From: Tabrizicola sp.
GTDB lineage: Bacteria > Pseudomonadota > Alphaproteobacteria > Rhodobacterales > Rhodobacteraceae
Reading direction: 5' to 3'
Assembly (NCBI GenBank): GCA_016792685.1
Contig: JAEULQ010000013.1
Span: 1-51,077 of the forward strand
DNA length: 51,077 nt
In this document: positions 1-51,077 of the stretch, one piece after another
Layout of the letters: every line of letters starts with the position of its first letter
How positions within the stretch are numbered: position 1 is the first letter of the stretch
The notes under the pieces: model-generated
What the model saw: only the letters and a program-made list of their open reading frames with translations
Databases searched by the model: none
What the model was told of the DNA's origin: nothing
Program-made: the position numbers and the translations under genes

Positions 1-802
1 CCCCGGTGTCATGCATGGCACCCCAGGTGCCGGCGATGGTGTTGAGGTGTTTGGGGATGATCCCTTCCTCAATCGCCTTGGCGAAGGGCTTCTTCAGGAA
101 GGGCGAGAACATGTCGTCCTCTTTCCCATCCGTCTCGACCGTCCATTCGCCCGTCGACCAGTCCTTGTAGGTCTGGGGATCGGCCTTCACCTCCTCCATG
201 AACTCGGCCTTGTTCACGCCCGCCAGGTGGAACATCACCGAGGCCGCCTGCATATGCTCTGACGGCGTCTTCGGGGCAGGGGCCCCACAGCGTACCGCCA
301 CATCCGCATCCCCGGTGGCGTCGATCACGACCTTGGCCATGATCGCCTCGCGCCCGGCTTTGGATTCCACGATGATCCCGGCAATCCGGTCGCCGTCCAT
401 CACCGGGGCCACGAAGGTCCGGTGCATCATGCCATGAATGCCGGCCTCTTCGACCAGCCGGTCGGCGACCAGCTTGAAACCCTCGCTGTCCAGCTCATAA
501 CTCAGCGACTGGCTTTCCGGCACGGCTGCGCCCATGGCCTTGGCCCGCTCCTCGAACTCGCGCCCGATGCCGTTCGCCTCAATCGTCGCCTCATGGCGAT
601 ACCAGGCCAGCCCTTCAACGCCCACAACGGTGATGTTGCCGCCATAACAGCCAAAGCGTTCGACCATCGTGACCTCGACCCCCGCCCGCGCCGCACCAAG
701 GGCAGCGGCCAGCCCGCCGGGGCCGGAGCCCACGACAAGCACATCGGTGCGCCGGATGACCGGGACATGACGAGCGGGTTCGGTGATGAAATCCAGGCTC
801 AT
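1..802 (-). CDS. FAD-dependent oxidoreductase (FAD_oxidored-like), 3' end beyond the window
   Basis: About 267 N-terminal residues are visible; the frame is still open at the left edge, so the C-terminus is missing. The start ATG (802-800) overlaps the stop of the upstream demethylase gene as ATGA, which implies translational coupling. Residues about 20-30 form a Rossmann dinucleotide fold with GSGPGG, followed by an acidic strand end (VERFG) and GCYGGNIT. Further on comes VIDATGDADVA, the second FAD-contact motif of this class. The pattern fits pfam FAD_oxidored flavoproteins, which oxidise varied small molecules; the substrate is unknown. Pairing with a GcvT-fold protein recalls dimethylglycine/sarcosine dehydrogenases, where FAD and folate-binding domains cooperate on N-methyl groups. 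That link is inference. Confidence 0.8.
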   Translation of the reverse strand, partial: MSLDFITEPARHVPVIRRTDVLVVGSGPGGLAAALGAARAGVEVTMVERFGCYGGNITVVGVEGLAWYRHEATIEANGIGREFEERAKAMGAAVPESQSLSYELDSEGFKLVADRLVEEAGIHGMMHRTFVAPVMDGDRIAGIIVESKAGREAIMAKVVIDATGDADVAVRCGAPAPKTPSEHMQAASVMFHLAGVNKAEFMEEVKADPQTYKDWSTGEWTVETDGKEDDMFSPFLKKPFAKAIEEGIIPKHLNTIAGTWGAMHDTG

Positions 803-1938
803 AGGAAAGGCATCTCGACCAGCGTTGCGGGCTCCATCTTGCCGCCCACCAGCGTTTCAACGCGGTCCCCGACCTTGCAGGCTGTAGAGATCAGCGCAAA
901 GCCAATGTTCTTCTGCACCCGGATCGAGAAGACACAGTTCGTCAGATCGCCGACCTTCACCCCATCCTTGAAGATCGGGTTCCACAGGAAGCCGGGGGTC
1001 ACCGGATCGCCCGCGTCCAGAATGATGCCCAGCGAATGCCGCTTTGGCCCCTCGGCCGCAATCCGGCGCAGGGCTTGAATGCCGATGGTGTCATCGGGGA
1101 CGTGCAGGTCGATGTATTTGCCCATCCGGACCTCGTAGGGGTTCGTCGTCCCGTCGCTATCCCCGCCATAGGAGACAAGGCCCGACTCCACCCGCTCCGA
1201 CCAGTTCGGATTGCCCGGACCGATGCCCCAGGGTTGGCCTGCCTCGCGGAAGATGTTCCACAACTCGGTCCCCTTGGTTCCGTCCCGCAGATAGATCTCG
1301 AACCCGCCCTGTTTCGACCAGCCCGAGCGCTGCACGACGACCGGGATGCCGTTGATCGCGGTCTCCCTGAACCAGAAATACTTCACCTCCCGCACCCAGT
1401 CGCCGCAGACGGCAGCCACCACATCCTCGGCCTTCGGGCCCTGGATGGCCATGGGCGAGACGTCGGGCTCGCTGACTTCGACATTCAATCCCCGCTCGGC
1501 GGCGATGGCCCCGGCCCAGAACCAGATGTTGCTGTCGGCAATCGACAGCCAGTAGAGATCATCGGCCAGTTTCAGGCAGATCGGGTCGTTGATCAGCACG
1601 CCCTGATGGTTGCACAGGGGCACATACTTGCCTTGCCCCACCTTCTGCTTCGACAGGTCGCGCGGTGCCAGTATCTGCGCCAGCCGCCCCGCGTCCGGCC
1701 CCTTGAGCTGCACCTGCCTTTCAACGGCCACGTCCCACTGGCTGACGCCGTTGATCAGCCGCCAGTATTCCTCCAGCGGCTTGCCGTAGGAAGTGGGCAT
1801 CAGCATGTGGTTGTAGGTGGTAAAGGCGCAGACGCCTTCCTTGACGGTCGCCTCGTAGAAGGGCGAGGGGCGCAGGCGGGCAGAGGGGGTGATGCCGTAC
1901 AAGATGGACTCCAGGTGCAAATGTCCGCCGATGCCCAA
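799..1938 (-). CDS. DmdA-like / GcvT-family aminomethyltransferase-fold demethylase
   Basis: 379 residues with the GcvT fold: an N-terminal folate-binding domain (RPSPFYEATVKEGV, then YNHMLMPTSYG), the central DVSPMAIQGPKAEDV, RSGWSKQGGFEIYL and ERVESGLVSYGGD, and the C-terminal barrel. Length and motif order match DMSP demethylase DmdA (about 365-380 aa), which passes a methyl group to tetrahydrofolate; other GcvT-fold enzymes demethylate glycine betaine derivatives or aryl methyl ethers. The start used here is a TTG without a good ribosome-binding site. The frame continues upstream without ATG or GTG for about 18 more sense codons (LPIKRQTFPPIPT, which looks protein-like), so the true start may lie upstream or a 1-nt frameshift may be present near 1975-1980. 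It is coupled by ATGA to the downstream FAD oxidoreductase. Family confident, substrate not. Confidence 0.75.
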   Translation of the reverse strand: MGIGGHLHLESILYGITPSARLRPSPFYEATVKEGVCAFTTYNHMLMPTSYGKPLEEYWRLINGVSQWDVAVERQVQLKGPDAGRLAQILAPRDLSKQKVGQGKYVPLCNHQGVLINDPICLKLADDLYWLSIADSNIWFWAGAIAAERGLNVEVSEPDVSPMAIQGPKAEDVVAAVCGDWVREVKYFWFRETAINGIPVVVQRSGWSKQGGFEIYLRDGTKGTELWNIFREAGQPWGIGPGNPNWSERVESGLVSYGGDSDGTTNPYEVRMGKYIDLHVPDDTIGIQALRRIAAEGPKRHSLGIILDAGDPVTPGFLWNPIFKDGVKVGDLTNCVFSIRVQKNIGFALISTACKVGDRVETLVGGKMEPATLVEMPFL

Positions 1939-2088
1939 TGTGGGGATCGGCGGGAAGGTCTGCCGCTTGATTGGCAGGGAGCACGATCATGTCCTGACCG
2001 TGTGTCCGGATTTGACCTCAAGCCCAGACGCTCTGCAAATGACCGCTATAGCGGCTAAGCCATCGCTTTCGTCATGCCTGAGTTGGCC

Positions 2089-3699
2089 TCAGCCTATCTC
2101 GCCCGAGGCCAGCATCTGCCGGATACGTTTCTTATCCAGCTTGCCGACCGAGGTCTTGGGGATCGCCGTCACCCGGACCACCCGATCAGGAACCGCCCAT
2201 TTCGGCAGCTCTCCGGCCGCAACGGCCCGCTCGAGCCGCGCCCGGATGGTATTTTCGACGGCGTCATCGCCGTCGATCACCGTGACAAGCACCGGGCGTT
2301 CGCCCCAGCGGTCATCGGGAACCCCGACGGCGGCCACTTCCCTTACGCCAGGTGCGGTCGAGGCAAGGCTTTCCAGTGCAAGCGAGGACACCCATTCGCC
2401 GCCCGACTTGATCACGTCCTTGAGCCGGTCGGTGATCCGCAAGGTCCCATCCGGAGCCATATGCCCCACATCGCCGGTATGCATCCAGCCGCCCGCCCAA
2501 AGCTCTGCCGTGCCCGCGTCATTGCGCAGATAGTCATGGGTCAGCCACGGCGCGCGGACCACCACCTCTCCGGTCGTGCGCCCGTCATGTGGGACGTCGC
2601 GCAAGTCGGGATCGACCACGCGCAGCGTGACCAGGGGTGCCGCCTTGCCCGTCGCGGTGCGCAGCTTGATGTCGTCGCTCGTTTGGCTTGCCGCCATGTC
2701 GGCCAGGCAAATGATCGGACAGGTTTCCGACATGCCGTAGCCGGCATGAATGTCTATCCCCTTGGCACGCGCTTGCAGGGCCAGCCCTTCGGGCAGGGCA
2801 GCACCACCGATTGTCACCTTCCAATGCGACAGATCCGTGCCCGCCGCCTCAGGGGCAGCCAGGAGCATTGCCAGGATCGTCGGCACGCAATGCGAATAGG
2901 TCACCCGATGGCCAGACAAAAGCGACAACAGCCGCGCTGGTTCATAGCGTCCAGGATAGACCTGCTTGAGGCCAAGAAAGGTTGCAACAAAAGGATAGCC
3001 CCAGGCATGGACGTGAAACAGGGGCGTGATCGGCATGTAGACGTCATCGGTCTTGATCCCACCTCGCCCCGGTACCGGGCCAAATGCCGCAACAACGCCC
3101 AGGGTATGCAGAACCAACTGGCGATGGCTGTAGGTGACACCTTTGGGATCGCCGGTGGTGCCGGTGGTGTAGAACAGTGTCGCGCGGGTGTCTTCGGTCA
3201 GGTCCGGGAAGGTGAAGCCTGGGGCCTCGGCCGCCAGAAGCCTCTCGAACTCACCAGCAAACCCGGGGGGAAGCGGGGCGTCTGGGCGATCGGAAAGCAG
3301 GATCAGAGTCGCGGGACGTGTGATACGGGGCAAGAGCGGCAGGAGGATCGGCAGAAAATCCTCATGACACAGGATCGCGTCATCTTCGGCATGGTTGATC
3401 GTGTAGAGGATCTGTTCCGGCGACAGCCTGATGTTCACGGTATGCAGCGTCGCGCCCAGCATCGGCACGGCAAAGTAGCATTCCAGATAGCGCGGCGTGT
3501 CCCAGTCCATCACCGCGATCGTCGCACCACGGCCCAGTCCAAGCCGGGTCAGGGCCGCCCCAAGCTGATCGATCCGGGCATGGAGCTGGCGGTAGGTGCG
3601 CACTCCTCCCTCGCCGTCATGGATCGTCTGGTCCGGGTTGCGCTGCGCCGGTGCCCGCAAGAGCTGGCCGATAGTCAGTTCAAAGCCTGCCGCCGACAT
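2089..3699 (-). CDS. AMP-forming acyl-CoA ligase (fatty acid/AlkK-DmdB type)
   Basis: 536 residues, full length for ANL-superfamily acyl-CoA synthetases. The P-loop-like motif YTTGTTGDPKG is at residues 177-187; GYGMSET, the TGD motif (WMHTGDVGHMAPDG) and the C-terminal GKLDKKRIR lysine loop are all present. It activates a carboxylic acid to its CoA thioester through an acyl-adenylate. The N-terminal HTVNIRLSPEQILYTINHAE segment is typical of medium-chain/AlkK and DmdB-like ligases. A strong GGAGGAGAGG ribosome-binding site precedes ATG 3699. It lies 150 bp upstream of the DmdA-like gene on the same strand and diverges from a LysR gene. Next to a DmdA-like enzyme a methylmercaptopropionate-CoA ligase (DmdB) role is possible, but no DmdC or DmdD is present here, so the substrate stays open. 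Confidence 0.88.
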   Translation of the reverse strand: MSAAGFELTIGQLLRAPAQRNPDQTIHDGEGGVRTYRQLHARIDQLGAALTRLGLGRGATIAVMDWDTPRYLECYFAVPMLGATLHTVNIRLSPEQILYTINHAEDDAILCHEDFLPILLPLLPRITRPATLILLSDRPDAPLPPGFAGEFERLLAAEAPGFTFPDLTEDTRATLFYTTGTTGDPKGVTYSHRQLVLHTLGVVAAFGPVPGRGGIKTDDVYMPITPLFHVHAWGYPFVATFLGLKQVYPGRYEPARLLSLLSGHRVTYSHCVPTILAMLLAAPEAAGTDLSHWKVTIGGAALPEGLALQARAKGIDIHAGYGMSETCPIICLADMAASQTSDDIKLRTATGKAAPLVTLRVVDPDLRDVPHDGRTTGEVVVRAPWLTHDYLRNDAGTAELWAGGWMHTGDVGHMAPDGTLRITDRLKDVIKSGGEWVSSLALESLASTAPGVREVAAVGVPDDRWGERPVLVTVIDGDDAVENTIRARLERAVAAGELPKWAVPDRVVRVTAIPKTSVGKLDKKRIRQMLASGEIG

Positions 3700-3875
3700 T
3701 TTGTCCTCTCCTCCGCCCCCAAGCCCGGTTGATATCGTAACCCGTGCTCGCCCAACTTACACATAACGAAAAATGGGGCTAAGCTTCGCTGATCTGGGGT
3801 CAGCCGTCGCTTCCGAGCAATTCAGCCAAGGTTCGCCCTGATAGAGGGCGGTTGCCCGGAACGAAGGAGTTGCCG
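3700..3875. promoter_or_regulatory. Divergent promoter region, acyl-CoA ligase / LysR gene
   Basis: This 176-bp spacer separates the minus-strand acyl-CoA ligase gene from the plus-strand LysR gene. It holds an AT-richer core near 3755-3785 (cataacgaaaaatgg, then AAGCTT) within otherwise GC-rich DNA. LysR regulators usually bind such spacers at T-N11-A motifs and control the divergent gene. I cannot pick out one convincing site by eye. Confidence 0.5.
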
Positions 3876-4778
3876 ATGTCGCATCAGATGCCGCCCTTGC
3901 CTTGGCTGCGCGCTTTTGAGGCTTCGGCCCGTCATCTGAGTTTTACCAATGCAGCTGCCGAACTGAACCTGACCCAGGCCGCGATCTCCAAGCAGGTCAA
4001 GCTTCTGGAGCATTACCTGCGTGAGCTGCTGTTCGAGCGGCTGCCGCGCAGCCTGACGCTGACCAAGGCCGGTGCCGCCTATCTGCCCAAGGTCAACGAT
4101 GCCTTCGAACGCCTCTCGGCCGGCACGGTCGAGGTGTTCGGTGCCAACCGCTCGGGCATCCTGTCGGTGCGTGTCATGGTTGGCTTTGCGGTCACCTGGC
4201 TCGCCCGCCGCCTGCCCAGGTTCATCGCGACCCATCCGAAGACCCAGGTCCGGATCGTCTCTTCGATCTGGGCCGAAGAATATGACGCCGAGACCTTTGA
4301 CCTTGATATCCGCTATGGCTTTGGCAACTGGCCGGGATTTCGCGCCGACCGCTTGAACCGCGAATGCCTTGTCCCGCTTTGCCTGCCCGAGATCGCCGCG
4401 CGTCTGCAGAGCCCGGCCGATCTGTCCCGGGAACGCCTATTGCATGTGCTGGGCTATCAAGACGGCTGGGACGCCTGGCTGACGGCCGCCGGGGCAGGGC
4501 GGGTCGATGCCGGTCAGGGCCTTTGGTTTGACACGACCCTGATGGCGATGGCCGTGGCCGCGGAAGGCGGCGGGGTCGCTCTTGGCCGAACCTCGCTGAT
4601 CGAAACCGAACTTTCCTCGGGCCGCCTGATCAAGCCCTTTGCGCTGGAAGTTCCGACCGAGGAGGGCTTCTTCCTGGTCGCGCCGGAGAAGGGCTCGCGA
4701 CATCCGGACGCCGCCCGCTTCCGTGACTGGCTGCTAGCCGAGGCCGCAGCCGGTCAGGCGCAAGGCGGCAAGGCATAG
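3876..4778 (+). CDS. LysR-family transcriptional regulator (GcvA-like)
   Basis: 300 residues from ATG 3876, chosen because GAAGGAG sits at 3863-3869 with 6-nt spacing; an in-frame TTG at 3852 lacks such a site. The N-terminus (PLPWLRAFEASARHLSFTNA, then AAELNLTQAAISKQVKLLE) is the winged helix-turn-helix of the GcvA subgroup, and the remainder is the periplasmic-binding-like effector domain. It is transcribed away from the acyl-CoA ligase/DmdA-like/FAD oxidoreductase genes and is the natural candidate to control them, sensing a substrate or CoA intermediate. That target assignment is inferred from gene orientation. Confidence 0.9.
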   Translation: MSHQMPPLPWLRAFEASARHLSFTNAAAELNLTQAAISKQVKLLEHYLRELLFERLPRSLTLTKAGAAYLPKVNDAFERLSAGTVEVFGANRSGILSVRVMVGFAVTWLARRLPRFIATHPKTQVRIVSSIWAEEYDAETFDLDIRYGFGNWPGFRADRLNRECLVPLCLPEIAARLQSPADLSRERLLHVLGYQDGWDAWLTAAGAGRVDAGQGLWFDTTLMAMAVAAEGGGVALGRTSLIETELSSGRLIKPFALEVPTEEGFFLVAPEKGSRHPDAARFRDWLLAEAAAGQAQGGKA

Positions 4779-4922
4779 CCTGTGTCGGTACAGGAAGCGG
4801 CCGCTCCATCCCGAGCCGCGCCGTCCACTGGTTCGTGAACGACAGCGCCGCGCCCTTTCTGGTGTATTGGTGGCTGGGATGCTTGGCCCGGACCAAACTA
4901 GATTTCTCGGCAGTCCCGGAAG

Positions 4923-5078
4923 CTAACGCGCCCGAAGCCTGACCCCGGCGTCCAGGCGGATCACCTCGCCATTCAGCATCGGGTTGCGGATCATCGACAG
5001 GCAGAAGTCGGTGAAGTCCGCAGAGTCGCCGAACCGACGGGGGAAAATCGCGTCCGAGGTGTTGGCCTCCATCGCGAT
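4923..5078 (-). pseudogene. 3' remnant of a short-chain dehydrogenase gene
   Basis: On the minus strand this encodes about 50 C-terminal residues (SDAIFPRRFG ... MLNGEVIRLDAGVRLRAR, then TAG) that closely match the end of the intact SDR gene at 6720-7472. The nucleotide-binding and catalytic parts are absent: upstream of about 5078 the reading frame no longer resembles an SDR. The final 75 bp are identical to the paralogue; the rest differs at many positions, mostly silent or conservative. It is therefore an old paralogue or allele whose 5' portion was lost, perhaps with part of its 3' end homogenised by gene conversion. Confidence 0.8.
4929..5003. repeat. 75-bp perfect direct repeat, copy 1
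   Basis: This segment is identical, same orientation, to 6726-6800. Both copies encode the last 25 residues of an SDR. Homology continues at lower identity to about 5078. The two copies bracket a 1.7-kb segment carrying the two cysteine hydrolase genes, so recombination between them would excise those genes. Confidence 0.9.
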
Positions 5079-5264
5079 GCTCGGCGCACTGTCTACCGGT
5101 GCTTTTGCAGCAGCTTGCCGCATCGAAAAGACGTCACGAGGAGCAGCCCGTAACCAGGGGTCGGATATGTGGTCTTGGGCTGTCGGAAAGGACCGACATT
5201 CGGAGTTGACCGAATCAGTCCGTCGGCTCAAAGTTCATTTGCTTACAAACAAGGAGACTCGGAT

Positions 5265-5885
5265 ATGCCTGACCCCAGAAAGTGCGCCGTTATCCTCGTA
5301 GACATGGCGCGAGACTTCCTTGAACCTGGTGGCTTCATCGCGAATGCTGGCGGTCCTGACTATCAGGCGCGCGCGCAAGCCATTGTTCCGCCTTTGAAAA
5401 AGATGATCGAGGCTGCGCGCAAGCTGGGCGCCACGGTCGTCTATTCGACTGATGAGCATACCCCAGAAGACCTGGAGATGCGCAAATGGCCGCCGCATTC
5501 CATGAAAGGGTCGCCTTGGGCCGTGATCACTGCCGATCTGGCAATGCAGCCGGGTGACCTGAACCTGCCGAAGACCACGTACAGCGGCTTTCAAAGCACT
5601 GACATGGAAAGCCGGCTACGTTCGCGCGGGATCGACACGCTTTACATCACCGGCCTGCATACCGACTGCTGCTGCCGTCATACCTCGGGTGATGCGTTCC
5701 AGAAGGGCTTCAACCTTGTCTGGGTAACCGACTGCCTGCAGGCCTTCACGCAGGAAGGTCACGACAGTGGACTGGACTATTTCCGGACCTGGTATGCCAC
5801 GGATGCCGAAAACCAGTTCTTGACGGCCGATCAGGTCATCAAGACCTGGCAGGACGCCAGCGCGATGGCGCAAGCGGCCGAATAG
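5265..5885 (+). CDS. Isochorismatase-family cysteine hydrolase
   Basis: 206 residues from ATG 5265 with AAGGAGA at 5251-5257. The catalytic triad of the family is readable: Asp13 in LVDMARDF, Lys103 in LPKTTYSGF, and Cys136 inside HTDCCCRHT. The three successive cysteines (135-137) are unusual; normally only the middle position is Cys, next to a hydrophobic residue. Members hydrolyse amides, ureides or vinyl ethers (nicotinamidase, N-carbamoylsarcosine amidase, isochorismatase, biuret or ureidoacrylate hydrolases). The nicotinamidase metal site (D-x-H-x3-H) is absent, so a different amide is likely. It lies 98 bp upstream of a true nicotinamidase gene on the same strand. Confidence 0.88.
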   Translation: MPDPRKCAVILVDMARDFLEPGGFIANAGGPDYQARAQAIVPPLKKMIEAARKLGATVVYSTDEHTPEDLEMRKWPPHSMKGSPWAVITADLAMQPGDLNLPKTTYSGFQSTDMESRLRSRGIDTLYITGLHTDCCCRHTSGDAFQKGFNLVWVTDCLQAFTQEGHDSGLDYFRTWYATDAENQFLTADQVIKTWQDASAMAQAAE

Positions 5886-5983
5886 CCAAGACGTCATTAA
5901 GTGCCCCGGAGACAAAGGCGGTCAGGGCGTTTCTGGCCGTAGTGATCCCCTGGGTTAACCTCAACCCGGAAGGATCAGGCCAG

Positions 5984-6610
5984 ATGAAACCGACAGGGGA
6001 AGACGTTCTTGTGATCGTCGATGTCCAGAATGATTTCTGCAAAGGCGGCGCGCTGCCCACTGCCGACGGGCACGAAATCGTGCCCGTGGTCAATAAGGTG
6101 GCACGGGCGTTCGAGAACGTTGTCCTGACCCAGGACTGGCACCCCCTGGGTCATGTGTCCTTCGCCTCGGCCCATCCTGGCAAGAAGCCCCTTGACAGCG
6201 TTGACATGCCCTATGGCCCGCAAACCCTGTGGCCTGATCACGTCGTTCAGGGAACCAAGGGTGCCGAGTTCCACCCCGACCTTGACGTGCCGCATGCCCA
6301 GATGGTCATCCGCAAGGGGTATAACCGGGATGTCGACAGCTATTCGGCCTTCTGCATGGTCGACGGCATGACCAAGACTGGCTTGGCGGGCTACCTGCGC
6401 GAACGTGGCGTAAAGCGGGTCTTCGTCTGCGGTTGCGCCATCGACTATTGCGTTGGCGGGCTTGCCCTTGATGCCCGCAAGGCCGGGTTCGAGACCTTCA
6501 TCATCGACGACGCGACCGCCTCGATCTTTCCTGATGGGTCGGCTGTGAAGGCCTGGGCCGAAACGCAGGACGCCGGTGTGAAGAAGATCAGCAGCGCCGA
6601 AATTGCCTAG
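5984..6610 (+). CDS. pncA: Nicotinamidase
   Basis: 208 residues from ATG 5984, ribosome-binding site GGAAGGA at 5968-5974. It converts nicotinamide to nicotinate plus ammonia in NAD salvage. All family hallmarks are seen: Asp13 in IVDVQNDF, the metal site Asp51-His53-His57 in QDWHPLGHVSF, Lys111 in IRKGYNRDVDSYSAF, and the nucleophile Cys156 in CAIDYCVGGLALDA. Length is normal for bacterial PncA. An alternative upstream start at 5942 has no ribosome-binding site. It forms a probable two-gene unit with the preceding cysteine hydrolase and converges on the SDR gene. Confidence 0.95.
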   Translation: MKPTGEDVLVIVDVQNDFCKGGALPTADGHEIVPVVNKVARAFENVVLTQDWHPLGHVSFASAHPGKKPLDSVDMPYGPQTLWPDHVVQGTKGAEFHPDLDVPHAQMVIRKGYNRDVDSYSAFCMVDGMTKTGLAGYLRERGVKRVFVCGCAIDYCVGGLALDARKAGFETFIIDDATASIFPDGSAVKAWAETQDAGVKKISSAEIA

Positions 6611-6623
6611 GAATCCCGTTCGT

Positions 6624-6637
6624 CCGCACTCGTGCGG
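6624..6637. terminator. Possible terminator hairpin between convergent pncA and SDR operons
   Basis: CCGCACTCGTGCGG is a perfect short inverted repeat just after the pncA stop, in the spacer where two operons converge. No T-run follows on either strand, so if it terminates transcription it is not a classical intrinsic terminator. Confidence 0.35.
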
Positions 6638-6719
6638 TGATGGGTCAACACCACCCAAACGGCCTCAGCCAAGCCATTGAAATCCTTGCGGCGGCCCTGC
6701 CTGTCCCATGTCGACAGCC

Positions 6720-7472
6720 TCACCTCGCCCGAAGCCTGACCCCGGCGTCCAGGCGGATCACCTCGCCATTCAGCATCGGGTTGCGGATCATCGACAGGCA
6801 AAGGTCGGCGAAGTCGTCCGGTTCGCCAAAACGGCGCGGGAAGATGGCATCCGAAGTAATCGCCTCCACCACTTCGGGCGGCACTTCGGCAGCCATTGGG
6901 GTGTGAAACAGGCCAGGCGCAATAGCCAGCACCCGAACGCCCTCGGCGGCAAATTCGCGCGCGGCCTGGATCGTCAACGCCGCAATCGCCCCCTTTGAGG
7001 CGACATAGGCCCCCTGTCCGATCTGTCCCTCGTAAGCGGTGATCGAGGCCGTGTTGACGATGACGCCACGCTCGCCGTCGGGGGCCAGGGCGTCCAGCGT
7101 CATCATCCGGGCAGCGGCCTTGGTCATCACGCTGACGGTTCCAAGCAGGTTCACGCGGATCACCTGGTCAAAGCGGGCCATGTCGACCGGCCCGTCGCGG
7201 CCCACAAGACGCATTGACCCAGGAATGCCCGCGCAGTTGACGACGATCCGGGCAATCCCATGCGCGGCTTCGGCTATCGCCAGCGCAGATGTGACCGATG
7301 CCTCGTCTGCCACATTACAGGCGACGGGCAGGATCCCGGGTTCCGCAATCCCTGGCCGCAGGTCCAGTGCTGCCACGCGTGCGCCTGCGGCGGCTAGTTT
7401 CCGTGCCGTTGCCAGTCCCAGGCCGGAAGCTCCGCCCGTGACCAGGGCGGAAAGTCCCGTCAGATCACGCAT
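6720..7472 (-). CDS. Short-chain dehydrogenase/reductase (type-2 3-hydroxyacyl-CoA dehydrogenase-like)
   Basis: 250 residues from ATG 7472; an in-frame GTG lies at 7478. Near the N-terminus is TGGASGLG (cofactor binding), later NCAG, then the catalytic Ser (NTASITAYEG) and YVASKGA for the Tyr-x3-Lys pair. The C-terminus FPRRFGEPDDFADLCLSM fits the HSD17B10/3-hydroxyacyl-CoA dehydrogenase-like branch, which oxidises secondary alcohols with NAD. The 5' end overlaps the ABC ATPase gene by 8 bp, so it is the last gene of the minus-strand importer operon. A broken paralogue of its 3' end lies 1.8 kb away. Substrate unknown; the operon context suggests the same compound class as the enolase-type enzyme. 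Confidence 0.88.
   Translation of the reverse strand: MRDLTGLSALVTGGASGLGLATARKLAAAGARVAALDLRPGIAEPGILPVACNVADEASVTSALAIAEAAHGIARIVVNCAGIPGSMRLVGRDGPVDMARFDQVIRVNLLGTVSVMTKAAARMMTLDALAPDGERGVIVNTASITAYEGQIGQGAYVASKGAIAALTIQAAREFAAEGVRVLAIAPGLFHTPMAAEVPPEVVEAITSDAIFPRRFGEPDDFADLCLSMIRNPMLNGEVIRLDAGVRLRAR
6726..6800. repeat. 75-bp perfect direct repeat, copy 2
   Basis: This is the copy inside the intact SDR gene, identical to 4929-5003. Sequence past 6800 stays homologous to copy 1 at reduced identity up to about 6875, which marks true paralogy rather than a short mobile repeat. Confidence 0.9.
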
Positions 7473-9081
7473 TCCCACCCCGGGCCGCCAGAAGCCGGGT
7501 CAGCCAGTCGGGGTCCATCTCGGGGACAGATGACAAGAGCAGGTTCGTGTAGTCTTCGCGCGGATTGGCGAAAAGATCGCTCTTCGGTCCCCGCTCGACC
7601 ACCACGCCTTGCTGCATGACCACGACTTCGTCCGCAATCGACTTCACCGTGGCGAGGTCATGGGTGATGAACATGTAGGCAAGGTTCAACTCGGACTGCA
7701 GGCGGTCGAGAAGCTTGAGGATGCCTTCCTGCACGATCTGGTCCAGCGCGCTGGTCACCTCGTCGCAGATGATGAGCGCAGGTTCCGCCGCCAGCGCCCG
7801 GGCGATGCCGATGCGCTGCTTCTGGCCACCCGAAAGCTCGGAGGGCAGGCGGTCGATGTATTTGTCGGGTTCCAGCTCGATCAGGGCAAGAAGCTCGCGG
7901 ATGCGGTCTTCAAGCGCCCGACCTTTCAGACCCAGATACATCTCTGCAGGGCGGCCGATCAGTTCGCGCAGGCGCAGCTTTGGGTTCAGCGCCGTGTCGG
8001 CCATCTGGTAGATCATCTGGCACTGGCGAAGCTCGTCGCGGCTGCGCGCCTTGAACGAGGCGGGCAGGGGCTTGCCACCCATCAGAATCTCGCCCCGCCG
8101 AGGCGGCAGAAGCCCGGTGATGACCCGTGCGGCCGTCGATTTTCCCGATCCGCTTTCGCCGACCACCGCAACGGTCCGGCGGGCGTGGATGTCGAACGAG
8201 ATGTCCTTCAGGATATCGACCGCGCCGTAGCCTGCCGTCACGTTGCGCACCGAAACGACCGGGGTTCCGCTGGCGGGGGCCTGTTCCGCCCGGGCAAAAC
8301 TGCGCACTGCCCAGAGGCTGCGGGTGTAATCCTCGCGCGGGGCGGCTAGCATCGTGCGTGTATCTGCTTCCTCGACCTCGTCGCCGCGCAGCAGCACCTT
8401 GATGCGGTCGGCCATCTGGGCGACGACGGCAAGGTCATGGGTGATGTAGATCGCTGCCGTGCCGAATTGGCGCACGATGTCGCGGATTGCGGCCAGCACT
8501 TCGATCTGGGTCGTCACGTCGAGGGCAGTCGTCGGTTCATCAAAGATGATGAGGTCCGGACGACAAGCCATGGCCATGGCCGTCATCGCCCGCTGCAACT
8601 GCCCGCCCGACACCTGATGCGGATAGCGAAAGCCGATCTCTTCGGGGTTGGGCAGACGCATGCGGCGGTAAAGTTCGACCGCGTCGGCCTCGGCCTTTTC
8701 TCGCGACATGACGCCGTGAATGACGGGCCCCTCGCAATACTGGTCGATCAGCTTGTGTGCTGGGTTGAAACTGGCCGCTGCGGATTGCGCCACATAGGCG
8801 ATCCGCTTGCCGCGAAGGGCGCGACGGTCAGCCTCGGGGGCGGTGCGCAGGTTGATCCCGTCAAAGTCGATCGTCCCGCCCGAGATGCGGCACCCGTCAC
8901 GGGCGAAGCCCATCGCCGCCAGGCCCAGCGTGGATTTCCCCGCCCCGGATTCGCCGATCAGGCCCAGAACCTCGCCCTTGTGGAGGGTCAGATCGACACC
9001 TTTGACGATCTTGTGCCAGGCATCGCCTGACCTCCCCTCGATCTGCAGGCCCTTGATGGTCAGAAGCACCTGTTTGTCCAT
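7465..9081 (-). CDS. Peptide/nickel-type ABC transporter, fused double ATPase (DppD-DppF)
   Basis: 538 residues carrying two complete ABC ATPase domains. Domain 1 has Walker A GESGAGKS (about residues 43-50) and signature VSGGQLQRAM. Domain 2 has GESGSGKST and LSGGQKQRIGIARAL. Each has a Walker B (LIIFDEPTTALD; LIICDEVTSALD). In E. coli these are separate DppD and DppF proteins; the fused form is common in alphaproteobacteria. It powers import through the two permeases encoded just upstream. ATG 9081 has a GGAG site upstream and follows the permease gene by 4 bp. Solute class (peptides, opines, sugar acids) cannot be read from the ATPase. Confidence 0.93.
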   Translation of the reverse strand: MDKQVLLTIKGLQIEGRSGDAWHKIVKGVDLTLHKGEVLGLIGESGAGKSTLGLAAMGFARDGCRISGGTIDFDGINLRTAPEADRRALRGKRIAYVAQSAAASFNPAHKLIDQYCEGPVIHGVMSREKAEADAVELYRRMRLPNPEEIGFRYPHQVSGGQLQRAMTAMAMACRPDLIIFDEPTTALDVTTQIEVLAAIRDIVRQFGTAAIYITHDLAVVAQMADRIKVLLRGDEVEEADTRTMLAAPREDYTRSLWAVRSFARAEQAPASGTPVVSVRNVTAGYGAVDILKDISFDIHARRTVAVVGESGSGKSTAARVITGLLPPRRGEILMGGKPLPASFKARSRDELRQCQMIYQMADTALNPKLRLRELIGRPAEMYLGLKGRALEDRIRELLALIELEPDKYIDRLPSELSGGQKQRIGIARALAAEPALIICDEVTSALDQIVQEGILKLLDRLQSELNLAYMFITHDLATVKSIADEVVVMQQGVVVERGPKSDLFANPREDYTNLLLSSVPEMDPDWLTRLLAARGGNA

Positions 9082-9085
9082 GGGC

Positions 9086-10000
9086 TTACTCCTTCAACCC
9101 GCTGGCGCGGTGCAATTGCCAGTCCACGACGAAGTTCACCGCCACGGTCAGCAGCGCGATGGCCCCGGCGGGCAGCAGAGGGGTGATGTCGCCAAAGGTG
9201 ATCAGGGTCGCGTTTTCGCGAACCATAGACCCCCAGTCGGCGGTGGGTGGCTTGATGCCAAGGCCAAGGAAGGACAGGGCCGAGATCGCAAGGAACACGA
9301 AGCAGAACCGCAGGCCGAATTCCGCGACCAGCGGGGCCATGGCATTGGGCAGGATCTCGCGGCGGATCAGCCGCCAGGTGCCCTCACCGCGCAGGCGCGC
9401 GGCCTCGATGTAATCCATCACGACGATGCCTTGCGACACCGACCGGGCCAGACGGTAGACCCGGGTCGCGTCGACGGCGGCGATGACCAGGATCAGGGTC
9501 AGGACCGAGGTCCCGAAGATCGTCAGGAGGAGGAGCGAGAAGATCAGGGCGGGGATCGCCATCAGGGCATCGACGAAGCGTGACAGGACCTGGTCGACCC
9601 AGCCGCCCTGCAGGGCGGCCCAGATGCCCAGGATCGAGCCCACGACAAAAGCCAGCGCCGTCGTGGCGAAAGCGATGCCCACGGTATTGCGGGCGCCATA
9701 GATCAGCCGGGTCAGCATGTCGCGGCCAAGCTTGTCGGTGCCAAGGTGATAGGGCGCGGCCCAGGGCAGATACTGGTCGCCCACCACCTCGCCTTCGCCG
9801 AACGGGGCGATCAGCGGGGCCAGCGTCGCGACCAGGACATAGATCAGGATGACCGCGATCCCGAAGGCCGCCGTCAGCGGCATGTCGCGGTAGATGGGCT
9901 TGTGTTGGGCCGGGGCAACTGCGTGCATCGCCAGGCGCGACGACCAGCCGATGGCAAAGAAGAGGCCGAGGCCGATGATCAGGGAAAGAAGCATGGTCAT
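9086..10000 (-). CDS. ABC transporter permease, DppC type
   Basis: 304 residues, hydrophobic with several membrane segments. The N-terminal HLGTDKLGRDMLTRLIYGAR and the cytoplasmic EAA loop (EAARLRGEGTWRLIRRE, then ILPNAMAPL) are diagnostic of the DppC/OppC permease family. FLGLGIKPPTADWGSM near the C-terminus is another family block. ATG 10000 has GGAG upstream. It sits 4 bp from each neighbouring transporter gene, so the subunits are co-translated. Confidence 0.93.
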   Translation of the reverse strand: MTMLLSLIIGLGLFFAIGWSSRLAMHAVAPAQHKPIYRDMPLTAAFGIAVILIYVLVATLAPLIAPFGEGEVVGDQYLPWAAPYHLGTDKLGRDMLTRLIYGARNTVGIAFATTALAFVVGSILGIWAALQGGWVDQVLSRFVDALMAIPALIFSLLLLTIFGTSVLTLILVIAAVDATRVYRLARSVSQGIVVMDYIEAARLRGEGTWRLIRREILPNAMAPLVAEFGLRFCFVFLAISALSFLGLGIKPPTADWGSMVRENATLITFGDITPLLPAGAIALLTVAVNFVVDWQLHRASGLKE

Positions 10001-10004
10001 TGCC

Positions 10005-10958
10005 CTATCTCCGATGCATCAAGCGGGGATTGGTGATGGTCGACAGCACATCCGCAATCAGGTTGAGAAGGACATAGGCCGCTGCAAAGATCAGGGCGAT
10101 GGCCTGCACCACGGCGATGTCGCGGTTGGTCACGGCATCGACCATGAGCTGGCCAAGGCCCGGGTAGACGAAGACCACTTCGACCACGACGACCCCGGTG
10201 ATGAGGTAGGCAAGGTTCAGCGCCACCACGTTGATGATCGGTGCCAGCGCATTCGGCACCGCATGGCGCAGGACGACGCGAAGGGGCGACATGCCTTTCA
10301 GCCGGGCCATCTCGATATAGGGGCTGGCCAAAAGGTTGATGATCGCCGCCCGCGTCATCCGCATCATGTGGGCCGTCACGACCAACGTCAGGGTCAGGGC
10401 GGGCAGGAAGGCCATGTAAATCCGATCGCCAAAGGTCGTGGCGGCGGTGATCCGGACCATCGAGGGGAAGATGCCGGTCTGTGCGAGGAAGAGGACCAGA
10501 ATGTAGGCCACGAAGAATTCCGGAAACGAGATCGAGGTCAGCGCCATCGCATTCGAGGCCCGGTCAAAGATCGAATTGCGCCAAAGCGCGGCAAGCACGC
10601 CCAGGAGCAGCGAGAGGGGAACGGACAGCGCGGCGGCATACAGCGCCAGGAACAGGGTGTTGCCAAGCCGCGCGCCCACCAGCTCGGAAATCGGCTTCTG
10701 GGTCGCCATCGAGACGCCGAAGTCACCCTGCAGCACCCCGGTCAGCCAGTTCCAGTACCGCACTGGTGCGGGGTCGTTCAGCCCAAGCTGTTCACGCAGT
10801 GCCGCCAGCGTCTCTTCGGTGGCGGATTGGCCCAGAAGCTCGCGGGCAAGGTCGCCCGGAAGCAGCTCGGTCGCGCCGAAGATCACCAGCGAGATGACGA
10901 AAAGCGTCAGCAGGCCGAGAAGCAGCCTGCGCGCGATCATGCGCCAGATATCAGTCAT
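10005..10958 (-). CDS. ABC transporter permease, DppB type
   Basis: 317 residues from ATG 10958, chosen because GGGGGAG lies directly upstream; a longer in-frame start (11009) would run back into the hairpin spacer. The N-terminus MIARRLLLGLLTLFVISLVI, LPGDLARELLG and the EAA-type loop EMARLKGMSPLRVVLR identify a DppB/OppB permease. It pairs with the DppC-type permease to form the membrane channel. Confidence 0.92.
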   Translation of the reverse strand: MTDIWRMIARRLLLGLLTLFVISLVIFGATELLPGDLARELLGQSATEETLAALREQLGLNDPAPVRYWNWLTGVLQGDFGVSMATQKPISELVGARLGNTLFLALYAAALSVPLSLLLGVLAALWRNSIFDRASNAMALTSISFPEFFVAYILVLFLAQTGIFPSMVRITAATTFGDRIYMAFLPALTLTLVVTAHMMRMTRAAIINLLASPYIEMARLKGMSPLRVVLRHAVPNALAPIINVVALNLAYLITGVVVVEVVFVYPGLGQLMVDAVTNRDIAVVQAIALIFAAAYVLLNLIADVLSTITNPRLMHRR

Positions 10959-11021
10959 GTCTCCCCCATTCGGTTTGTGCCCAGCGGTCTTTGCGCCGCC
11001 TTGGGTCATAACGCCAAAGGA

Positions 11022-11046
11022 CTCCGCCGGATCTTCTCCGGCGGAG
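11022..11046 (-). promoter_or_regulatory. Intercistronic hairpin between SBP and permease genes
   Basis: A perfect 10-bp inverted repeat (CTCCGCCGGA / TCCGGCGGAG) with a 5-nt loop lies 22 bp after the SBP stop and 64 bp before the permease start. Very stable GC-rich hairpins at this point in SBP-first operons usually protect the SBP mRNA from 3' decay or partly stop transcription, giving more binding protein than permease. No T-tract follows on the minus strand, so partial attenuation or mRNA stabilisation is more likely than full termination. Confidence 0.6.
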
Positions 11047-11068
11047 CCCGCTTTTCAGGCCGAACGGA

Positions 11069-12631
11069 TCAGGCGAACCACCAGCGCTCGACGCAGCGGA
11101 AGCCGTCGAGGTTCCAGTTGGCCGAGATCTTCTCCGGAGTGCCGACGTTGTTGGCCACCGCCATGACGTAGTTGTTGTACATCGGGATGATGGTCGAGCC
11201 CTCGAAGGACACGAGTTGCTGCATCTCGTGGTACATTTCGCGCCGCTTGGTGTCGTCAAGCTCCGAACGTGCCGCGACGAGCAGCTCGTTGAAACGGGCG
11301 TTGTCCCAGAAGCTCTCGTTCCAGGCCGCGCCGGCGGCGTAGGCGGTGGTGAACATCTGGTCCTCGACCGGACGGCCGCCCCAGTAGGAGGCGCAGAACG
11401 GCTTCTTCATCCAGACATTGTCCCAGTAGCCGTCATCCGGCACCCGGTCCACGGTGATGGTGATCCCGGCGGCGGCGGCCTTCTCCGACATCAGCACCGC
11501 GGCATCCACCGCGCCCGAGAAGGCGGCGTTGGCGGCCGAGAGCGTGACTTCGAGCGTGTCGAGGCCAGCCTCCTTGAGGTGGAACTTGGCCTTGTCCGGG
11601 TCGTAGGTCTTGGCCTCCATCTCGGCGTGGAAGTAGCGGTTCGCCGGGCCGATCGGGTTGTCGTTGGACACCGAGCCGTGGCCGGCAAGGATCTTGTCCA
11701 CCAGCTCCTGCCGGTCGAAGGCGTACTTCAGCGCCAGCCGGACGTTGTTGTCGTTGAACGGCGCGGCGCGGGCGTCCATCGGGAAGACGTAGTGCGCATT
11801 GCCCGAGACCGAGATGATCCTGGACACTCCACGGCTTTCCAAAAGCGAGATCGACGCCGGGTCGACCTGGTCGATGAGGTCCACCTCGCCGGTCATCAGC
11901 GCGTTGAGGCGCGCCGCCGGGTCGAGGATGGTCAGCATGATGATCTGGTCGAAGTGCGCCCGGTCCGCCTTCCAGTAGTTCGGATTGCGGTTCATCGTCG
12001 CCTGCACGCCGGGCTCGTAGCTCTCGACGATATAGCCGCCGGTGCCGTCCGAGGTGTTCGGGTCGATCTTGCCATCGGCGCTTGGCAGGACCGGGATGTG
12101 GTAGTCCGACATCAGGTAGGGGAAGTCGGCGTTCGGGGCGTTCAGCGTCACGATGACGTTCTGGCCGTCAACCTTGATGTCGGTGACCGGATCGAAGAAC
12201 GGCTTGACCGCCGAGGTCGAGGCATCGCCGCGGTGGTGGTTCAGCGAGGCCACGACGTCATCGGGCGTCATCGTCTTGCCGGAGTGGAAGGTCACGCCCT
12301 GGCGGATGGCGAAGGCCCAGGTGATGCCGTCCGCGGAAGACCAGCTTTCCGCCAGTTCCGGCACCAGAGTGCCGTCGGCGGCGATCTCGACCAGATAGTT
12401 GACCCGCGCCGCGGCGAAGGTCTGGACGTACAGCTGTTCCCAGAGACCGGGATCGTAGCTGTCGGTCGACGAGCCGTGGCCGAGGCCGATGCGGAACACG
12501 CCGCCCTTCTTGGCCTGCGCCATGGCTGACCGAGCTCCAGCCGGCAGGATCAGACCCGCCGCGCCGATTGCGGCTGCCCCCTGCAACAGGCCGCGGCGTG
12601 AGATTCCCCGCGGAAGTATAAGATTTGTCAT
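11069..12631 (-). CDS. ABC transporter substrate-binding protein, family 5 (peptide/opine type), Tat-exported
   Basis: 520 residues. The N-terminus has ISRRGLLQ followed by a hydrophobic stretch and ARSAMAQA, a twin-arginine signal with cleavage near residue 39. The mature protein has the SBP_bac_5 layout: PELAESWSSADGITWAFAIR, GVTFHSGKTMTPDDVVASL, TGGYIVESYEPG and the C-terminal WNESFWDN block. It captures solute in the periplasm and delivers it to the DppBC-type channel. Its start overlaps the enolase-type gene's stop as ATGA, with GGGAGGA upstream. The family binds peptides, but also opines, nickel, glutathione and sugar derivatives; the enolase-type neighbour makes a sugar-acid or amino-sugar-acid ligand plausible (inference). 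Confidence 0.92.
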   Translation of the reverse strand: MTNLILPRGISRRGLLQGAAAIGAAGLILPAGARSAMAQAKKGGVFRIGLGHGSSTDSYDPGLWEQLYVQTFAAARVNYLVEIAADGTLVPELAESWSSADGITWAFAIRQGVTFHSGKTMTPDDVVASLNHHRGDASTSAVKPFFDPVTDIKVDGQNVIVTLNAPNADFPYLMSDYHIPVLPSADGKIDPNTSDGTGGYIVESYEPGVQATMNRNPNYWKADRAHFDQIIMLTILDPAARLNALMTGEVDLIDQVDPASISLLESRGVSRIISVSGNAHYVFPMDARAAPFNDNNVRLALKYAFDRQELVDKILAGHGSVSNDNPIGPANRYFHAEMEAKTYDPDKAKFHLKEAGLDTLEVTLSAANAAFSGAVDAAVLMSEKAAAAGITITVDRVPDDGYWDNVWMKKPFCASYWGGRPVEDQMFTTAYAAGAAWNESFWDNARFNELLVAARSELDDTKRREMYHEMQQLVSFEGSTIIPMYNNYVMAVANNVGTPEKISANWNLDGFRCVERWWFA

Positions 12632-13785
12632 GGTTTTCCTCCCTTATGATATAGTGAGCCATAGGCGCTTGGCCTGAACGTATCTAGCGCAGCTTCGGTG
12701 TAGCTTGATCGGTCAAGCCAAGCCGGGCTGACCTCGACCCCCCAGCCGGGAACGTCGCTGACGGTGACATGACCGTCAGTGACCTCGAACGGCCGCCCCA
12801 GGAAAAGGTCACGTTGCCAAGGATAGTAGTCATCCCCCTCGATCGAGAGTTCAAGGTATTTTCCCGCATTTGGGATCGCGGCCAGCAAATGCATGGTGCA
12901 CATCGTGACCAGGGACAGGTTTGCTGCATGCGGCGTGCAGGGCATGCCCGCCGCTTCGGCCATCCGCGCGACCTGCAAGGTGCGGGACAGGCCGCCCATG
13001 TACATGACGTCAGGCTGGACGACATCGACAGCGCGCATGTCGATCATGCGCTTCCAGGTCGTCAGGTCCCAGTCCTGCTCGCCTCCGGTCACGTCGACCG
13101 AAACGGCCTCGGTCACCGCCCGCGTCGCCTCGAGGTCCCAATAGGGAACCGGCTCTTCGTAATGGCCAACGCCGTGGTCGGCGAGCATCCGGCCCACAGC
13201 GATCGCGCGGGGCACCGAGAAGCCCGAATTTGCATCGACAAGCTTGTCGATCCCATCGCCAAGCGCTTTCGCGACCGTGGGAATGATCGCCTCGGTCCGC
13301 CCCGGCCATTCGTCGACATCCTCGCCGCATTCGGCGCCGATACGCCACTTGGCTGCCGTGAAGCCCTTTTCGGCACATAGACGGGACAGGCGCTCGGCCT
13401 CATCCCTTGGCAAGATGTCGCGTTTCATCGAACTGGCATAGGCCCGCACGCGGCCGGGTGCCCCGCCGATCAGACTGGCCACGGGCTTGCCCGCACGCCG
13501 CCCCGCCATGTCCCAGAGGGCTGTGTCCAGGCCCGCCAGGGCCCGCGCGCGGTAGCTGCCCGGGTACTTGTGTTCACGCCGTTCGATCAGATGCACGAGG
13601 CCTGCGACGTCCGTGCTGTCGGCGCCGAGGGCCCAGGGAACGATCTGGCGGTGAAAGACCTGCGCCGTGATGTCCGCGTTGTAGGTCGAAGTCTGGCCCC
13701 AGCCAAATGCGCCGTCTTCTGCCGTGATGCGCACGAAGCAGACGAACTCGTTATGGAATGTCTCCATGCGGACAATGCGGGACAT
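12628..13785 (-). CDS. Enolase-superfamily dehydratase (mandelate racemase/muconate lactonizing type)
   Basis: 385 residues from ATG 13785 (GGAG upstream); a longer frame to 13857 reads as low-complexity RS-rich sequence and was rejected. Metal ligands are visible as Asp184 (VDANSGF), Glu210 or 211 (YEEPVPYWD) and Glu236 (GGEQDWD). Lys146 (AAKWRIG) lies in the KxR position, Asp259 (QPDVMYMGG) and His286 (CTPHAANL) form the usual Asp-His dyad. This is the mandelate racemase subgroup, which abstracts an alpha-proton from carboxylates, most often dehydrating acid sugars. The exact sugar acid is unknown. It is first in an operon with a peptide-type importer and an SDR. Confidence 0.88.
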   Translation of the reverse strand: MSRIVRMETFHNEFVCFVRITAEDGAFGWGQTSTYNADITAQVFHRQIVPWALGADSTDVAGLVHLIERREHKYPGSYRARALAGLDTALWDMAGRRAGKPVASLIGGAPGRVRAYASSMKRDILPRDEAERLSRLCAEKGFTAAKWRIGAECGEDVDEWPGRTEAIIPTVAKALGDGIDKLVDANSGFSVPRAIAVGRMLADHGVGHYEEPVPYWDLEATRAVTEAVSVDVTGGEQDWDLTTWKRMIDMRAVDVVQPDVMYMGGLSRTLQVARMAEAAGMPCTPHAANLSLVTMCTMHLLAAIPNAGKYLELSIEGDDYYPWQRDLFLGRPFEVTDGHVTVSDVPGWGVEVSPAWLDRSSYTEAALDTFRPSAYGSLYHKGGKP

Positions 13786-14116
13786 CGGGCTCCGATAGCG
13801 GCTGCGGACAGGGCGACTGCTGGTGCGAGCATTCCGCGAATGAAGGTGGTCAGGCAAATAACCAAAAGCGGGCCATAGGGCGCGCAGAAGTTATCCTTGG
13901 CATGCACGAAAGGTCCCGCACCCCGACGATTCTGCTGCCAGCGTGGCAGAACATGTGGGCTGCGTGTGCGGGTGCGGTTCGGCGACCGGCGGGTCGTGGC
14001 TCGGCCCTGCACATTTCTTGGGCATATGTTCATATGGCGGGCAGGGCGCTGACGGAAAGTCTTTTCGCCGCGCGGGCAGTCTGCTCTAGTCGGGGCAAGT
14101 GCAGGCAGGGGGTGCG
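13786..14116. promoter_or_regulatory. Divergent spacer between enolase-type operon and Anbu operon
   Basis: 331 bp without a convincing gene. It must carry the promoters of two divergent operons. The only notable element is a doubled CATATG (CATATGttCATATG, 14023-14036) about 80 bp before the ATP-grasp start, which could be a protein-binding site or part of a promoter. No terminator or known riboswitch pattern was seen. Confidence 0.4.
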
Positions 14117-15526
14117 ATGTCTCAGTTCAACGAGATGTATCAAGGGGCGGCTGTCCGTGTGCCCTATGCGCGGCTGCAGGACTGGGTGGCGACCATGCCC
14201 CAGGAGCTGCGCAGTCTGAAACAGGCCGAGGCCGAGGCCCTGTTCCGCCGGATCGGCATCACCTTTGCCGTCTATGGCGAGGGCGGCGACCCCGACCGGC
14301 TCATCCCCTTTGACATGTTTCCCCGGGTCTTCAACGCCGCCGAATGGGGCAAGCTGGAAAAGGGCATCAAGCAGCGCGCCCGGGCGCTGAATGCCTTCCT
14401 CGTCGATGTGTATGGCCGGGGCGAGATTATCCGGGCCGGCCGAATTCCCGCGCGGCTGGTCTACCAGAACGAGGCCTATGAGAAGGCCGTTGCCGGCTTC
14501 GTGCCGCCGAAGGGGGTCTATTCGCACATCGTCGGTGTCGACATCGTGCGGACGGGACCGGATGAATTCTACGTCCTGGAAGACAATTGCCGCACGCCAA
14601 GCGGGGTCAGCTACATGCTGGAGAGCCGCGAAATCATGATGCGGATGTTCCCCGACCTTTTCCGCGAGAACCGGATCGAACCGGTGGACGGCTATTCCGA
14701 AAAGTTGCGCCGGACCCTGGCCAGCGTCGCGCCGCGGAAGTGCCGGGGAGAGCCAACCGTCGTGATCCTGACGCCGGGCCATTTCAACAGCGCCTATTAC
14801 GAACATTCCCTTCTGGCCGACCTGATGGGGGTCGAACTGGTCGAAGGGCAGGACCTCTTTGTGGATGGCGAGTTCGTCTACATGCGCACGACCGAAGGCC
14901 CGCGGCGGGTCGACGTGATTTACCGGCGGATCGACGATGCCTTCCTCGATCCGCTGTGCTTCCGGCCGGACTCGATGCTGGGTGTGCCGGGCCTTATGGA
15001 TGTCTACCGCTCTGGCGGCGTCACGATCTGCTCGGCGCCGGGGGCCGGTGTCGCCGACGACAAGGCGGTCTACACCTATGTGCCCGAAATGGTGCGCTTC
15101 TACCTTGGAGAGGAGCCGATCCTGCAGAATGTGCCGACCTGGCAGTGTGGCAAGCCGGACGATCTTGGCCATGTGCTCGACAAGCTGCCGGACCTCGTGG
15201 TGAAGGAGGTGCATGGTTCGGGGGGCTACGGGATGCTGGTCGGCCCCAAGGCGTCGAAAGACGAGATCGAGCGGTTCCGCCTGAAGCTGACCGAGGATCC
15301 CGGCAACTACATCGCCCAGCCGACGCTGGCCCTGTCGACGGTGCCGACCTTCGTGGAAGAGGGTGTCGCGCCACGCCATGTCGACCTGCGGCCCTATTGC
15401 CTGGTGGGCGAACGGATCGAACTGGTCCCCGGCGGGCTGACGCGGGTGGCGCTGAAGGAGGGCTCGTTGGTGGTGAACTCGTCCCAGGGCGGGGGCGTCA
15501 AGGACACCTGGGTCTTGGCGGAATGA
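14117..15526 (+). CDS. Circularly permuted ATP-grasp protein (COG2308) of the Anbu operon
   Basis: 469 residues from ATG 14117 (GCAGGGGG upstream); GTG 14099 is an alternative. The sequence carries the conserved blocks of the DUF404/DUF407 family: FPRVFNAAEWGKLEKGIKQR, YSHIVGVDIVR, LEDNCRTPSGVSYMLE, VVILTPGHFNSAYYEHSLLA and LVVKEVHGSGGYGMLVGP. Such proteins are predicted to form peptide (amide) bonds using ATP. Together with alpha-E, transglutaminase and Anbu they form a recurrent four-gene operon whose biological role is still poorly known; peptide modification followed by proteolysis has been suggested. The stop is 13 bp before the alpha-E gene. Confidence 0.93.
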   Translation: MSQFNEMYQGAAVRVPYARLQDWVATMPQELRSLKQAEAEALFRRIGITFAVYGEGGDPDRLIPFDMFPRVFNAAEWGKLEKGIKQRARALNAFLVDVYGRGEIIRAGRIPARLVYQNEAYEKAVAGFVPPKGVYSHIVGVDIVRTGPDEFYVLEDNCRTPSGVSYMLESREIMMRMFPDLFRENRIEPVDGYSEKLRRTLASVAPRKCRGEPTVVILTPGHFNSAYYEHSLLADLMGVELVEGQDLFVDGEFVYMRTTEGPRRVDVIYRRIDDAFLDPLCFRPDSMLGVPGLMDVYRSGGVTICSAPGAGVADDKAVYTYVPEMVRFYLGEEPILQNVPTWQCGKPDDLGHVLDKLPDLVVKEVHGSGGYGMLVGPKASKDEIERFRLKLTEDPGNYIAQPTLALSTVPTFVEEGVAPRHVDLRPYCLVGERIELVPGGLTRVALKEGSLVVNSSQGGGVKDTWVLAE

Positions 15527-15539
15527 GGGGGGCTGTCGC

Positions 15540-16490
15540 ATGCTGAGCCGGACTGCCGACAACCTCTACTGGATCGCTCGCTACATGGAGCGCGCCGACA
15601 CGATCGCGCGGCTTCTGGAAGTGGGCAGCCGGATCAGCCTGCTGCCCTCGGCGCATGGCTATCGCAGCGAATGGGACAGCCTCTTGCAGGCGGCCGGTCT
15701 GGCCACGCTTTTCGCCCGCAAATATGGCGACCCGGTCCAGCGCAACATCGAAAGCTTCCTGTTCTTCGACCGCGACAACCCTTCGTCGGTGGCCAGTTGC
15801 CTGACCGCAGCGCGTGAGAACGGGCGGATCGTGCGCACAGCGCTGACGACACAGGTCTGGGATGCGCTGAATACCGCTTTTCAGGAGCTGAAGCAGCTGG
15901 AGCGGGCCGAACGCTCGACGCTGGAGCTGTCGCGCCTGACCGACTGGGTCATGCGGCACGCGGCTATGGTGAGGGGCGCCATCGACGCGACGCTGCTGCG
16001 CGATGACGGGTTCAACTTCCTGAACATCGGCTATTACCTTGAGCGCGGCGACAACACGGCGCGACTGATGGATGTGAAGTATTACGTCCTTCTGCCCCGG
16101 GTGGAGTTCGTGGGCTCCGGCCTCGACAATTACCAGTGGACAACGCTTCTGCGCGCGATGGGGGCGCATCGGGCCTTCCACTGGGCCTATGGTGGCGAGG
16201 TTACGGCCGCCAAGATTGCGGATTTCCTGATCCTCAACCCGCAGTCGCCCCGCTCGCTCGCCACTTGCGCGGCGGGTCTTGTCAACCATCTGGGGCGCGT
16301 CGCCAAGGCCTATGGCCGCGAAACCCTGGCGCAAGAGAAGGCGCGCGAGCTTTTGGCCGGTATCGAGAGAGCGACCACCGATGCGATCTTCGATGAAGGT
16401 CTGCACGAATTCCTGAGCCGCTACATTGGCGAGGCAGCGGATCTCGCCAATGCCATCCACGAGGCCTATCTGAGCGGGGAAATGCGCTGA
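15540..16490 (+). CDS. Alpha-E domain protein (COG2307) of the Anbu operon
   Basis: 316 residues, all-helical in character. The start MLSRTADNLYWIARYMERAD is highly characteristic of the alpha-E (DUF403) family, as is the internal YYLERGDNTARLMDVKYY block, a repeat of the same motif. No enzymatic residues are evident; the family always accompanies the permuted ATP-grasp protein and probably forms a complex with it. Its stop overlaps the next start as TGATG, so translation is coupled. Confidence 0.93.
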   Translation: MLSRTADNLYWIARYMERADTIARLLEVGSRISLLPSAHGYRSEWDSLLQAAGLATLFARKYGDPVQRNIESFLFFDRDNPSSVASCLTAARENGRIVRTALTTQVWDALNTAFQELKQLERAERSTLELSRLTDWVMRHAAMVRGAIDATLLRDDGFNFLNIGYYLERGDNTARLMDVKYYVLLPRVEFVGSGLDNYQWTTLLRAMGAHRAFHWAYGGEVTAAKIADFLILNPQSPRSLATCAAGLVNHLGRVAKAYGRETLAQEKARELLAGIERATTDAIFDEGLHEFLSRYIGEAADLANAIHEAYLSGEMR

Positions 16491-17296
16491 TGCGGTTAAG
16501 TGTCGATCACGTCACACGGTATCGCTACGACGCGCCGGTGCGGTCCGTCGTGCAAAGCCAGAGGCTGACGCCGTCGCTTTTTGCCGGGCAAAAGGTAATC
16601 GACTGGGAGGTCACCGTCACCGAGGGCCGCAAGGGCGCGGCGCATCGGGACGGGGCAGGGGACCAGGTCCAGGCCTGGACCATCGCCGGGCCGCTGACCT
16701 CGGTCGAGGTCCGGGTGCGGGGCACGGTCGAGACCGAGGATCTGGCCGGCGTCCTGCGCGGCCATCGCGAGTCGGTCATGCCGGACTGCTATCTGCGCTC
16801 GACTCCGCCGACCCAGGCCGATGTGGCGTTGCACCGTCTGGCCGAGACGGCAAGCGGCGCGGATTCACTGGCCTTGGCCCATGCCCTGTCGCAGGCTGTG
16901 TCTGATGCCATCGCCTATCGCCCGGGCGTGACCCATGCCCATACGACCGCCGCCGAGGCGCTGGCATTGGGCGAGGGGGTTTGTCAGGACCACGCCCATG
17001 CGCTGATTGCCGTCGCTCGGCTGCGCGGCATACCGGCGCGCTATGTCTCGGGCTATCTTTTCGTCTCGGAAGAGGGCGCCCCGCATGAGGCCGCCCATGC
17101 CTGGGCCGAGCTTCACGTCCCGGGCCTGGGCTGGGTCGGCTTTGACCCCGCGAACCGCTGTTGCCCGGATGCCCGCTACATCCGGCTTGGCTCTGGCTTC
17201 GACGCGCAGGATGCAGCGCCCATCCGCGGTGTCGCGCGGGGAGGGACTGGAGAATCGATGGATGTGACCGTTGCGATCCAGCAGGCGAACCAATAG
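16490..17296 (+). CDS. Transglutaminase-like cysteine protease (COG1305) of the Anbu operon
   Basis: 268 residues. The N-terminal bacterial transglutaminase-like domain (LSVDHVTRYRYDAPVRSVVQ) precedes a transglutaminase core with catalytic triad Cys165 (GEGVCQDHAH), His203 (AAHAWAEL) and Asp219 (GWVGFDPAN). Cytoplasmic, since no signal peptide is visible. Predicted to cleave or transfer amide bonds, possibly undoing or preparing the product of the ATP-grasp enzyme. It starts inside the alpha-E stop codon and ends 39 bp before anbu. Confidence 0.93.
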   Translation: MRLSVDHVTRYRYDAPVRSVVQSQRLTPSLFAGQKVIDWEVTVTEGRKGAAHRDGAGDQVQAWTIAGPLTSVEVRVRGTVETEDLAGVLRGHRESVMPDCYLRSTPPTQADVALHRLAETASGADSLALAHALSQAVSDAIAYRPGVTHAHTTAAEALALGEGVCQDHAHALIAVARLRGIPARYVSGYLFVSEEGAPHEAAHAWAELHVPGLGWVGFDPANRCCPDARYIRLGSGFDAQDAAPIRGVARGGTGESMDVTVAIQQANQ

Positions 17297-17335
17297 GGTC
17301 CGGCCCGAAAGAGAAGGCCGAAAGAGGGACGGACG

Positions 17336-18058
17336 ATGACCTATTGCGTGGGTCTTTTGCTGAACGAAGGCATGGTGCTTCTGTCGGATACGCGCACCAA
17401 TGCCGGGCTCGACAACATCTCGACCTACCGCAAGATGTTCACCTTCGAAGATCCGGGCGAACGCGTGATCGTCATCATGACGGCCGGCAGCCTTTCGGTG
17501 ACGCAGACGACGCTTGCCCAGTTGCGCGAGGCGATCGAGGATCCCGAAGCCACGCCCGAGACCTCGATCATGCTGGCGCCGACGCTGCTGAAAGTGGCCG
17601 AGATCGTCGGGGGTCGGCTGGCGCGCGTGCGGGCCGAGGTCGATGAGAAGCTTTCGGCCATGCAGGGGGCCTCGGCCAGCATGATTGTCGCAGGCCAGAG
17701 GAAGGGCGGCGCGATGCGGCTGTTCCTGATCTACCCCGAGGGCAATTTCATCGAAGCGACAGAGGACACGCCCTTCCTGCAGATCGGCGAGCACAAGTAT
17801 GGCAAGCCGATCCTCGATCGGGTGGTCAAGCTGTCGACCAGCCTGCAGGACGCCCAGAAGGCGGTGCTACTGTCGATGGATTCGACCTTGCGATCGAACC
17901 TGTCGGTCGGAATGCCGCTCGACCTCGCAGTGATCGAGCGCGATGCCTGCCGGGTCACGCAAAAGCGGCGGATCGAAGCCGGCGACCCGCAGTTCCGCGC
18001 CATGAGCGAGGCCTGGTCCAACGCTCTGCGCGATGGGTTCGCCCGGATCACGCTTTAG
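17336..18058 (+). CDS. Anbu, proteasome-type peptidase (ancestral beta subunit)
   Basis: 240 residues. After the initiator Met the second residue is Thr (MTYCVGLLLNEGMVLLSDTR), the N-terminal nucleophile expected of proteasome/HslV-fold hydrolases once Met is removed. The Ser-Asp-Thr-Arg block and NISTYRKMF match the COG3484 Anbu family, whose known structures are open helical rings without a dedicated ATPase. It is the last gene of the ATP-grasp/alpha-E/transglutaminase/Anbu operon, the standard order. No ATPase partner is encoded nearby, as in other Anbu loci. Confidence 0.95.
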   Translation: MTYCVGLLLNEGMVLLSDTRTNAGLDNISTYRKMFTFEDPGERVIVIMTAGSLSVTQTTLAQLREAIEDPEATPETSIMLAPTLLKVAEIVGGRLARVRAEVDEKLSAMQGASASMIVAGQRKGGAMRLFLIYPEGNFIEATEDTPFLQIGEHKYGKPILDRVVKLSTSLQDAQKAVLLSMDSTLRSNLSVGMPLDLAVIERDACRVTQKRRIEAGDPQFRAMSEAWSNALRDGFARITL

Positions 18059-18077
18059 ATCCGGGCGCCCGGCCCGT

Positions 18078-18527
18078 TCAGAACAGAAGCTTGTAGAAAT
18101 TGCCGTTGGTGTCGGTGGCCGTGCCGGTACCGCTGGCCGTGCCGGAGCCAATGACAAACGTGCCCTGGACGCGGGTGCCGTCTTCGCAAACGGCGTAGAT
18201 CTCGCCACTGTTCACACCGGCAATGGTCTGCGCTTCGGTCCCGAGCTCGCCGCCGGTCTTGCGCCAGGTCAGCGCCAGCCCGCGCGAATTCGAGACGGTG
18301 CGCGGGGTGAGCGAGCTCCACGTGCCTTCGCACTTGCCGTTTTCCGGCAGACGGAAGGTCAGCGGACCGGAAGTGCTGGACGTGTTCTTCGCTGTTGCCT
18401 TGATCACGAGCGTCGGATCGGCGGCGGCGATGGCGCCTTCCAGCGGGTAGAGCTGCATGGTGCTGGTCGTGTTGGAACAGGCGCCAAGCAGGACAAGGGA
18501 TGCGAGGGAGAGGATGCGAAGGCTCAC
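18078..18527 (-). CDS. Small lipoprotein of unknown function
   Basis: 149 residues from GTG 18527. It begins with a short charged segment, a hydrophobic core (ILSLASLVLLGAC) and a lipobox LGAC, so the mature protein should start at a lipidated Cys around residue 18. The rest is polar and rich in Ser, Thr and Gly (VIGSGTASGTGTATDTNG), with two further cysteines (GKCEGTW; AVCEDGT) that could form a disulfide in the periplasm. No enzyme motif is seen and I do not recognise the family. It converges on anbu with only 19 bp between stops. The start codon is provisional because no ribosome-binding site is obvious. Confidence 0.75.
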   Translation of the reverse strand: MSLRILSLASLVLLGACSNTTSTMQLYPLEGAIAAADPTLVIKATAKNTSSTSGPLTFRLPENGKCEGTWSSLTPRTVSNSRGLALTWRKTGGELGTEAQTIAGVNSGEIYAVCEDGTRVQGTFVIGSGTASGTGTATDTNGNFYKLLF

Positions 18528-18924
18528 GAGGACTGGCTTTCTACTTCGGGCGGGGCGTTGGCAACCGGGGTGAGAGGTCCGGGGCGGTGATTTCCGGGGG
18601 GAAATTACCCTGCAACGCAGGGATTGAACAGGCCAACCGGTATACTGGCCCCTGGGCGGGATGAAAGCCGCAGGGCAGATGGTGTTCCAAGGCTGCGGAA
18701 CCCTGCAAGGCAAGGCCCGCAACCGTCGCGGCTGGGTCCGGACGTCCCAATAATGCTTGGTTGTGGCGCCCGCCTGCACATACAATAGATTTTGCTGCCA
18801 AGGGGTATCGGACAGTGTCCAAGGAGAGCTGGCAAAACCGGGGCAGAGCCCCAAGAAACAGCTTTGAGAAATCCGGTTCTTCTTTTATCGTTTGGTAAAA
18901 TTTCAAAACAGCGGGGAGTGAACA
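18528..18924. promoter_or_regulatory. 397-bp leader/promoter region upstream of the BMP transporter operon
   Basis: No gene is seen here. A plus-strand promoter is possible at TTGGTT (18757-18762) and TACAAT (18781-18786). The following about 130 nt hold nested inverted repeats: TTTTGC (18790-18795) with GCAAAA (18832-18837), enclosing GGAC-AGT-GTCC (18810-18820), then GGGGC-AGA-GCCCC (18840-18852). AACCGG (18836-18841) could also pair with CCGGTT (18873-18878), just before a pyrimidine-rich stretch. Upstream, CCCTGC-AAC-GCAGGG (18608-18622) and CCGCAG/CTGCGG form more hairpins. This resembles a structured leader that could switch pairings, but it matches no riboswitch consensus I know. Confidence 0.4.
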
Positions 18925-19941
18925 ATGACGAAAGACCTGATGATCCTTGGCCGTCGCAGCCTTCTGCTGGCGGGCGGGGCGCTGACCTTGACCGGGCTTC
19001 TGCCCCATCGTGCAAGCGCTGCCGGACCGATCAAAATGGCGGGCATCTACACCGTGCCGGTCGAACAGCAGTGGGTCAGCCGGATCCATCAGGCGGCCGA
19101 AGCCGCCAAGGCCGCCGGTGCCGTCGAATATGTCTATACCGAGAACGTGGCCAACACCGACTATGCCCGCGTGATGCGGGAATATTGCGAGCAGGGCATG
19201 CAGCTGATCGTCGGCGAAATCTTCGGCGCTGAACAGGAAGCCCGCGAAGTCTGCGTAGACTACCCGAACGTCGCGTTCCTGCTGGGATCGTCCTTCATGC
19301 CGGACGAAGCGGCAAACCCGAATCTTGCGGTCTTTGACAACTACATCCAGGATGCGTCCTATCTGTCGGGCATCATCGCGGGTGCGATGACCAAGTCGGG
19401 CAATATCGGCATGGTCGGCGGCTTCCCGATCCCCGAGGTGAACCGTCTGATGAACGCCTTCATGGCCGGTGTGCGGGAAACCCGGGCGGATGCCACGTTC
19501 CAGGTCTCGTTCATCGGGTCGTGGTTCGATCCGCCCAAGGCCAAGGAGACGGCCTTCGCGATGATCGAGGCCGGGGCCGATCTGCTTTATGCGGAACGCT
19601 TCGGGGTCTCGGACGCGGCGAAGGAAAAGGGTGTGCTGGCAATCGGGAACGTCATCGACACCCAGGCCGACTATCCCGACACCGTGGTCGCCTCGGCCCT
19701 GTGGCATTTCGAGCCGACGCTGAACGCGGCGATCGAAGCGATCAATGCGGGCAGCTTCAAGGCCGCGAACTACGGCGAATATTCCTTCATGAAGGCGGGC
19801 GGCTGCTCGCTGGCGCCGCTTGGCACTTTCGAAGGCAAGGTTCCGGCAGAGGTGATGGCCATGGTTGCCGAGAAGGAAGCGGCGATCAAGGACGGCAGCT
19901 TCCAAGTCGCGATTGACGACAGCGAGCCGAAATCGTCGTGA
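18925..19941 (+). CDS. BMP-family ABC substrate-binding protein (PnrA/Med type)
   Basis: 338 residues. The leader has GRRSLLLAGG and ends RASAAG, a twin-arginine-type signal peptide. The mature part is a PnrA/BmpA-like periplasmic protein: MAGIYTVPVEQQWVSRIHQA, YTENVANTDYARVMREY, NVAFLLGSSF and MVGGFPIPEVNRLMNAF. BMP proteins bind nucleosides or bases and feed ABC importers of the YufOPQ/NupABC type, exactly the genes that follow. GGGGAG lies before the ATG. The stop overlaps the ATPase start (GTGA). Confidence 0.93.
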   Translation: MTKDLMILGRRSLLLAGGALTLTGLLPHRASAAGPIKMAGIYTVPVEQQWVSRIHQAAEAAKAAGAVEYVYTENVANTDYARVMREYCEQGMQLIVGEIFGAEQEAREVCVDYPNVAFLLGSSFMPDEAANPNLAVFDNYIQDASYLSGIIAGAMTKSGNIGMVGGFPIPEVNRLMNAFMAGVRETRADATFQVSFIGSWFDPPKAKETAFAMIEAGADLLYAERFGVSDAAKEKGVLAIGNVIDTQADYPDTVVASALWHFEPTLNAAIEAINAGSFKAANYGEYSFMKAGGCSLAPLGTFEGKVPAEVMAMVAEKEAAIKDGSFQVAIDDSEPKSS

Positions 19942-21488
19942 CGGTGACGGCTCCGCAGGCGGGGGACATCGTCCTCCGCCTCGACAACATCACCAAGCGC
20001 TTCGGCGCGCTTGTGGCCAATTCCGCGATCTCGCTGGACCTGAAGCGCGGCGAAGTCATCGCCCTGCTCGGCGAAAACGGTGCCGGCAAGACCACACTGA
20101 TGAACATCCTGTTCGGCCACTACCAGGCCGACGAGGGGCGGGTCGAAGTGTTTGGCCAGACCCTGCCGCCCGGCAATCCGCGCGCTGCCCTGGCTGCGGG
20201 CGTCGGCATGGTGCATCAGCATTTCACCCTGGCCGACAACCTCTCGGTCCTCGACAACATCACGCTTGGAACCGAAAGCCTCTGGTCGCGCGGCAAGGGG
20301 CGCCAGGCCGCACGCGCACGGATCGCGGCGCTGTCGGCCGAGTTCGGCCTGGCCGTACATCCTGACGCAAGGGTCGGCAGTCTTTCGGTCGGCGAACGCC
20401 AGCGGGTCGAGATCCTGAAGGCGCTTTATCGCGACGCCCGCATCCTGATCCTGGACGAGCCGACCGCCGTCCTGACCCCGCAAGAGACCGACGCGCTGTT
20501 CGAGACGCTGCGCAAGGCCGTGGCCTTGGGGCTTTCCATCATCTTCATCAGCCACAAGCTGCATGAAGTGATGGCGATTGCCGACCGCTGCATCGTGCTC
20601 CGTCATGGCAAGGTCGTGGGGGAGGTCAACACACATGCGACGGACCGCGCCAGCCTCGCCGCGCTGATGGTGGGCAGCGCTGTCACCTTGCCCAAGGCCG
20701 AGGCTCGGGTTGCCGGGCCCGTTCTTCTGCGGCTCGACCATGTGTCGACGCGTGCCCGGGGAACCGCCACAGGCTTGTCGGATCTGTCCCTTGACCTTTG
20801 TTCGGGCCAGATCACCGGTCTGGCCGGGGTGTCCGGAAACGGGCAGGCGGTCCTGGCCGACCTGATCTCGGGTCTCGTCCGCCCCGATGCGGGTCGGATC
20901 GAGATCGCCGGGGTTGAACCAGCCTCATGGTCGCCGCGGCAGGCGTTGAACCATCACATCGCGCGCATCCCGGAAGACCGGCACAAGACCGGCACGATCT
21001 CCGACTTCAATCTGACCGAGAATGCGGTTCTGGAGACCTATTCCAAGCCTCCGTTCAGCCGCATGGGCTGGATGAACTGGCCCGCCGCCGAGGACTTCGC
21101 CCGCGGCATCATCGCCCGGTACGACGTGCGCTGCCAGGGTGTCCTGCAGAGGATCCGACTTCTGTCGGGCGGCAACATGCAGAAACTGATCCTCGGGCGG
21201 GTGCTGGAACCCGGGCCCCGGATCATCCTGGCCAACCAGCCGGTGCGCGGGCTGGATGTCGGCGCCATTGCTTACGTCCACACGCAGCTGATCGCCGCCC
21301 GGGACAGCGGGGCGGCGGTCCTTCTGATCTCGGAGGACCTGGACGAAATCCAAAGCCTGTCCGATGTCATCCATGTCATCAGCGAGGGCCGCCTCTCGCC
21401 CGGGTTCGCGCGTGGCACGACGACGGCTGCAGAGCTTGGCCTCTGGATGGCCGGACAAGGGTTCGAAGGAAAAGACCGTGCGGCTTGA
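19938..21488 (+). CDS. ABC transporter ATPase, nucleoside/BMP type (YufO/NupA-like)
   Basis: 516 residues from GTG 19938, which overlaps the SBP stop codon. Two ATPase halves are present. The first is complete, with Walker A GENGAGKTT at 45-53, signature SVGERQRVEI and Walker B ILILDEPTAVL. The second has a degenerate Walker A (GVSGNGQ), as is normal for this monosaccharide/nucleoside class, and ends with NQPVRGLDVGAI. It drives import through the two following permeases. The next gene starts inside its 3' end. Confidence 0.94.
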   Translation: MTVTAPQAGDIVLRLDNITKRFGALVANSAISLDLKRGEVIALLGENGAGKTTLMNILFGHYQADEGRVEVFGQTLPPGNPRAALAAGVGMVHQHFTLADNLSVLDNITLGTESLWSRGKGRQAARARIAALSAEFGLAVHPDARVGSLSVGERQRVEILKALYRDARILILDEPTAVLTPQETDALFETLRKAVALGLSIIFISHKLHEVMAIADRCIVLRHGKVVGEVNTHATDRASLAALMVGSAVTLPKAEARVAGPVLLRLDHVSTRARGTATGLSDLSLDLCSGQITGLAGVSGNGQAVLADLISGLVRPDAGRIEIAGVEPASWSPRQALNHHIARIPEDRHKTGTISDFNLTENAVLETYSKPPFSRMGWMNWPAAEDFARGIIARYDVRCQGVLQRIRLLSGGNMQKLILGRVLEPGPRIILANQPVRGLDVGAIAYVHTQLIAARDSGAAVLLISEDLDEIQSLSDVIHVISEGRLSPGFARGTTTAAELGLWMAGQGFEGKDRAA

Positions 21489-22521
21489 GCCTATCCCCAA
21501 CCCGACACTCGGACGTCAGCTGGCCCTGCCGGCGGCGGCGCTTGCCGCCACGGTCGTGGTCGCCAGCCTGCTGGCCCTATTGGCCGGGGCCAATCCCTTC
21601 GCGGTGCTGGGCCAGATCGTCACCGGCGCGTTCGGATCGAAATTCGCCCTGCTTGAGACCCTGAACCGCGCCACGCCGTTGATCTTCACCGGCCTTGCCG
21701 TTGCGGTCGCCTTCAAGGCCAAGCTCTGGAACATTGGCGCCGAGGCCCAGCTTTACGCGGGTGCGATCGTGGCCGTGCTCTTTGGCACCGGCATGCTGGG
21801 CACGCCCTTCGTGCTTCCGGTCTCGGCAGCGCTTGCGATGTTGGCGGGTGCGCTGGTGCTTCTGGGGCCGGTCCTGCTGAAGACCCGTCTCGGTGTCGAC
21901 GAGGTGGTGACGACGCTCTTGTTCAACTTCATCATGCTTCTGTTCGTCAGCTACCTGCTGGAAGGACCGATGAAGGACCCGATGGGCATGGGCTGGCCCA
22001 AGTCCGAGGCCCTGATCAAGGAGGCCCGGCTTCCGCGGATCGCCGAGGGCCTGCGACTGCACTGGGGCTTTGTGCTGGCCCTGATTGCGGCCATCGCAGT
22101 TCATGTCCTGGAACGGCGCACCACCTTTGGCTTCGAGATGCGCGCAGTGGGGGCGAACCTCGGGGCCGCGCGTTTTGCGGGCGTGCCGGTCAACCGGGTG
22201 CTTGTCCAGACGGCCCTGCTGTCCGGCGGCCTTGCAGCACTGGCGGGCTGGTCCGAGGTCGCGGGCCTCAAGGGCCATCTCAGCCAGGACCTGTCGCCCG
22301 GATTTGGCTACACTGGCATCATCGTGGCGATGCTTGCGCTACTTAACCCGCTTGGGGTGATCGGCACGGCGATCTTCGTGGCGGGGATCTTCGTCGGCTC
22401 GGATGCCATGAGCCGCGCGGCCGGTGTGCCGACCTATATTGCCGACATGCTGCTGGCTTCGGCGCTTCTGTTCATGGTTCTGGCAATCCTTCTGACAAGG
22501 GTCAGGCTGGTGCGGGGATGA
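21478..22521 (+). CDS. ABC transporter permease, BMP/nucleoside type (YufP/NupP-like)
   Basis: 347 residues from GTG 21478, with GAAGGA about 9 nt upstream and an 11-bp overlap with the ATPase gene. It is hydrophobic throughout, with KAKLWNIGAEAQLYAGAIVA and FGFEMRAVGANLGAARFAGV, blocks shared by the YufP/BPD_transp_2 family. It forms the membrane channel together with the next gene product; their ATGA overlap implies equal synthesis. Confidence 0.92.
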   Translation: MRLEPIPNPTLGRQLALPAAALAATVVVASLLALLAGANPFAVLGQIVTGAFGSKFALLETLNRATPLIFTGLAVAVAFKAKLWNIGAEAQLYAGAIVAVLFGTGMLGTPFVLPVSAALAMLAGALVLLGPVLLKTRLGVDEVVTTLLFNFIMLLFVSYLLEGPMKDPMGMGWPKSEALIKEARLPRIAEGLRLHWGFVLALIAAIAVHVLERRTTFGFEMRAVGANLGAARFAGVPVNRVLVQTALLSGGLAALAGWSEVAGLKGHLSQDLSPGFGYTGIIVAMLALLNPLGVIGTAIFVAGIFVGSDAMSRAAGVPTYIADMLLASALLFMVLAILLTRVRLVRG

Positions 22522-23465
22522 GCGAAATATTTGATATCCTGATCTCGGCCAGCTTCTGGGCCGCCGTGATCCGCATCGCCTCGCCCCTTATCCTGGCCAC
22601 CATGGGTGAGCTGATCTGCGAACGGGCAGGGGTGCTCAACCTCGGGATCGAGGGGATCATGGTCATCGGTGCCTTTACCGGCTGGATCGCGGTCTATCAG
22701 GGCATGCCGCTCTGGGGCGGGGTCGCAGTGGCCATGTCGGCGGGCATGCTCTTTGGCCTTCTGCACGCGACGCTGACGGTTCCCTTCGGCCTGTCGCAGC
22801 ATGTTGTGGGTCTGGGCGTCACGCTTCTGGCCACCTCGACCAGTTCCTTTGCCTATCGACTGGCCTTGCCGGAAGTGACAAGCCCGCCAAAGATCGAGCC
22901 CTTTCAGCCGCTTGACCTTCCGGTCCTGTCGGATCTTCCCTTTCTGGGCGAGGTGCTTTTCACCCAGACCGCATTCACCTGGTTCGCCTTTGGCGTAGCG
23001 GTACTGGTGGCGCTGGTGCTGTTCCGGACACCCTTGGGACTTGCCCTGCGTGCCGCGGGCGAGAACCCTTCGGCGGTCGAGGCGCAAGGACTTTCGGTCA
23101 CCGGCTTGCGCATGGGGGCGGTCATCGTCGGCTCGGGTCTGATGGCCACGGGCGGGGCTTTCCTGACCCTGTCGGCGTTTTCCTCCTTCTTCTTCGAGAT
23201 GGTGAACGGACGCGGCTGGATCTGTGTCGCCCTGGTGGTCTTTGGTGCCTGGCGGCCGGGCAAGGCCGTGCTGGGCGCCATCCTCTTTGCCGCCTTCGAT
23301 GCCCTGCAGATCCGGCTGCAACAGACCCCGCTTGGGGCGGATCTGCCCTATCAGGTCTTCCTGATGGCACCCTACGTCCTGTCCATACTTGCCCTGATCC
23401 TGATGTCGCGCCGGGCCGAAGTGCCCGCTGCCCTGATGGTGCCCTACAACAAGGGGGAACGCTGA
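22518..23465 (+). CDS. ABC transporter permease, BMP/nucleoside type (YufQ/NupQ-like)
   Basis: 315 residues, hydrophobic. ATMGELICERAGVLNLGIEG is the signature start of YufQ-type permeases, and LGLALRAAGENPSAVEAQGL is the cytoplasmic coupling block. It pairs with the preceding permease. The start overlaps the previous stop (ATGA) and its own stop overlaps the amidohydrolase start (TGATG), placing the enzyme in the same transcript. Confidence 0.93.
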   Translation: MSEIFDILISASFWAAVIRIASPLILATMGELICERAGVLNLGIEGIMVIGAFTGWIAVYQGMPLWGGVAVAMSAGMLFGLLHATLTVPFGLSQHVVGLGVTLLATSTSSFAYRLALPEVTSPPKIEPFQPLDLPVLSDLPFLGEVLFTQTAFTWFAFGVAVLVALVLFRTPLGLALRAAGENPSAVEAQGLSVTGLRMGAVIVGSGLMATGGAFLTLSAFSSFFFEMVNGRGWICVALVVFGAWRPGKAVLGAILFAAFDALQIRLQQTPLGADLPYQVFLMAPYVLSILALILMSRRAEVPAALMVPYNKGER

Positions 23466-24730
23466 TGTTCGATCTCGTGATCAAGGGCGGGACGCTGCCC
23501 GACGGAACGGTTGCCGATATCGCGATCAGGGGCGACCGGATTGTCACTGTCGGGAAGGTGGATGCCCCGGCAAAGCGGGTTGTCGACGCCACCGGCGATC
23601 TCGTCACGCCGCCCTTCGTCGATCCGCATTTCCATATGGATGCGGTCCTGTCCTATGGCCTGCCGCGCGTGAATGCCTCTGGCACGCTGCTTGAGGGCAT
23701 CGGACTCTGGGGCGAGTTGCGCGAGATCGCCACGGTGGACGAGATGGTGACCCGCGCGCTCCGCTACTGCGACTGGGCGGTCTCGATGGGCCTTCTGGCC
23801 ATCCGCACCCATGTCGATACCACCCCGGACCACCTGCGCGGGGTCGAGGCCATGCTTGAGGTCAAGGCCCGCGTCGCGCCCTACCTTGACCTGCAACTGG
23901 TGGCGTTCCCGCAGGACGGGCTCTACCGGACGGCCACGGGTCGGCAGAATGTGATCCGGGCGCTGGATATGGGCGTCGATGTCGTGGGCGGCATCCCGCA
24001 TTTCGAACGCACGATGGAGGAAGGCGCCGAATCCCTGCGCGATCTGGCGCGGATGGCGGCCGAGCGGGGCCTGATGTGGGACGTCCATTGCGACGAAACG
24101 GATGACCCGCTGTCACGTCATGTCGAGACCATGGCGCGCGAGGTGACACGGCACGGTCTTGGCGGCCGCGCGGCGGGCAGTCACCTGACCAGCATGCATT
24201 CGATGGACAACTACTATGTCTCGAAGCTTCTGCCGCTGATCGCCGAATCCGGGATGACCGCCATCCCGAACCCCCTGATCAACATCACCTTGCAGGGCCG
24301 CCACGACACATTCCCCAAACGCCGCGGCCTGACCCGGGTCAAGGAAATGCAGGCCCTGGGAATCACCGTCGGCTGGGGCCAGGACTGCGTGCTGGACCCC
24401 TGGTATTCACTGGGCACCGCCGACATGCTGGATGTGGCCTTCATGGGTCTCCATGTCGCGCAGATGACCCATCCGGCCGAGATGCAGCGTTGCTTTACCA
24501 TGGTCACCGAGCACAATGCCCGGATCATGGGGCTGCAGGACTATGGCCTGACGCCGGGCTCGGTGGCCTCGCTGGTGGTGCTGGATGCCGGCAATCCGGT
24601 CGAGGCTCTCCGGCTGCGGCCTGACCGGCTTCTGGTCGTCTCAAAAGGCCGTGTCGTGGCCGAACGCCAGCGGAACGATTGCCGCCTGGACCTTGCCGGG
24701 CGACCGGCCACAGTCCGGCGACGGTTCTGA
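23465..24730 (+). CDS. Cytosine-deaminase-like amidohydrolase (CodA family) with altered active site
   Basis: 421 residues aligning by eye over the whole length of E. coli CodA. Metal and catalytic residues: His55/His57 (PHFHMD), Gln150 (AFPQDG), His208 and Glu211 (HCDETDD), His240 (SHLTSMHS) and Asp307. The segment that is GHDDVFDPWY in E. coli reads GQDCVLDPWY here: the metal-binding Asp is kept, while the flanking His and the substrate-shaping Asp314 are Gln306 and Cys308. It therefore probably deaminates or hydrolyses a related cyclic amidine/amide (cytosine, isoguanine, creatinine or a modified base) rather than simply cytosine. Translationally coupled to a nucleoside-type importer, which fits salvage or catabolism of an imported base. 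Confidence 0.88.
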   Translation: MFDLVIKGGTLPDGTVADIAIRGDRIVTVGKVDAPAKRVVDATGDLVTPPFVDPHFHMDAVLSYGLPRVNASGTLLEGIGLWGELREIATVDEMVTRALRYCDWAVSMGLLAIRTHVDTTPDHLRGVEAMLEVKARVAPYLDLQLVAFPQDGLYRTATGRQNVIRALDMGVDVVGGIPHFERTMEEGAESLRDLARMAAERGLMWDVHCDETDDPLSRHVETMAREVTRHGLGGRAAGSHLTSMHSMDNYYVSKLLPLIAESGMTAIPNPLINITLQGRHDTFPKRRGLTRVKEMQALGITVGWGQDCVLDPWYSLGTADMLDVAFMGLHVAQMTHPAEMQRCFTMVTEHNARIMGLQDYGLTPGSVASLVVLDAGNPVEALRLRPDRLLVVSKGRVVAERQRNDCRLDLAGRPATVRRRF

Positions 24731-24801
24731 ATCCGTTGCATCCTCCGGCAAAACGGGTACTTGCCGGGACTTGCCGTTCCAGTTTCGATCTCTGGGAAGG
24801 T

Positions 24802-24876
<75 letters not shown>

Positions 24877-24990
24877 ACCGTGCGGCGGTGTTTAGCGAAG
24901 CGGGTAAGGGGGTGCAAGAGGCCAGCGGCGAAATTTTCATCGCATCCTGCGGGTCTTGCGGCCCGGCCCTGCGGGCTCTAGGACGAGAAC

Positions 24991-26166
24991 ATGGACTGGG
25001 ACGCGATCGTTCTTGGTGCCGGGGCTGCCGGCATGATGGCGGCCATCGAGGCCGGACGGCGCGGGCGCCGGGTGCTTGTCATCGATCACGCGAGGGCTGC
25101 GGGCGAAAAGATCCGTATCTCGGGCGGAGGACGGTGCAACTTTACCAATCTCCAGATCGCGCCAGAGCGTTTCCTGTCGCAGAACCCGCGGTTTGCCCTG
25201 TCGGCGCTGAAGCGATTCACGCAATGGGATTTCATTGCTCGGGTCGAGGCCGCAGGGATTTCCTGGCACGAAAAGACGCTGGGTCAGCTCTTTTGCGACG
25301 GATCCGCGACGCAGGTCGTGGGCATGCTTCTGCAGGACATGGAGCGGGCCCGTGTGACGCTGTGGCTTGAGACCTCGTTGGGTGAAGTGCGCCGCAGCGG
25401 GGCGGGCTTTCAGGTCGAAACCTCGCGCGGACCCCAGGCTGCGCGCTCGGTTGTGGTGGCGACGGGGGGCAAGTCGATCCCGAAAATGGGCGCCACCGGC
25501 TATGGTTACCGCGTTGCCGAGGCCTTTGGCCTGCCGATCGTCGAGACGCGCCCGGCCCTGGTGCCACTGACATTTGCCGAGCAGGAGCTTGGCTGGATGC
25601 GTCCACTTGCCGGGGTGTCGCTTCCCGGCAGGGTATCCTGTGGCCGCACAGGCTTTGAGGAGGCGCTCTTGTTCACCCATCGCGGGCTTTCTGGCCCTGC
25701 GGTGCTGCAGGTCTCGTCCTACTGGCGTGAGGGAGAGGCAATTGCACTTGATCTTCTGCCTGGACGCGATGCCGGGGCTTTGTTGCGCAAGGCAAAGTCC
25801 AGCCAGGGCCGGGCCGCGCTGCGCACAGTCATGGCGCAATGGCTGCCTGAACGACTGGCGCGCCATCTTGAGGATTTGCATGGCGTTACCGCGCCTATGG
25901 CCGAGTTGTCAGGGTCAGCACTCGATCGGGTAGCAGCGACACTGTCGGATTGGCGCCTCGTCCCGGTGGGCTCAGAGGGCTACCGTACCGCCGAGGTGAC
26001 GCTTGGGGGTGTAGATACACGGGCACTTGACGGCCGCACTATGGCAGCAACCGCCGTGCCGGGGCTTTACTTCATAGGTGAGGTTATGGACGTAACCGGT
26101 TGGCTGGGCGGATATAATTTCCAATGGGCCTGGTCGTCCGGCTGGGCGGCGGGCCAGGATATCTGA
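24991..26166 (+). CDS. BaiN/HI0933-family flavoprotein (NAD(P)/FAD-dependent oxidoreductase)
   Basis: 391 residues, the full family length. The N-terminus has GAGAAG (9-14) for FAD and the signature ISGGGRCNFTN (43-53). Later come VATGGKSIPKMGATG, LLFTHRGLSGPAVLQ and the C-terminal GEVMDVTGWLGGYNFQWAWS, all typical of the HI0933/YhiN/BaiN family. Some members reduce bile-acid enones; the role of most bacterial members is unknown. It stands alone on the plus strand and converges on the malate-CoA ligase genes. Confidence 0.92.
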   Translation: MDWDAIVLGAGAAGMMAAIEAGRRGRRVLVIDHARAAGEKIRISGGGRCNFTNLQIAPERFLSQNPRFALSALKRFTQWDFIARVEAAGISWHEKTLGQLFCDGSATQVVGMLLQDMERARVTLWLETSLGEVRRSGAGFQVETSRGPQAARSVVVATGGKSIPKMGATGYGYRVAEAFGLPIVETRPALVPLTFAEQELGWMRPLAGVSLPGRVSCGRTGFEEALLFTHRGLSGPAVLQVSSYWREGEAIALDLLPGRDAGALLRKAKSSQGRAALRTVMAQWLPERLARHLEDLHGVTAPMAELSGSALDRVAATLSDWRLVPVGSEGYRTAEVTLGGVDTRALDGRTMAATAVPGLYFIGEVMDVTGWLGGYNFQWAWSSGWAAGQDI

Positions 26167-26201
26167 GGAGGGCGGCCCGCGGCGCAGGCCACCGCTGGTT
26201 G

Positions 26202-27101
26202 TCACGCTGCCTTCCTTTGGCCCGCCAGCACCCGCGCCATCGTCTCACCCATGGCCGAGGGGTTCGGGGCCACCGTGATTCCGGCCGCAGTCAGGATTTC
26301 CACCTTCTCCTGCGCGCTTTCGCCAAAGGCGCTGATGATCGCCCCGGCATGGCCCATCTTGCGCCCCTTCGGCGCGGACAGACCCGCGATATAGGCCACG
26401 ACCGGCTTTTTCATGTGCTTGGCCGCCCAGGCTGCTGCCTCCGCCTCCTGTGGTCCGCCGATCTCGCCGATCAGCATCACAGCATCCGTTTCGCTATCCG
26501 CTTCAAAGAGTTGCAGGATGTCCTTGAAGCTGGATCCGTTGATCGGATCACCGCCGATGCCGACACTTGTCGACACGCCAATCCCCAGCGCCTTCATCTG
26601 GCTTGCCGCCTCATAGCCCAGGGTCCCCGAGCGACCGACGATCCCAACCCGGCCCGGCATGTAGATGTGCGGCGGCATGATGCCCATGAAACCCTTTCCG
26701 GGGCTGATGATCCCCGCGCAGTTCGGGCCGATCAGCCGCATCTTCCGCGCCTCCGGATAGCGCCGCAGATAGCGCTTCACCCGCATCATGTCCTGCGCGG
26801 GGATCCCATCTGTCACGCAAACCGCCGTCTTGATCCCCGCATCCGCCGCCTCCATGATCGCGTCAGCCGCAAAGGGCGGTGGCACGAAAAGAAGCGAAGC
26901 CTCCGCACCCACCTCCTCCGCCGCCTCGCGGACGGTGTTGAAGAGGGGCCGGTCGAGAAGACTCCCGCCCCCCTTGCCCGGCGTGACGCCGCCCACGACA
27001 TTGGTCCCGTGCTTGATCATGTCCGCCGCATGAAACTGGCCGATGCGGCCCGACATGCCCTGGACGATGACGCGGGTCTTTTCTGTGATCAGAATGGCCA
27101 T
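26202..27101 (-). CDS. mtkB: Malate-CoA ligase beta subunit / succinyl-CoA synthetase alpha-like
   Basis: 299 residues resembling SucD: CoA-binding Rossmann domain (KTRVIVQGMSGRIGQFHA), GVTPGKGG, GPNCAGIISPGK, and the active-site GHAGAIISAFG with the phosphorylated His. Together with the upstream subunit it would form an acyl-CoA ligase driven by ATP. Because the same operon encodes malyl-CoA lyase and serine-glyoxylate aminotransferase, malate thiokinase (MtkB) is more likely than the TCA-cycle succinate enzyme. It has AGGAGG upstream and starts 10 bp after mtkA. Confidence 0.82.
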   Translation of the reverse strand: MAILITEKTRVIVQGMSGRIGQFHAADMIKHGTNVVGGVTPGKGGGSLLDRPLFNTVREAAEEVGAEASLLFVPPPFAADAIMEAADAGIKTAVCVTDGIPAQDMMRVKRYLRRYPEARKMRLIGPNCAGIISPGKGFMGIMPPHIYMPGRVGIVGRSGTLGYEAASQMKALGIGVSTSVGIGGDPINGSSFKDILQLFEADSETDAVMLIGEIGGPQEAEAAAWAAKHMKKPVVAYIAGLSAPKGRKMGHAGAIISAFGESAQEKVEILTAAGITVAPNPSAMGETMARVLAGQRKAA

Positions 27102-27111
27102 TGTACCCTCC

Positions 27112-28284
27112 TCAGGCAGCCAGTTTCGGACGCGCGGCGACGGCCTTGTCGGCAGCCTCGGCCAGCGTGTCGGCAGTGATCAAGGGCAGGCCGGATCCGT
27201 TCAGGATCGCCTTGCCCTCTTCGACATTGGTCCCGGCCAGGCGCACGACGACCGGGATCGTCATCCCCACTTCGCGGTAGGCCTTGACCACACCTTCGGC
27301 CACCCAGTCGCAGCGGTTGATGCCCGCGAAGATATTGACAAGAATGACACTTACGTTCGGATCGGCCAGCACCGTGCGGAAAGCCCGGACCACGCGTTCG
27401 GGACTCGCCCCCCCGCCGATATCCAGGAAATTCGCGGGCTCCCCGCCCGCAAGCTGGATCATGTCCATCGTCGCCATCGCGAGGCCCGCACCGTTGATGA
27501 TGCAGCCGATATCGCCCGTGAGGCCGACATAGGCGAGCCCGTGGTCCCCGGCGGTGGATTCCCGCGGGTCTTCCTGGCTCCGGTCGCGCAGCTCGCCGAT
27601 CTCGGGACGACGGAAGAGCGCATTGGTGTCGAAGCTCATCTTGGCGTCGAGCGCGATCAGATCGCCCGAGCCGGTGATGACCAAGGGGTTGATCTCGACC
27701 ATCATCGCGTCAAGGTCGCGGTAGGCGCGATAGCAAGCCTGCAGGATCGTCACCATCTGGGTGATCTGCGTGCCGGTGAGGCCGAGACCAAAGGCCAGTT
27801 CGCGCGCCTGGAATTCAACCAGCCCTGCTGCCGGGTCGATGGTCATCCGCCGCAGGCTCGTCGGGTCGGTTTCCGCCAGATCCTCGATCTCCATCCCGCC
27901 ATGGGCCGAGGCCACGATCATGATCCGCTCCGACTTCCGGTCGAGGACGAAGCCGAGGTAAAGCTCCTTGGCGATGTCGCAGGCGGGCTCCACCCAAAGC
28001 CGGTAGACGCCCTTGCCGTTCGCATCGGTCTGCTTGGTCACCAGCTGGCGACCGAAGAGGGAACCCGCATAGTCCTGCACCTCCTCGACCGACCGGCAGA
28101 GCTTCACACCCCCCGCCGCGCCCCGGCCCCCGGCATGGACCTGGGCCTTCACGACCCAGGCATGGCCACCTAGCTCTCGCGCCCGGTAGGCCGCCTGTTC
28201 CGGTGACCAGGCAAGGCCGCCTTTCGGCACCGGCACGCCGAAACGCGCCAGAATGTCCTTGGCCTGATATTCGTGGATATCCAT
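27112..28284 (-). CDS. mtkA: Malate-CoA ligase alpha subunit / succinyl-CoA synthetase beta-like
   Basis: 390 residues from ATG 28284 (GGAGGAA upstream; the frame runs open further upstream but loses similarity). [20 protein letters not shown] is the classic SucC/MtkA start, an ATP-grasp domain follows ([20 protein letters not shown]), and the C-terminal CoA-ligase domain has [20 protein letters not shown] and FLDIGGGA. It converts malate, ATP and CoA to malyl-CoA, the step before malyl-CoA lyase in the serine cycle. The product assignment depends on the neighbours, since succinate-CoA ligase has the same architecture. Confidence 0.82.
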
Positions 28285-28306
28285 GAGCTTCCTCCCGTAA
28301 CCTTCT

Positions 28307-28334
28307 GTAAGGCGGGCAATATTGCCCACCTTAC
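28307..28334 (-). promoter_or_regulatory. Intercistronic hairpin between mclA and mtkA
   Basis: A 28-bp near-perfect inverted repeat: GTAAGG, one unpaired base, GGGCAAT, then ATTGCCC, one unpaired base, CCTTAC. It begins 4 bp after the mclA stop and lies upstream of the mtkA ribosome-binding site. No T-run follows. It could set differential levels of the upstream aminotransferase/lyase pair and the ligase pair, or be an RNase processing site. Confidence 0.6.
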
Positions 28335-28337
28335 GTT

Positions 28338-29276
28338 TCAAGCGGCCGCGATCGCCTCGGCAATCACCAGCACGTTCTTCGCCATTCGCTCGCTGGCTGC
28401 GTCGATCATCTTGCCGTCCAGGCTCGCCGCCCCCTTGCCCTGGGCCTCGGCCGCCTTCAGCTCCTCGATGATCCGCCGCGCCTTGGTCACCTCGGCATCG
28501 GTCGGCGAGAAGACCTCGTTGGCCAGCGCCACCTGGCTGGGGTGGATCGCCCATTTCCCCTCGCAACCCAAAGCCGCCGCGCGCCGGGCGCCCGCCTTGT
28601 AGCCCTCGGGGTCCGAGAAATCGCCGAACGGCCCGTCGATGGGACGCAGGCCATAGGCCCGGCAGGCCGTGACCATCCGCGCAATCGCCGCATGCCACTG
28701 GTCGCCCGGATAGGCGGGGTTCAGGCCGCCGATATTCGTGGTCCGCGCCCGCATCGAGGCCGCGAAATCCGCCACGCCGAAATGCAGGGCCTCCAATCGC
28801 CCGCCGAACTGGGCGATCGCCTCGACATTGGCCATGCCAAGTGCCGTCTCGATCAGCGCCTCCAGCCCGACCCGGGTCTGGAACCCCTTGGCCATCTCGA
28901 TCTGGTTCACCATGGCCTCGACCATGTAAAGGTCACCCGGCACGCCCACTTTCGGCACCAGAAGCGTGTGGACCTTGTCGCCCGCCTGCTCCATCACATC
29001 GACCACGTCGCGGTACATGTAATGCGTATCAAGCCCGTTGATCCGGACCGAGACGGTCTTGCCCTTCGCTGCCCAGTCGATGTCATTCAGCGCCTGGATG
29101 CAGTTCCTGCGGGCCTGCTCCTTCTCCGGCGGCGCCACCGCGTCCTCCAGATCCAGGAAGATGTAATCGGCCGCGCTGGAGGCCGCCTTGTCGATCATCA
29201 CCGGGTTCGAGGCCGGGACCGCAAGCTCAGACCGCTGCAGGCGCTGTTTCTTCAAAGGGTGTAGGGTGTGGCTCAT
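28338..29276 (-). CDS. mclA: Malyl-CoA lyase (HpcH/CitE family)
   Basis: 312 residues of the CitE-like fold. Metal-binding and catalytic blocks are seen: [63 protein letters not shown] and [14 protein letters not shown]. It cleaves malyl-CoA to glyoxylate and acetyl-CoA (and can act on beta-methylmalyl-CoA). In the serine cycle this supplies glyoxylate for the aminotransferase encoded 3 bp upstream. The overall sequence fits MclA/Mcl1 of Rhodobacter and methylotrophs. Confidence 0.9.
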
Positions 29277-29279
29277 GTC

Positions 29280-30479
29280 TTACTCCGCTGCCAGCGCCAC
29301 GGCCGGGGCCGCGACGTCATAGATTTCCTGCGCCGCTGCCACGCCCGAGCCGAAGGCGATCTTCGCCCCCGCCGCGCTCAGCGACAGTTCCGCCAGGCCT
29401 AGCGCCGTCAGGCACATGCCTTCGTTCAGATCGCCCAGATGCCCGATGCGGAACACCTTGCCTGCCAGTTGCGACAGGCCGGTCCCGAACGAGATGTTGA
29501 AGCGTTCCAGCCCGATCCGGATCACGTCGCGCGCATCCACACCCTCGGGCGTCCGGATCGCCGTGACCGTGTCCGAGGCAAGCGAGGGGTGTTCGGCGCA
29601 GATTTCCAGTCCCCAGGCCGCAACCCCAGCACGGACCCCTGCGGCAAGCCGGGCGTGGCGGGCGTGGACATTGGCCAGCCCCTCGGTGTGCAACCGGTCC
29701 AGCGCCGCTCGCAGCCCGTGCAGAAGCGGCGTCGGCGGGGTGGCGGGGAAGTAGCCAGTCTGGGCAGTAACCGCATAGTCGGCGAAGGAAAAATAGCTCC
29801 GCCGCATCGTGTTGGTCGCGGCCGCCCGCATCGCCTTGGGGCTGACCGCCAGGATCCCGAGGCCGGCCGGGGCCATCAGGCCCTTCTGGCTGCCGGTGAC
29901 CGCCAGATCGACACCCCAATCGTCCATCCGGAACGGGATCGACCCGATCGACGACACCCCATCGACGAAGAGGAGCGCGTCATGGAAGCTTGCATCCAGT
30001 GCCTCCCGTACCCCTTTCACATCCGAGGTCACCCCGGTCGCGGTCTCGTTGTGGGTGACGAAGACCGCCTTGATCTTGCCCTCGCGGTCCGCTGCCAGTC
30101 GCCGGGCGAATTCACTGACGGGCGCCCCCGCGCCCCAGGCGACATCGACGATCTCGACATCCAGCCCAAGGTCCGCGGCCATCTTCGCCCAGAGGGTGGA
30201 AAACTGACCGTGTCGTGCCATCAGCACCCGGTCGCCCGGGTTCAGCGTGTTGACGATGGCCGCCTCCCATGCGCCGGTGCCCGAGCCGGGGAAGAGCATC
30301 ACTGTCGCGTCCGCAGTGGCAAAGAGCGGCTTCAGGTCGCGCAGGATCGACAGGACAAAGGCGCCGAATTCCGGGCCGCGCTGGTCCTGCTGGGCGACGT
30401 TCATCGCCATCCGGACCTGTTCAGGCACATTGGTCGGGCCGGGAATGTAGAGATGGTTCAAACCGGGTCTGAAAGGCAT
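29280..30479 (-). CDS. sgaA: Serine-glyoxylate aminotransferase
   Basis: 399 residues, class V PLP aminotransferase. The N-terminus NHLYIPGPTNVPEQVRMAMN is typical of serine/alanine-glyoxylate aminotransferases; VDGVSSIGSIPF and Lys199 in VTGSQKGLM form the PLP site. It moves the amino group of serine to glyoxylate, giving hydroxypyruvate and glycine. First gene of a four-gene minus-strand operon (sgaA, mclA, mtkA, mtkB) that is the glyoxylate-regenerating half of the serine cycle. Divergent from an ScfR/RamB-type regulator. Confidence 0.93.
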   Translation of the reverse strand: MPFRPGLNHLYIPGPTNVPEQVRMAMNVAQQDQRGPEFGAFVLSILRDLKPLFATADATVMLFPGSGTGAWEAAIVNTLNPGDRVLMARHGQFSTLWAKMAADLGLDVEIVDVAWGAGAPVSEFARRLAADREGKIKAVFVTHNETATGVTSDVKGVREALDASFHDALLFVDGVSSIGSIPFRMDDWGVDLAVTGSQKGLMAPAGLGILAVSPKAMRAAATNTMRRSYFSFADYAVTAQTGYFPATPPTPLLHGLRAALDRLHTEGLANVHARHARLAAGVRAGVAAWGLEICAEHPSLASDTVTAIRTPEGVDARDVIRIGLERFNISFGTGLSQLAGKVFRIGHLGDLNEGMCLTALGLAELSLSAAGAKIAFGSGVAAAQEIYDVAAPAVALAAE

Positions 30480-30621
30480 GGGCTCCTCCTCTTCGGGCGA
30501 CCATGCGGTGTGAGACGGGCCACGGCAAATCGTCTCGGGTTTCGCTGTGACTGCATTAATTTACAGATCGTGAATCTTGTAATAATGTAAACATGACATA
30601 GCAGATTATGTGTACAACGGC
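30480..30621. promoter_or_regulatory. Divergent operator region, serine-cycle operon / ScfR-type regulator
   Basis: 142 bp with a distinctly AT-rich core at 30555-30605. It contains TTTACA (30560-30565) facing TTGTAA (30578-30583) and TGTAAA (30586-30591), an inverted plus direct arrangement that is a natural operator candidate for the divergent regulator. The TTTGCAAA half-site reported for related PccR-type regulators is not present. Confidence 0.5.
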
Positions 30622-32016
30622 ATGCAGAAGACCTTCATTGGCCCCCAGCTCCGCCGCCTTCGGCAAGAGCGTGGCGAGACCCAGGCGAGCCTTGCCAAGG
30701 CGCTCGGCATCTCAGCTTCCTACGTCAACTTACTGGAAAACAACGAAAGATCGGTTTCGGTCCAAGTTCTCCTGAAACTGATGGAAGCCTACGGCGTCGA
30801 TTGGCGCGACCTGGCGGATGACACGGTGGGCTCGATGCTCTCCGACCTCCGCGCCAGTTTGCAGGACCCGATCTTTACAGGCCACCGCCCCGACCTGACC
30901 CAATTGCGTGGCGCGCTGGCCCATGCCCCCGATCTGGCCGCCGCGTTTCTGCGCCTGCATCGTGCCTATGGCGCAGCGCTGGACCGGCTTTCGGCCCTCT
31001 CGCAGGACAGCCCCGATCCCGCCGCCTCGCCCGAGGCGGGGGTCCACAGCTTCTTCCGCCGCAACCGCAACCATTTCCGCGAGCTGGAACTGGCCGCCGA
31101 AGGCTTCTGGGACGGGCTCCGCCCTGAACGGGATGACATCTATGCCGCGCTCAAGGCCCGGCTCCGCGACCGGATGGGGATCGCTGTCCGCCTCACCCGG
31201 GTCGAGGACATGCCGGGGGCGCTTCGGACCTATGACGAACACCGCCGCGAGATCCGGTTGTCCGAGGCGCTTGATCACACCAACCGCTGCTTCCAGCTTG
31301 CCCATATGTGCGCGCTTCTCGCCTGGCGTGGGTTGTTGGACAGCCTGGTCCAGCGTTCAGGCCTGGAGGACCCGCCAACCGCCTCGCGCCTGCGGGTGGA
31401 ATTGGCGAACTACTTCGCCGCAGCAATCCTGATGCCCTACGACGCGTTCCTCGCCGAAGCGCGGGCCACGAAATACGACTTCGACCTGATGGCCACCCGC
31501 TTCGGCGTGAGCTTCGAGCAGGCCTGCCACCGCGCAACCACGCTTCAGCGCGAAGGCGGGCTGGGCGTTCCGTTCTTCTTCCTGCGCATCGACAAGGGCG
31601 GCAACGTCACCAAGCGCTTCAACGCGACCGAATTTCCGCTTGCCGAATTCGGCGGCGCCTGCCCCCGTCTGGACGTCCATACGAGCTTCCGCACCCCCGG
31701 CCGCATCGTCCCGCAGTTTGTCGAGATGCCGGACGGCAGCCGATATTTCGTGGTCTCGCGGACCGTGGACCGGCCAAGCTGGTTTCGCCATGCGCAAGAC
31801 AACCGGCTCGCGGTCGCGATGGGCTGCGCCATCGAATTTGCCCCGCAGATCGGCTATGCCGAGGGGCTTTCGGTGACCACTGCGCAGATTACACCCATCG
31901 GCATCAACTGCCGCATCTGCCCGCGCAGCGGCTGTGACCAACGCGCGCATCAGGCGGTGATCGATACCCGGCCCGTGGACGAACTTCGCCGGGGCGCGAC
32001 GCGTTTCGACGGTTGA
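30622..32016 (+). CDS. ScfR/RamB-type transcriptional regulator (XRE HTH + ImmA-like + C-terminal Cys domain)
   Basis: 464 residues from ATG 30622; a GTG at 30610 is an alternative. The N-terminal XRE helix-turn-helix (RRLRQERGETQASLAKALGI, then SASYVNLLENNERSVS) is followed by a long IrrE/ImmA-like part (ELANYFAAAILMPYDAFLAEA) and a C-terminal domain with clustered Cys (INCRICPRSGCDQRAHQ). This layout is that of short-chain fatty acyl-CoA regulators (RamB, PccR, MccR), which sense acyl-CoAs and control acetate, propionate and glyoxylate genes. Divergent from the serine-cycle operon, so it probably governs it in response to an acyl-CoA such as acetyl- or malyl-CoA (inference). Confidence 0.9.
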   Translation: MQKTFIGPQLRRLRQERGETQASLAKALGISASYVNLLENNERSVSVQVLLKLMEAYGVDWRDLADDTVGSMLSDLRASLQDPIFTGHRPDLTQLRGALAHAPDLAAAFLRLHRAYGAALDRLSALSQDSPDPAASPEAGVHSFFRRNRNHFRELELAAEGFWDGLRPERDDIYAALKARLRDRMGIAVRLTRVEDMPGALRTYDEHRREIRLSEALDHTNRCFQLAHMCALLAWRGLLDSLVQRSGLEDPPTASRLRVELANYFAAAILMPYDAFLAEARATKYDFDLMATRFGVSFEQACHRATTLQREGGLGVPFFFLRIDKGGNVTKRFNATEFPLAEFGGACPRLDVHTSFRTPGRIVPQFVEMPDGSRYFVVSRTVDRPSWFRHAQDNRLAVAMGCAIEFAPQIGYAEGLSVTTAQITPIGINCRICPRSGCDQRAHQAVIDTRPVDELRRGATRFDG

Positions 32017-32036
32017 TCTCGCGGCTTCGCGTCTGG

Positions 32037-32540
32037 CTAGATCGGTGCGAGCCGATGAAAGCGGCTTTGCTCATAGACCAGCGGGGCAGGGGCCTCGACC
32101 TCCGCCCCTACACGAATGTGGGTGATCTGCCCGATGACCACCTGATGCGTGCCCGCGATCAGGCTTTCGCTGACCGTGCAGGAGAGGCTGACCACCGCGC
32201 CCTGCAGAACCGGCAGGCCGTGCTCGTCCTCCCGCCAGTCTCCTACCTTGAACTTGGCCTCGCCAGACGCGCCGCCAACCCCGGCAAAACAAAGCGCGAT
32301 GTCGCCGCCATCGCCCGGCAACAGGTTGACGACGAAGCGGCCGGTCTGGGCCACGGCCGCGCAGGTGCCGGTCTTGCGGTTGAGGCAGACGAGAAGGCTT
32401 GGCGGATCGGCGGTGACAGAAGCCACCGCCGTCGCCGTGATCCCGCGCCGTTCGCCTTCCGGCGTCAGGCTGGTCACGATGGTCACCGCGCCGGGAAACC
32501 GGGCCATGGCCTGGCGGAACCCGGCGGGATCAACGGGCAT
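32037..32540 (-). CDS. Flavin reductase, StyB-like component of a two-component monooxygenase
   Basis: 167 residues from ATG 32540 (GTG at 32546 is possible). FRQAMARFPGAVTIVTSLTP, GITATAVASVTADPPSLLVC and FVVNLL are hallmark blocks of the flavin reductase (FMN-binding split barrel) family. It reduces free flavin with NAD(P)H and supplies FADH2 to the partner monooxygenase. Its gene follows the StyA-like gene with 7 bp between stop and start. Last gene of the SDR-monooxygenase-reductase operon. Confidence 0.93.
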   Translation of the reverse strand: MPVDPAGFRQAMARFPGAVTIVTSLTPEGERRGITATAVASVTADPPSLLVCLNRKTGTCAAVAQTGRFVVNLLPGDGGDIALCFAGVGGASGEAKFKVGDWREDEHGLPVLQGAVVSLSCTVSESLIAGTHQVVIGQITHIRVGAEVEAPAPLVYEQSRFHRLAPI

Positions 32541-32547
32541 CGTCACT

Positions 32548-33780
32548 TCAGGCCGCCTTCAGCTCGGACAGATAGCTTGCCGCGGCATTGGGATCGGCAA
32601 ACCACGGGAAGAAGTCGCGTGGATCATCGAAGCCGTTGGCCATCCGATGCGCGAGCTTTGGCAGCACGCAGGCGTTGCCCATGATGTCCAGAATGAAGGG
32701 CGGCGGTGGCAGCAAAAGCATGTTGGTCCATTGCACAACCCAGCGCGCATAATCCCAGAACTCGTTGAAGGTGCCCTGCATCCAAGCCTCGTCAAAGGGC
32801 CGGTTGCCCTGGTCAAGGATGCGACGCAGATAGACCGCTGCCGCCTTGGAGGCGTTGTTCGACCCCTGCCCGGTGATCGGGTCGTTCAGACAGACCGCAT
32901 CGCCCAGACCCAGCACTTTTCGCCCCGAAGGCAGGGTCGCCACCGGGTGCCGGATCGTGGGGGCAAAGCGGCCCGCGAGGATCCCGTTGTCGTCCGTCAG
33001 CTGACAATTCTTCGACCGCTCGTATTCCCAGGGCAGGAAGGTCTTGAGGATCCACAGCGATTTCTCCAGGTGCTGCGCGGGGGTCTTCACCTCGCCCCAG
33101 CAATCCATCGGCCCGCCGGGGATGCCCTCGAAGACCATGATCTCGCAAGGACCGGTCGTGGTCAGCGCCGGGAAGACGAAATATTCGCCCACACCGGGGA
33201 TCAGGTTGAACTCCACCGCGGAATGCGGCTGGCGCGGGGTCATCCCGGTGACATAGGTCAACGCAAGGGCCCGCATCGGTTTGTCATAGGCCGACTTCTC
33301 CGCATCGCGCGCAAACATCGCCCCAACCTCGCCCTTGCCCGAGGCGACGATCACCAGATCGTCCTCGGCGGCATAGCTCTCGATCTCGGCAATCCCGGCA
33401 TCGGCGATCACAAGCTCGCCGCCCAGACGCTGGAACTCCTCCAGCCAGCGCGGCATCTTTACCCGCTGATCGACCGCATAGCCGTTGCGCTCAAGCTTTC
33501 CGGTCCAGTCGATCACCTTTGTCCCCGAACCGTCCGGGTTCGGGACGATGAAGTTGATCCCCTGGACCGGCGGGCAGCTCTCTGACCAGTAGTCGATCCC
33601 GAGGTCGCGTTCGTGCTGGACCGCATTGGCGAACATGCATTGCGAGGACAGGACCCGCCCGGCCGCGATCTCTGCCCCCGTCCGGTTCTGGACCACCCGG
33701 ACTTGATGCCCCGCCTTCCGAAGGCCGATCGCAACCATCAGGCCCGACTGGCCACCGCCAACTATGGTGAATTTCCGCAT
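32548..33780 (-). CDS. StyA-like FAD-dependent monooxygenase (styrene/indole monooxygenase family)
   Basis: 410 residues. FAD-binding GGGQSG at 8-13 and the second FAD block GLGDAVCLNDPITGQGSNNA at 291-310 align with StyA of Pseudomonas; DLVIVASGKGEVG (141-153) and ALALTYVTGM match the same family. StyA-type enzymes use diffusible FADH2 to epoxidise styrene or oxidise indole at the 2,3 bond. The partner reductase gene directly follows. Clustering with a kynureninase-like/isatin-hydrolase-like fusion and an AndR-like regulator points to indole or an indole derivative rather than styrene; no styrene oxide isomerase is present. Substrate is inference. Confidence 0.88.
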   Translation of the reverse strand: MRKFTIVGGGQSGLMVAIGLRKAGHQVRVVQNRTGAEIAAGRVLSSQCMFANAVQHERDLGIDYWSESCPPVQGINFIVPNPDGSGTKVIDWTGKLERNGYAVDQRVKMPRWLEEFQRLGGELVIADAGIAEIESYAAEDDLVIVASGKGEVGAMFARDAEKSAYDKPMRALALTYVTGMTPRQPHSAVEFNLIPGVGEYFVFPALTTTGPCEIMVFEGIPGGPMDCWGEVKTPAQHLEKSLWILKTFLPWEYERSKNCQLTDDNGILAGRFAPTIRHPVATLPSGRKVLGLGDAVCLNDPITGQGSNNASKAAAVYLRRILDQGNRPFDEAWMQGTFNEFWDYARWVVQWTNMLLLPPPPFILDIMGNACVLPKLAHRMANGFDDPRDFFPWFADPNAAASYLSELKAA

Positions 33781-33805
33781 CGCTCAACTCCCTGATTTCT
33801 TGTGA

Positions 33806-34573
33806 TTATGCCATCAGCTTCGGTATGGCGGGCTCGGCCTGCTCCGGCCCCATGGCCGTGTATCCGCCATCCACCCGGATATCCGTTCCGGTGATGAATC
33901 CCGCCTCGTCCGAACACAGGAACAGGACCGCCGCCGCCACTTCCTCGGGGTCGCCGACCCGGCCGAGAAGGTGAAACGGTGCCGCCACCGCATCGGTCTT
34001 TGCCCGGTCGCCACCGGTAAGCTGGTCCATGATGTTGGACCAGGTCCATCCGGGGCTGACCGCGTTCACCCTTATGCCCTTCGGTGCCAGGTCCATCGCC
34101 TGGTTCCGCGTGAGCTGCAGGATCGCGGCCTTCGACACCGGATAAAGCCAGCGCCCGGTCTGCGCCACGCGGGACGAGATCGAGCCGAAATTGACGATCG
34201 CCCCCCGGTTCCGTTCCAGTTCCTCCAGCGCCGCCTGCATCAGGACGACCGAGCCCACGACGTTGACGTTGAAGCTTTCCAGCCATTCCGCGCGGGAGGA
34301 CGCCGCGCCATTGTCCAGATAGCTGCAGGCGACATTCACCAGAAAGTCGATCCGCCCGAACCGTGCCTTCGTGGCCGCGACCAGCGCCGTGATCTGGGCA
34401 TCGTCGCGCAGATCGCAGGTCTGGAAGGCCACGCCCTCCGGCAGATCATTCCCCGGCACGATGTCGGCCACCATGACCTTTGCCCCCGCCGCAACGAAGG
34501 CCGCGACCACCGCCCGGCCGATCTTGGTGCAGCCTCCCGGCACGATTGCCACTTTCCCGGCCAGTCCGCGCAT
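33806..34573 (-). CDS. Atypical short-chain dehydrogenase/reductase
   Basis: 255 residues from ATG 34573, with GGAGG 6 nt upstream. The SDR fold is clear, with Ser131 (NFGSISS), Tyr144 and Lys148 (YPVSKAA) and the C-terminal GFITGTDIRVDGGY. Two normally conserved motifs are changed: the cofactor loop TGG is PGG (VPGGCTKIG, Pro12) and NNAG is NVAC (VNVACSY). It may still bind NAD(P) but with altered geometry. First gene of the operon with the StyA/StyB-like monooxygenase; in known indole oxidation clusters an SDR oxidises the dihydrodiol or hydroxyindoline intermediate, so a similar role is plausible. Confidence 0.88.
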   Translation of the reverse strand: MRGLAGKVAIVPGGCTKIGRAVVAAFVAAGAKVMVADIVPGNDLPEGVAFQTCDLRDDAQITALVAATKARFGRIDFLVNVACSYLDNGAASSRAEWLESFNVNVVGSVVLMQAALEELERNRGAIVNFGSISSRVAQTGRWLYPVSKAAILQLTRNQAMDLAPKGIRVNAVSPGWTWSNIMDQLTGGDRAKTDAVAAPFHLLGRVGDPEEVAAAVLFLCSDEAGFITGTDIRVDGGYTAMGPEQAEPAIPKLMA

Positions 34574-34739
34574 CCGACACCTCCAGCAATTGTTTGAACT
34601 TGAAAGATTTGTGCCGATCCTTGTGCCGCGCACTATCCGCCGGGCGCGGGGACTATCCGGAAAACGAAAAAATCCTGCGGCGACCCGTCGCAGCGCGGGC
34701 TTCCGTGTTAGGCTGTGCCCAGAATGAACCGGGGACCGG
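34574..34739. promoter_or_regulatory. Divergent operator with AraC-type direct repeats
   Basis: This 166-bp spacer separates the SDR/monooxygenase operon from the AraC regulator gene. ACTATCCG occurs at 34632-34639 and again at 34652-34659, same orientation, 20-bp period, i.e. the same helix face: the classic layout of an AraC-family dimer site. A second direct repeat TTGTGCCG (34609-34616, 34621-34628) lies nearer the SDR gene. AT-rich DNA with TTGAA-c-TTGAA (34595-34605) follows and may hold the SDR -10 region. Confidence 0.6.
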
Positions 34740-35744
34740 ATGGCGCAGGCACTGCTCAGGGACCACGCCCTTTTCCACTCGCACGACCTCGACGAGGCAC
34801 GCGAGCGGGTGGCGGCCGTCTTTTGCCCGCACCGGCTTGAGACGCTGGGAGCGCAAAGCCTGCTTGATGCGCGTCATCATCATCTGCCCGGCCAGCGCCT
34901 GTCGCTCAACTACATCGAATACGGCGCCCGCACGCTGATCGAGCCGGGCGAGCTTGATGGCTTCTACCTCTTGCAGATCCCGCTGGATGGCGGGGCAACG
35001 ATCACCAACGGGCGCGAGACCTATCTGTCCACACCCGACCGTGCGGCCATTCTGAACCCGCATCTGCCGACCCGGATGACCTGGGAAGAAGGGACCCGCC
35101 AGGTTTTGGTGCAGATCACCCGCCGCGCAATGCAGGATCATCTGGCCGGCCTCCTCGGCGCGCCCTCCGACCGACCCCTGACTTTCGAGGGACCGATCGA
35201 CCTGACGCAGGGCGCCGGGGCAGCACTTCGGCGGCTTGTCATGTGGCTGGTCAGCGAGGTCGATGCCGGGGCGCCGCCCATCGGGCCGGGCCTCATGGCG
35301 CGACAGATCGAAAGCACGGTCCTCTCTGGCCTGCTCGAGGCCCGTCACGACCATCAGGCCCAGCTGTCCCGGCACCGGTCCGCGCCGCGTCCGCGCCACC
35401 TGCGATTGGCCGAAGGCTATATCGAAGCGCATCTCGACCAGCAGATCACGCTGGAAGAAGTGGCCGATGCGGCAGGCATCTCGCCTCGTGGCCTGCAAAT
35501 GGCTTTCCGCACCTTCCGCGACACCACGCCCTTGGCCTTCTGGCGGGCCACGCGGCTGGACCGTGCCCATGCCGATCTTCTGGCAGCCCCACCCGGCACA
35601 CGCGTCACCGATATCGCGCTGCGTTGGGGCTTCACACATTTCGGCCGCTTTGCCGAGCTTTACCGCGAACGCTTTGGCCTTTCGCCACGCGACACGCTGA
35701 AGGCGCCCTTCCCGGAAGAAAGCGCCGCTGAGGCGGAAAGCTGA
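34740..35744 (+). CDS. AraC-family transcriptional regulator (AndR/EutR-like)
   Basis: 334 residues. The N-terminal AraC-binding-like domain (LSLNYIEYGARTLIEPGELD, then FYLLQIPLDGGATI) precedes two C-terminal helix-turn-helix motifs: ITLEEVADAAGISPRGLQMA near 240-260 and ITDIALRWGF-type TDIALRWGFTHFGRFAELYR near 290-310. The overall form matches the AraC_binding_2 group that includes AndR, activator of anthranilate dioxygenase genes. Transcribed divergently from the monooxygenase operon and upstream of the phosphatase and fusion genes, it is placed to activate both sides, probably through the ACTATCCG repeats. Confidence 0.9.
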   Translation: MAQALLRDHALFHSHDLDEARERVAAVFCPHRLETLGAQSLLDARHHHLPGQRLSLNYIEYGARTLIEPGELDGFYLLQIPLDGGATITNGRETYLSTPDRAAILNPHLPTRMTWEEGTRQVLVQITRRAMQDHLAGLLGAPSDRPLTFEGPIDLTQGAGAALRRLVMWLVSEVDAGAPPIGPGLMARQIESTVLSGLLEARHDHQAQLSRHRSAPRPRHLRLAEGYIEAHLDQQITLEEVADAAGISPRGLQMAFRTFRDTTPLAFWRATRLDRAHADLLAAPPGTRVTDIALRWGFTHFGRFAELYRERFGLSPRDTLKAPFPEESAAEAES

Positions 35745-35850
35745 TCCGCAAAGCGGGCAGGTGGTTGACCCGGCGTCCGTCCTTGCGCATCTGCTGCCGT
35801 CACGCTGCGCGGGCGGTTCCCCGTGCCATGACAATCCCGGGGGGCAGCAC

Positions 35851-36630
35851 ATGACCGGTTCAACCACCAGCAACGGGGACGAGGCGCTCGACCTTCTGTC
35901 CCGGATCCTGGGTCTGGCGGGCGCGCAGTCCCTGGCGCTTTTCAACAGCATGGCCCTGCGGCAGGTGGATGCCAAGTCGCCCGGCGACCTGGTTTCGGAT
36001 GCCGACCGCGCGGTAGAGGCGACGCTTCGCGACCTTCTTGGCCAGGACTTCCCCGACTGCGACATCCTGGGCGAGGAATTCGGTGGCACGGCCAGCCCGC
36101 GCTTCTGGGCCGTGGACCCCATCGACGGCACCTCGAACTTCCTTTCCGGACTGCCATACTGGACGATCTCGCTTGGCCTGATCGTAGACGGCTCGCCCGT
36201 GATGGGCGGCATCGTTGCCCCGGCGATGGGCCTTTCTGCGGTTGGTTCGGTGGGCGGCGGCTTGCGCCTGACAGGCCTTGAGCCCGGCTCGCGCCCGATC
36301 GATCCCCCCTGCATCGGCCTTGGCCGCAACGACCGCTGGCCCGCCCCGGACCGACACGCCGTCGAGGCAGCGATCGAGGCCTCGGGTCATGCCCCCCGCC
36401 TCTTCGGTTCCTGCGCGCTGTCCCTGATGCTCGTCGCCGCAGGTCGGATGAAGGGCTATGTCGAGCCCCGGGTCGGCGGGCTTTGGGATTGCGCAGGGGG
36501 CCTGGCGCTGTGCCGCGCGGCAGGCCTGCCCACGGCCTTCAAGGTCCATCCGGACGGAACCGTGGATGTGCTGGCGGGCGAGGTTTTCGATCTGGTCGGA
36601 AATCCGGATTGGGTGGCCGAACTGACCTAG
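35851..36630 (+). CDS. Inositol-monophosphatase-family phosphatase
   Basis: 259 residues from ATG 35851, with GGGGGG upstream; an earlier in-frame start at 35761 adds a segment with no family similarity. Metal-site motifs are present: ILGEEFGG (Glu pair), VDPIDGTSNF and GLWDCAGGLALCRAAG (WD motif). The family dephosphorylates inositol phosphate, histidinol phosphate, fructose bisphosphate or PAP in a magnesium-dependent manner; which one here is unknown. It lies between the AraC gene and the kynureninase-like fusion gene; a role in the same pathway is not obvious from its family. Confidence 0.88.
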   Translation: MTGSTTSNGDEALDLLSRILGLAGAQSLALFNSMALRQVDAKSPGDLVSDADRAVEATLRDLLGQDFPDCDILGEEFGGTASPRFWAVDPIDGTSNFLSGLPYWTISLGLIVDGSPVMGGIVAPAMGLSAVGSVGGGLRLTGLEPGSRPIDPPCIGLGRNDRWPAPDRHAVEAAIEASGHAPRLFGSCALSLMLVAAGRMKGYVEPRVGGLWDCAGGLALCRAAGLPTAFKVHPDGTVDVLAGEVFDLVGNPDWVAELT

Positions 36631-36667
36631 ATGCGGTCAAGCTGCCGCGATTTTCGAGCGCAAATCA

Positions 36668-36679
36668 TTCAAGCTTGAA
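36668..36679. promoter_or_regulatory. Palindromic operator candidate upstream of the fusion gene
   Basis: TTCAAGCTTGAA is a perfect 12-bp palindrome about 70 bp before the fusion gene start, in a short AT-richer stretch, and it overlaps a possible -35 (TTGAAA 36675-36680). Related TTGAA elements occur before the SDR gene. A MarR-type or AraC-type site is possible; the MarR gene downstream is a candidate binder. Confidence 0.4.
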
Positions 36680-36749
36680 ACATCTTGAGGCGCCCCCGGA
36701 TTTCTCCTATCGTCCCTTTGCACCAACGGGGCGGGAAGGACGGGATCAC

Positions 36750-38726
36750 TTGGCCAGCAACAGCACGGCGGGGGGCTATTTCCTCTATCATTCCATCGGC
36801 ATCTATCCCGGCAAGGAAGAGGACATGGCCCGTGCCATGGCCGAATTCTCCGAGGTCTGGGCCGCCCCGAACGACAAGCAGTGGGGCTATGTCCTGCGCA
36901 AGCGGCAGGATTTCATCGACCGCTGGCGTCGGCTGATCAACGTCCCGAAAGGCAGCCTCACGACTGTCGACAATGTCACCGAAGGCCTGCAGAAGATCCT
37001 CCGCGCCCTGCCCGAGGGGAGCTTGCGGGGCAAGCGGGTTCTGACGTCCGCCGACTGCTTTCCCTCGCTTCACTTTCTTCTTCAGGGCCTTGCCCCGAAG
37101 ATGGGCTTCACCCTGACCACGGTCCCCTTGTCCGAAGGCCGCGCGTGGGTCGAGACCGAGGATTTCCTCGCCCACTGGGGCCCGGATGTCGGGCTCGCGC
37201 TGCTGACCTGGGTGACCTCGATCGGGTCGTCCAAGATGGACTACCCGGCCCTCGTCGCTCACGGCCGCGCGATGGGCAGCCTTATGGTCGCCGACATCAC
37301 CCAAGGGGCGGGCCTGATGCCCTTTGACGCGTTGAACCCGCGGGTCGATTTCGTCGTCTCGACCAGCCTCAAATGGCTTTGCGGTACGCCGGGGGCCGGC
37401 ATCCTTTACGCTGACAAGGACCTGATCCCGATGCTGTCGCCCGAGGGGCGGGGGTGGTTCAGCCAGAACAACCCCTTCTCCTGGGATCTGGACCGTTTCG
37501 AATACGCCCCCGACATCCGGCGTTTCGACACCGGCACGCCGGGGTCGGTGGCGGCCGTCGCCTCCCTTCCGGCGATGGAGTGGTTCTCGAAGCAGGACCT
37601 TCGTGACGTCTCCGCCCACAATCGCCGCCTGGTGGACCGGGTCATCGAACGTGCCGACCGGTTGTCGCTTCCCCTTCACTCTCCCCGCGACGCGGATAAG
37701 CGCGGCGGGGCGGTGATGATCCGGATGCCCGACAAGGCCGAGGCCGCCGCCTGCGTTGGCGCCTTGGGGGTCGAAGGATACTCGGTCGATTTCCGTGGTC
37801 CGATCCTGCGGATGTCGCCGGGCTTTGTGACCGAGGAACGCGCGGTGGACGCGGTCTTTGACATGGTCGAAGAGGTGATGACCCGCCGCCGCCGCCGCTT
37901 TGCGGGGCAGGGCGGGGCCACGACCGGCGCAGGGGAGATTCTGGCGGATCTGGCCTCGGGGCTCGCGTCCGGCGGGGTGCGGGTCGTGGACCTGACCGCT
38001 CAGCTGGGGCCGGAAACCCCGATCCTGCGACTGCCCGAGGACCTTGCCCGGAACACGCCGAAAGTGGCGATCCACCGGATAAGTGAATACGACAAGGACG
38101 GCCCCTTCTGGGCCTGGAACTGGCTTGAGCTTGGCGAACACTCCGGCACGCATTTCGACGTGCCGCACCATTGGCTGTCGGGCAAGGACCATCCGGACGG
38201 GTTCACCGATACCCTGTCCGTCCAGCGCCTGATCGCGCCCGCCAATGTCATCGACTGTTCGGCCGAAGCCGCCGCAGACCCCGATTTTCTGCTGACCGCC
38301 CAGCACGTTAAGGCCTGGGAGGCCAGACACGGCGAAATCGGTCCGGGCGAGTGGGTGCTGATGCGGACCGACTGGGACAAGCGGTCCCATGACGAGGCGC
38401 TGTTCCTGAACGAGGATCCCGATCCTAACGAGGACGGCTCGCATTCCCCGGGCCCCTCGACCGACTGCATCGACTACCTGCTGGGCAAGGGGATCGTCGG
38501 CTGGGGCACGCAATGCATCGGGACAGATGCGGGGATGGCCGGCAAGTTCAGCCCACCCTTCCCGGCGCACAACTTCCTGCATCGGGACAATTGCTTTGGC
38601 CTCGCAAGCCTTTGCAATCTTGACCAGTTGCCGCCGAAGGGCGCGATCCTGATTGCGGCGCCCCTGAAGATCAAGGACGGTACCGGCTCGCCGATCCGGG
38701 CACTGGCCCTGGTGACGGGTCGCTGA
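36750..38726 (+). CDS. Fusion protein: kynureninase-like PLP enzyme + cyclase-family hydrolase (isatin hydrolase/kynurenine formamidase type)
   Basis: 658 residues from TTG 36750, the only initiation codon after the preceding gene that has a ribosome-binding site (GGAAGGA 36733-36739). Residues 1-380 are a class V PLP fold close to kynureninase: YFLYHSIGIYPG, ADITQGAG (Asp182, Gln185), PLP Lys208 in STSLKWLCGTPGAG, and GWFSQNNPFSWD with RRFDTGTPGS. Residues about 408-658 are a metal-dependent cyclase domain: VRVVDLTAQLGPETPI, then HSGTHFDVPHHW (464-475) supplying the metal ligands, GTDAGMAG and the terminal LPPKGAILIAAPLKIKDG. The linker 381-407 is Arg- and Gly-rich. Each half is full length. 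An internal ATG (37878) with AGAGG upstream might also give the hydrolase alone. Likely converts an indole or kynurenine derivative toward anthranilate. Confidence 0.85.
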   Translation: MASNSTAGGYFLYHSIGIYPGKEEDMARAMAEFSEVWAAPNDKQWGYVLRKRQDFIDRWRRLINVPKGSLTTVDNVTEGLQKILRALPEGSLRGKRVLTSADCFPSLHFLLQGLAPKMGFTLTTVPLSEGRAWVETEDFLAHWGPDVGLALLTWVTSIGSSKMDYPALVAHGRAMGSLMVADITQGAGLMPFDALNPRVDFVVSTSLKWLCGTPGAGILYADKDLIPMLSPEGRGWFSQNNPFSWDLDRFEYAPDIRRFDTGTPGSVAAVASLPAMEWFSKQDLRDVSAHNRRLVDRVIERADRLSLPLHSPRDADKRGGAVMIRMPDKAEAAACVGALGVEGYSVDFRGPILRMSPGFVTEERAVDAVFDMVEEVMTRRRRRFAGQGGATTGAGEILADLASGLASGGVRVVDLTAQLGPETPILRLPEDLARNTPKVAIHRISEYDKDGPFWAWNWLELGEHSGTHFDVPHHWLSGKDHPDGFTDTLSVQRLIAPANVIDCSAEAAADPDFLLTAQHVKAWEARHGEIGPGEWVLMRTDWDKRSHDEALFLNEDPDPNEDGSHSPGPSTDCIDYLLGKGIVGWGTQCIGTDAGMAGKFSPPFPAHNFLHRDNCFGLASLCNLDQLPPKGAILIAAPLKIKDGTGSPIRALALVTGR

Positions 38727-38850
38727 GCGCAAGCCGGACGTCCTTTTTGCCGCGAACCAGGCGGGCGCCGCGGTCCTCCGCGACAATGCGTCGGCTTTCA
38801 GGGCTTACCGGAGCGTGAACTAAGTGCTCCGGACCTATCCTGCTGCCATG

Positions 38851-38865
38851 AAGCATTTGATGCTT
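38851..38865. promoter_or_regulatory. Inverted repeat upstream of marR, operator candidate
   Basis: AAGCATTTGATGCTT is a 6-bp perfect inverted repeat with a 3-nt centre, 60 bp before the MarR gene in a locally AT-rich spacer. MarR proteins typically bind such sites in their own promoters. A hairpin terminator for the fusion gene is a weaker alternative, since the stem is AT-rich although TTTT follows. Confidence 0.45.
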
Positions 38866-38925
38866 GTTTTGTAAAATGAACCGCGCAGGATTGAGACAAG
38901 CCGCCAGAAAGGCCATAAGCCCAAG

Positions 38926-39408
38926 ATGACCGTGAAAAACCCCACTTTCCGACAGACCCGGCGTTCCTTGCCAATCGCTCTCCTCCGCGCCCGTGAGACC
39001 GTAATGGGACCGTTGCGCGACATGCTCGCGACTTCGGGCGTGAATGAGCAGAAGTGGCGGGTCCTGCGGGTCTTGCAGGAACGGGGGCCGCTTGAGCTGA
39101 GCCAGGTTGCCGCCGAAGCGGTGCTGCTTCTGTCCAGCCTGACCCGCATGGTCGGGCCTATGGTGGAAGAGGGGCTGATCTCGCGCATGACCCCGCCCGA
39201 AGATCGTCGCAAGACGATTGTCGCGATCACTCCGGCCGGACTGGCACTGGTCAATGCCCATGCCGGCCAAAGCGCGGCGATCCTTGGTCGCATCGAGGCT
39301 GGCTTCGGTCGCGACCGGCTTGAGCAGCTGCTTGATCTGCTTGAGGACCTGCAGAAGCTGGACCTTCGCAGCGGCCCGACCGAGGCTGTTGGCAAGACCA
39401 AGCGTTAA
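38926..39408 (+). CDS. MarR-family transcriptional regulator (HpaR-like)
   Basis: 160 residues with the winged helix of the MarR family: NEQKWRVLRVLQERGPLELS, QVAAEAVLLLSSLTRMV and the wing PPEDRRKTIVAITPAG. The start RQTRRSLPIALLRARETVM is that of the homoprotocatechuate operon repressor HpaR. HpaR-type regulators respond to aromatic acids. Following the aromatic-type fusion gene and preceding an unrelated sugar operon, it most likely represses the former and itself. Confidence 0.88.
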   Translation: MTVKNPTFRQTRRSLPIALLRARETVMGPLRDMLATSGVNEQKWRVLRVLQERGPLELSQVAAEAVLLLSSLTRMVGPMVEEGLISRMTPPEDRRKTIVAITPAGLALVNAHAGQSAAILGRIEAGFGRDRLEQLLDLLEDLQKLDLRSGPTEAVGKTKR

Positions 39409-39448
39409 TCCCCAGACTGAAAACTAGGCCCCCGGTAGAAATTCGGGC

Positions 39449-39494
39449 TTGACGGAAATTGGATCGTTCCAGTAAATAAATTGGAACGATCCAA
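39449..39494 (+). promoter_or_regulatory. Promoter overlapped by twin LacI-type operators
   Basis: A sigma-70-like promoter TTGACG (39449-39454), 18-bp spacer, TAAATA (39473-39478). Two 13-mers flank the -10: TTGGATCGTTCCA (39459-39471) and its exact reverse complement TGGAACGATCCAA (39482-39494). Each 13-mer is itself almost palindromic around a central CG, the hallmark of LacI-family operators, and the two centres are 22 bp apart, about two helical turns. A GGGGGAA ribosome-binding site and the ATG at 39509 follow. No LacI-family gene lies in the window, so the repressor is encoded elsewhere. Confidence 0.8.
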
Positions 39495-39508
39495 ATTTCG
39501 GGGGAATC

Positions 39509-40510
39509 ATGCGCTGGGGTCTGATCGGGGCAAGCACCATCGCCGAGCAGCACATGATCGCGGCGCTTCGCCATGTGGGCGGAGAGGTTGCCGCAGTTGT
39601 CAGCACGACCCTCGCGCGGGCGCAGGACTTTGCCGACAAACAGGGCATTCCCAAAGCCGGAACCGAGCTTTCGCTCGTGTTGGATGACCCTTCGATCGAC
39701 GCCGTCTACATCTCCTCGACCAACGAAAAGCATCGGGCGCAGGCCCTGGCCGCGATTGCCGCTGGCAAGCATGTCCTTTGCGAAAAGCCCCTGGCCATGA
39801 CGGTCGCGGAAGCACGCGACATGGTGATTGCCGCCGAAAAGGCCGGACTGGTCTTTGCGACCAACCATCATCTGCGCTGCTCGGGGTCGCACCGGGCCAT
39901 CCGCGAGCTCATCGCTTCGGGCCGGATCGGTCGGATCCTGTCGTTGCGGATGTTCCACGCGGTTCACCTTCCGGAGAACCTGCGCGGCTGGCGGATCAAC
40001 GATGCGGCAGCCGGGGGTGGGGTCATTCCCGACATCACCGTCCATGATGCCGATGTCGCCCGCTTCCTGTTGCAGGAAGACCCGGTCAATGTCGTGGCCC
40101 AGATGTCGGCTTCGGGCATGGGGCAGGGGGTGGAGGACAGCGCCATGTCGGTGTGGTCGATGCCCTCGGGCGCCATGGTGATGAGCCATGAAAGCTTTAC
40201 CCATCCCTTCGCCGGTTCCGGCCTTGAGGTCCACGGGACAGAAGGCTCGATCTTCGCGCGTGGCGTGATGACCCAGTTGCCTGTCGGCGAGATCGAACTT
40301 GTGACGGCTGCAGGGCGCGAGATCGTGCCCTTCTCCAGCCACGGGCTTTATGTCCAGGCGGTGCAGGACTTTGTCTCGGCCGTCAACGGCTCGGGTAGGC
40401 CCGCCGCAACCGGCCGGGATGGTGTGGCCTCGCTGGCCGTGGCCCTTGCCGTGCGCGAGGCGGGACGATCCGGCTTCCGTCAGGTCGTCGACTATGGAGT
40501 GCGAGCATGA
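39509..40510 (+). CDS. Gfo/Idh/MocA-family oxidoreductase
   Basis: 333 residues. The N-terminal Rossmann domain (MRWGLIGASTIAEQHMIAAL) and CEKPLAMTVAEARDM near 93-107 are diagnostic of this NAD(P)-dependent family, which acts on sugars, inositols and 3-keto-sugars. The C-terminal substrate domain includes GGGVIPDITVHDADVARFLL. First gene after the twin LacI-type operator; its stop overlaps the CoA-transferase start (ATGA). Sugar or cyclitol oxidation fits the CUT1 importer downstream. Confidence 0.92.
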   Translation: MRWGLIGASTIAEQHMIAALRHVGGEVAAVVSTTLARAQDFADKQGIPKAGTELSLVLDDPSIDAVYISSTNEKHRAQALAAIAAGKHVLCEKPLAMTVAEARDMVIAAEKAGLVFATNHHLRCSGSHRAIRELIASGRIGRILSLRMFHAVHLPENLRGWRINDAAAGGGVIPDITVHDADVARFLLQEDPVNVVAQMSASGMGQGVEDSAMSVWSMPSGAMVMSHESFTHPFAGSGLEVHGTEGSIFARGVMTQLPVGEIELVTAAGREIVPFSSHGLYVQAVQDFVSAVNGSGRPAATGRDGVASLAVALAVREAGRSGFRQVVDYGVRA

Positions 40511-42078
40511 CCAAGCTTGTCACAGCAGCCCAGGCGGCGGCGCTGGTTCCGGACGGGGCAGTGGTTACGGTCTCGTCTTCCTCTGCGCTTGGCTGTCCCG
40601 ATCTGGTCCTGCGCGCGATCGGAGAACGCTTTCGCGACGAAGGTCATCCGCGGGCCATCACCACGCTTCATCCGATTGCTGCAGGCGACATGTATGGCGT
40701 GCGCGGAATGGACTGGATCGCGCAGGACGGCCTTCTGGCGCGGGTGCTGGCTGGTTCCTACCCATCAGGGTCGTCGAACCTGCCGATGCCCGAGATCTGG
40801 AAGATGATCGTCGAAGACCGGGTGGCGGCCTACAATGTGCCCTCCGGCATCATGTTCGACATGCACCGCGAGGCGGCCGCGCGGCGTCCGGGTGTGCTGA
40901 CCAAGGTCGGGATGGAGACCTTCGCCGACCCCATCCGCGAAGGCTGTGCGATGAACGCCCGCGGCGCTGCGGCCCCCATCGTCCGGCGAGTGGAGTTCAA
41001 CGGCGAGACCTGGCTTCATTTCCCGAACATCCAACCCGATGTCTGCATCCTGCGGGCGACGACGGCGGATGAAAACGGAAACCTGACCTACGAACATGAG
41101 GGCGCCTACCTGGGGGGGCTTGAGCAGGCCATTGCCACCCGCAATCACGGCGGGTTGGTCATCGCCCAGGTCAGCCGGATGACGGCCAAGGGTTCGCTGC
41201 GGCCACATGACGTCCGGGTGCCGGGTCATCTGGTCGATCGGATCGTGATCGACCCAGAGCAGAAACAGACCTGCGAGACGCCCTATGATCCGGCCATCTC
41301 GGGCCAGATCATGCGGCCCTGGTCCAGCTTTACGCTCGCCGAACAGGGCGTCGAAAAGGTGATCGCCCGCCGCGCGGCGCTTGAGCTGAAGGGGGGCATG
41401 ACCGCCAACCTCGGCTTCGGGATCAGCGCCATGGTGCCCCGCATCCTGCTGGAGGAAGGCCACCCCGAAGCCGTCACCTGGGCCATCGAGCAGGGCGCCG
41501 TCGGGGGGATGCCGCTGACGGGTTTCGCCTTCGGCTGCGCCTCGAACGCCTGGGGCTATGTCCCCTCGCCGCAGCAGTTCATCTATTTCCAGGGCGCAGG
41601 CTTCGACATGTCGTTCCTGTCGTTCCTCGAGATCGACGTCGAGGGCAACGTCAATGTCTCGAAGCTTGGGAAAAAACCATATCTGACAGCCGGTTGCGGC
41701 GGTTTCGTCGACATCACCGCCCATGCGCGGAAGATCGTCTTCTCGGGCTGGTTCGAGGCCGGTGCCCAGGTGGAGCTGACCGCATCGGGCCTGAAGGTCG
41801 CAAGCCCGGGCAAGTTCTGCAAGATGGTCGACCGGGTCGAGCATGTCACCTTCTCGGGCAACCGTGCCCGTGTTCAGGGGCAGGAGGTGCTCTATGTCAC
41901 CGAACGCTGCGTCATGCGCCTGACCGACAAGGGTCTGGTCGCGACCGAGATCATGCCTGGCATTGACCCCGGCCGCGATATCATTGCCGCATCGCAGGGC
42001 AGAGTCACCGTGGTCGGGAATGCCGCGACCATGCCGCTTGCACTTTTGGCCGATGGGCCGATGGGATGGCAGCCATGA
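40507..42078 (+). CDS. Acyl-CoA:acetate/3-ketoacid CoA-transferase (YdiF/Pct type)
   Basis: 523 residues, with both CoA-transferase halves on one chain. Half 1 begins KLVTAAQAAALVPDGAVVTV; half 2 holds the catalytic Glu328 in WAIEQGAVGGMPLTGFAFG and NLGFGISAMVP. Such enzymes move CoA between a donor thioester and a free carboxylic acid by a glutamyl-CoA intermediate. Its presence in a sugar-type operon implies that the pathway makes or uses a carboxylic acid activated as CoA ester. Overlaps the following hydratase gene (ATGA at 42075-42078). Confidence 0.92.
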   Translation: MTKLVTAAQAAALVPDGAVVTVSSSSALGCPDLVLRAIGERFRDEGHPRAITTLHPIAAGDMYGVRGMDWIAQDGLLARVLAGSYPSGSSNLPMPEIWKMIVEDRVAAYNVPSGIMFDMHREAAARRPGVLTKVGMETFADPIREGCAMNARGAAAPIVRRVEFNGETWLHFPNIQPDVCILRATTADENGNLTYEHEGAYLGGLEQAIATRNHGGLVIAQVSRMTAKGSLRPHDVRVPGHLVDRIVIDPEQKQTCETPYDPAISGQIMRPWSSFTLAEQGVEKVIARRAALELKGGMTANLGFGISAMVPRILLEEGHPEAVTWAIEQGAVGGMPLTGFAFGCASNAWGYVPSPQQFIYFQGAGFDMSFLSFLEIDVEGNVNVSKLGKKPYLTAGCGGFVDITAHARKIVFSGWFEAGAQVELTASGLKVASPGKFCKMVDRVEHVTFSGNRARVQGQEVLYVTERCVMRLTDKGLVATEIMPGIDPGRDIIAASQGRVTVVGNAATMPLALLADGPMGWQP

Positions 42079-42842
42079 GCGGCGTACGTTTGCATATCGC
42101 GGGGGGCGTGGCCGAGATCAGGCTCGACAATCCGGCCAAGCTCAACTGCTTCACGGTCGAGATGCTGGGCCAGCTTGCCAGCCATCTCGAGGTCGTCGAG
42201 GGCCGCAGTGAAGTGCGGGCAGTGATCGTGACCGGCGAAGGCGAGAAGGCATTCTGCTCGGGCGCCGACATCAACGCCTGGGGCGGCCTCACGCCGGCCG
42301 AATTTGCCCGGAACTGGGTGCGCGGCGGCCATCGGATCTTTGACCGCCTGGCGCGGCTGTCGAAACCTACCGTCGCCTGCCTGAACGGTCATGCCTTTGG
42401 GGGCGGGCTCGAACTTGCGGCAGCCTGCGACATCAGGGTGATCACGCCCAGGGCCACGATCGCACTGCCCGAGGCCGGGGTCGGGATCGTGCCGGGCTGG
42501 TCCGGCAGCCAGCGGCTCGCCCGGCTTATTCCCGAAGGGATGCTGAAGGAGATGGCGCTGTTCGGCCGTCGGATCGGGGCGGATCGGCTGTTGTCCAGCG
42601 GGTTCGTGGCAGAGGTGTCCGAGGATGCCCGCGCGGCAGCCCAGGAAATCGCCGACAAGGTGGCCGGCCTCTCCCCTCGTGCGACGGAAATCACCAAGGC
42701 GATGATCCATGCGGGGCAGGGTGAGGATCAGGCCGCGCTGATCGAGGCCCTGGGCTCGGCCGCCATCGCCGCCAGCGCCGACCGCCAGGAGGGCGTCGCG
42801 GCCTTCCAGAGCAAACGCAAACCTGAGTTTCCGGGGACCTGA
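42075..42842 (+). CDS. Enoyl-CoA hydratase/isomerase (crotonase family)
   Basis: 255 residues from ATG 42075, coupled to the CoA-transferase stop; ATG 42066 is possible. The crotonase oxyanion-hole blocks CSGADINAW (61-69) and GHAFGGGLELAAACD (105-119) are present. Both catalytic glutamates of hydratases are kept, Glu113 and Glu133 (LPEAGVGIVPG), so a true hydratase/dehydratase is likely. It would act on the CoA ester made by the preceding enzyme. Confidence 0.92.
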   Translation: MSGVRLHIAGGVAEIRLDNPAKLNCFTVEMLGQLASHLEVVEGRSEVRAVIVTGEGEKAFCSGADINAWGGLTPAEFARNWVRGGHRIFDRLARLSKPTVACLNGHAFGGGLELAAACDIRVITPRATIALPEAGVGIVPGWSGSQRLARLIPEGMLKEMALFGRRIGADRLLSSGFVAEVSEDARAAAQEIADKVAGLSPRATEITKAMIHAGQGEDQAALIEALGSAAIAASADRQEGVAAFQSKRKPEFPGT

Positions 42843-42843
42843 C

Positions 42844-44370
42844 ATGCTTGACCTGACCGTGATCCCCGCCTCTGGCATCGCCCTTCCCGCCGCGCCTTTC
42901 CGGGCCCGCCATCTGATCGACGGTGCATGGCTGGACAGCGCCGACGGTGCCGTCAGCGAACGTATTTCGCCGTCGCATGGCGTCGTGGTCAGCCGCGCGG
43001 CCAAGGGGGGCAAGGCGGAGGCCGAAGCGGCCATCGCTGCGGCCCGCCGCGCTTTTGACGATGCACGCTGGAGTGGCCTGTCCGGCAAGGCCCGTGCTGC
43101 GGTGCTGCTCAAGACCGCCGATCTGATCGAGGCCAATGTCGAACGCATGGCTCTGATCGAGACGCTGGAATCGGGCAAGCCCATCACGCAGGCGCGGGGC
43201 GAAATCTCGGGTGCGGCCGATCTCTGGCGCTATGCCGCATCGCTCGCGCGTACTCTGCATGGCGACAGCCACAACTCCTTGGGCCAGGACATGCTGGCGG
43301 TCGTCCTGAAAGAGCCGATCGGCGTCGTCTCGATCATCACACCCTGGAACTTTCCGTTCTGGATCCTCAGCCAGAAGCTTCCCTTCGCGCTTGCGGCGGG
43401 CTGCACCTGCGTCGTCAAACCGTCGGAGTTGACCCCGTCGACCACGGCGATCCTGGGCGAGTTGCTGGCCGAAGCAGGCCTGCCTGCAGGCGTGGTCAAT
43501 ATCGTCCTCGGCTACGGCCAGCCTGTCGGTGCTACGCTTTCTTCCGACCCTCGAGTGGACATGGTCACCTTCACCGGCTCGACGGCCGTGGGTCGCGGGA
43601 TTGCGGCGGCGGCCAGTGCAACGCTGAAGAAAGTGGCATTGGAGCTTGGTGGCAAGAACCCGCAAGTGATCTTCCCCGACGCCGACCTGGAAAGCGCGGC
43701 TGATGCGGTGGTCTTCGGGGTCTATTTCAACGTGGGCCAATGCTGCAATTCGGGTAGCCGGATTCTGGTTCATGAAGACATTTCCGAGGCCTTCACGGCC
43801 CGGGTTGTCGAGCTTTCCCGACAGGTTGCCTTTGGCGACCCCCTGGACCCTGCCACCCAGGTCGGCGCCATTGTCACGCCCGAGCATGGCGCGAAGATCG
43901 ACGGCTACGTCCTTGCCGCCCGCAAGGCCGGGGCCAAGGTCGAGTTGGGCGGCAGTTCGTTGGCCGTGCCCGGCCTCGGCCACCAATTCTATCAGCCGAC
44001 CGTGGTAAGCCGGGTCACTCCCGACATGGCCATCGCACGAGAGGAAGTCTTTGGCCCGGTTCTGACCGTCCTGACCTTCCGCAGCTTGGATGAGGCGCTG
44101 GCCCTGGTGAATGACGCCGACTACGGCCTTTCCGCCGGGGTCTGGAGCGAGAATGTCCACACTTGCCTGGCTTTTGCCCGGGGGGCCCAGGCGGGCACGG
44201 TCTGGACCAACACCTGGATGGACGGCTTTCCAGAGGTGACGTTCGGCGGCGTCAAGCAATCGGGCCTGGGGCGCGAGATCGGGCGCTATGGCCTGGACGA
44301 ATTCATGGAGATCAAGTCGCTGGTGATGCGGATCGGCCGCACGCGCGCGCCTTGGGTAAGACCCCGCTGA
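42844..44370 (+). CDS. Aldehyde dehydrogenase (NAD(P)-dependent)
   Basis: 508 residues, complete. Asn169 (TPWNFPFW), cofactor motif [10 protein letters not shown], general base Glu267 (LELGGKNP) and the nucleophile Cys301 (GQCCNSGSR) are all visible, as is [10 protein letters not shown]. It oxidises an aldehyde to the acid. The closest appearance is to betaine/5-carboxymethyl-2-hydroxymuconate-semialdehyde-type ALDHs, but substrate cannot be read. Begins 1 bp after the hydratase stop. The acid product could be the substrate of the CoA-transferase. Confidence 0.93.
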
Positions 44371-44420
44371 CCAAGGCTTGGTCGCGGGCAATCGAAGCGC
44401 ATCTTATGGGAGGAACGCAA

Positions 44421-45671
44421 ATGCGCCTTTTTGGAAAGACACTGACTGCAGCGGCAGTGCTGGTGATGTCCACCTCGCTTGTCATGGCCGAGGATGTCGA
44501 GGTTCTGCACTGGTGGACCTCGGGTGGCGAAGCCGCAGCGCTGAACGTGCTGAAAGATGACCTTGCCACCAAATCGATCGGCTGGGTCGACATGCCGGTC
44601 GCCGGTGGCGGCGGCGAAGCGGCAATGACAGCACTCCGCGCGCGTGTCACGGCGGGCGACCCACCGACGGCGGTTCAGATGCTGGGTTTTGACATTCTGG
44701 ACTGGGCCGGTGAAGGCGCCCTTGGTGACCTGACCTCGGTCGCCGCGGCCGAAGGCTGGGACACTGTGGTCCCGACCGCCCTGCAGGCGTTTTCGAAGGC
44801 CGACGGCAAGTGGATTGCAGCCCCGGTGAACGTCCATTCGACCAACTGGGTCTGGATCAACAAGGCGGCCCTCGACGCGGCTGGCGGCAAGGCGCCCGAG
44901 ACCTGGGAAGAGCTGGTTGCCGTTCTGGACGCAATGAAGGCGAACGGCATCACGCCGCTTGGCCACGGCGGTCAGGCTTGGCAGGACGCCACCGTGTTTG
45001 ACGGGGTCGTGCTGGGCATCGGCACTGATTTCTACAAAGCCGCCTTCATCGACCTTGATCCGGCTGCGCTTGGCGGCGAGCAGATGGCGGAAGCCTTCAA
45101 CCGCCTGATCAAGCTGCGCTCCTATGTCGACGACAACTTCTCGGGTCGCGACTGGAACCTTGCCTCGGCCATGGTCATCAACGGCGAGGCCGGCATGCAG
45201 ATGATGGGCGACTGGGCCAAGGGCGAATTCCTGAAGGCCGGCAAGGTCCCGGGCACCGATTTCGTCTGCATCCGCTTCCCGGGTACGCAGGGTGCGGTGA
45301 CCTTCAACTCCGACCAGTTCGCCATGTTCAACGTCGAGGGTGAAGGCGCCGTGGCCGCCCAGGCCGCGATGGCCTCGGCGATCATGAACCCGACCTTCCA
45401 GTCGGCGTTCAACGTCGTCAAGGGCTCGGTTCCCGCGCGGACCGACGTCCCGAACGATGCGTTCGACGACTGCGGCAAGAAGGGCATGGCGGACCTGGCG
45501 GAAGCCAACGGCTCGGGCAAGCTCTTCGGGTCGATGGCCCATGGCCACGCCGCCCCGGCTGCCGTCAAGAACGCCGTCTATGACGTGGTGACCGCAGCCT
45601 TCAACGGCGAATATGCCGATGGCGCCGCCGCCGCCGCCGCGCTGGCCGAAGCGGTCGCTGCCGCGCAGTGA
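44421..45671 (+). CDS. Sugar ABC transporter substrate-binding protein (CUT1)
   Basis: 416 residues from ATG 44421 with GGGAGGAA just upstream; ATG 44406 is in frame but precedes the ribosome-binding site. A Sec signal peptide ([22 protein letters not shown]) is cut near residue 23. The mature start [20 protein letters not shown] and [20 protein letters not shown] match the glucose/mannose-type SBPs (GtsA-like). It captures a sugar or glycoside in the periplasm. Three tandem hairpins follow before the permease genes, which should raise SBP yield over channel. Confidence 0.93.
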
Positions 45672-45680
45672 TGTGAGTCA

Positions 45681-45756
45681 GGGGGCGGCTCCGGTCGCCC
45701 CCTCCCACAAATTCCTCAAGTAAGGAATTTGGCAAAATCCTTGCTTAAGGATTTTG
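45681..45756 (+). promoter_or_regulatory. Three tandem hairpins between SBP and permease genes
   Basis: Hairpin 1: GGGGGCG (45681-45687) with CGCCCCC (45696-45702). Hairpin 2: AAATTCCT (45709-45716) with AGGAATTT (45723-45730). Hairpin 3: CAAAATCCTT (45733-45742), 4-nt loop, AAGGATTTTG (45747-45756). The first is GC-rich and terminator-like without a T-run; the other two are AT-rich and look like sequence relatives. The set occupies nearly the whole 112-bp spacer. Probably an mRNA-stabilising or partial-termination element that uncouples SBP from permease expression. Confidence 0.7.
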
Positions 45757-45783
45757 GATGCTTGGACCCACGGGAGGATAGCA

Positions 45784-46671
45784 ATGGCCACCGAGGCCGA
45801 TTTCCGCACACGTCTGCAGGACTGGTTGCCAAAGCTCGTGCTGGCCCCGTCCTTTGCTGTCACGCTCCTCTTCGTCTACGGCTTCATCCTCTTCACGATC
45901 GTCCTGAGCTTCACCGGCTCGAAGATGCTGCCCAAATTCACCTGGGTCGGCTTCGAGAATTACGAAAAGCTCTTTGCGCTTCCCGCCTGGAACACCGCGA
46001 TCGTCAACATCGCGATCTTCGCCACGCTTTATATCGTCATCTGCACCGTCATCGGCCTGATGCTGGCGATCTTCCTGGATCAGAAGATCCGCGGCGAGGG
46101 GATGCTGCGGCCGATCTACCTATACCCCATGGCCCTTTCGTTCATCGTCACCGGCACCGCCTGGAAATGGTTCCTCGACCCCGGCATCGGGCTTGAACGG
46201 ATCATGCACCAATGGGGCTGGGAAAGCTTTTCCTTCACCTGGATCAAGGATGGCGAGATGGCGCTTTATACCATCGTCATCGCCGCTGTCTGGCAGACCT
46301 CGGGCTTCGTGATGGCCATGTTCCTGGCAGGCCTGCGCGGCATCGACAACGAGACCCTGAAGGCCGCCCAGATCGACGGAGCCTCGAATTGGCAGCTTTA
46401 CCGCCGGATCGTGATCCCGCTTCTGCGCCCCGCGTTCCTGTCGGCCTTCGTCATCCTCTCGCATCTGGCGATCAAGTCCTATGACCTGGTCATCGCGCTG
46501 ACCGGCGGGGGCCCGGGCCGCGCAACCGAAATGCCCGCGACCTTCATGTATTCCTACACGTTCACCCGGAACCAGATGGGCATTGGCGCCTCCTCGGCCG
46601 TGATCATGCTGATGACCATCGCGGCAATCATGGTGCCCTACCTCTATGCCGAGCTGAAGGAGAAGAAGTGA
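45784..46671 (+). CDS. Sugar ABC transporter permease 1 (CUT1, MalF/UgpA type)
   Basis: 295 residues from ATG 45784 with GGGAGGA at 45772-45778. Several hydrophobic spans; LLFVYGFILFTIVLSFTGSK at the N-terminus and the EAA loop LKAAQIDGASNWQLYRRIVI are typical of the first permease of carbohydrate importers. Its stop overlaps the second permease start (TGATG). Confidence 0.93.
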   Translation: MATEADFRTRLQDWLPKLVLAPSFAVTLLFVYGFILFTIVLSFTGSKMLPKFTWVGFENYEKLFALPAWNTAIVNIAIFATLYIVICTVIGLMLAIFLDQKIRGEGMLRPIYLYPMALSFIVTGTAWKWFLDPGIGLERIMHQWGWESFSFTWIKDGEMALYTIVIAAVWQTSGFVMAMFLAGLRGIDNETLKAAQIDGASNWQLYRRIVIPLLRPAFLSAFVILSHLAIKSYDLVIALTGGGPGRATEMPATFMYSYTFTRNQMGIGASSAVIMLMTIAAIMVPYLYAELKEKK

Positions 46672-47549
46672 TGGCCGCCGTCACACAGGATACCGCCGTC
46701 TCCACCGGCAGGATCACCCGGACCTTCATCTATCTGGTCCTGGTCCTCTTCGCGCTCTTCTACCTTCTGCCGCTTTACGTCATGGGGGTGAACTCCCTCA
46801 AGCCGCTGAACGAAATCACCGGCGGCAACATGATGGCGCTGCCGTCCCAATGGACGCTTGAACCCTGGCGGTCGGCTTGGTCCACTGCCCAGATCGGGGT
46901 AGAGCCGACCGGCCTGAAACCCTATTTCCTGAACTCGATCCTGATGGTGGTTCCCGCCGTCGCCATCTCGACGATCATCGGCGCGCTGAATGGCTATGTC
47001 CTGACCAAATGGCGCTTCCGCGGCGATACCTGGGTCTTCGGGCTGATGCTCTTCTCCTGCTTCATCCCGTTCCAGATCGTGCTGATCCCGATGGCCGTCG
47101 TCCTTGGCAAACTCGGCCTCGCAGGCACCGTCCCCGGGCTGATCCTCGTCCATGTCGTCTACGGGATCGGCTTCACCACGCTTTACTTCCGGAACTACTA
47201 CGCCAGTTTCCCGACCGAACTGGTGCGGGCCGCCATGATCGACGGCGCCGGGTTCTTCCGCATCTTCTGGCGGATCCTTCTACCCGTCAGCGGCCCCATC
47301 GCGGTGGTCAGCGTGATCTGGCAATTCACCAACATCTGGAACGACTTCCTGTTCGGCGTCTCCTTCGGCGGCACCAGCCAGCCGATGACCGTCGCGCTCA
47401 ACAACCTCGTCCAGTCCTCGACCGGCGTGAAGGAATACAACGTCCACTTCGCGGGCGCGATTCTTGCCGCGCTTCCCACCCTCCTCGTCTACATCGTCGC
47501 GGGCCGCTACTTCGTGCGCGGTCTGATGGCTGGTTCTGTGAAAGGCTGA
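46671..47549 (+). CDS. Sugar ABC transporter permease 2 (CUT1, MalG/UgpE type)
   Basis: 292 residues from ATG 46671, with AAGGAG upstream. LPLYVMGVNSLKPLNEI and the EAA loop RAAMIDGAGFFRIFWRILLP mark the MalG-type partner, and ALPTLLVYIVAGRYFVRGLM is the family's C-terminal span. Co-translated with permease 1; the ATPase gene follows after 4 bp. Confidence 0.93.
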   Translation: MAAVTQDTAVSTGRITRTFIYLVLVLFALFYLLPLYVMGVNSLKPLNEITGGNMMALPSQWTLEPWRSAWSTAQIGVEPTGLKPYFLNSILMVVPAVAISTIIGALNGYVLTKWRFRGDTWVFGLMLFSCFIPFQIVLIPMAVVLGKLGLAGTVPGLILVHVVYGIGFTTLYFRNYYASFPTELVRAAMIDGAGFFRIFWRILLPVSGPIAVVSVIWQFTNIWNDFLFGVSFGGTSQPMTVALNNLVQSSTGVKEYNVHFAGAILAALPTLLVYIVAGRYFVRGLMAGSVKG

Positions 47550-47553
47550 CCCG

Positions 47554-48666
47554 ATGGGCTTTCTCGATATCCGCAATGTCACCAAATCCTACGGGCCGGT
47601 CCAGGTCCTGCATCGCATCGACATCGCTGTCGAGGAGGGGGAGTTCCTGGTCCTCGTCGGCCCCTCGGGCTGCGGCAAGTCCACGCTTCTGAACATGATC
47701 GCGGGACTGGAAGCCATCACGGACGGTGAGATCGCAATCAAGGGCAGGGTGGTGAACGGGGTCCATCCGTCAAAGCGCAACATTGCCATGGTGTTCCAAA
47801 GCTATGCTTTGTACCCGAACATGACCGTGGGCCAGAACATGACTTTCGGGCTTGAGATGCACGGCGTCCCGAAGCCCGAGCGCGACCGCGCCCTGGCCGA
47901 TGTGGCAAAGCTTCTGCAGATCGAGACGCTCCTTGACCGCAAGCCGGGCCAGCTCTCCGGCGGCCAGCGGCAGCGCGTGGCCATGGGCCGGGCGCTCGTC
48001 CGCAACCCTGACGTGTTCCTCTTTGACGAACCGCTCTCCAACCTTGACGCCAAGCTCCGCGTCGACATGCGGACGGAAATCAAGAAGCTGCACCAGAAGC
48101 TCAAGACCACCATCGTCTATGTCACCCACGACCAGATCGAGGCGCTGACCCTCTCCACCCGCATCGCGGTGATGAACAAGGGCCATGTCCAGCAGCTTGG
48201 CACGCCGAAAGAGATCTACGACACCCCCGCGAACCTGTTTGTCGCGACCTTCATGGGCAGCCCGGCGATGAATATCGTCCCCGCCACCGTAGTGATGGAG
48301 AATGGTCACCCCCACGCCGCCCTGACCGACGCCGACGGCGGGGTCCACCGCCTGCGCTTCTCTCAGGCCAACCTCGCCGCCTGGGAGGGTAAACCCATCC
48401 TGCTCGGCATCCGCCCCGAGGCGATCACCGACCCCGAAGGCGCCGACCGCAAATCCGGCAACATCCAGCCCTTCAGCAACCGTGTGACCGTGACCGAACC
48501 GGCGGGATCCGACACCTTCGTCACCATGACGCTTTCGGGCAAGGACGTGATCGCCCGCATGCGCGCCGATGCCAATGTCACGCCCGGCCAAAGCTTCGAC
48601 TTCGCCATCAACATGGAGAAGGCGGTAGCTTTCGATCCGGCAACCGAGGCACGGATCCCCGCCTGA
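47554..48666 (+). CDS. Sugar ABC transporter ATPase (UgpC/MalK type)
   Basis: 370 residues: Walker A GPSGCGKST (36-44), Q-loop MVFQSYALYPNMTV, signature LSGGQRQRVAMGRAL, Walker B VFLFDEPLSNLD, and the H-loop VTHDQIEA. The C-terminal TOBE regulatory region is present (LFVATFMGSPAMNIVPA, GIRPEAI), as in MalK/UgpC. It energises the CUT1 importer. The stop shares a base with the GMC gene start (TGATG). Confidence 0.94.
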   Translation: MGFLDIRNVTKSYGPVQVLHRIDIAVEEGEFLVLVGPSGCGKSTLLNMIAGLEAITDGEIAIKGRVVNGVHPSKRNIAMVFQSYALYPNMTVGQNMTFGLEMHGVPKPERDRALADVAKLLQIETLLDRKPGQLSGGQRQRVAMGRALVRNPDVFLFDEPLSNLDAKLRVDMRTEIKKLHQKLKTTIVYVTHDQIEALTLSTRIAVMNKGHVQQLGTPKEIYDTPANLFVATFMGSPAMNIVPATVVMENGHPHAALTDADGGVHRLRFSQANLAAWEGKPILLGIRPEAITDPEGADRKSGNIQPFSNRVTVTEPAGSDTFVTMTLSGKDVIARMRADANVTPGQSFDFAINMEKAVAFDPATEARIPA

Positions 48667-50153
48667 TGCAACCCGACGTCATCATCATCGGCTCGGGGAT
48701 GGGAGGGGCGACGCTGGCTGCCGCTCTGGCACCCACCGGCCGCCGCATCCTGATCCTGGAACGCGGCGAGCGTCTGCAAGACAGCCCCGAAGCCCGTGAT
48801 CCCACCGCCATCTTCCGCCGAGGCCATTACAAGCCGAACGAGACCTGGCGCGACATCTCGGGCGCGCCCCTCCACCCCGGCAACTATGCCTATGTCGGCG
48901 GCAACACCAAGTTCTACGGCGCCGTGCTCCTCCGCTACCGGGCCGAGGATTTCGCGCCGCTCCGTCATATGGAAGGCACGACCCCCGGTTGGCCGATCAG
49001 CTACGACACGCTGGAGCCATGGTATTCCAGGGCCGAAACCCTCTACCGCGTCCGGGGCGACGTGGCGGGCGACCCGTCCGAGCCCCCGCACTCCGCGCCC
49101 TATCCGTTTCCGCCCGTCCCGGATGAGCCCGACATCCAGCGCCTCCGCGCCGCCTTCGCCGCGCAGGGCCTGCACGTCTCAGCGCTCCCATTGGGCGTTG
49201 ATATCGACGCATGGCTGAAACGCGCGCCCACGACCTGGGACGCCTTTCCTTGCACAACCGGCGCCAAGTCCGACGCCGAAAGCTGCGGCCTGGCCGAGGC
49301 GCTGAAGCACCCGAATGTCACCCTTCAGACCGGAACCAGGGTCACCCGTATCCTGTCCCAGGGCCGCCGCGTCACCGGCGTCGAAACCGACAGGGCAGGG
49401 GTGCGCGAGACCCTTTCAGCCCCCATCGTCGTCCTTGCCGCTGGGGCGATCCTCTCCTCCGCGCTCCTTCTCGCCAGCGCCAGTGACGACCACCCGAGCG
49501 GCCTTGCGAACCGCTCCGACCAGGTAGGCCGTAACTTCATGAACCACAACCTGACCGGAATGGTCGCCTACAACCCCTTCCGCCGGAACTGCACGACCTA
49601 TGAAAAAACCATCCAGGTCAACGACTTCTACCTGACCGGCGGCCCCGAAGGCGAACCCTTGGGCAACATCCAGATGCTCGGCCGGATCACCGGCCCGATC
49701 CTGGCGGGCGAGGCGAACCTTCCCCTCTGGCTCTCCCGCCACATCGCCGACCACTCGATCCACATCATGGCCATGTCCGAAGACTTGCCAGACCCCAACT
49801 CCCGCGTCCTCTGGCGGAATGGCGAGGTCACGCTCGACTGGCGCAAGACGAACACCAAGGCCCATGACCTGCTTGTGAAACGCCTGAAGCTGGCCATGCG
49901 CAAGGCCGGCTGGCCGATCACCCTGTCCCGAGGTTTCCCGAAATCGAAACCCTCGCACCAATGCGGCACCAACCGGATGGGCGCGGACCCCGCGACCTCT
50001 GTAGTGGACGTGAACCTCAAGGCCCACGATCTCGACAACCTCTACATCTGCGACGCCTCGGTCCTGCCGACCTCCGCCGCCGTGAACCCCTCGCTCACCA
50101 TCGCCGCCCTCGCCCTGCGTGCGGGCGACCACATCGCCAAGGCAACGTCATGA
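48666..50153 (+). CDS. GMC-family FAD oxidoreductase (sugar 3-dehydrogenase-like)
   Basis: 495 residues. FAD site GSGMGG (9-14) followed by ILERGE, the GMC block YVGGNTKFYGAVLLRYRAED, a central VVLAAGAILSSALLL, and the C-terminal GMC domain SHQCGTNRMGADPATSVVD with NPSLTIAALALRAGDHI. It has no signal peptide, so it is cytoplasmic unless exported with a partner. The group oxidises sugars or polyols, some at C3. In this operon it may form a keto-sugar that the Gfo/Idh enzyme or SDR handles next. Overlaps the SDR gene (ATGA). Confidence 0.9.
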   Translation: MQPDVIIIGSGMGGATLAAALAPTGRRILILERGERLQDSPEARDPTAIFRRGHYKPNETWRDISGAPLHPGNYAYVGGNTKFYGAVLLRYRAEDFAPLRHMEGTTPGWPISYDTLEPWYSRAETLYRVRGDVAGDPSEPPHSAPYPFPPVPDEPDIQRLRAAFAAQGLHVSALPLGVDIDAWLKRAPTTWDAFPCTTGAKSDAESCGLAEALKHPNVTLQTGTRVTRILSQGRRVTGVETDRAGVRETLSAPIVVLAAGAILSSALLLASASDDHPSGLANRSDQVGRNFMNHNLTGMVAYNPFRRNCTTYEKTIQVNDFYLTGGPEGEPLGNIQMLGRITGPILAGEANLPLWLSRHIADHSIHIMAMSEDLPDPNSRVLWRNGEVTLDWRKTNTKAHDLLVKRLKLAMRKAGWPITLSRGFPKSKPSHQCGTNRMGADPATSVVDVNLKAHDLDNLYICDASVLPTSAAVNPSLTIAALALRAGDHIAKATS

Positions 50154-50908
50154 AACCGCTCGCCCTTGTCACCGGAGGCCAGCAGGGCATCGGCCTCGGC
50201 ATCGCCCAGGCCCTGGCTTCCCAAGGCTTCCGCCTCGCCATCGCCTCGCGTTCCGGCCCCGAGGACACCCCCGTCCGGGAAGCGCTGACAGCCCTGGGCC
50301 CCGACGCCCGCTACTACCGCCACGACCTTTCCGACCTCGCCGCGATCCCCGAGCTTCTCGGCCGGATCGAGGCTGAGCAAGGCGCCCTCGATGCCCTGAT
50401 CCAGAACGCCGGAGTGGCCGCGAAAGTCCGTGGAGACATGCTCGACATCACGCCCGAGAACTTCGACTGGATCATGGGTATCAACCTGCGTGGCGCCTTC
50501 TTCCTTGCGCAAGCCGTGGCGAAGCGCATGCTCGCCACACAAAGCCCCCATTACCGCTCGATCACCTTCGTCACCTCCGTTTCGGCCCAGATGGCCAGCC
50601 CGGAACGTGCCGACTACTGCATCTCCAAGGCCGCCGCTGGTATGGCCGCCCAGACCCTCGCCCTACGTCTTGCCCCGCACGGCATCGGCGTCTTCGAACT
50701 ACGCCCCGGCATCATCGAGACCGGCATGACCGCGGGCGTGAAGGACAAATACACCGCCCGCATCGAAGGCGGCCTCGTCCCCGCCGGCCGCTGGGGCCAG
50801 CCTGCCGACATCGGCCAGGCCGTGATCCCGCTTGTCACCGGCCAGATGGCCTTCGCCACCGGCGCGGTCATCCCCGTCGACGGCGGCCTCTCGATCGAAA
50901 GACTGTAA
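50150..50908 (+). CDS. Short-chain dehydrogenase (3-ketoacyl reductase/sugar dehydrogenase-like)
   Basis: 252 residues from ATG 50150, overlapping the GMC stop. TGGQQGIG near residues 8-15 binds the cofactor, QNAG replaces the usual NNAG, the catalytic Ser lies in [10 protein letters not shown], and YCISKAA supplies Tyr and Lys. [15 protein letters not shown] is a standard SDR ending. It would reduce or oxidise a keto/hydroxy group with NAD(P). The next gene begins one base after its stop. Confidence 0.9.
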
Positions 50909-50909
50909 G

Positions 50910-51077
50910 ATGACCGAAGGCTACGACTACATCATCATCGGCGGCGGCTCGGCAGGCTGCGTCCTCGCCGCCCGCCTGACCGAGAATCCTGCCGCCAAGG
51001 TCCTCCTCCTTGAAGCCGGGGGCCGCGACCGGCACCCGTTCTACCACCTGCCCGCAGGCTTCGCGAAGATGACCAAG
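50910..51077 (+). CDS. GMC oxidoreductase / choline-dehydrogenase-like, truncated by window end
   Basis: Only 56 residues are visible and the frame is open at the right edge. [20 protein letters not shown] (5-24) and [20 protein letters not shown] are the FAD-binding start of choline dehydrogenase/alcohol oxidase-type GMC enzymes, a different branch from the GMC gene at 48666. The operon therefore carries two GMC enzymes and continues beyond the window. Confidence 0.88.

Follow-up and report, generated by a model that had tools for sequence, protein, structure and literature searches.

Why should a PLP enzyme of the kynureninase type be joined to an isatin hydrolase in one polypeptide? The question is raised by a gene in the window, that is, the whole stretch of 51,077 nucleotides analysed here (Table 1). 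A single open frame without any stop runs across both domains, and Pfam recovers Aminotran_5 (PF00266, 70.6 bits against a cut-off of 21.5) and Cyclase (PF04199, 114.6 bits against 23.1) in the one protein. The fused gene is genuine and both its domains are complete, as an earlier, sequence-only reading of this DNA had described; the motifs named there are also all present, namely Lys208, Asp182, GWFSQNNPF and RRFDTGTPG in the PLP domain, and GEHSGTHFDVPHHW along with GEHSGTHFD in the cyclase domain. The frame stays open 5' of the TTG codon, and the longest mechanical ORF begins at 36483. TTG 36750 is supported as the probable start, since the codon aligned with it is ATG or TTG in 22 of 23 complete relatives (in the remaining one, L017, the start lies one codon off) and an AAGGA at 36736-36740 is found 9 nt upstream. 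Expression tuning through this TTG or through an internal start at 37878 had also been suggested and finds no support: the latter codon, an ATG, is conserved as Met across 15 aligned rows, with Leu in L095, beyond which nothing seen favours it. An AlphaFold model of the fusion (27-row alignment) is poor, with a mean pLDDT of 62.7 and a pTM of 0.48, so that the PLP pocket is not readable from it; Foldseek with this model still named relatives of both halves.

Table 1. Positions of the fused gene, its parts and its neighbours in the window
Feature	Position	Strand	Remarks
Flavin reductase	32037..32546	-	PF01613; 50% to L119 homologue
Styrene/indole-monooxygenase-like flavoenzyme	32548..33780	-	PF17885; StyA model 206 of 550 bits
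Short-chain dehydrogenase, same module	33806..34633	-	75% to L119 homologue
AraC-type regulator	34740..35744	+	AndR-like, 179 of 350 bits
Inositol-phosphatase-family gene	35851..36630	+	HisN-like, below cut-off
Fused gene, kynureninase-like class V PLP enzyme + isatin hydrolase	36750..38726	+	658 aa, TTG start
PLP domain	36750..37889	+	Residues 1-380
Schiff-base Lys208 of PLP domain	37371-37373	+	Leu precedes, not Tyr
Linker, about 30 residues	37890..37985	+	Sequence variable; in frame in aligned relatives
Isatin hydrolase (cyclase family) domain	37986..38723	+	Pfam match 37986-38531; PDB 4j0n/4m8d 74% identity
GEHSGTHFD motif of hydrolase domain	38133-38159	+	
MarR-type regulator, downstream of fusion	38926..39408	+	HpaR model 121.3 of 121.2 bits

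The two-domain protein recurs. Its cultured carriers include Tabrizicola thermarum and Rhodobacter calidifons. Full-length copies occur in 15 of the 394 Rhodobacter-family genomes sampled, a set in which 2-3 candidates were scored per genome and the list of fusions and relatives reaches only to about E 4e-29, so that absences in the 394-genome counts are provisional. A second collection, which overlaps the first and was searched with short peptide patterns, holds 22 intact fusion loci among the best 80 matches kept. Independent assemblies read through the same junction free of any stop or frameshift, and synonymous change per site exceeds non-synonymous change in each of the three segments, PLP, linker and hydrolase (14 pairwise comparisons); the junction is thus no artefact of sequencing or assembly. 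Three further, more distant comparisons (L013, L014, L017) give dN/dS values above those of the close ones, at about 0.20-0.24 in the PLP segment and about 0.5-0.8 in the linker. The fused rows number 39 (the window, 23 complete relatives and 15 from the 394-genome set, minus duplicates, which include L010/G191, L013/G137, L014/G222 and L017/G024), and trees were built on a chosen subset of 24 of these with 24 unfused PLP rows and 19 unfused hydrolase rows. In the hydrolase tree all 24 fused rows fall into a single clade (support 99/97). Three changes of label between fused and unfused are required in the PLP tree, and the halves may therefore have been parted again. In genomes having both genes unfused, the two lie 4.3-14.1 kb apart in 12 of 30, at least 61 kb apart in three, and on different contigs in 15.

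These data bear on the simplest alternative, that two co-expressed but independent enzymes were joined by chance of gene order, with no functional coupling. The variable linker with its higher dN/dS and the possible later parting of the halves would suit such an origin, against which stand the single clade of fused hydrolases, the purifying selection across genera and the closeness of the separate genes in the 12 genomes mentioned; we regard it as quite improbable.

By its sequence the C-terminal half belongs to the isatin hydrolase B type and is predicted to convert isatin to isatinate. Its top PDB match is the isatin hydrolase B of Labrenzia aggregata (phmmer to 4j0n, E 1.2e-131, 443 bits), the top Foldseek matches are 4m8d and 4j0n at 73-74% identity, and its HSGTHFD motif, which we take to have a metal role in isatin hydrolases, is identical to that of the solved enzymes. 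This bears out the isatin-hydrolase style noticed earlier in the cyclase half. The Labrenzia enzyme differs in being a stand-alone protein of about 263 residues, whereas the window version forms the C-terminal part of a chain of 658 residues. A kynurenine formamidase of the KynB type is ruled out for this half, which scores 25.7 bits against the cut-off of 223.05 in the KynB/arylformamidase model TIGR03035.

The residues of the N-terminal half show it to be an intact class V PLP enzyme of a separate kynureninase-like subfamily. Its nearest solved relative by both sequence and fold is the kynureninase of Pseudomonas fluorescens (1qz9), at 22% identity, and lyases and desulfurases predominate among the solved proteins closest to it. 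All 31 family rows retain the PLP Lys, Asp, Phe and Trp together with an Arg aligned with Arg375 of 1qz9, presumably the carboxylate-binding residue of kynureninase; the Lys/Asp pair and this Arg are common to both enzymes. In contrast, the position before the PLP lysine, occupied by Tyr in three of three kynureninases (Tyr226 of 1qz9), is Leu in all 31 rows, Gln likewise replaces His204 in every row, and the N-terminal GNSLG of the three kynureninases is YHSIG in the PLP half. A canonical kynureninase is ruled out by the score against the kynureninase model TIGR01814 (39.4 bits, cut-off 246.4), by the missing Tyr-Lys pair and by a separate canonical kynureninase in the same genome, which passes the cut-off and adjoins a tryptophan 2,3-dioxygenase apart from the fusion. 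With both halves below their respective cut-offs, the formylkynurenine and kynurenine chemistry of the sequence-only reading is probably wrong.

A divergent kynureninase might still act on a modified kynurenine (N-acylated, ring-hydroxylated or D-configured) to give an anthranilate-type product, with the hydrolase as a parallel isatin branch and both converging on 2-aminobenzoyl-CoA. We think this unlikely. It draws on the kinship to kynureninase and on the PLP gene of G228, found without a B-type hydrolase and next to genes for a MarR regulator, a monooxygenase/reductase-like enzyme, a CoA ligase, a tryptophan dioxygenase and the beginning of a kynureninase-like gene; given these neighbours, the PLP gene there may serve anthranilate-level chemistry. 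It could also draw on one Alloyangia PLP gene near a divergent TDO-family gene (L112). In the 30 genomes searched, no PLP gene had this gene as a close neighbour; 25 of these genomes gave only weak matches to it (about 27-36% identity) that we read as their ordinary dioxygenases. Besides the replaced Tyr226 and His204 equivalents and the low model score, the divergent-kynureninase reading is opposed by the canonical kynureninases: one passes the cut-off in 12 of the 15 fused genomes, the window's included, and G227 has one just below it (244.8 of 246.4 bits). Furthermore, no kynureninase reaches the cut-off in G201 (25.1 bits) or G314 (no match), yet both keep the fusion and an accompanying oxidoreductase. 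A search for tryptophan dioxygenase gave no match in G201, G227 and G314, which for G201 and G314 is a weak argument because the control genomes G001 and G045 also lack a match and yet have kynureninase.

The oxidoreductase in question is a strong match to the IOR-type alpha subunit of 2-oxoacid:ferredoxin oxidoreductase. All 15 fused genomes have it, as do 31 of the 35 that carry an unfused PLP relative (at least 37% identity) and all 58 that carry an unfused B-type hydrolase (at least 60% identity), against 93 of the 394 genomes overall; Fisher values for these counts are not independent because the genomes are related. Directly downstream of the fusion it is found in four of the 15, at 18 bp in G201 and G227, 11 bp in G314 and 549 bp in G024, and these four have no second isatin-hydrolase relative among the matches listed; the fusion is the sole Cyclase-family match in G227, and other Cyclase-family genes are present in G024, G201, G314, G070 and G228. 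In several genomes the fusion or the unfused halves adjoin both the oxidoreductase and a monooxygenase/reductase-like gene. The product of the latter passes the NCBI salicylyl-CoA 5-hydroxylase/oxidoreductase model (1219.9 of 1078 bits) and has what we take to be the architecture of 2-aminobenzoyl-CoA monooxygenase/reductase. In the window's genome, which is 88.86% complete, both the oxidoreductase and a monooxygenase/reductase-like gene lie on other contigs, the oxidoreductase next to a second hydrolase that is unfused. Five of the 35 unfused-PLP genomes are without a B-type hydrolase (G070, G155, G228, G342, G365) and four without the oxidoreductase match (G070, G228, G342, G365).

The order of the two reactions can be weighed against these data. 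Were the PLP half to act after the hydrolase, as an aminotransferase or decarboxylase on isatinate (2-aminophenylglyoxylate), its match to the class V aminotransferase family and the 2-oxoacid nature of isatinate would be explained. This is very improbable: the co-occurring oxidoreductase would already be acting on isatinate, the PLP gene occurs without a B-type hydrolase in the five genomes just named, and its closest solved relatives are chiefly lyases and desulfurases.

We tentatively favour, at somewhat less than an even chance, a bifunctional enzyme that delivers isatinate, the PLP half freeing isatin and the hydrolase half opening it, where the activities and the PLP substrate are deduced. 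An imported γ-hydroxy-α-amino acid bearing an oxindole, at best guess dioxindolylalanine, an oxidised tryptophan, would form an external aldimine in the PLP half, which would cleave the Cβ-Cγ bond by a retro-aldol reaction to yield isatin and L-alanine. The fused hydrolase would then convert isatin to isatinate, a 2-oxoacid, from which 2-oxoacid:ferredoxin oxidoreductase might form 2-aminobenzoyl-CoA. It is plausible that an isatin-type intermediate is passed between the halves, as had been proposed earlier. The anthranilate-like end product proposed with it is less likely: the neighbouring genes in relatives suggest that the route probably ends in isatinate and then 2-aminobenzoyl-CoA rather than in free anthranilate. 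That the PLP half is a natural retro-aldolase, a lyase of dioxindolylalanine or a close analogue that frees isatin from oxidised tryptophan, with the fusion catalysing the first steps of a salvage pathway, is a possibility to which we give roughly a one-in-three chance. If true, tryptophan damaged by light or peroxide would be salvaged via isatin, isatinate and 2-aminobenzoyl-CoA, a route that bypasses kynurenine, free anthranilate and the CoA ligase of the latter; it would also supply a ready-made biocatalyst for γ-hydroxy amino acids.

The same mechanism might instead free isatin or an analogue from another amino-acid conjugate, e.g. a peptide-linked form or a lactone. Such an alternative is also unlikely, and would agree with the varied transporter, peptidase and lactonase-like neighbours of the PLP gene, which point to more than one mode of delivery for related substrates. 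Amino-acid or peptide transporters adjoin it in some relatives, and sugar or iron-type ABC, TRAP and TctA transporters in others, the types not being uniform. An M20 peptidase is adjacent in L014, L128, L121, L122 and L153, and a relative of the acyl-homoserine lactonases in L116, L118, L130, L131, L140, L150 and L156. No specific function emerged when the double-cupin and M20 neighbours were examined.

Precedent for the retro-aldol step comes from biocatalysis, in which UstD/KynU-type and promiscuous aminotransferase aldol chemistry joins L-alanine and isatin via β-aminoacrylate (PMC13397446). The PLP chemistry is alike, but it is run in the synthetic direction with other enzymes, and the available portion of that paper mentions no natural isatin-releasing enzyme. 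A literature search combining dioxindolylalanine and bacteria gave no bacterial dioxindolylalanine pathway evident in titles or abstracts, and among the genes no maker of dioxindolylalanine was identified. Isatin hydrolase and kynureninase were never co-mentioned in a full-text search, nor did titles retrieved for isatin hydrolase with fusion or for kynureninase with isatin concern such a fusion, in searches that left much of the literature outside. Among the closest known systems is the route for auxin degradation by iad genes in Variovorax and Bradyrhizobium (PMC9613470), which, as described in the part of the article available, converts isatin to isatinic acid and has the indolepyruvate-type oxidoreductase IadA/IadB as marker genes. 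It thus shares isatin hydrolysis and such an oxidoreductase with the route proposed here, and differs in its entry from indole-3-acetic acid through a ring-hydroxylating dioxygenase and in reportedly finishing with anthranilate; neither kynureninase nor aminotransferase is mentioned in the main text. Isatin keeps being detected in indole and auxin breakdown and its role is disputed: a review (PMC6221969), in the portion available, states that in the iif route it had been suggested to be a dead end or artefact, and calls for functional tests of isatin hydrolase. A natural fusion of isatin hydrolase with a PLP enzyme, adjoining a 2-oxoacid oxidoreductase in some relatives, offers a direct, assayable argument for isatin as a true intermediate.

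A second source of isatin might lie beside the fusion in the window's genome, where the adjacent indole-monooxygenase module may also supply the hydrolase half. Two-component flavin indole-oxygenase-like genes and a short-chain dehydrogenase are contiguous at 32037-34633, with 50-75% identity to annotated homologues. The flavoenzyme, 68% identical to an L119 protein annotated as styrene/indole monooxygenase, is the probable indole oxidation step and the flavin reductase its probable partner; the true start of the dehydrogenase may be nearer 34573. As far as the available text of PMC6221969 goes, the iif/ind indole-degradation cluster has the same combination of two-component flavin indole oxygenase and short-chain dehydrogenase, but its last step is a cofactor-independent oxygenase that gives anthranilate directly, whereas the window has the isatin hydrolase fusion near the module. 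The inositol-phosphatase-family gene upstream adjoins the fusion in several close relatives as well.

The fused gene encodes 658 residues in one open frame, and a Pfam search places Aminotran_5 and Cyclase both above cut-off in this single protein. Although the frame is also open upstream of 36750, the start is placed at TTG 36750 because ATG or TTG occupies the aligned codon in 22 of the 23 complete relatives listed, the start in the remaining one (L017) lying one codon away. An AAGGA is found 9 nt upstream of this TTG. A pattern-plus-tblastn scan yielded a collection of 79 loci (L-handles) retained from the best matches; among these, both domains are fully covered in 23 (L003-L022, L024, L025, L027), of which 22 are intact and one (L022) is frameshifted, while L023 spans both domains and is cut by a contig end. 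A family sample of 394 genomes from 393 genera (G-handles) overlaps with this collection, so that the two sets of counts are not additive. Among the matches listed, 15 of its genomes have the full-length fusion, 35 have a relative of the PLP half that is not fused, and 58 encode a B-type hydrolase in unfused form; these groups overlap, and such an unfused hydrolase accompanies the fusion in 7 of the 15. The two-domain polypeptide proposed in the sequence-only reading is thus confirmed, both domains lying in one open frame: the fusion is real, and conserved in relatives. No description of it was found in the searchable literature.

Compared with 11 close relatives, the window gene gives dN/dS ratios, calculated from tabulated values, of ~0.06-0.10 for the PLP part, ~0.03-0.06 for the hydrolase part and ~0.09-0.42 for the linker; against three more distant relatives the corresponding values are ~0.20-0.24, ~0.10-0.11 and ~0.5-0.8. 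Fused hydrolase domains form a single clade in the tree (24/24 rows, support 99/97). For the PLP domains, the fused rows fall in a group supported at 99/99, within which three unfused rows (L097, L098, L099) are nested. This arrangement fits a single fusion event followed by an uncertain number of losses of the hydrolase half.

Both domains are of known kinds. At 443 bits and 73-74% identity by Foldseek, the Labrenzia isatin hydrolase B is the best solved match of the C-terminal half; the A-type isatin hydrolases follow at ~49%, and we treat this half as a putative isatin hydrolase. For the N-terminal half the nearest solved relative is kynureninase 1qz9 (70 bits; 22% identity by Foldseek), and cysteine/cystine lyases and desulfurases come next. 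The sequence-only reading had joined a kynureninase-like enzyme to an isatin-hydrolase/formamidase-type cyclase, in a bifunctional enzyme that would channel an isatin-type or N-acyl intermediate to an anthranilate-like product. This interpretation is partly supported: its isatin-hydrolase side stands, whereas the arylformamidase (25.7 of 223 bits) and canonical kynureninase (39.4 versus 246.4 bits) models both fall below cut-off. The PLP-binding Lys and Asp do not vary across 31 family rows (8 fused and 23 unfused), nor do the Phe-Pro, a Trp and the Arg that aligns with Arg375. The residue preceding the PLP Lys is Leu in all 31 and Tyr in 3/3 true kynureninases, and His204 is replaced by Gln throughout the 31. 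Because of these replacements and the low kynureninase-model score, the PLP half is, as judged from sequence, a separate subfamily, for which we have seen no earlier characterisation.

True kynureninases were sought in 30 genomes, namely the 15 with the fusion, 12 in which a PLP relative occurs unfused and 3 chosen for lacking both. One scored above cut-off in 27, including 12 of the 15 fused ones and among these the window's own genome (G000), where it adjoins a tryptophan dioxygenase on contig C114. The exceptions are G227 (244.8 bits, slightly under cut-off), G201 (25.1 bits) and G314 (no match). A search for tryptophan dioxygenase gave no match in these three, nor in the controls G001 and G045, which nevertheless have kynureninase.

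A strong match to the alpha subunit of the 2-oxoacid:ferredoxin oxidoreductase (E 1e-100 or better) is present in 93 of the 394 genomes and in 15/15 with the fusion; among the matches listed, it is found in 31/35 with the unfused PLP relative and 58/58 with the unfused B-type hydrolase. The oxidoreductase directly follows the fusion in G201, G227 and G314, with 11-18 bp between matched stretches, and lies 549 bp after it in G024. None of these four shows a second isatin-hydrolase relative among the matches listed; the Cyclase-family search found only the fusion in G227, and other genes of the wider family in G024, G201 and G314. In these genomes, then, it is apparently the fused hydrolase that feeds the oxidoreductase. 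Of the 30 genomes with both unfused genes, 12 have them within 4.3-14.1 kb of each other and 3 at distances of 61 kb or more; in the other 15 they are on separate contigs. On contig C47 of the window's genome, an unfused hydrolase is flanked by two CrtI/amine-oxidase-like flavoproteins and MarR; the oxidoreductase begins on this contig and its remainder is on C68, with the monooxygenase/reductase-like gene on C40. In relatives, too, flavoproteins of this kind are found next to the hydrolase; our guess is that they could oxidize dioxindole to isatin.

In annotated plasmids (L113, L114, L116, L119, L120) the unfused B-type hydrolase adjoins MarR and an oxidoreductase of indolepyruvate type, accompanied by the flavoprotein pair in L114, L116 and L119. 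The Alloyangia region L119 also encodes an AraC regulator, dehydrogenase, indole/styrene monooxygenase and flavin reductase, 42-75% against their window homologues, and a FAD_binding_3 + Oxidored_FMN protein above the cut-off of NCBI's salicylyl-CoA 5-hydroxylase/oxidoreductase model. We take this architecture to be also that of 2-aminobenzoyl-CoA monooxygenase/reductase, the putative assignment preferred here because of gene context. In L136-L139, from other genomes, the monooxygenase/reductase-like gene and the oxidoreductase enclose the unfused PLP gene; the hydrolase gene lies further beyond in L136-L138, a 3-hydroxyacyl-CoA dehydrogenase is present in L136, L138 and L139, and a thiolase in L139 and L041. 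In L139 and L044 the unfused PLP gene is directly adjoined by the AraC regulator (65-68%) and parts of the indole-monooxygenase module, an arrangement like the one near the fusion in the window. The indole-oxidation module is likewise seen near unfused hydrolase clusters (L061, L065, L067, L081).

Gene order PLP-hydrolase-oxidoreductase makes isatin formation the simplest assignment for the PLP half. Isatinate is 2-aminophenylglyoxylate, a 2-oxoacid, and its conversion to 2-aminobenzoyl-CoA by the oxidoreductase would be chemically natural. The full mechanism, in which the PLP half frees isatin from dioxindolylalanine, the hydrolase yields isatinate and the oxidoreductase 2-aminobenzoyl-CoA, is offered tentatively, as a real possibility somewhat short of probable. 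One report describes promiscuous PLP aminotransferases catalysing the reverse reaction, L-alanine plus isatin, and KynU and UstD forming gamma-hydroxy amino acids via, per its authors, a nucleophilic aminoacrylate (PMC13397446). In published iad auxin loci, isatin is reported to pass through isatinic acid to anthranilate, with oxidoreductase genes as markers (PMC9613470). Against the mechanism, no dioxindolylalanine-forming gene was found, and G228, G070, G342 and G365 have the PLP gene with neither B-type hydrolase nor oxidoreductase among the matches listed, though other members of the Cyclase family are present in G070 and G228. In G228 the PLP gene shares a cluster with tryptophan dioxygenase, a CoA ligase, the monooxygenase/reductase-like gene and the start of a kynureninase-like gene, possibly a kynurenine-to-2-aminobenzoyl-CoA cluster.

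Many neighbours point to an amino-acid or peptide-like substrate for the PLP half: amino-acid ABC transporters with GntR (L021, L027, L112, L127, L142), peptide ABC transporters with M20 peptidase (L014, L128, L153), M20 peptidase with an MFS transporter (L121, L122), and a relative of acyl-homoserine lactonases (L116, L118, L130, L131, L140, L150, L156). Further copies fit this picture less, having TRAP, TctA or sugar or iron-type ABC transporters as neighbours. In two bacterial classes, a double-cupin protein recurs in the neighbourhood of the PLP gene. The luciferase-family monooxygenase and flavin reductase of L138 recur as a pair in L041, and the monooxygenase in L139.

Coordinates of the fused gene and of associated features in the window and in related loci
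Sequence	Positions	Strand	Feature
Window	36750-38726	+	Fused gene
Window	32037-34633	-	Indole-oxidation module (monooxygenase, flavin reductase, dehydrogenase)
Window	32037-35744		Homologues of the L119 AraC/dehydrogenase/monooxygenase/flavin reductase genes
Window	28338-32016		Aldolase-family gene, BhcA-like aminotransferase, helix-turn-helix regulator frame
Window	48666-50908		Overlapping GMC-oxidoreductase and short-chain-dehydrogenase frames
L124 (G000 contig C47)	1-5376		The genome's second isatin hydrolase (unfused) between two flavoproteins, with MarR
L148 (G228)	9185-19901		PLP gene cluster: MarR, monooxygenase/reductase-like gene, CoA ligase, tryptophan 2,3-dioxygenase, start of kynureninase-like gene
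L112	9872-10651		Divergent tryptophan-2,3-dioxygenase-family gene (model matched partly), five genes upstream of PLP relative
L138	7073-8689		Luciferase-family monooxygenase and flavin reductase between PLP gene and oxidoreductase
L121	16231-17355		Double-cupin protein
L122	16246-17370		Double-cupin protein
L014	12074-13168		Double-cupin protein
L128	10746-11840		Double-cupin protein
L140	15573-16670		Double-cupin protein
L148	2040-3224		Double-cupin protein

Elsewhere in the window, the aminotransferase beside the aldolase-family gene scores 533.7 bits against aspartate-glyoxylate aminotransferase BhcA, below the 650 cut-off, and its surroundings suggest a beta-hydroxyaspartate-cycle-like locus. 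The GMC-oxidoreductase and short-chain-dehydrogenase frames overlap by 193 bases as called, and the true start of the latter is probably further downstream.
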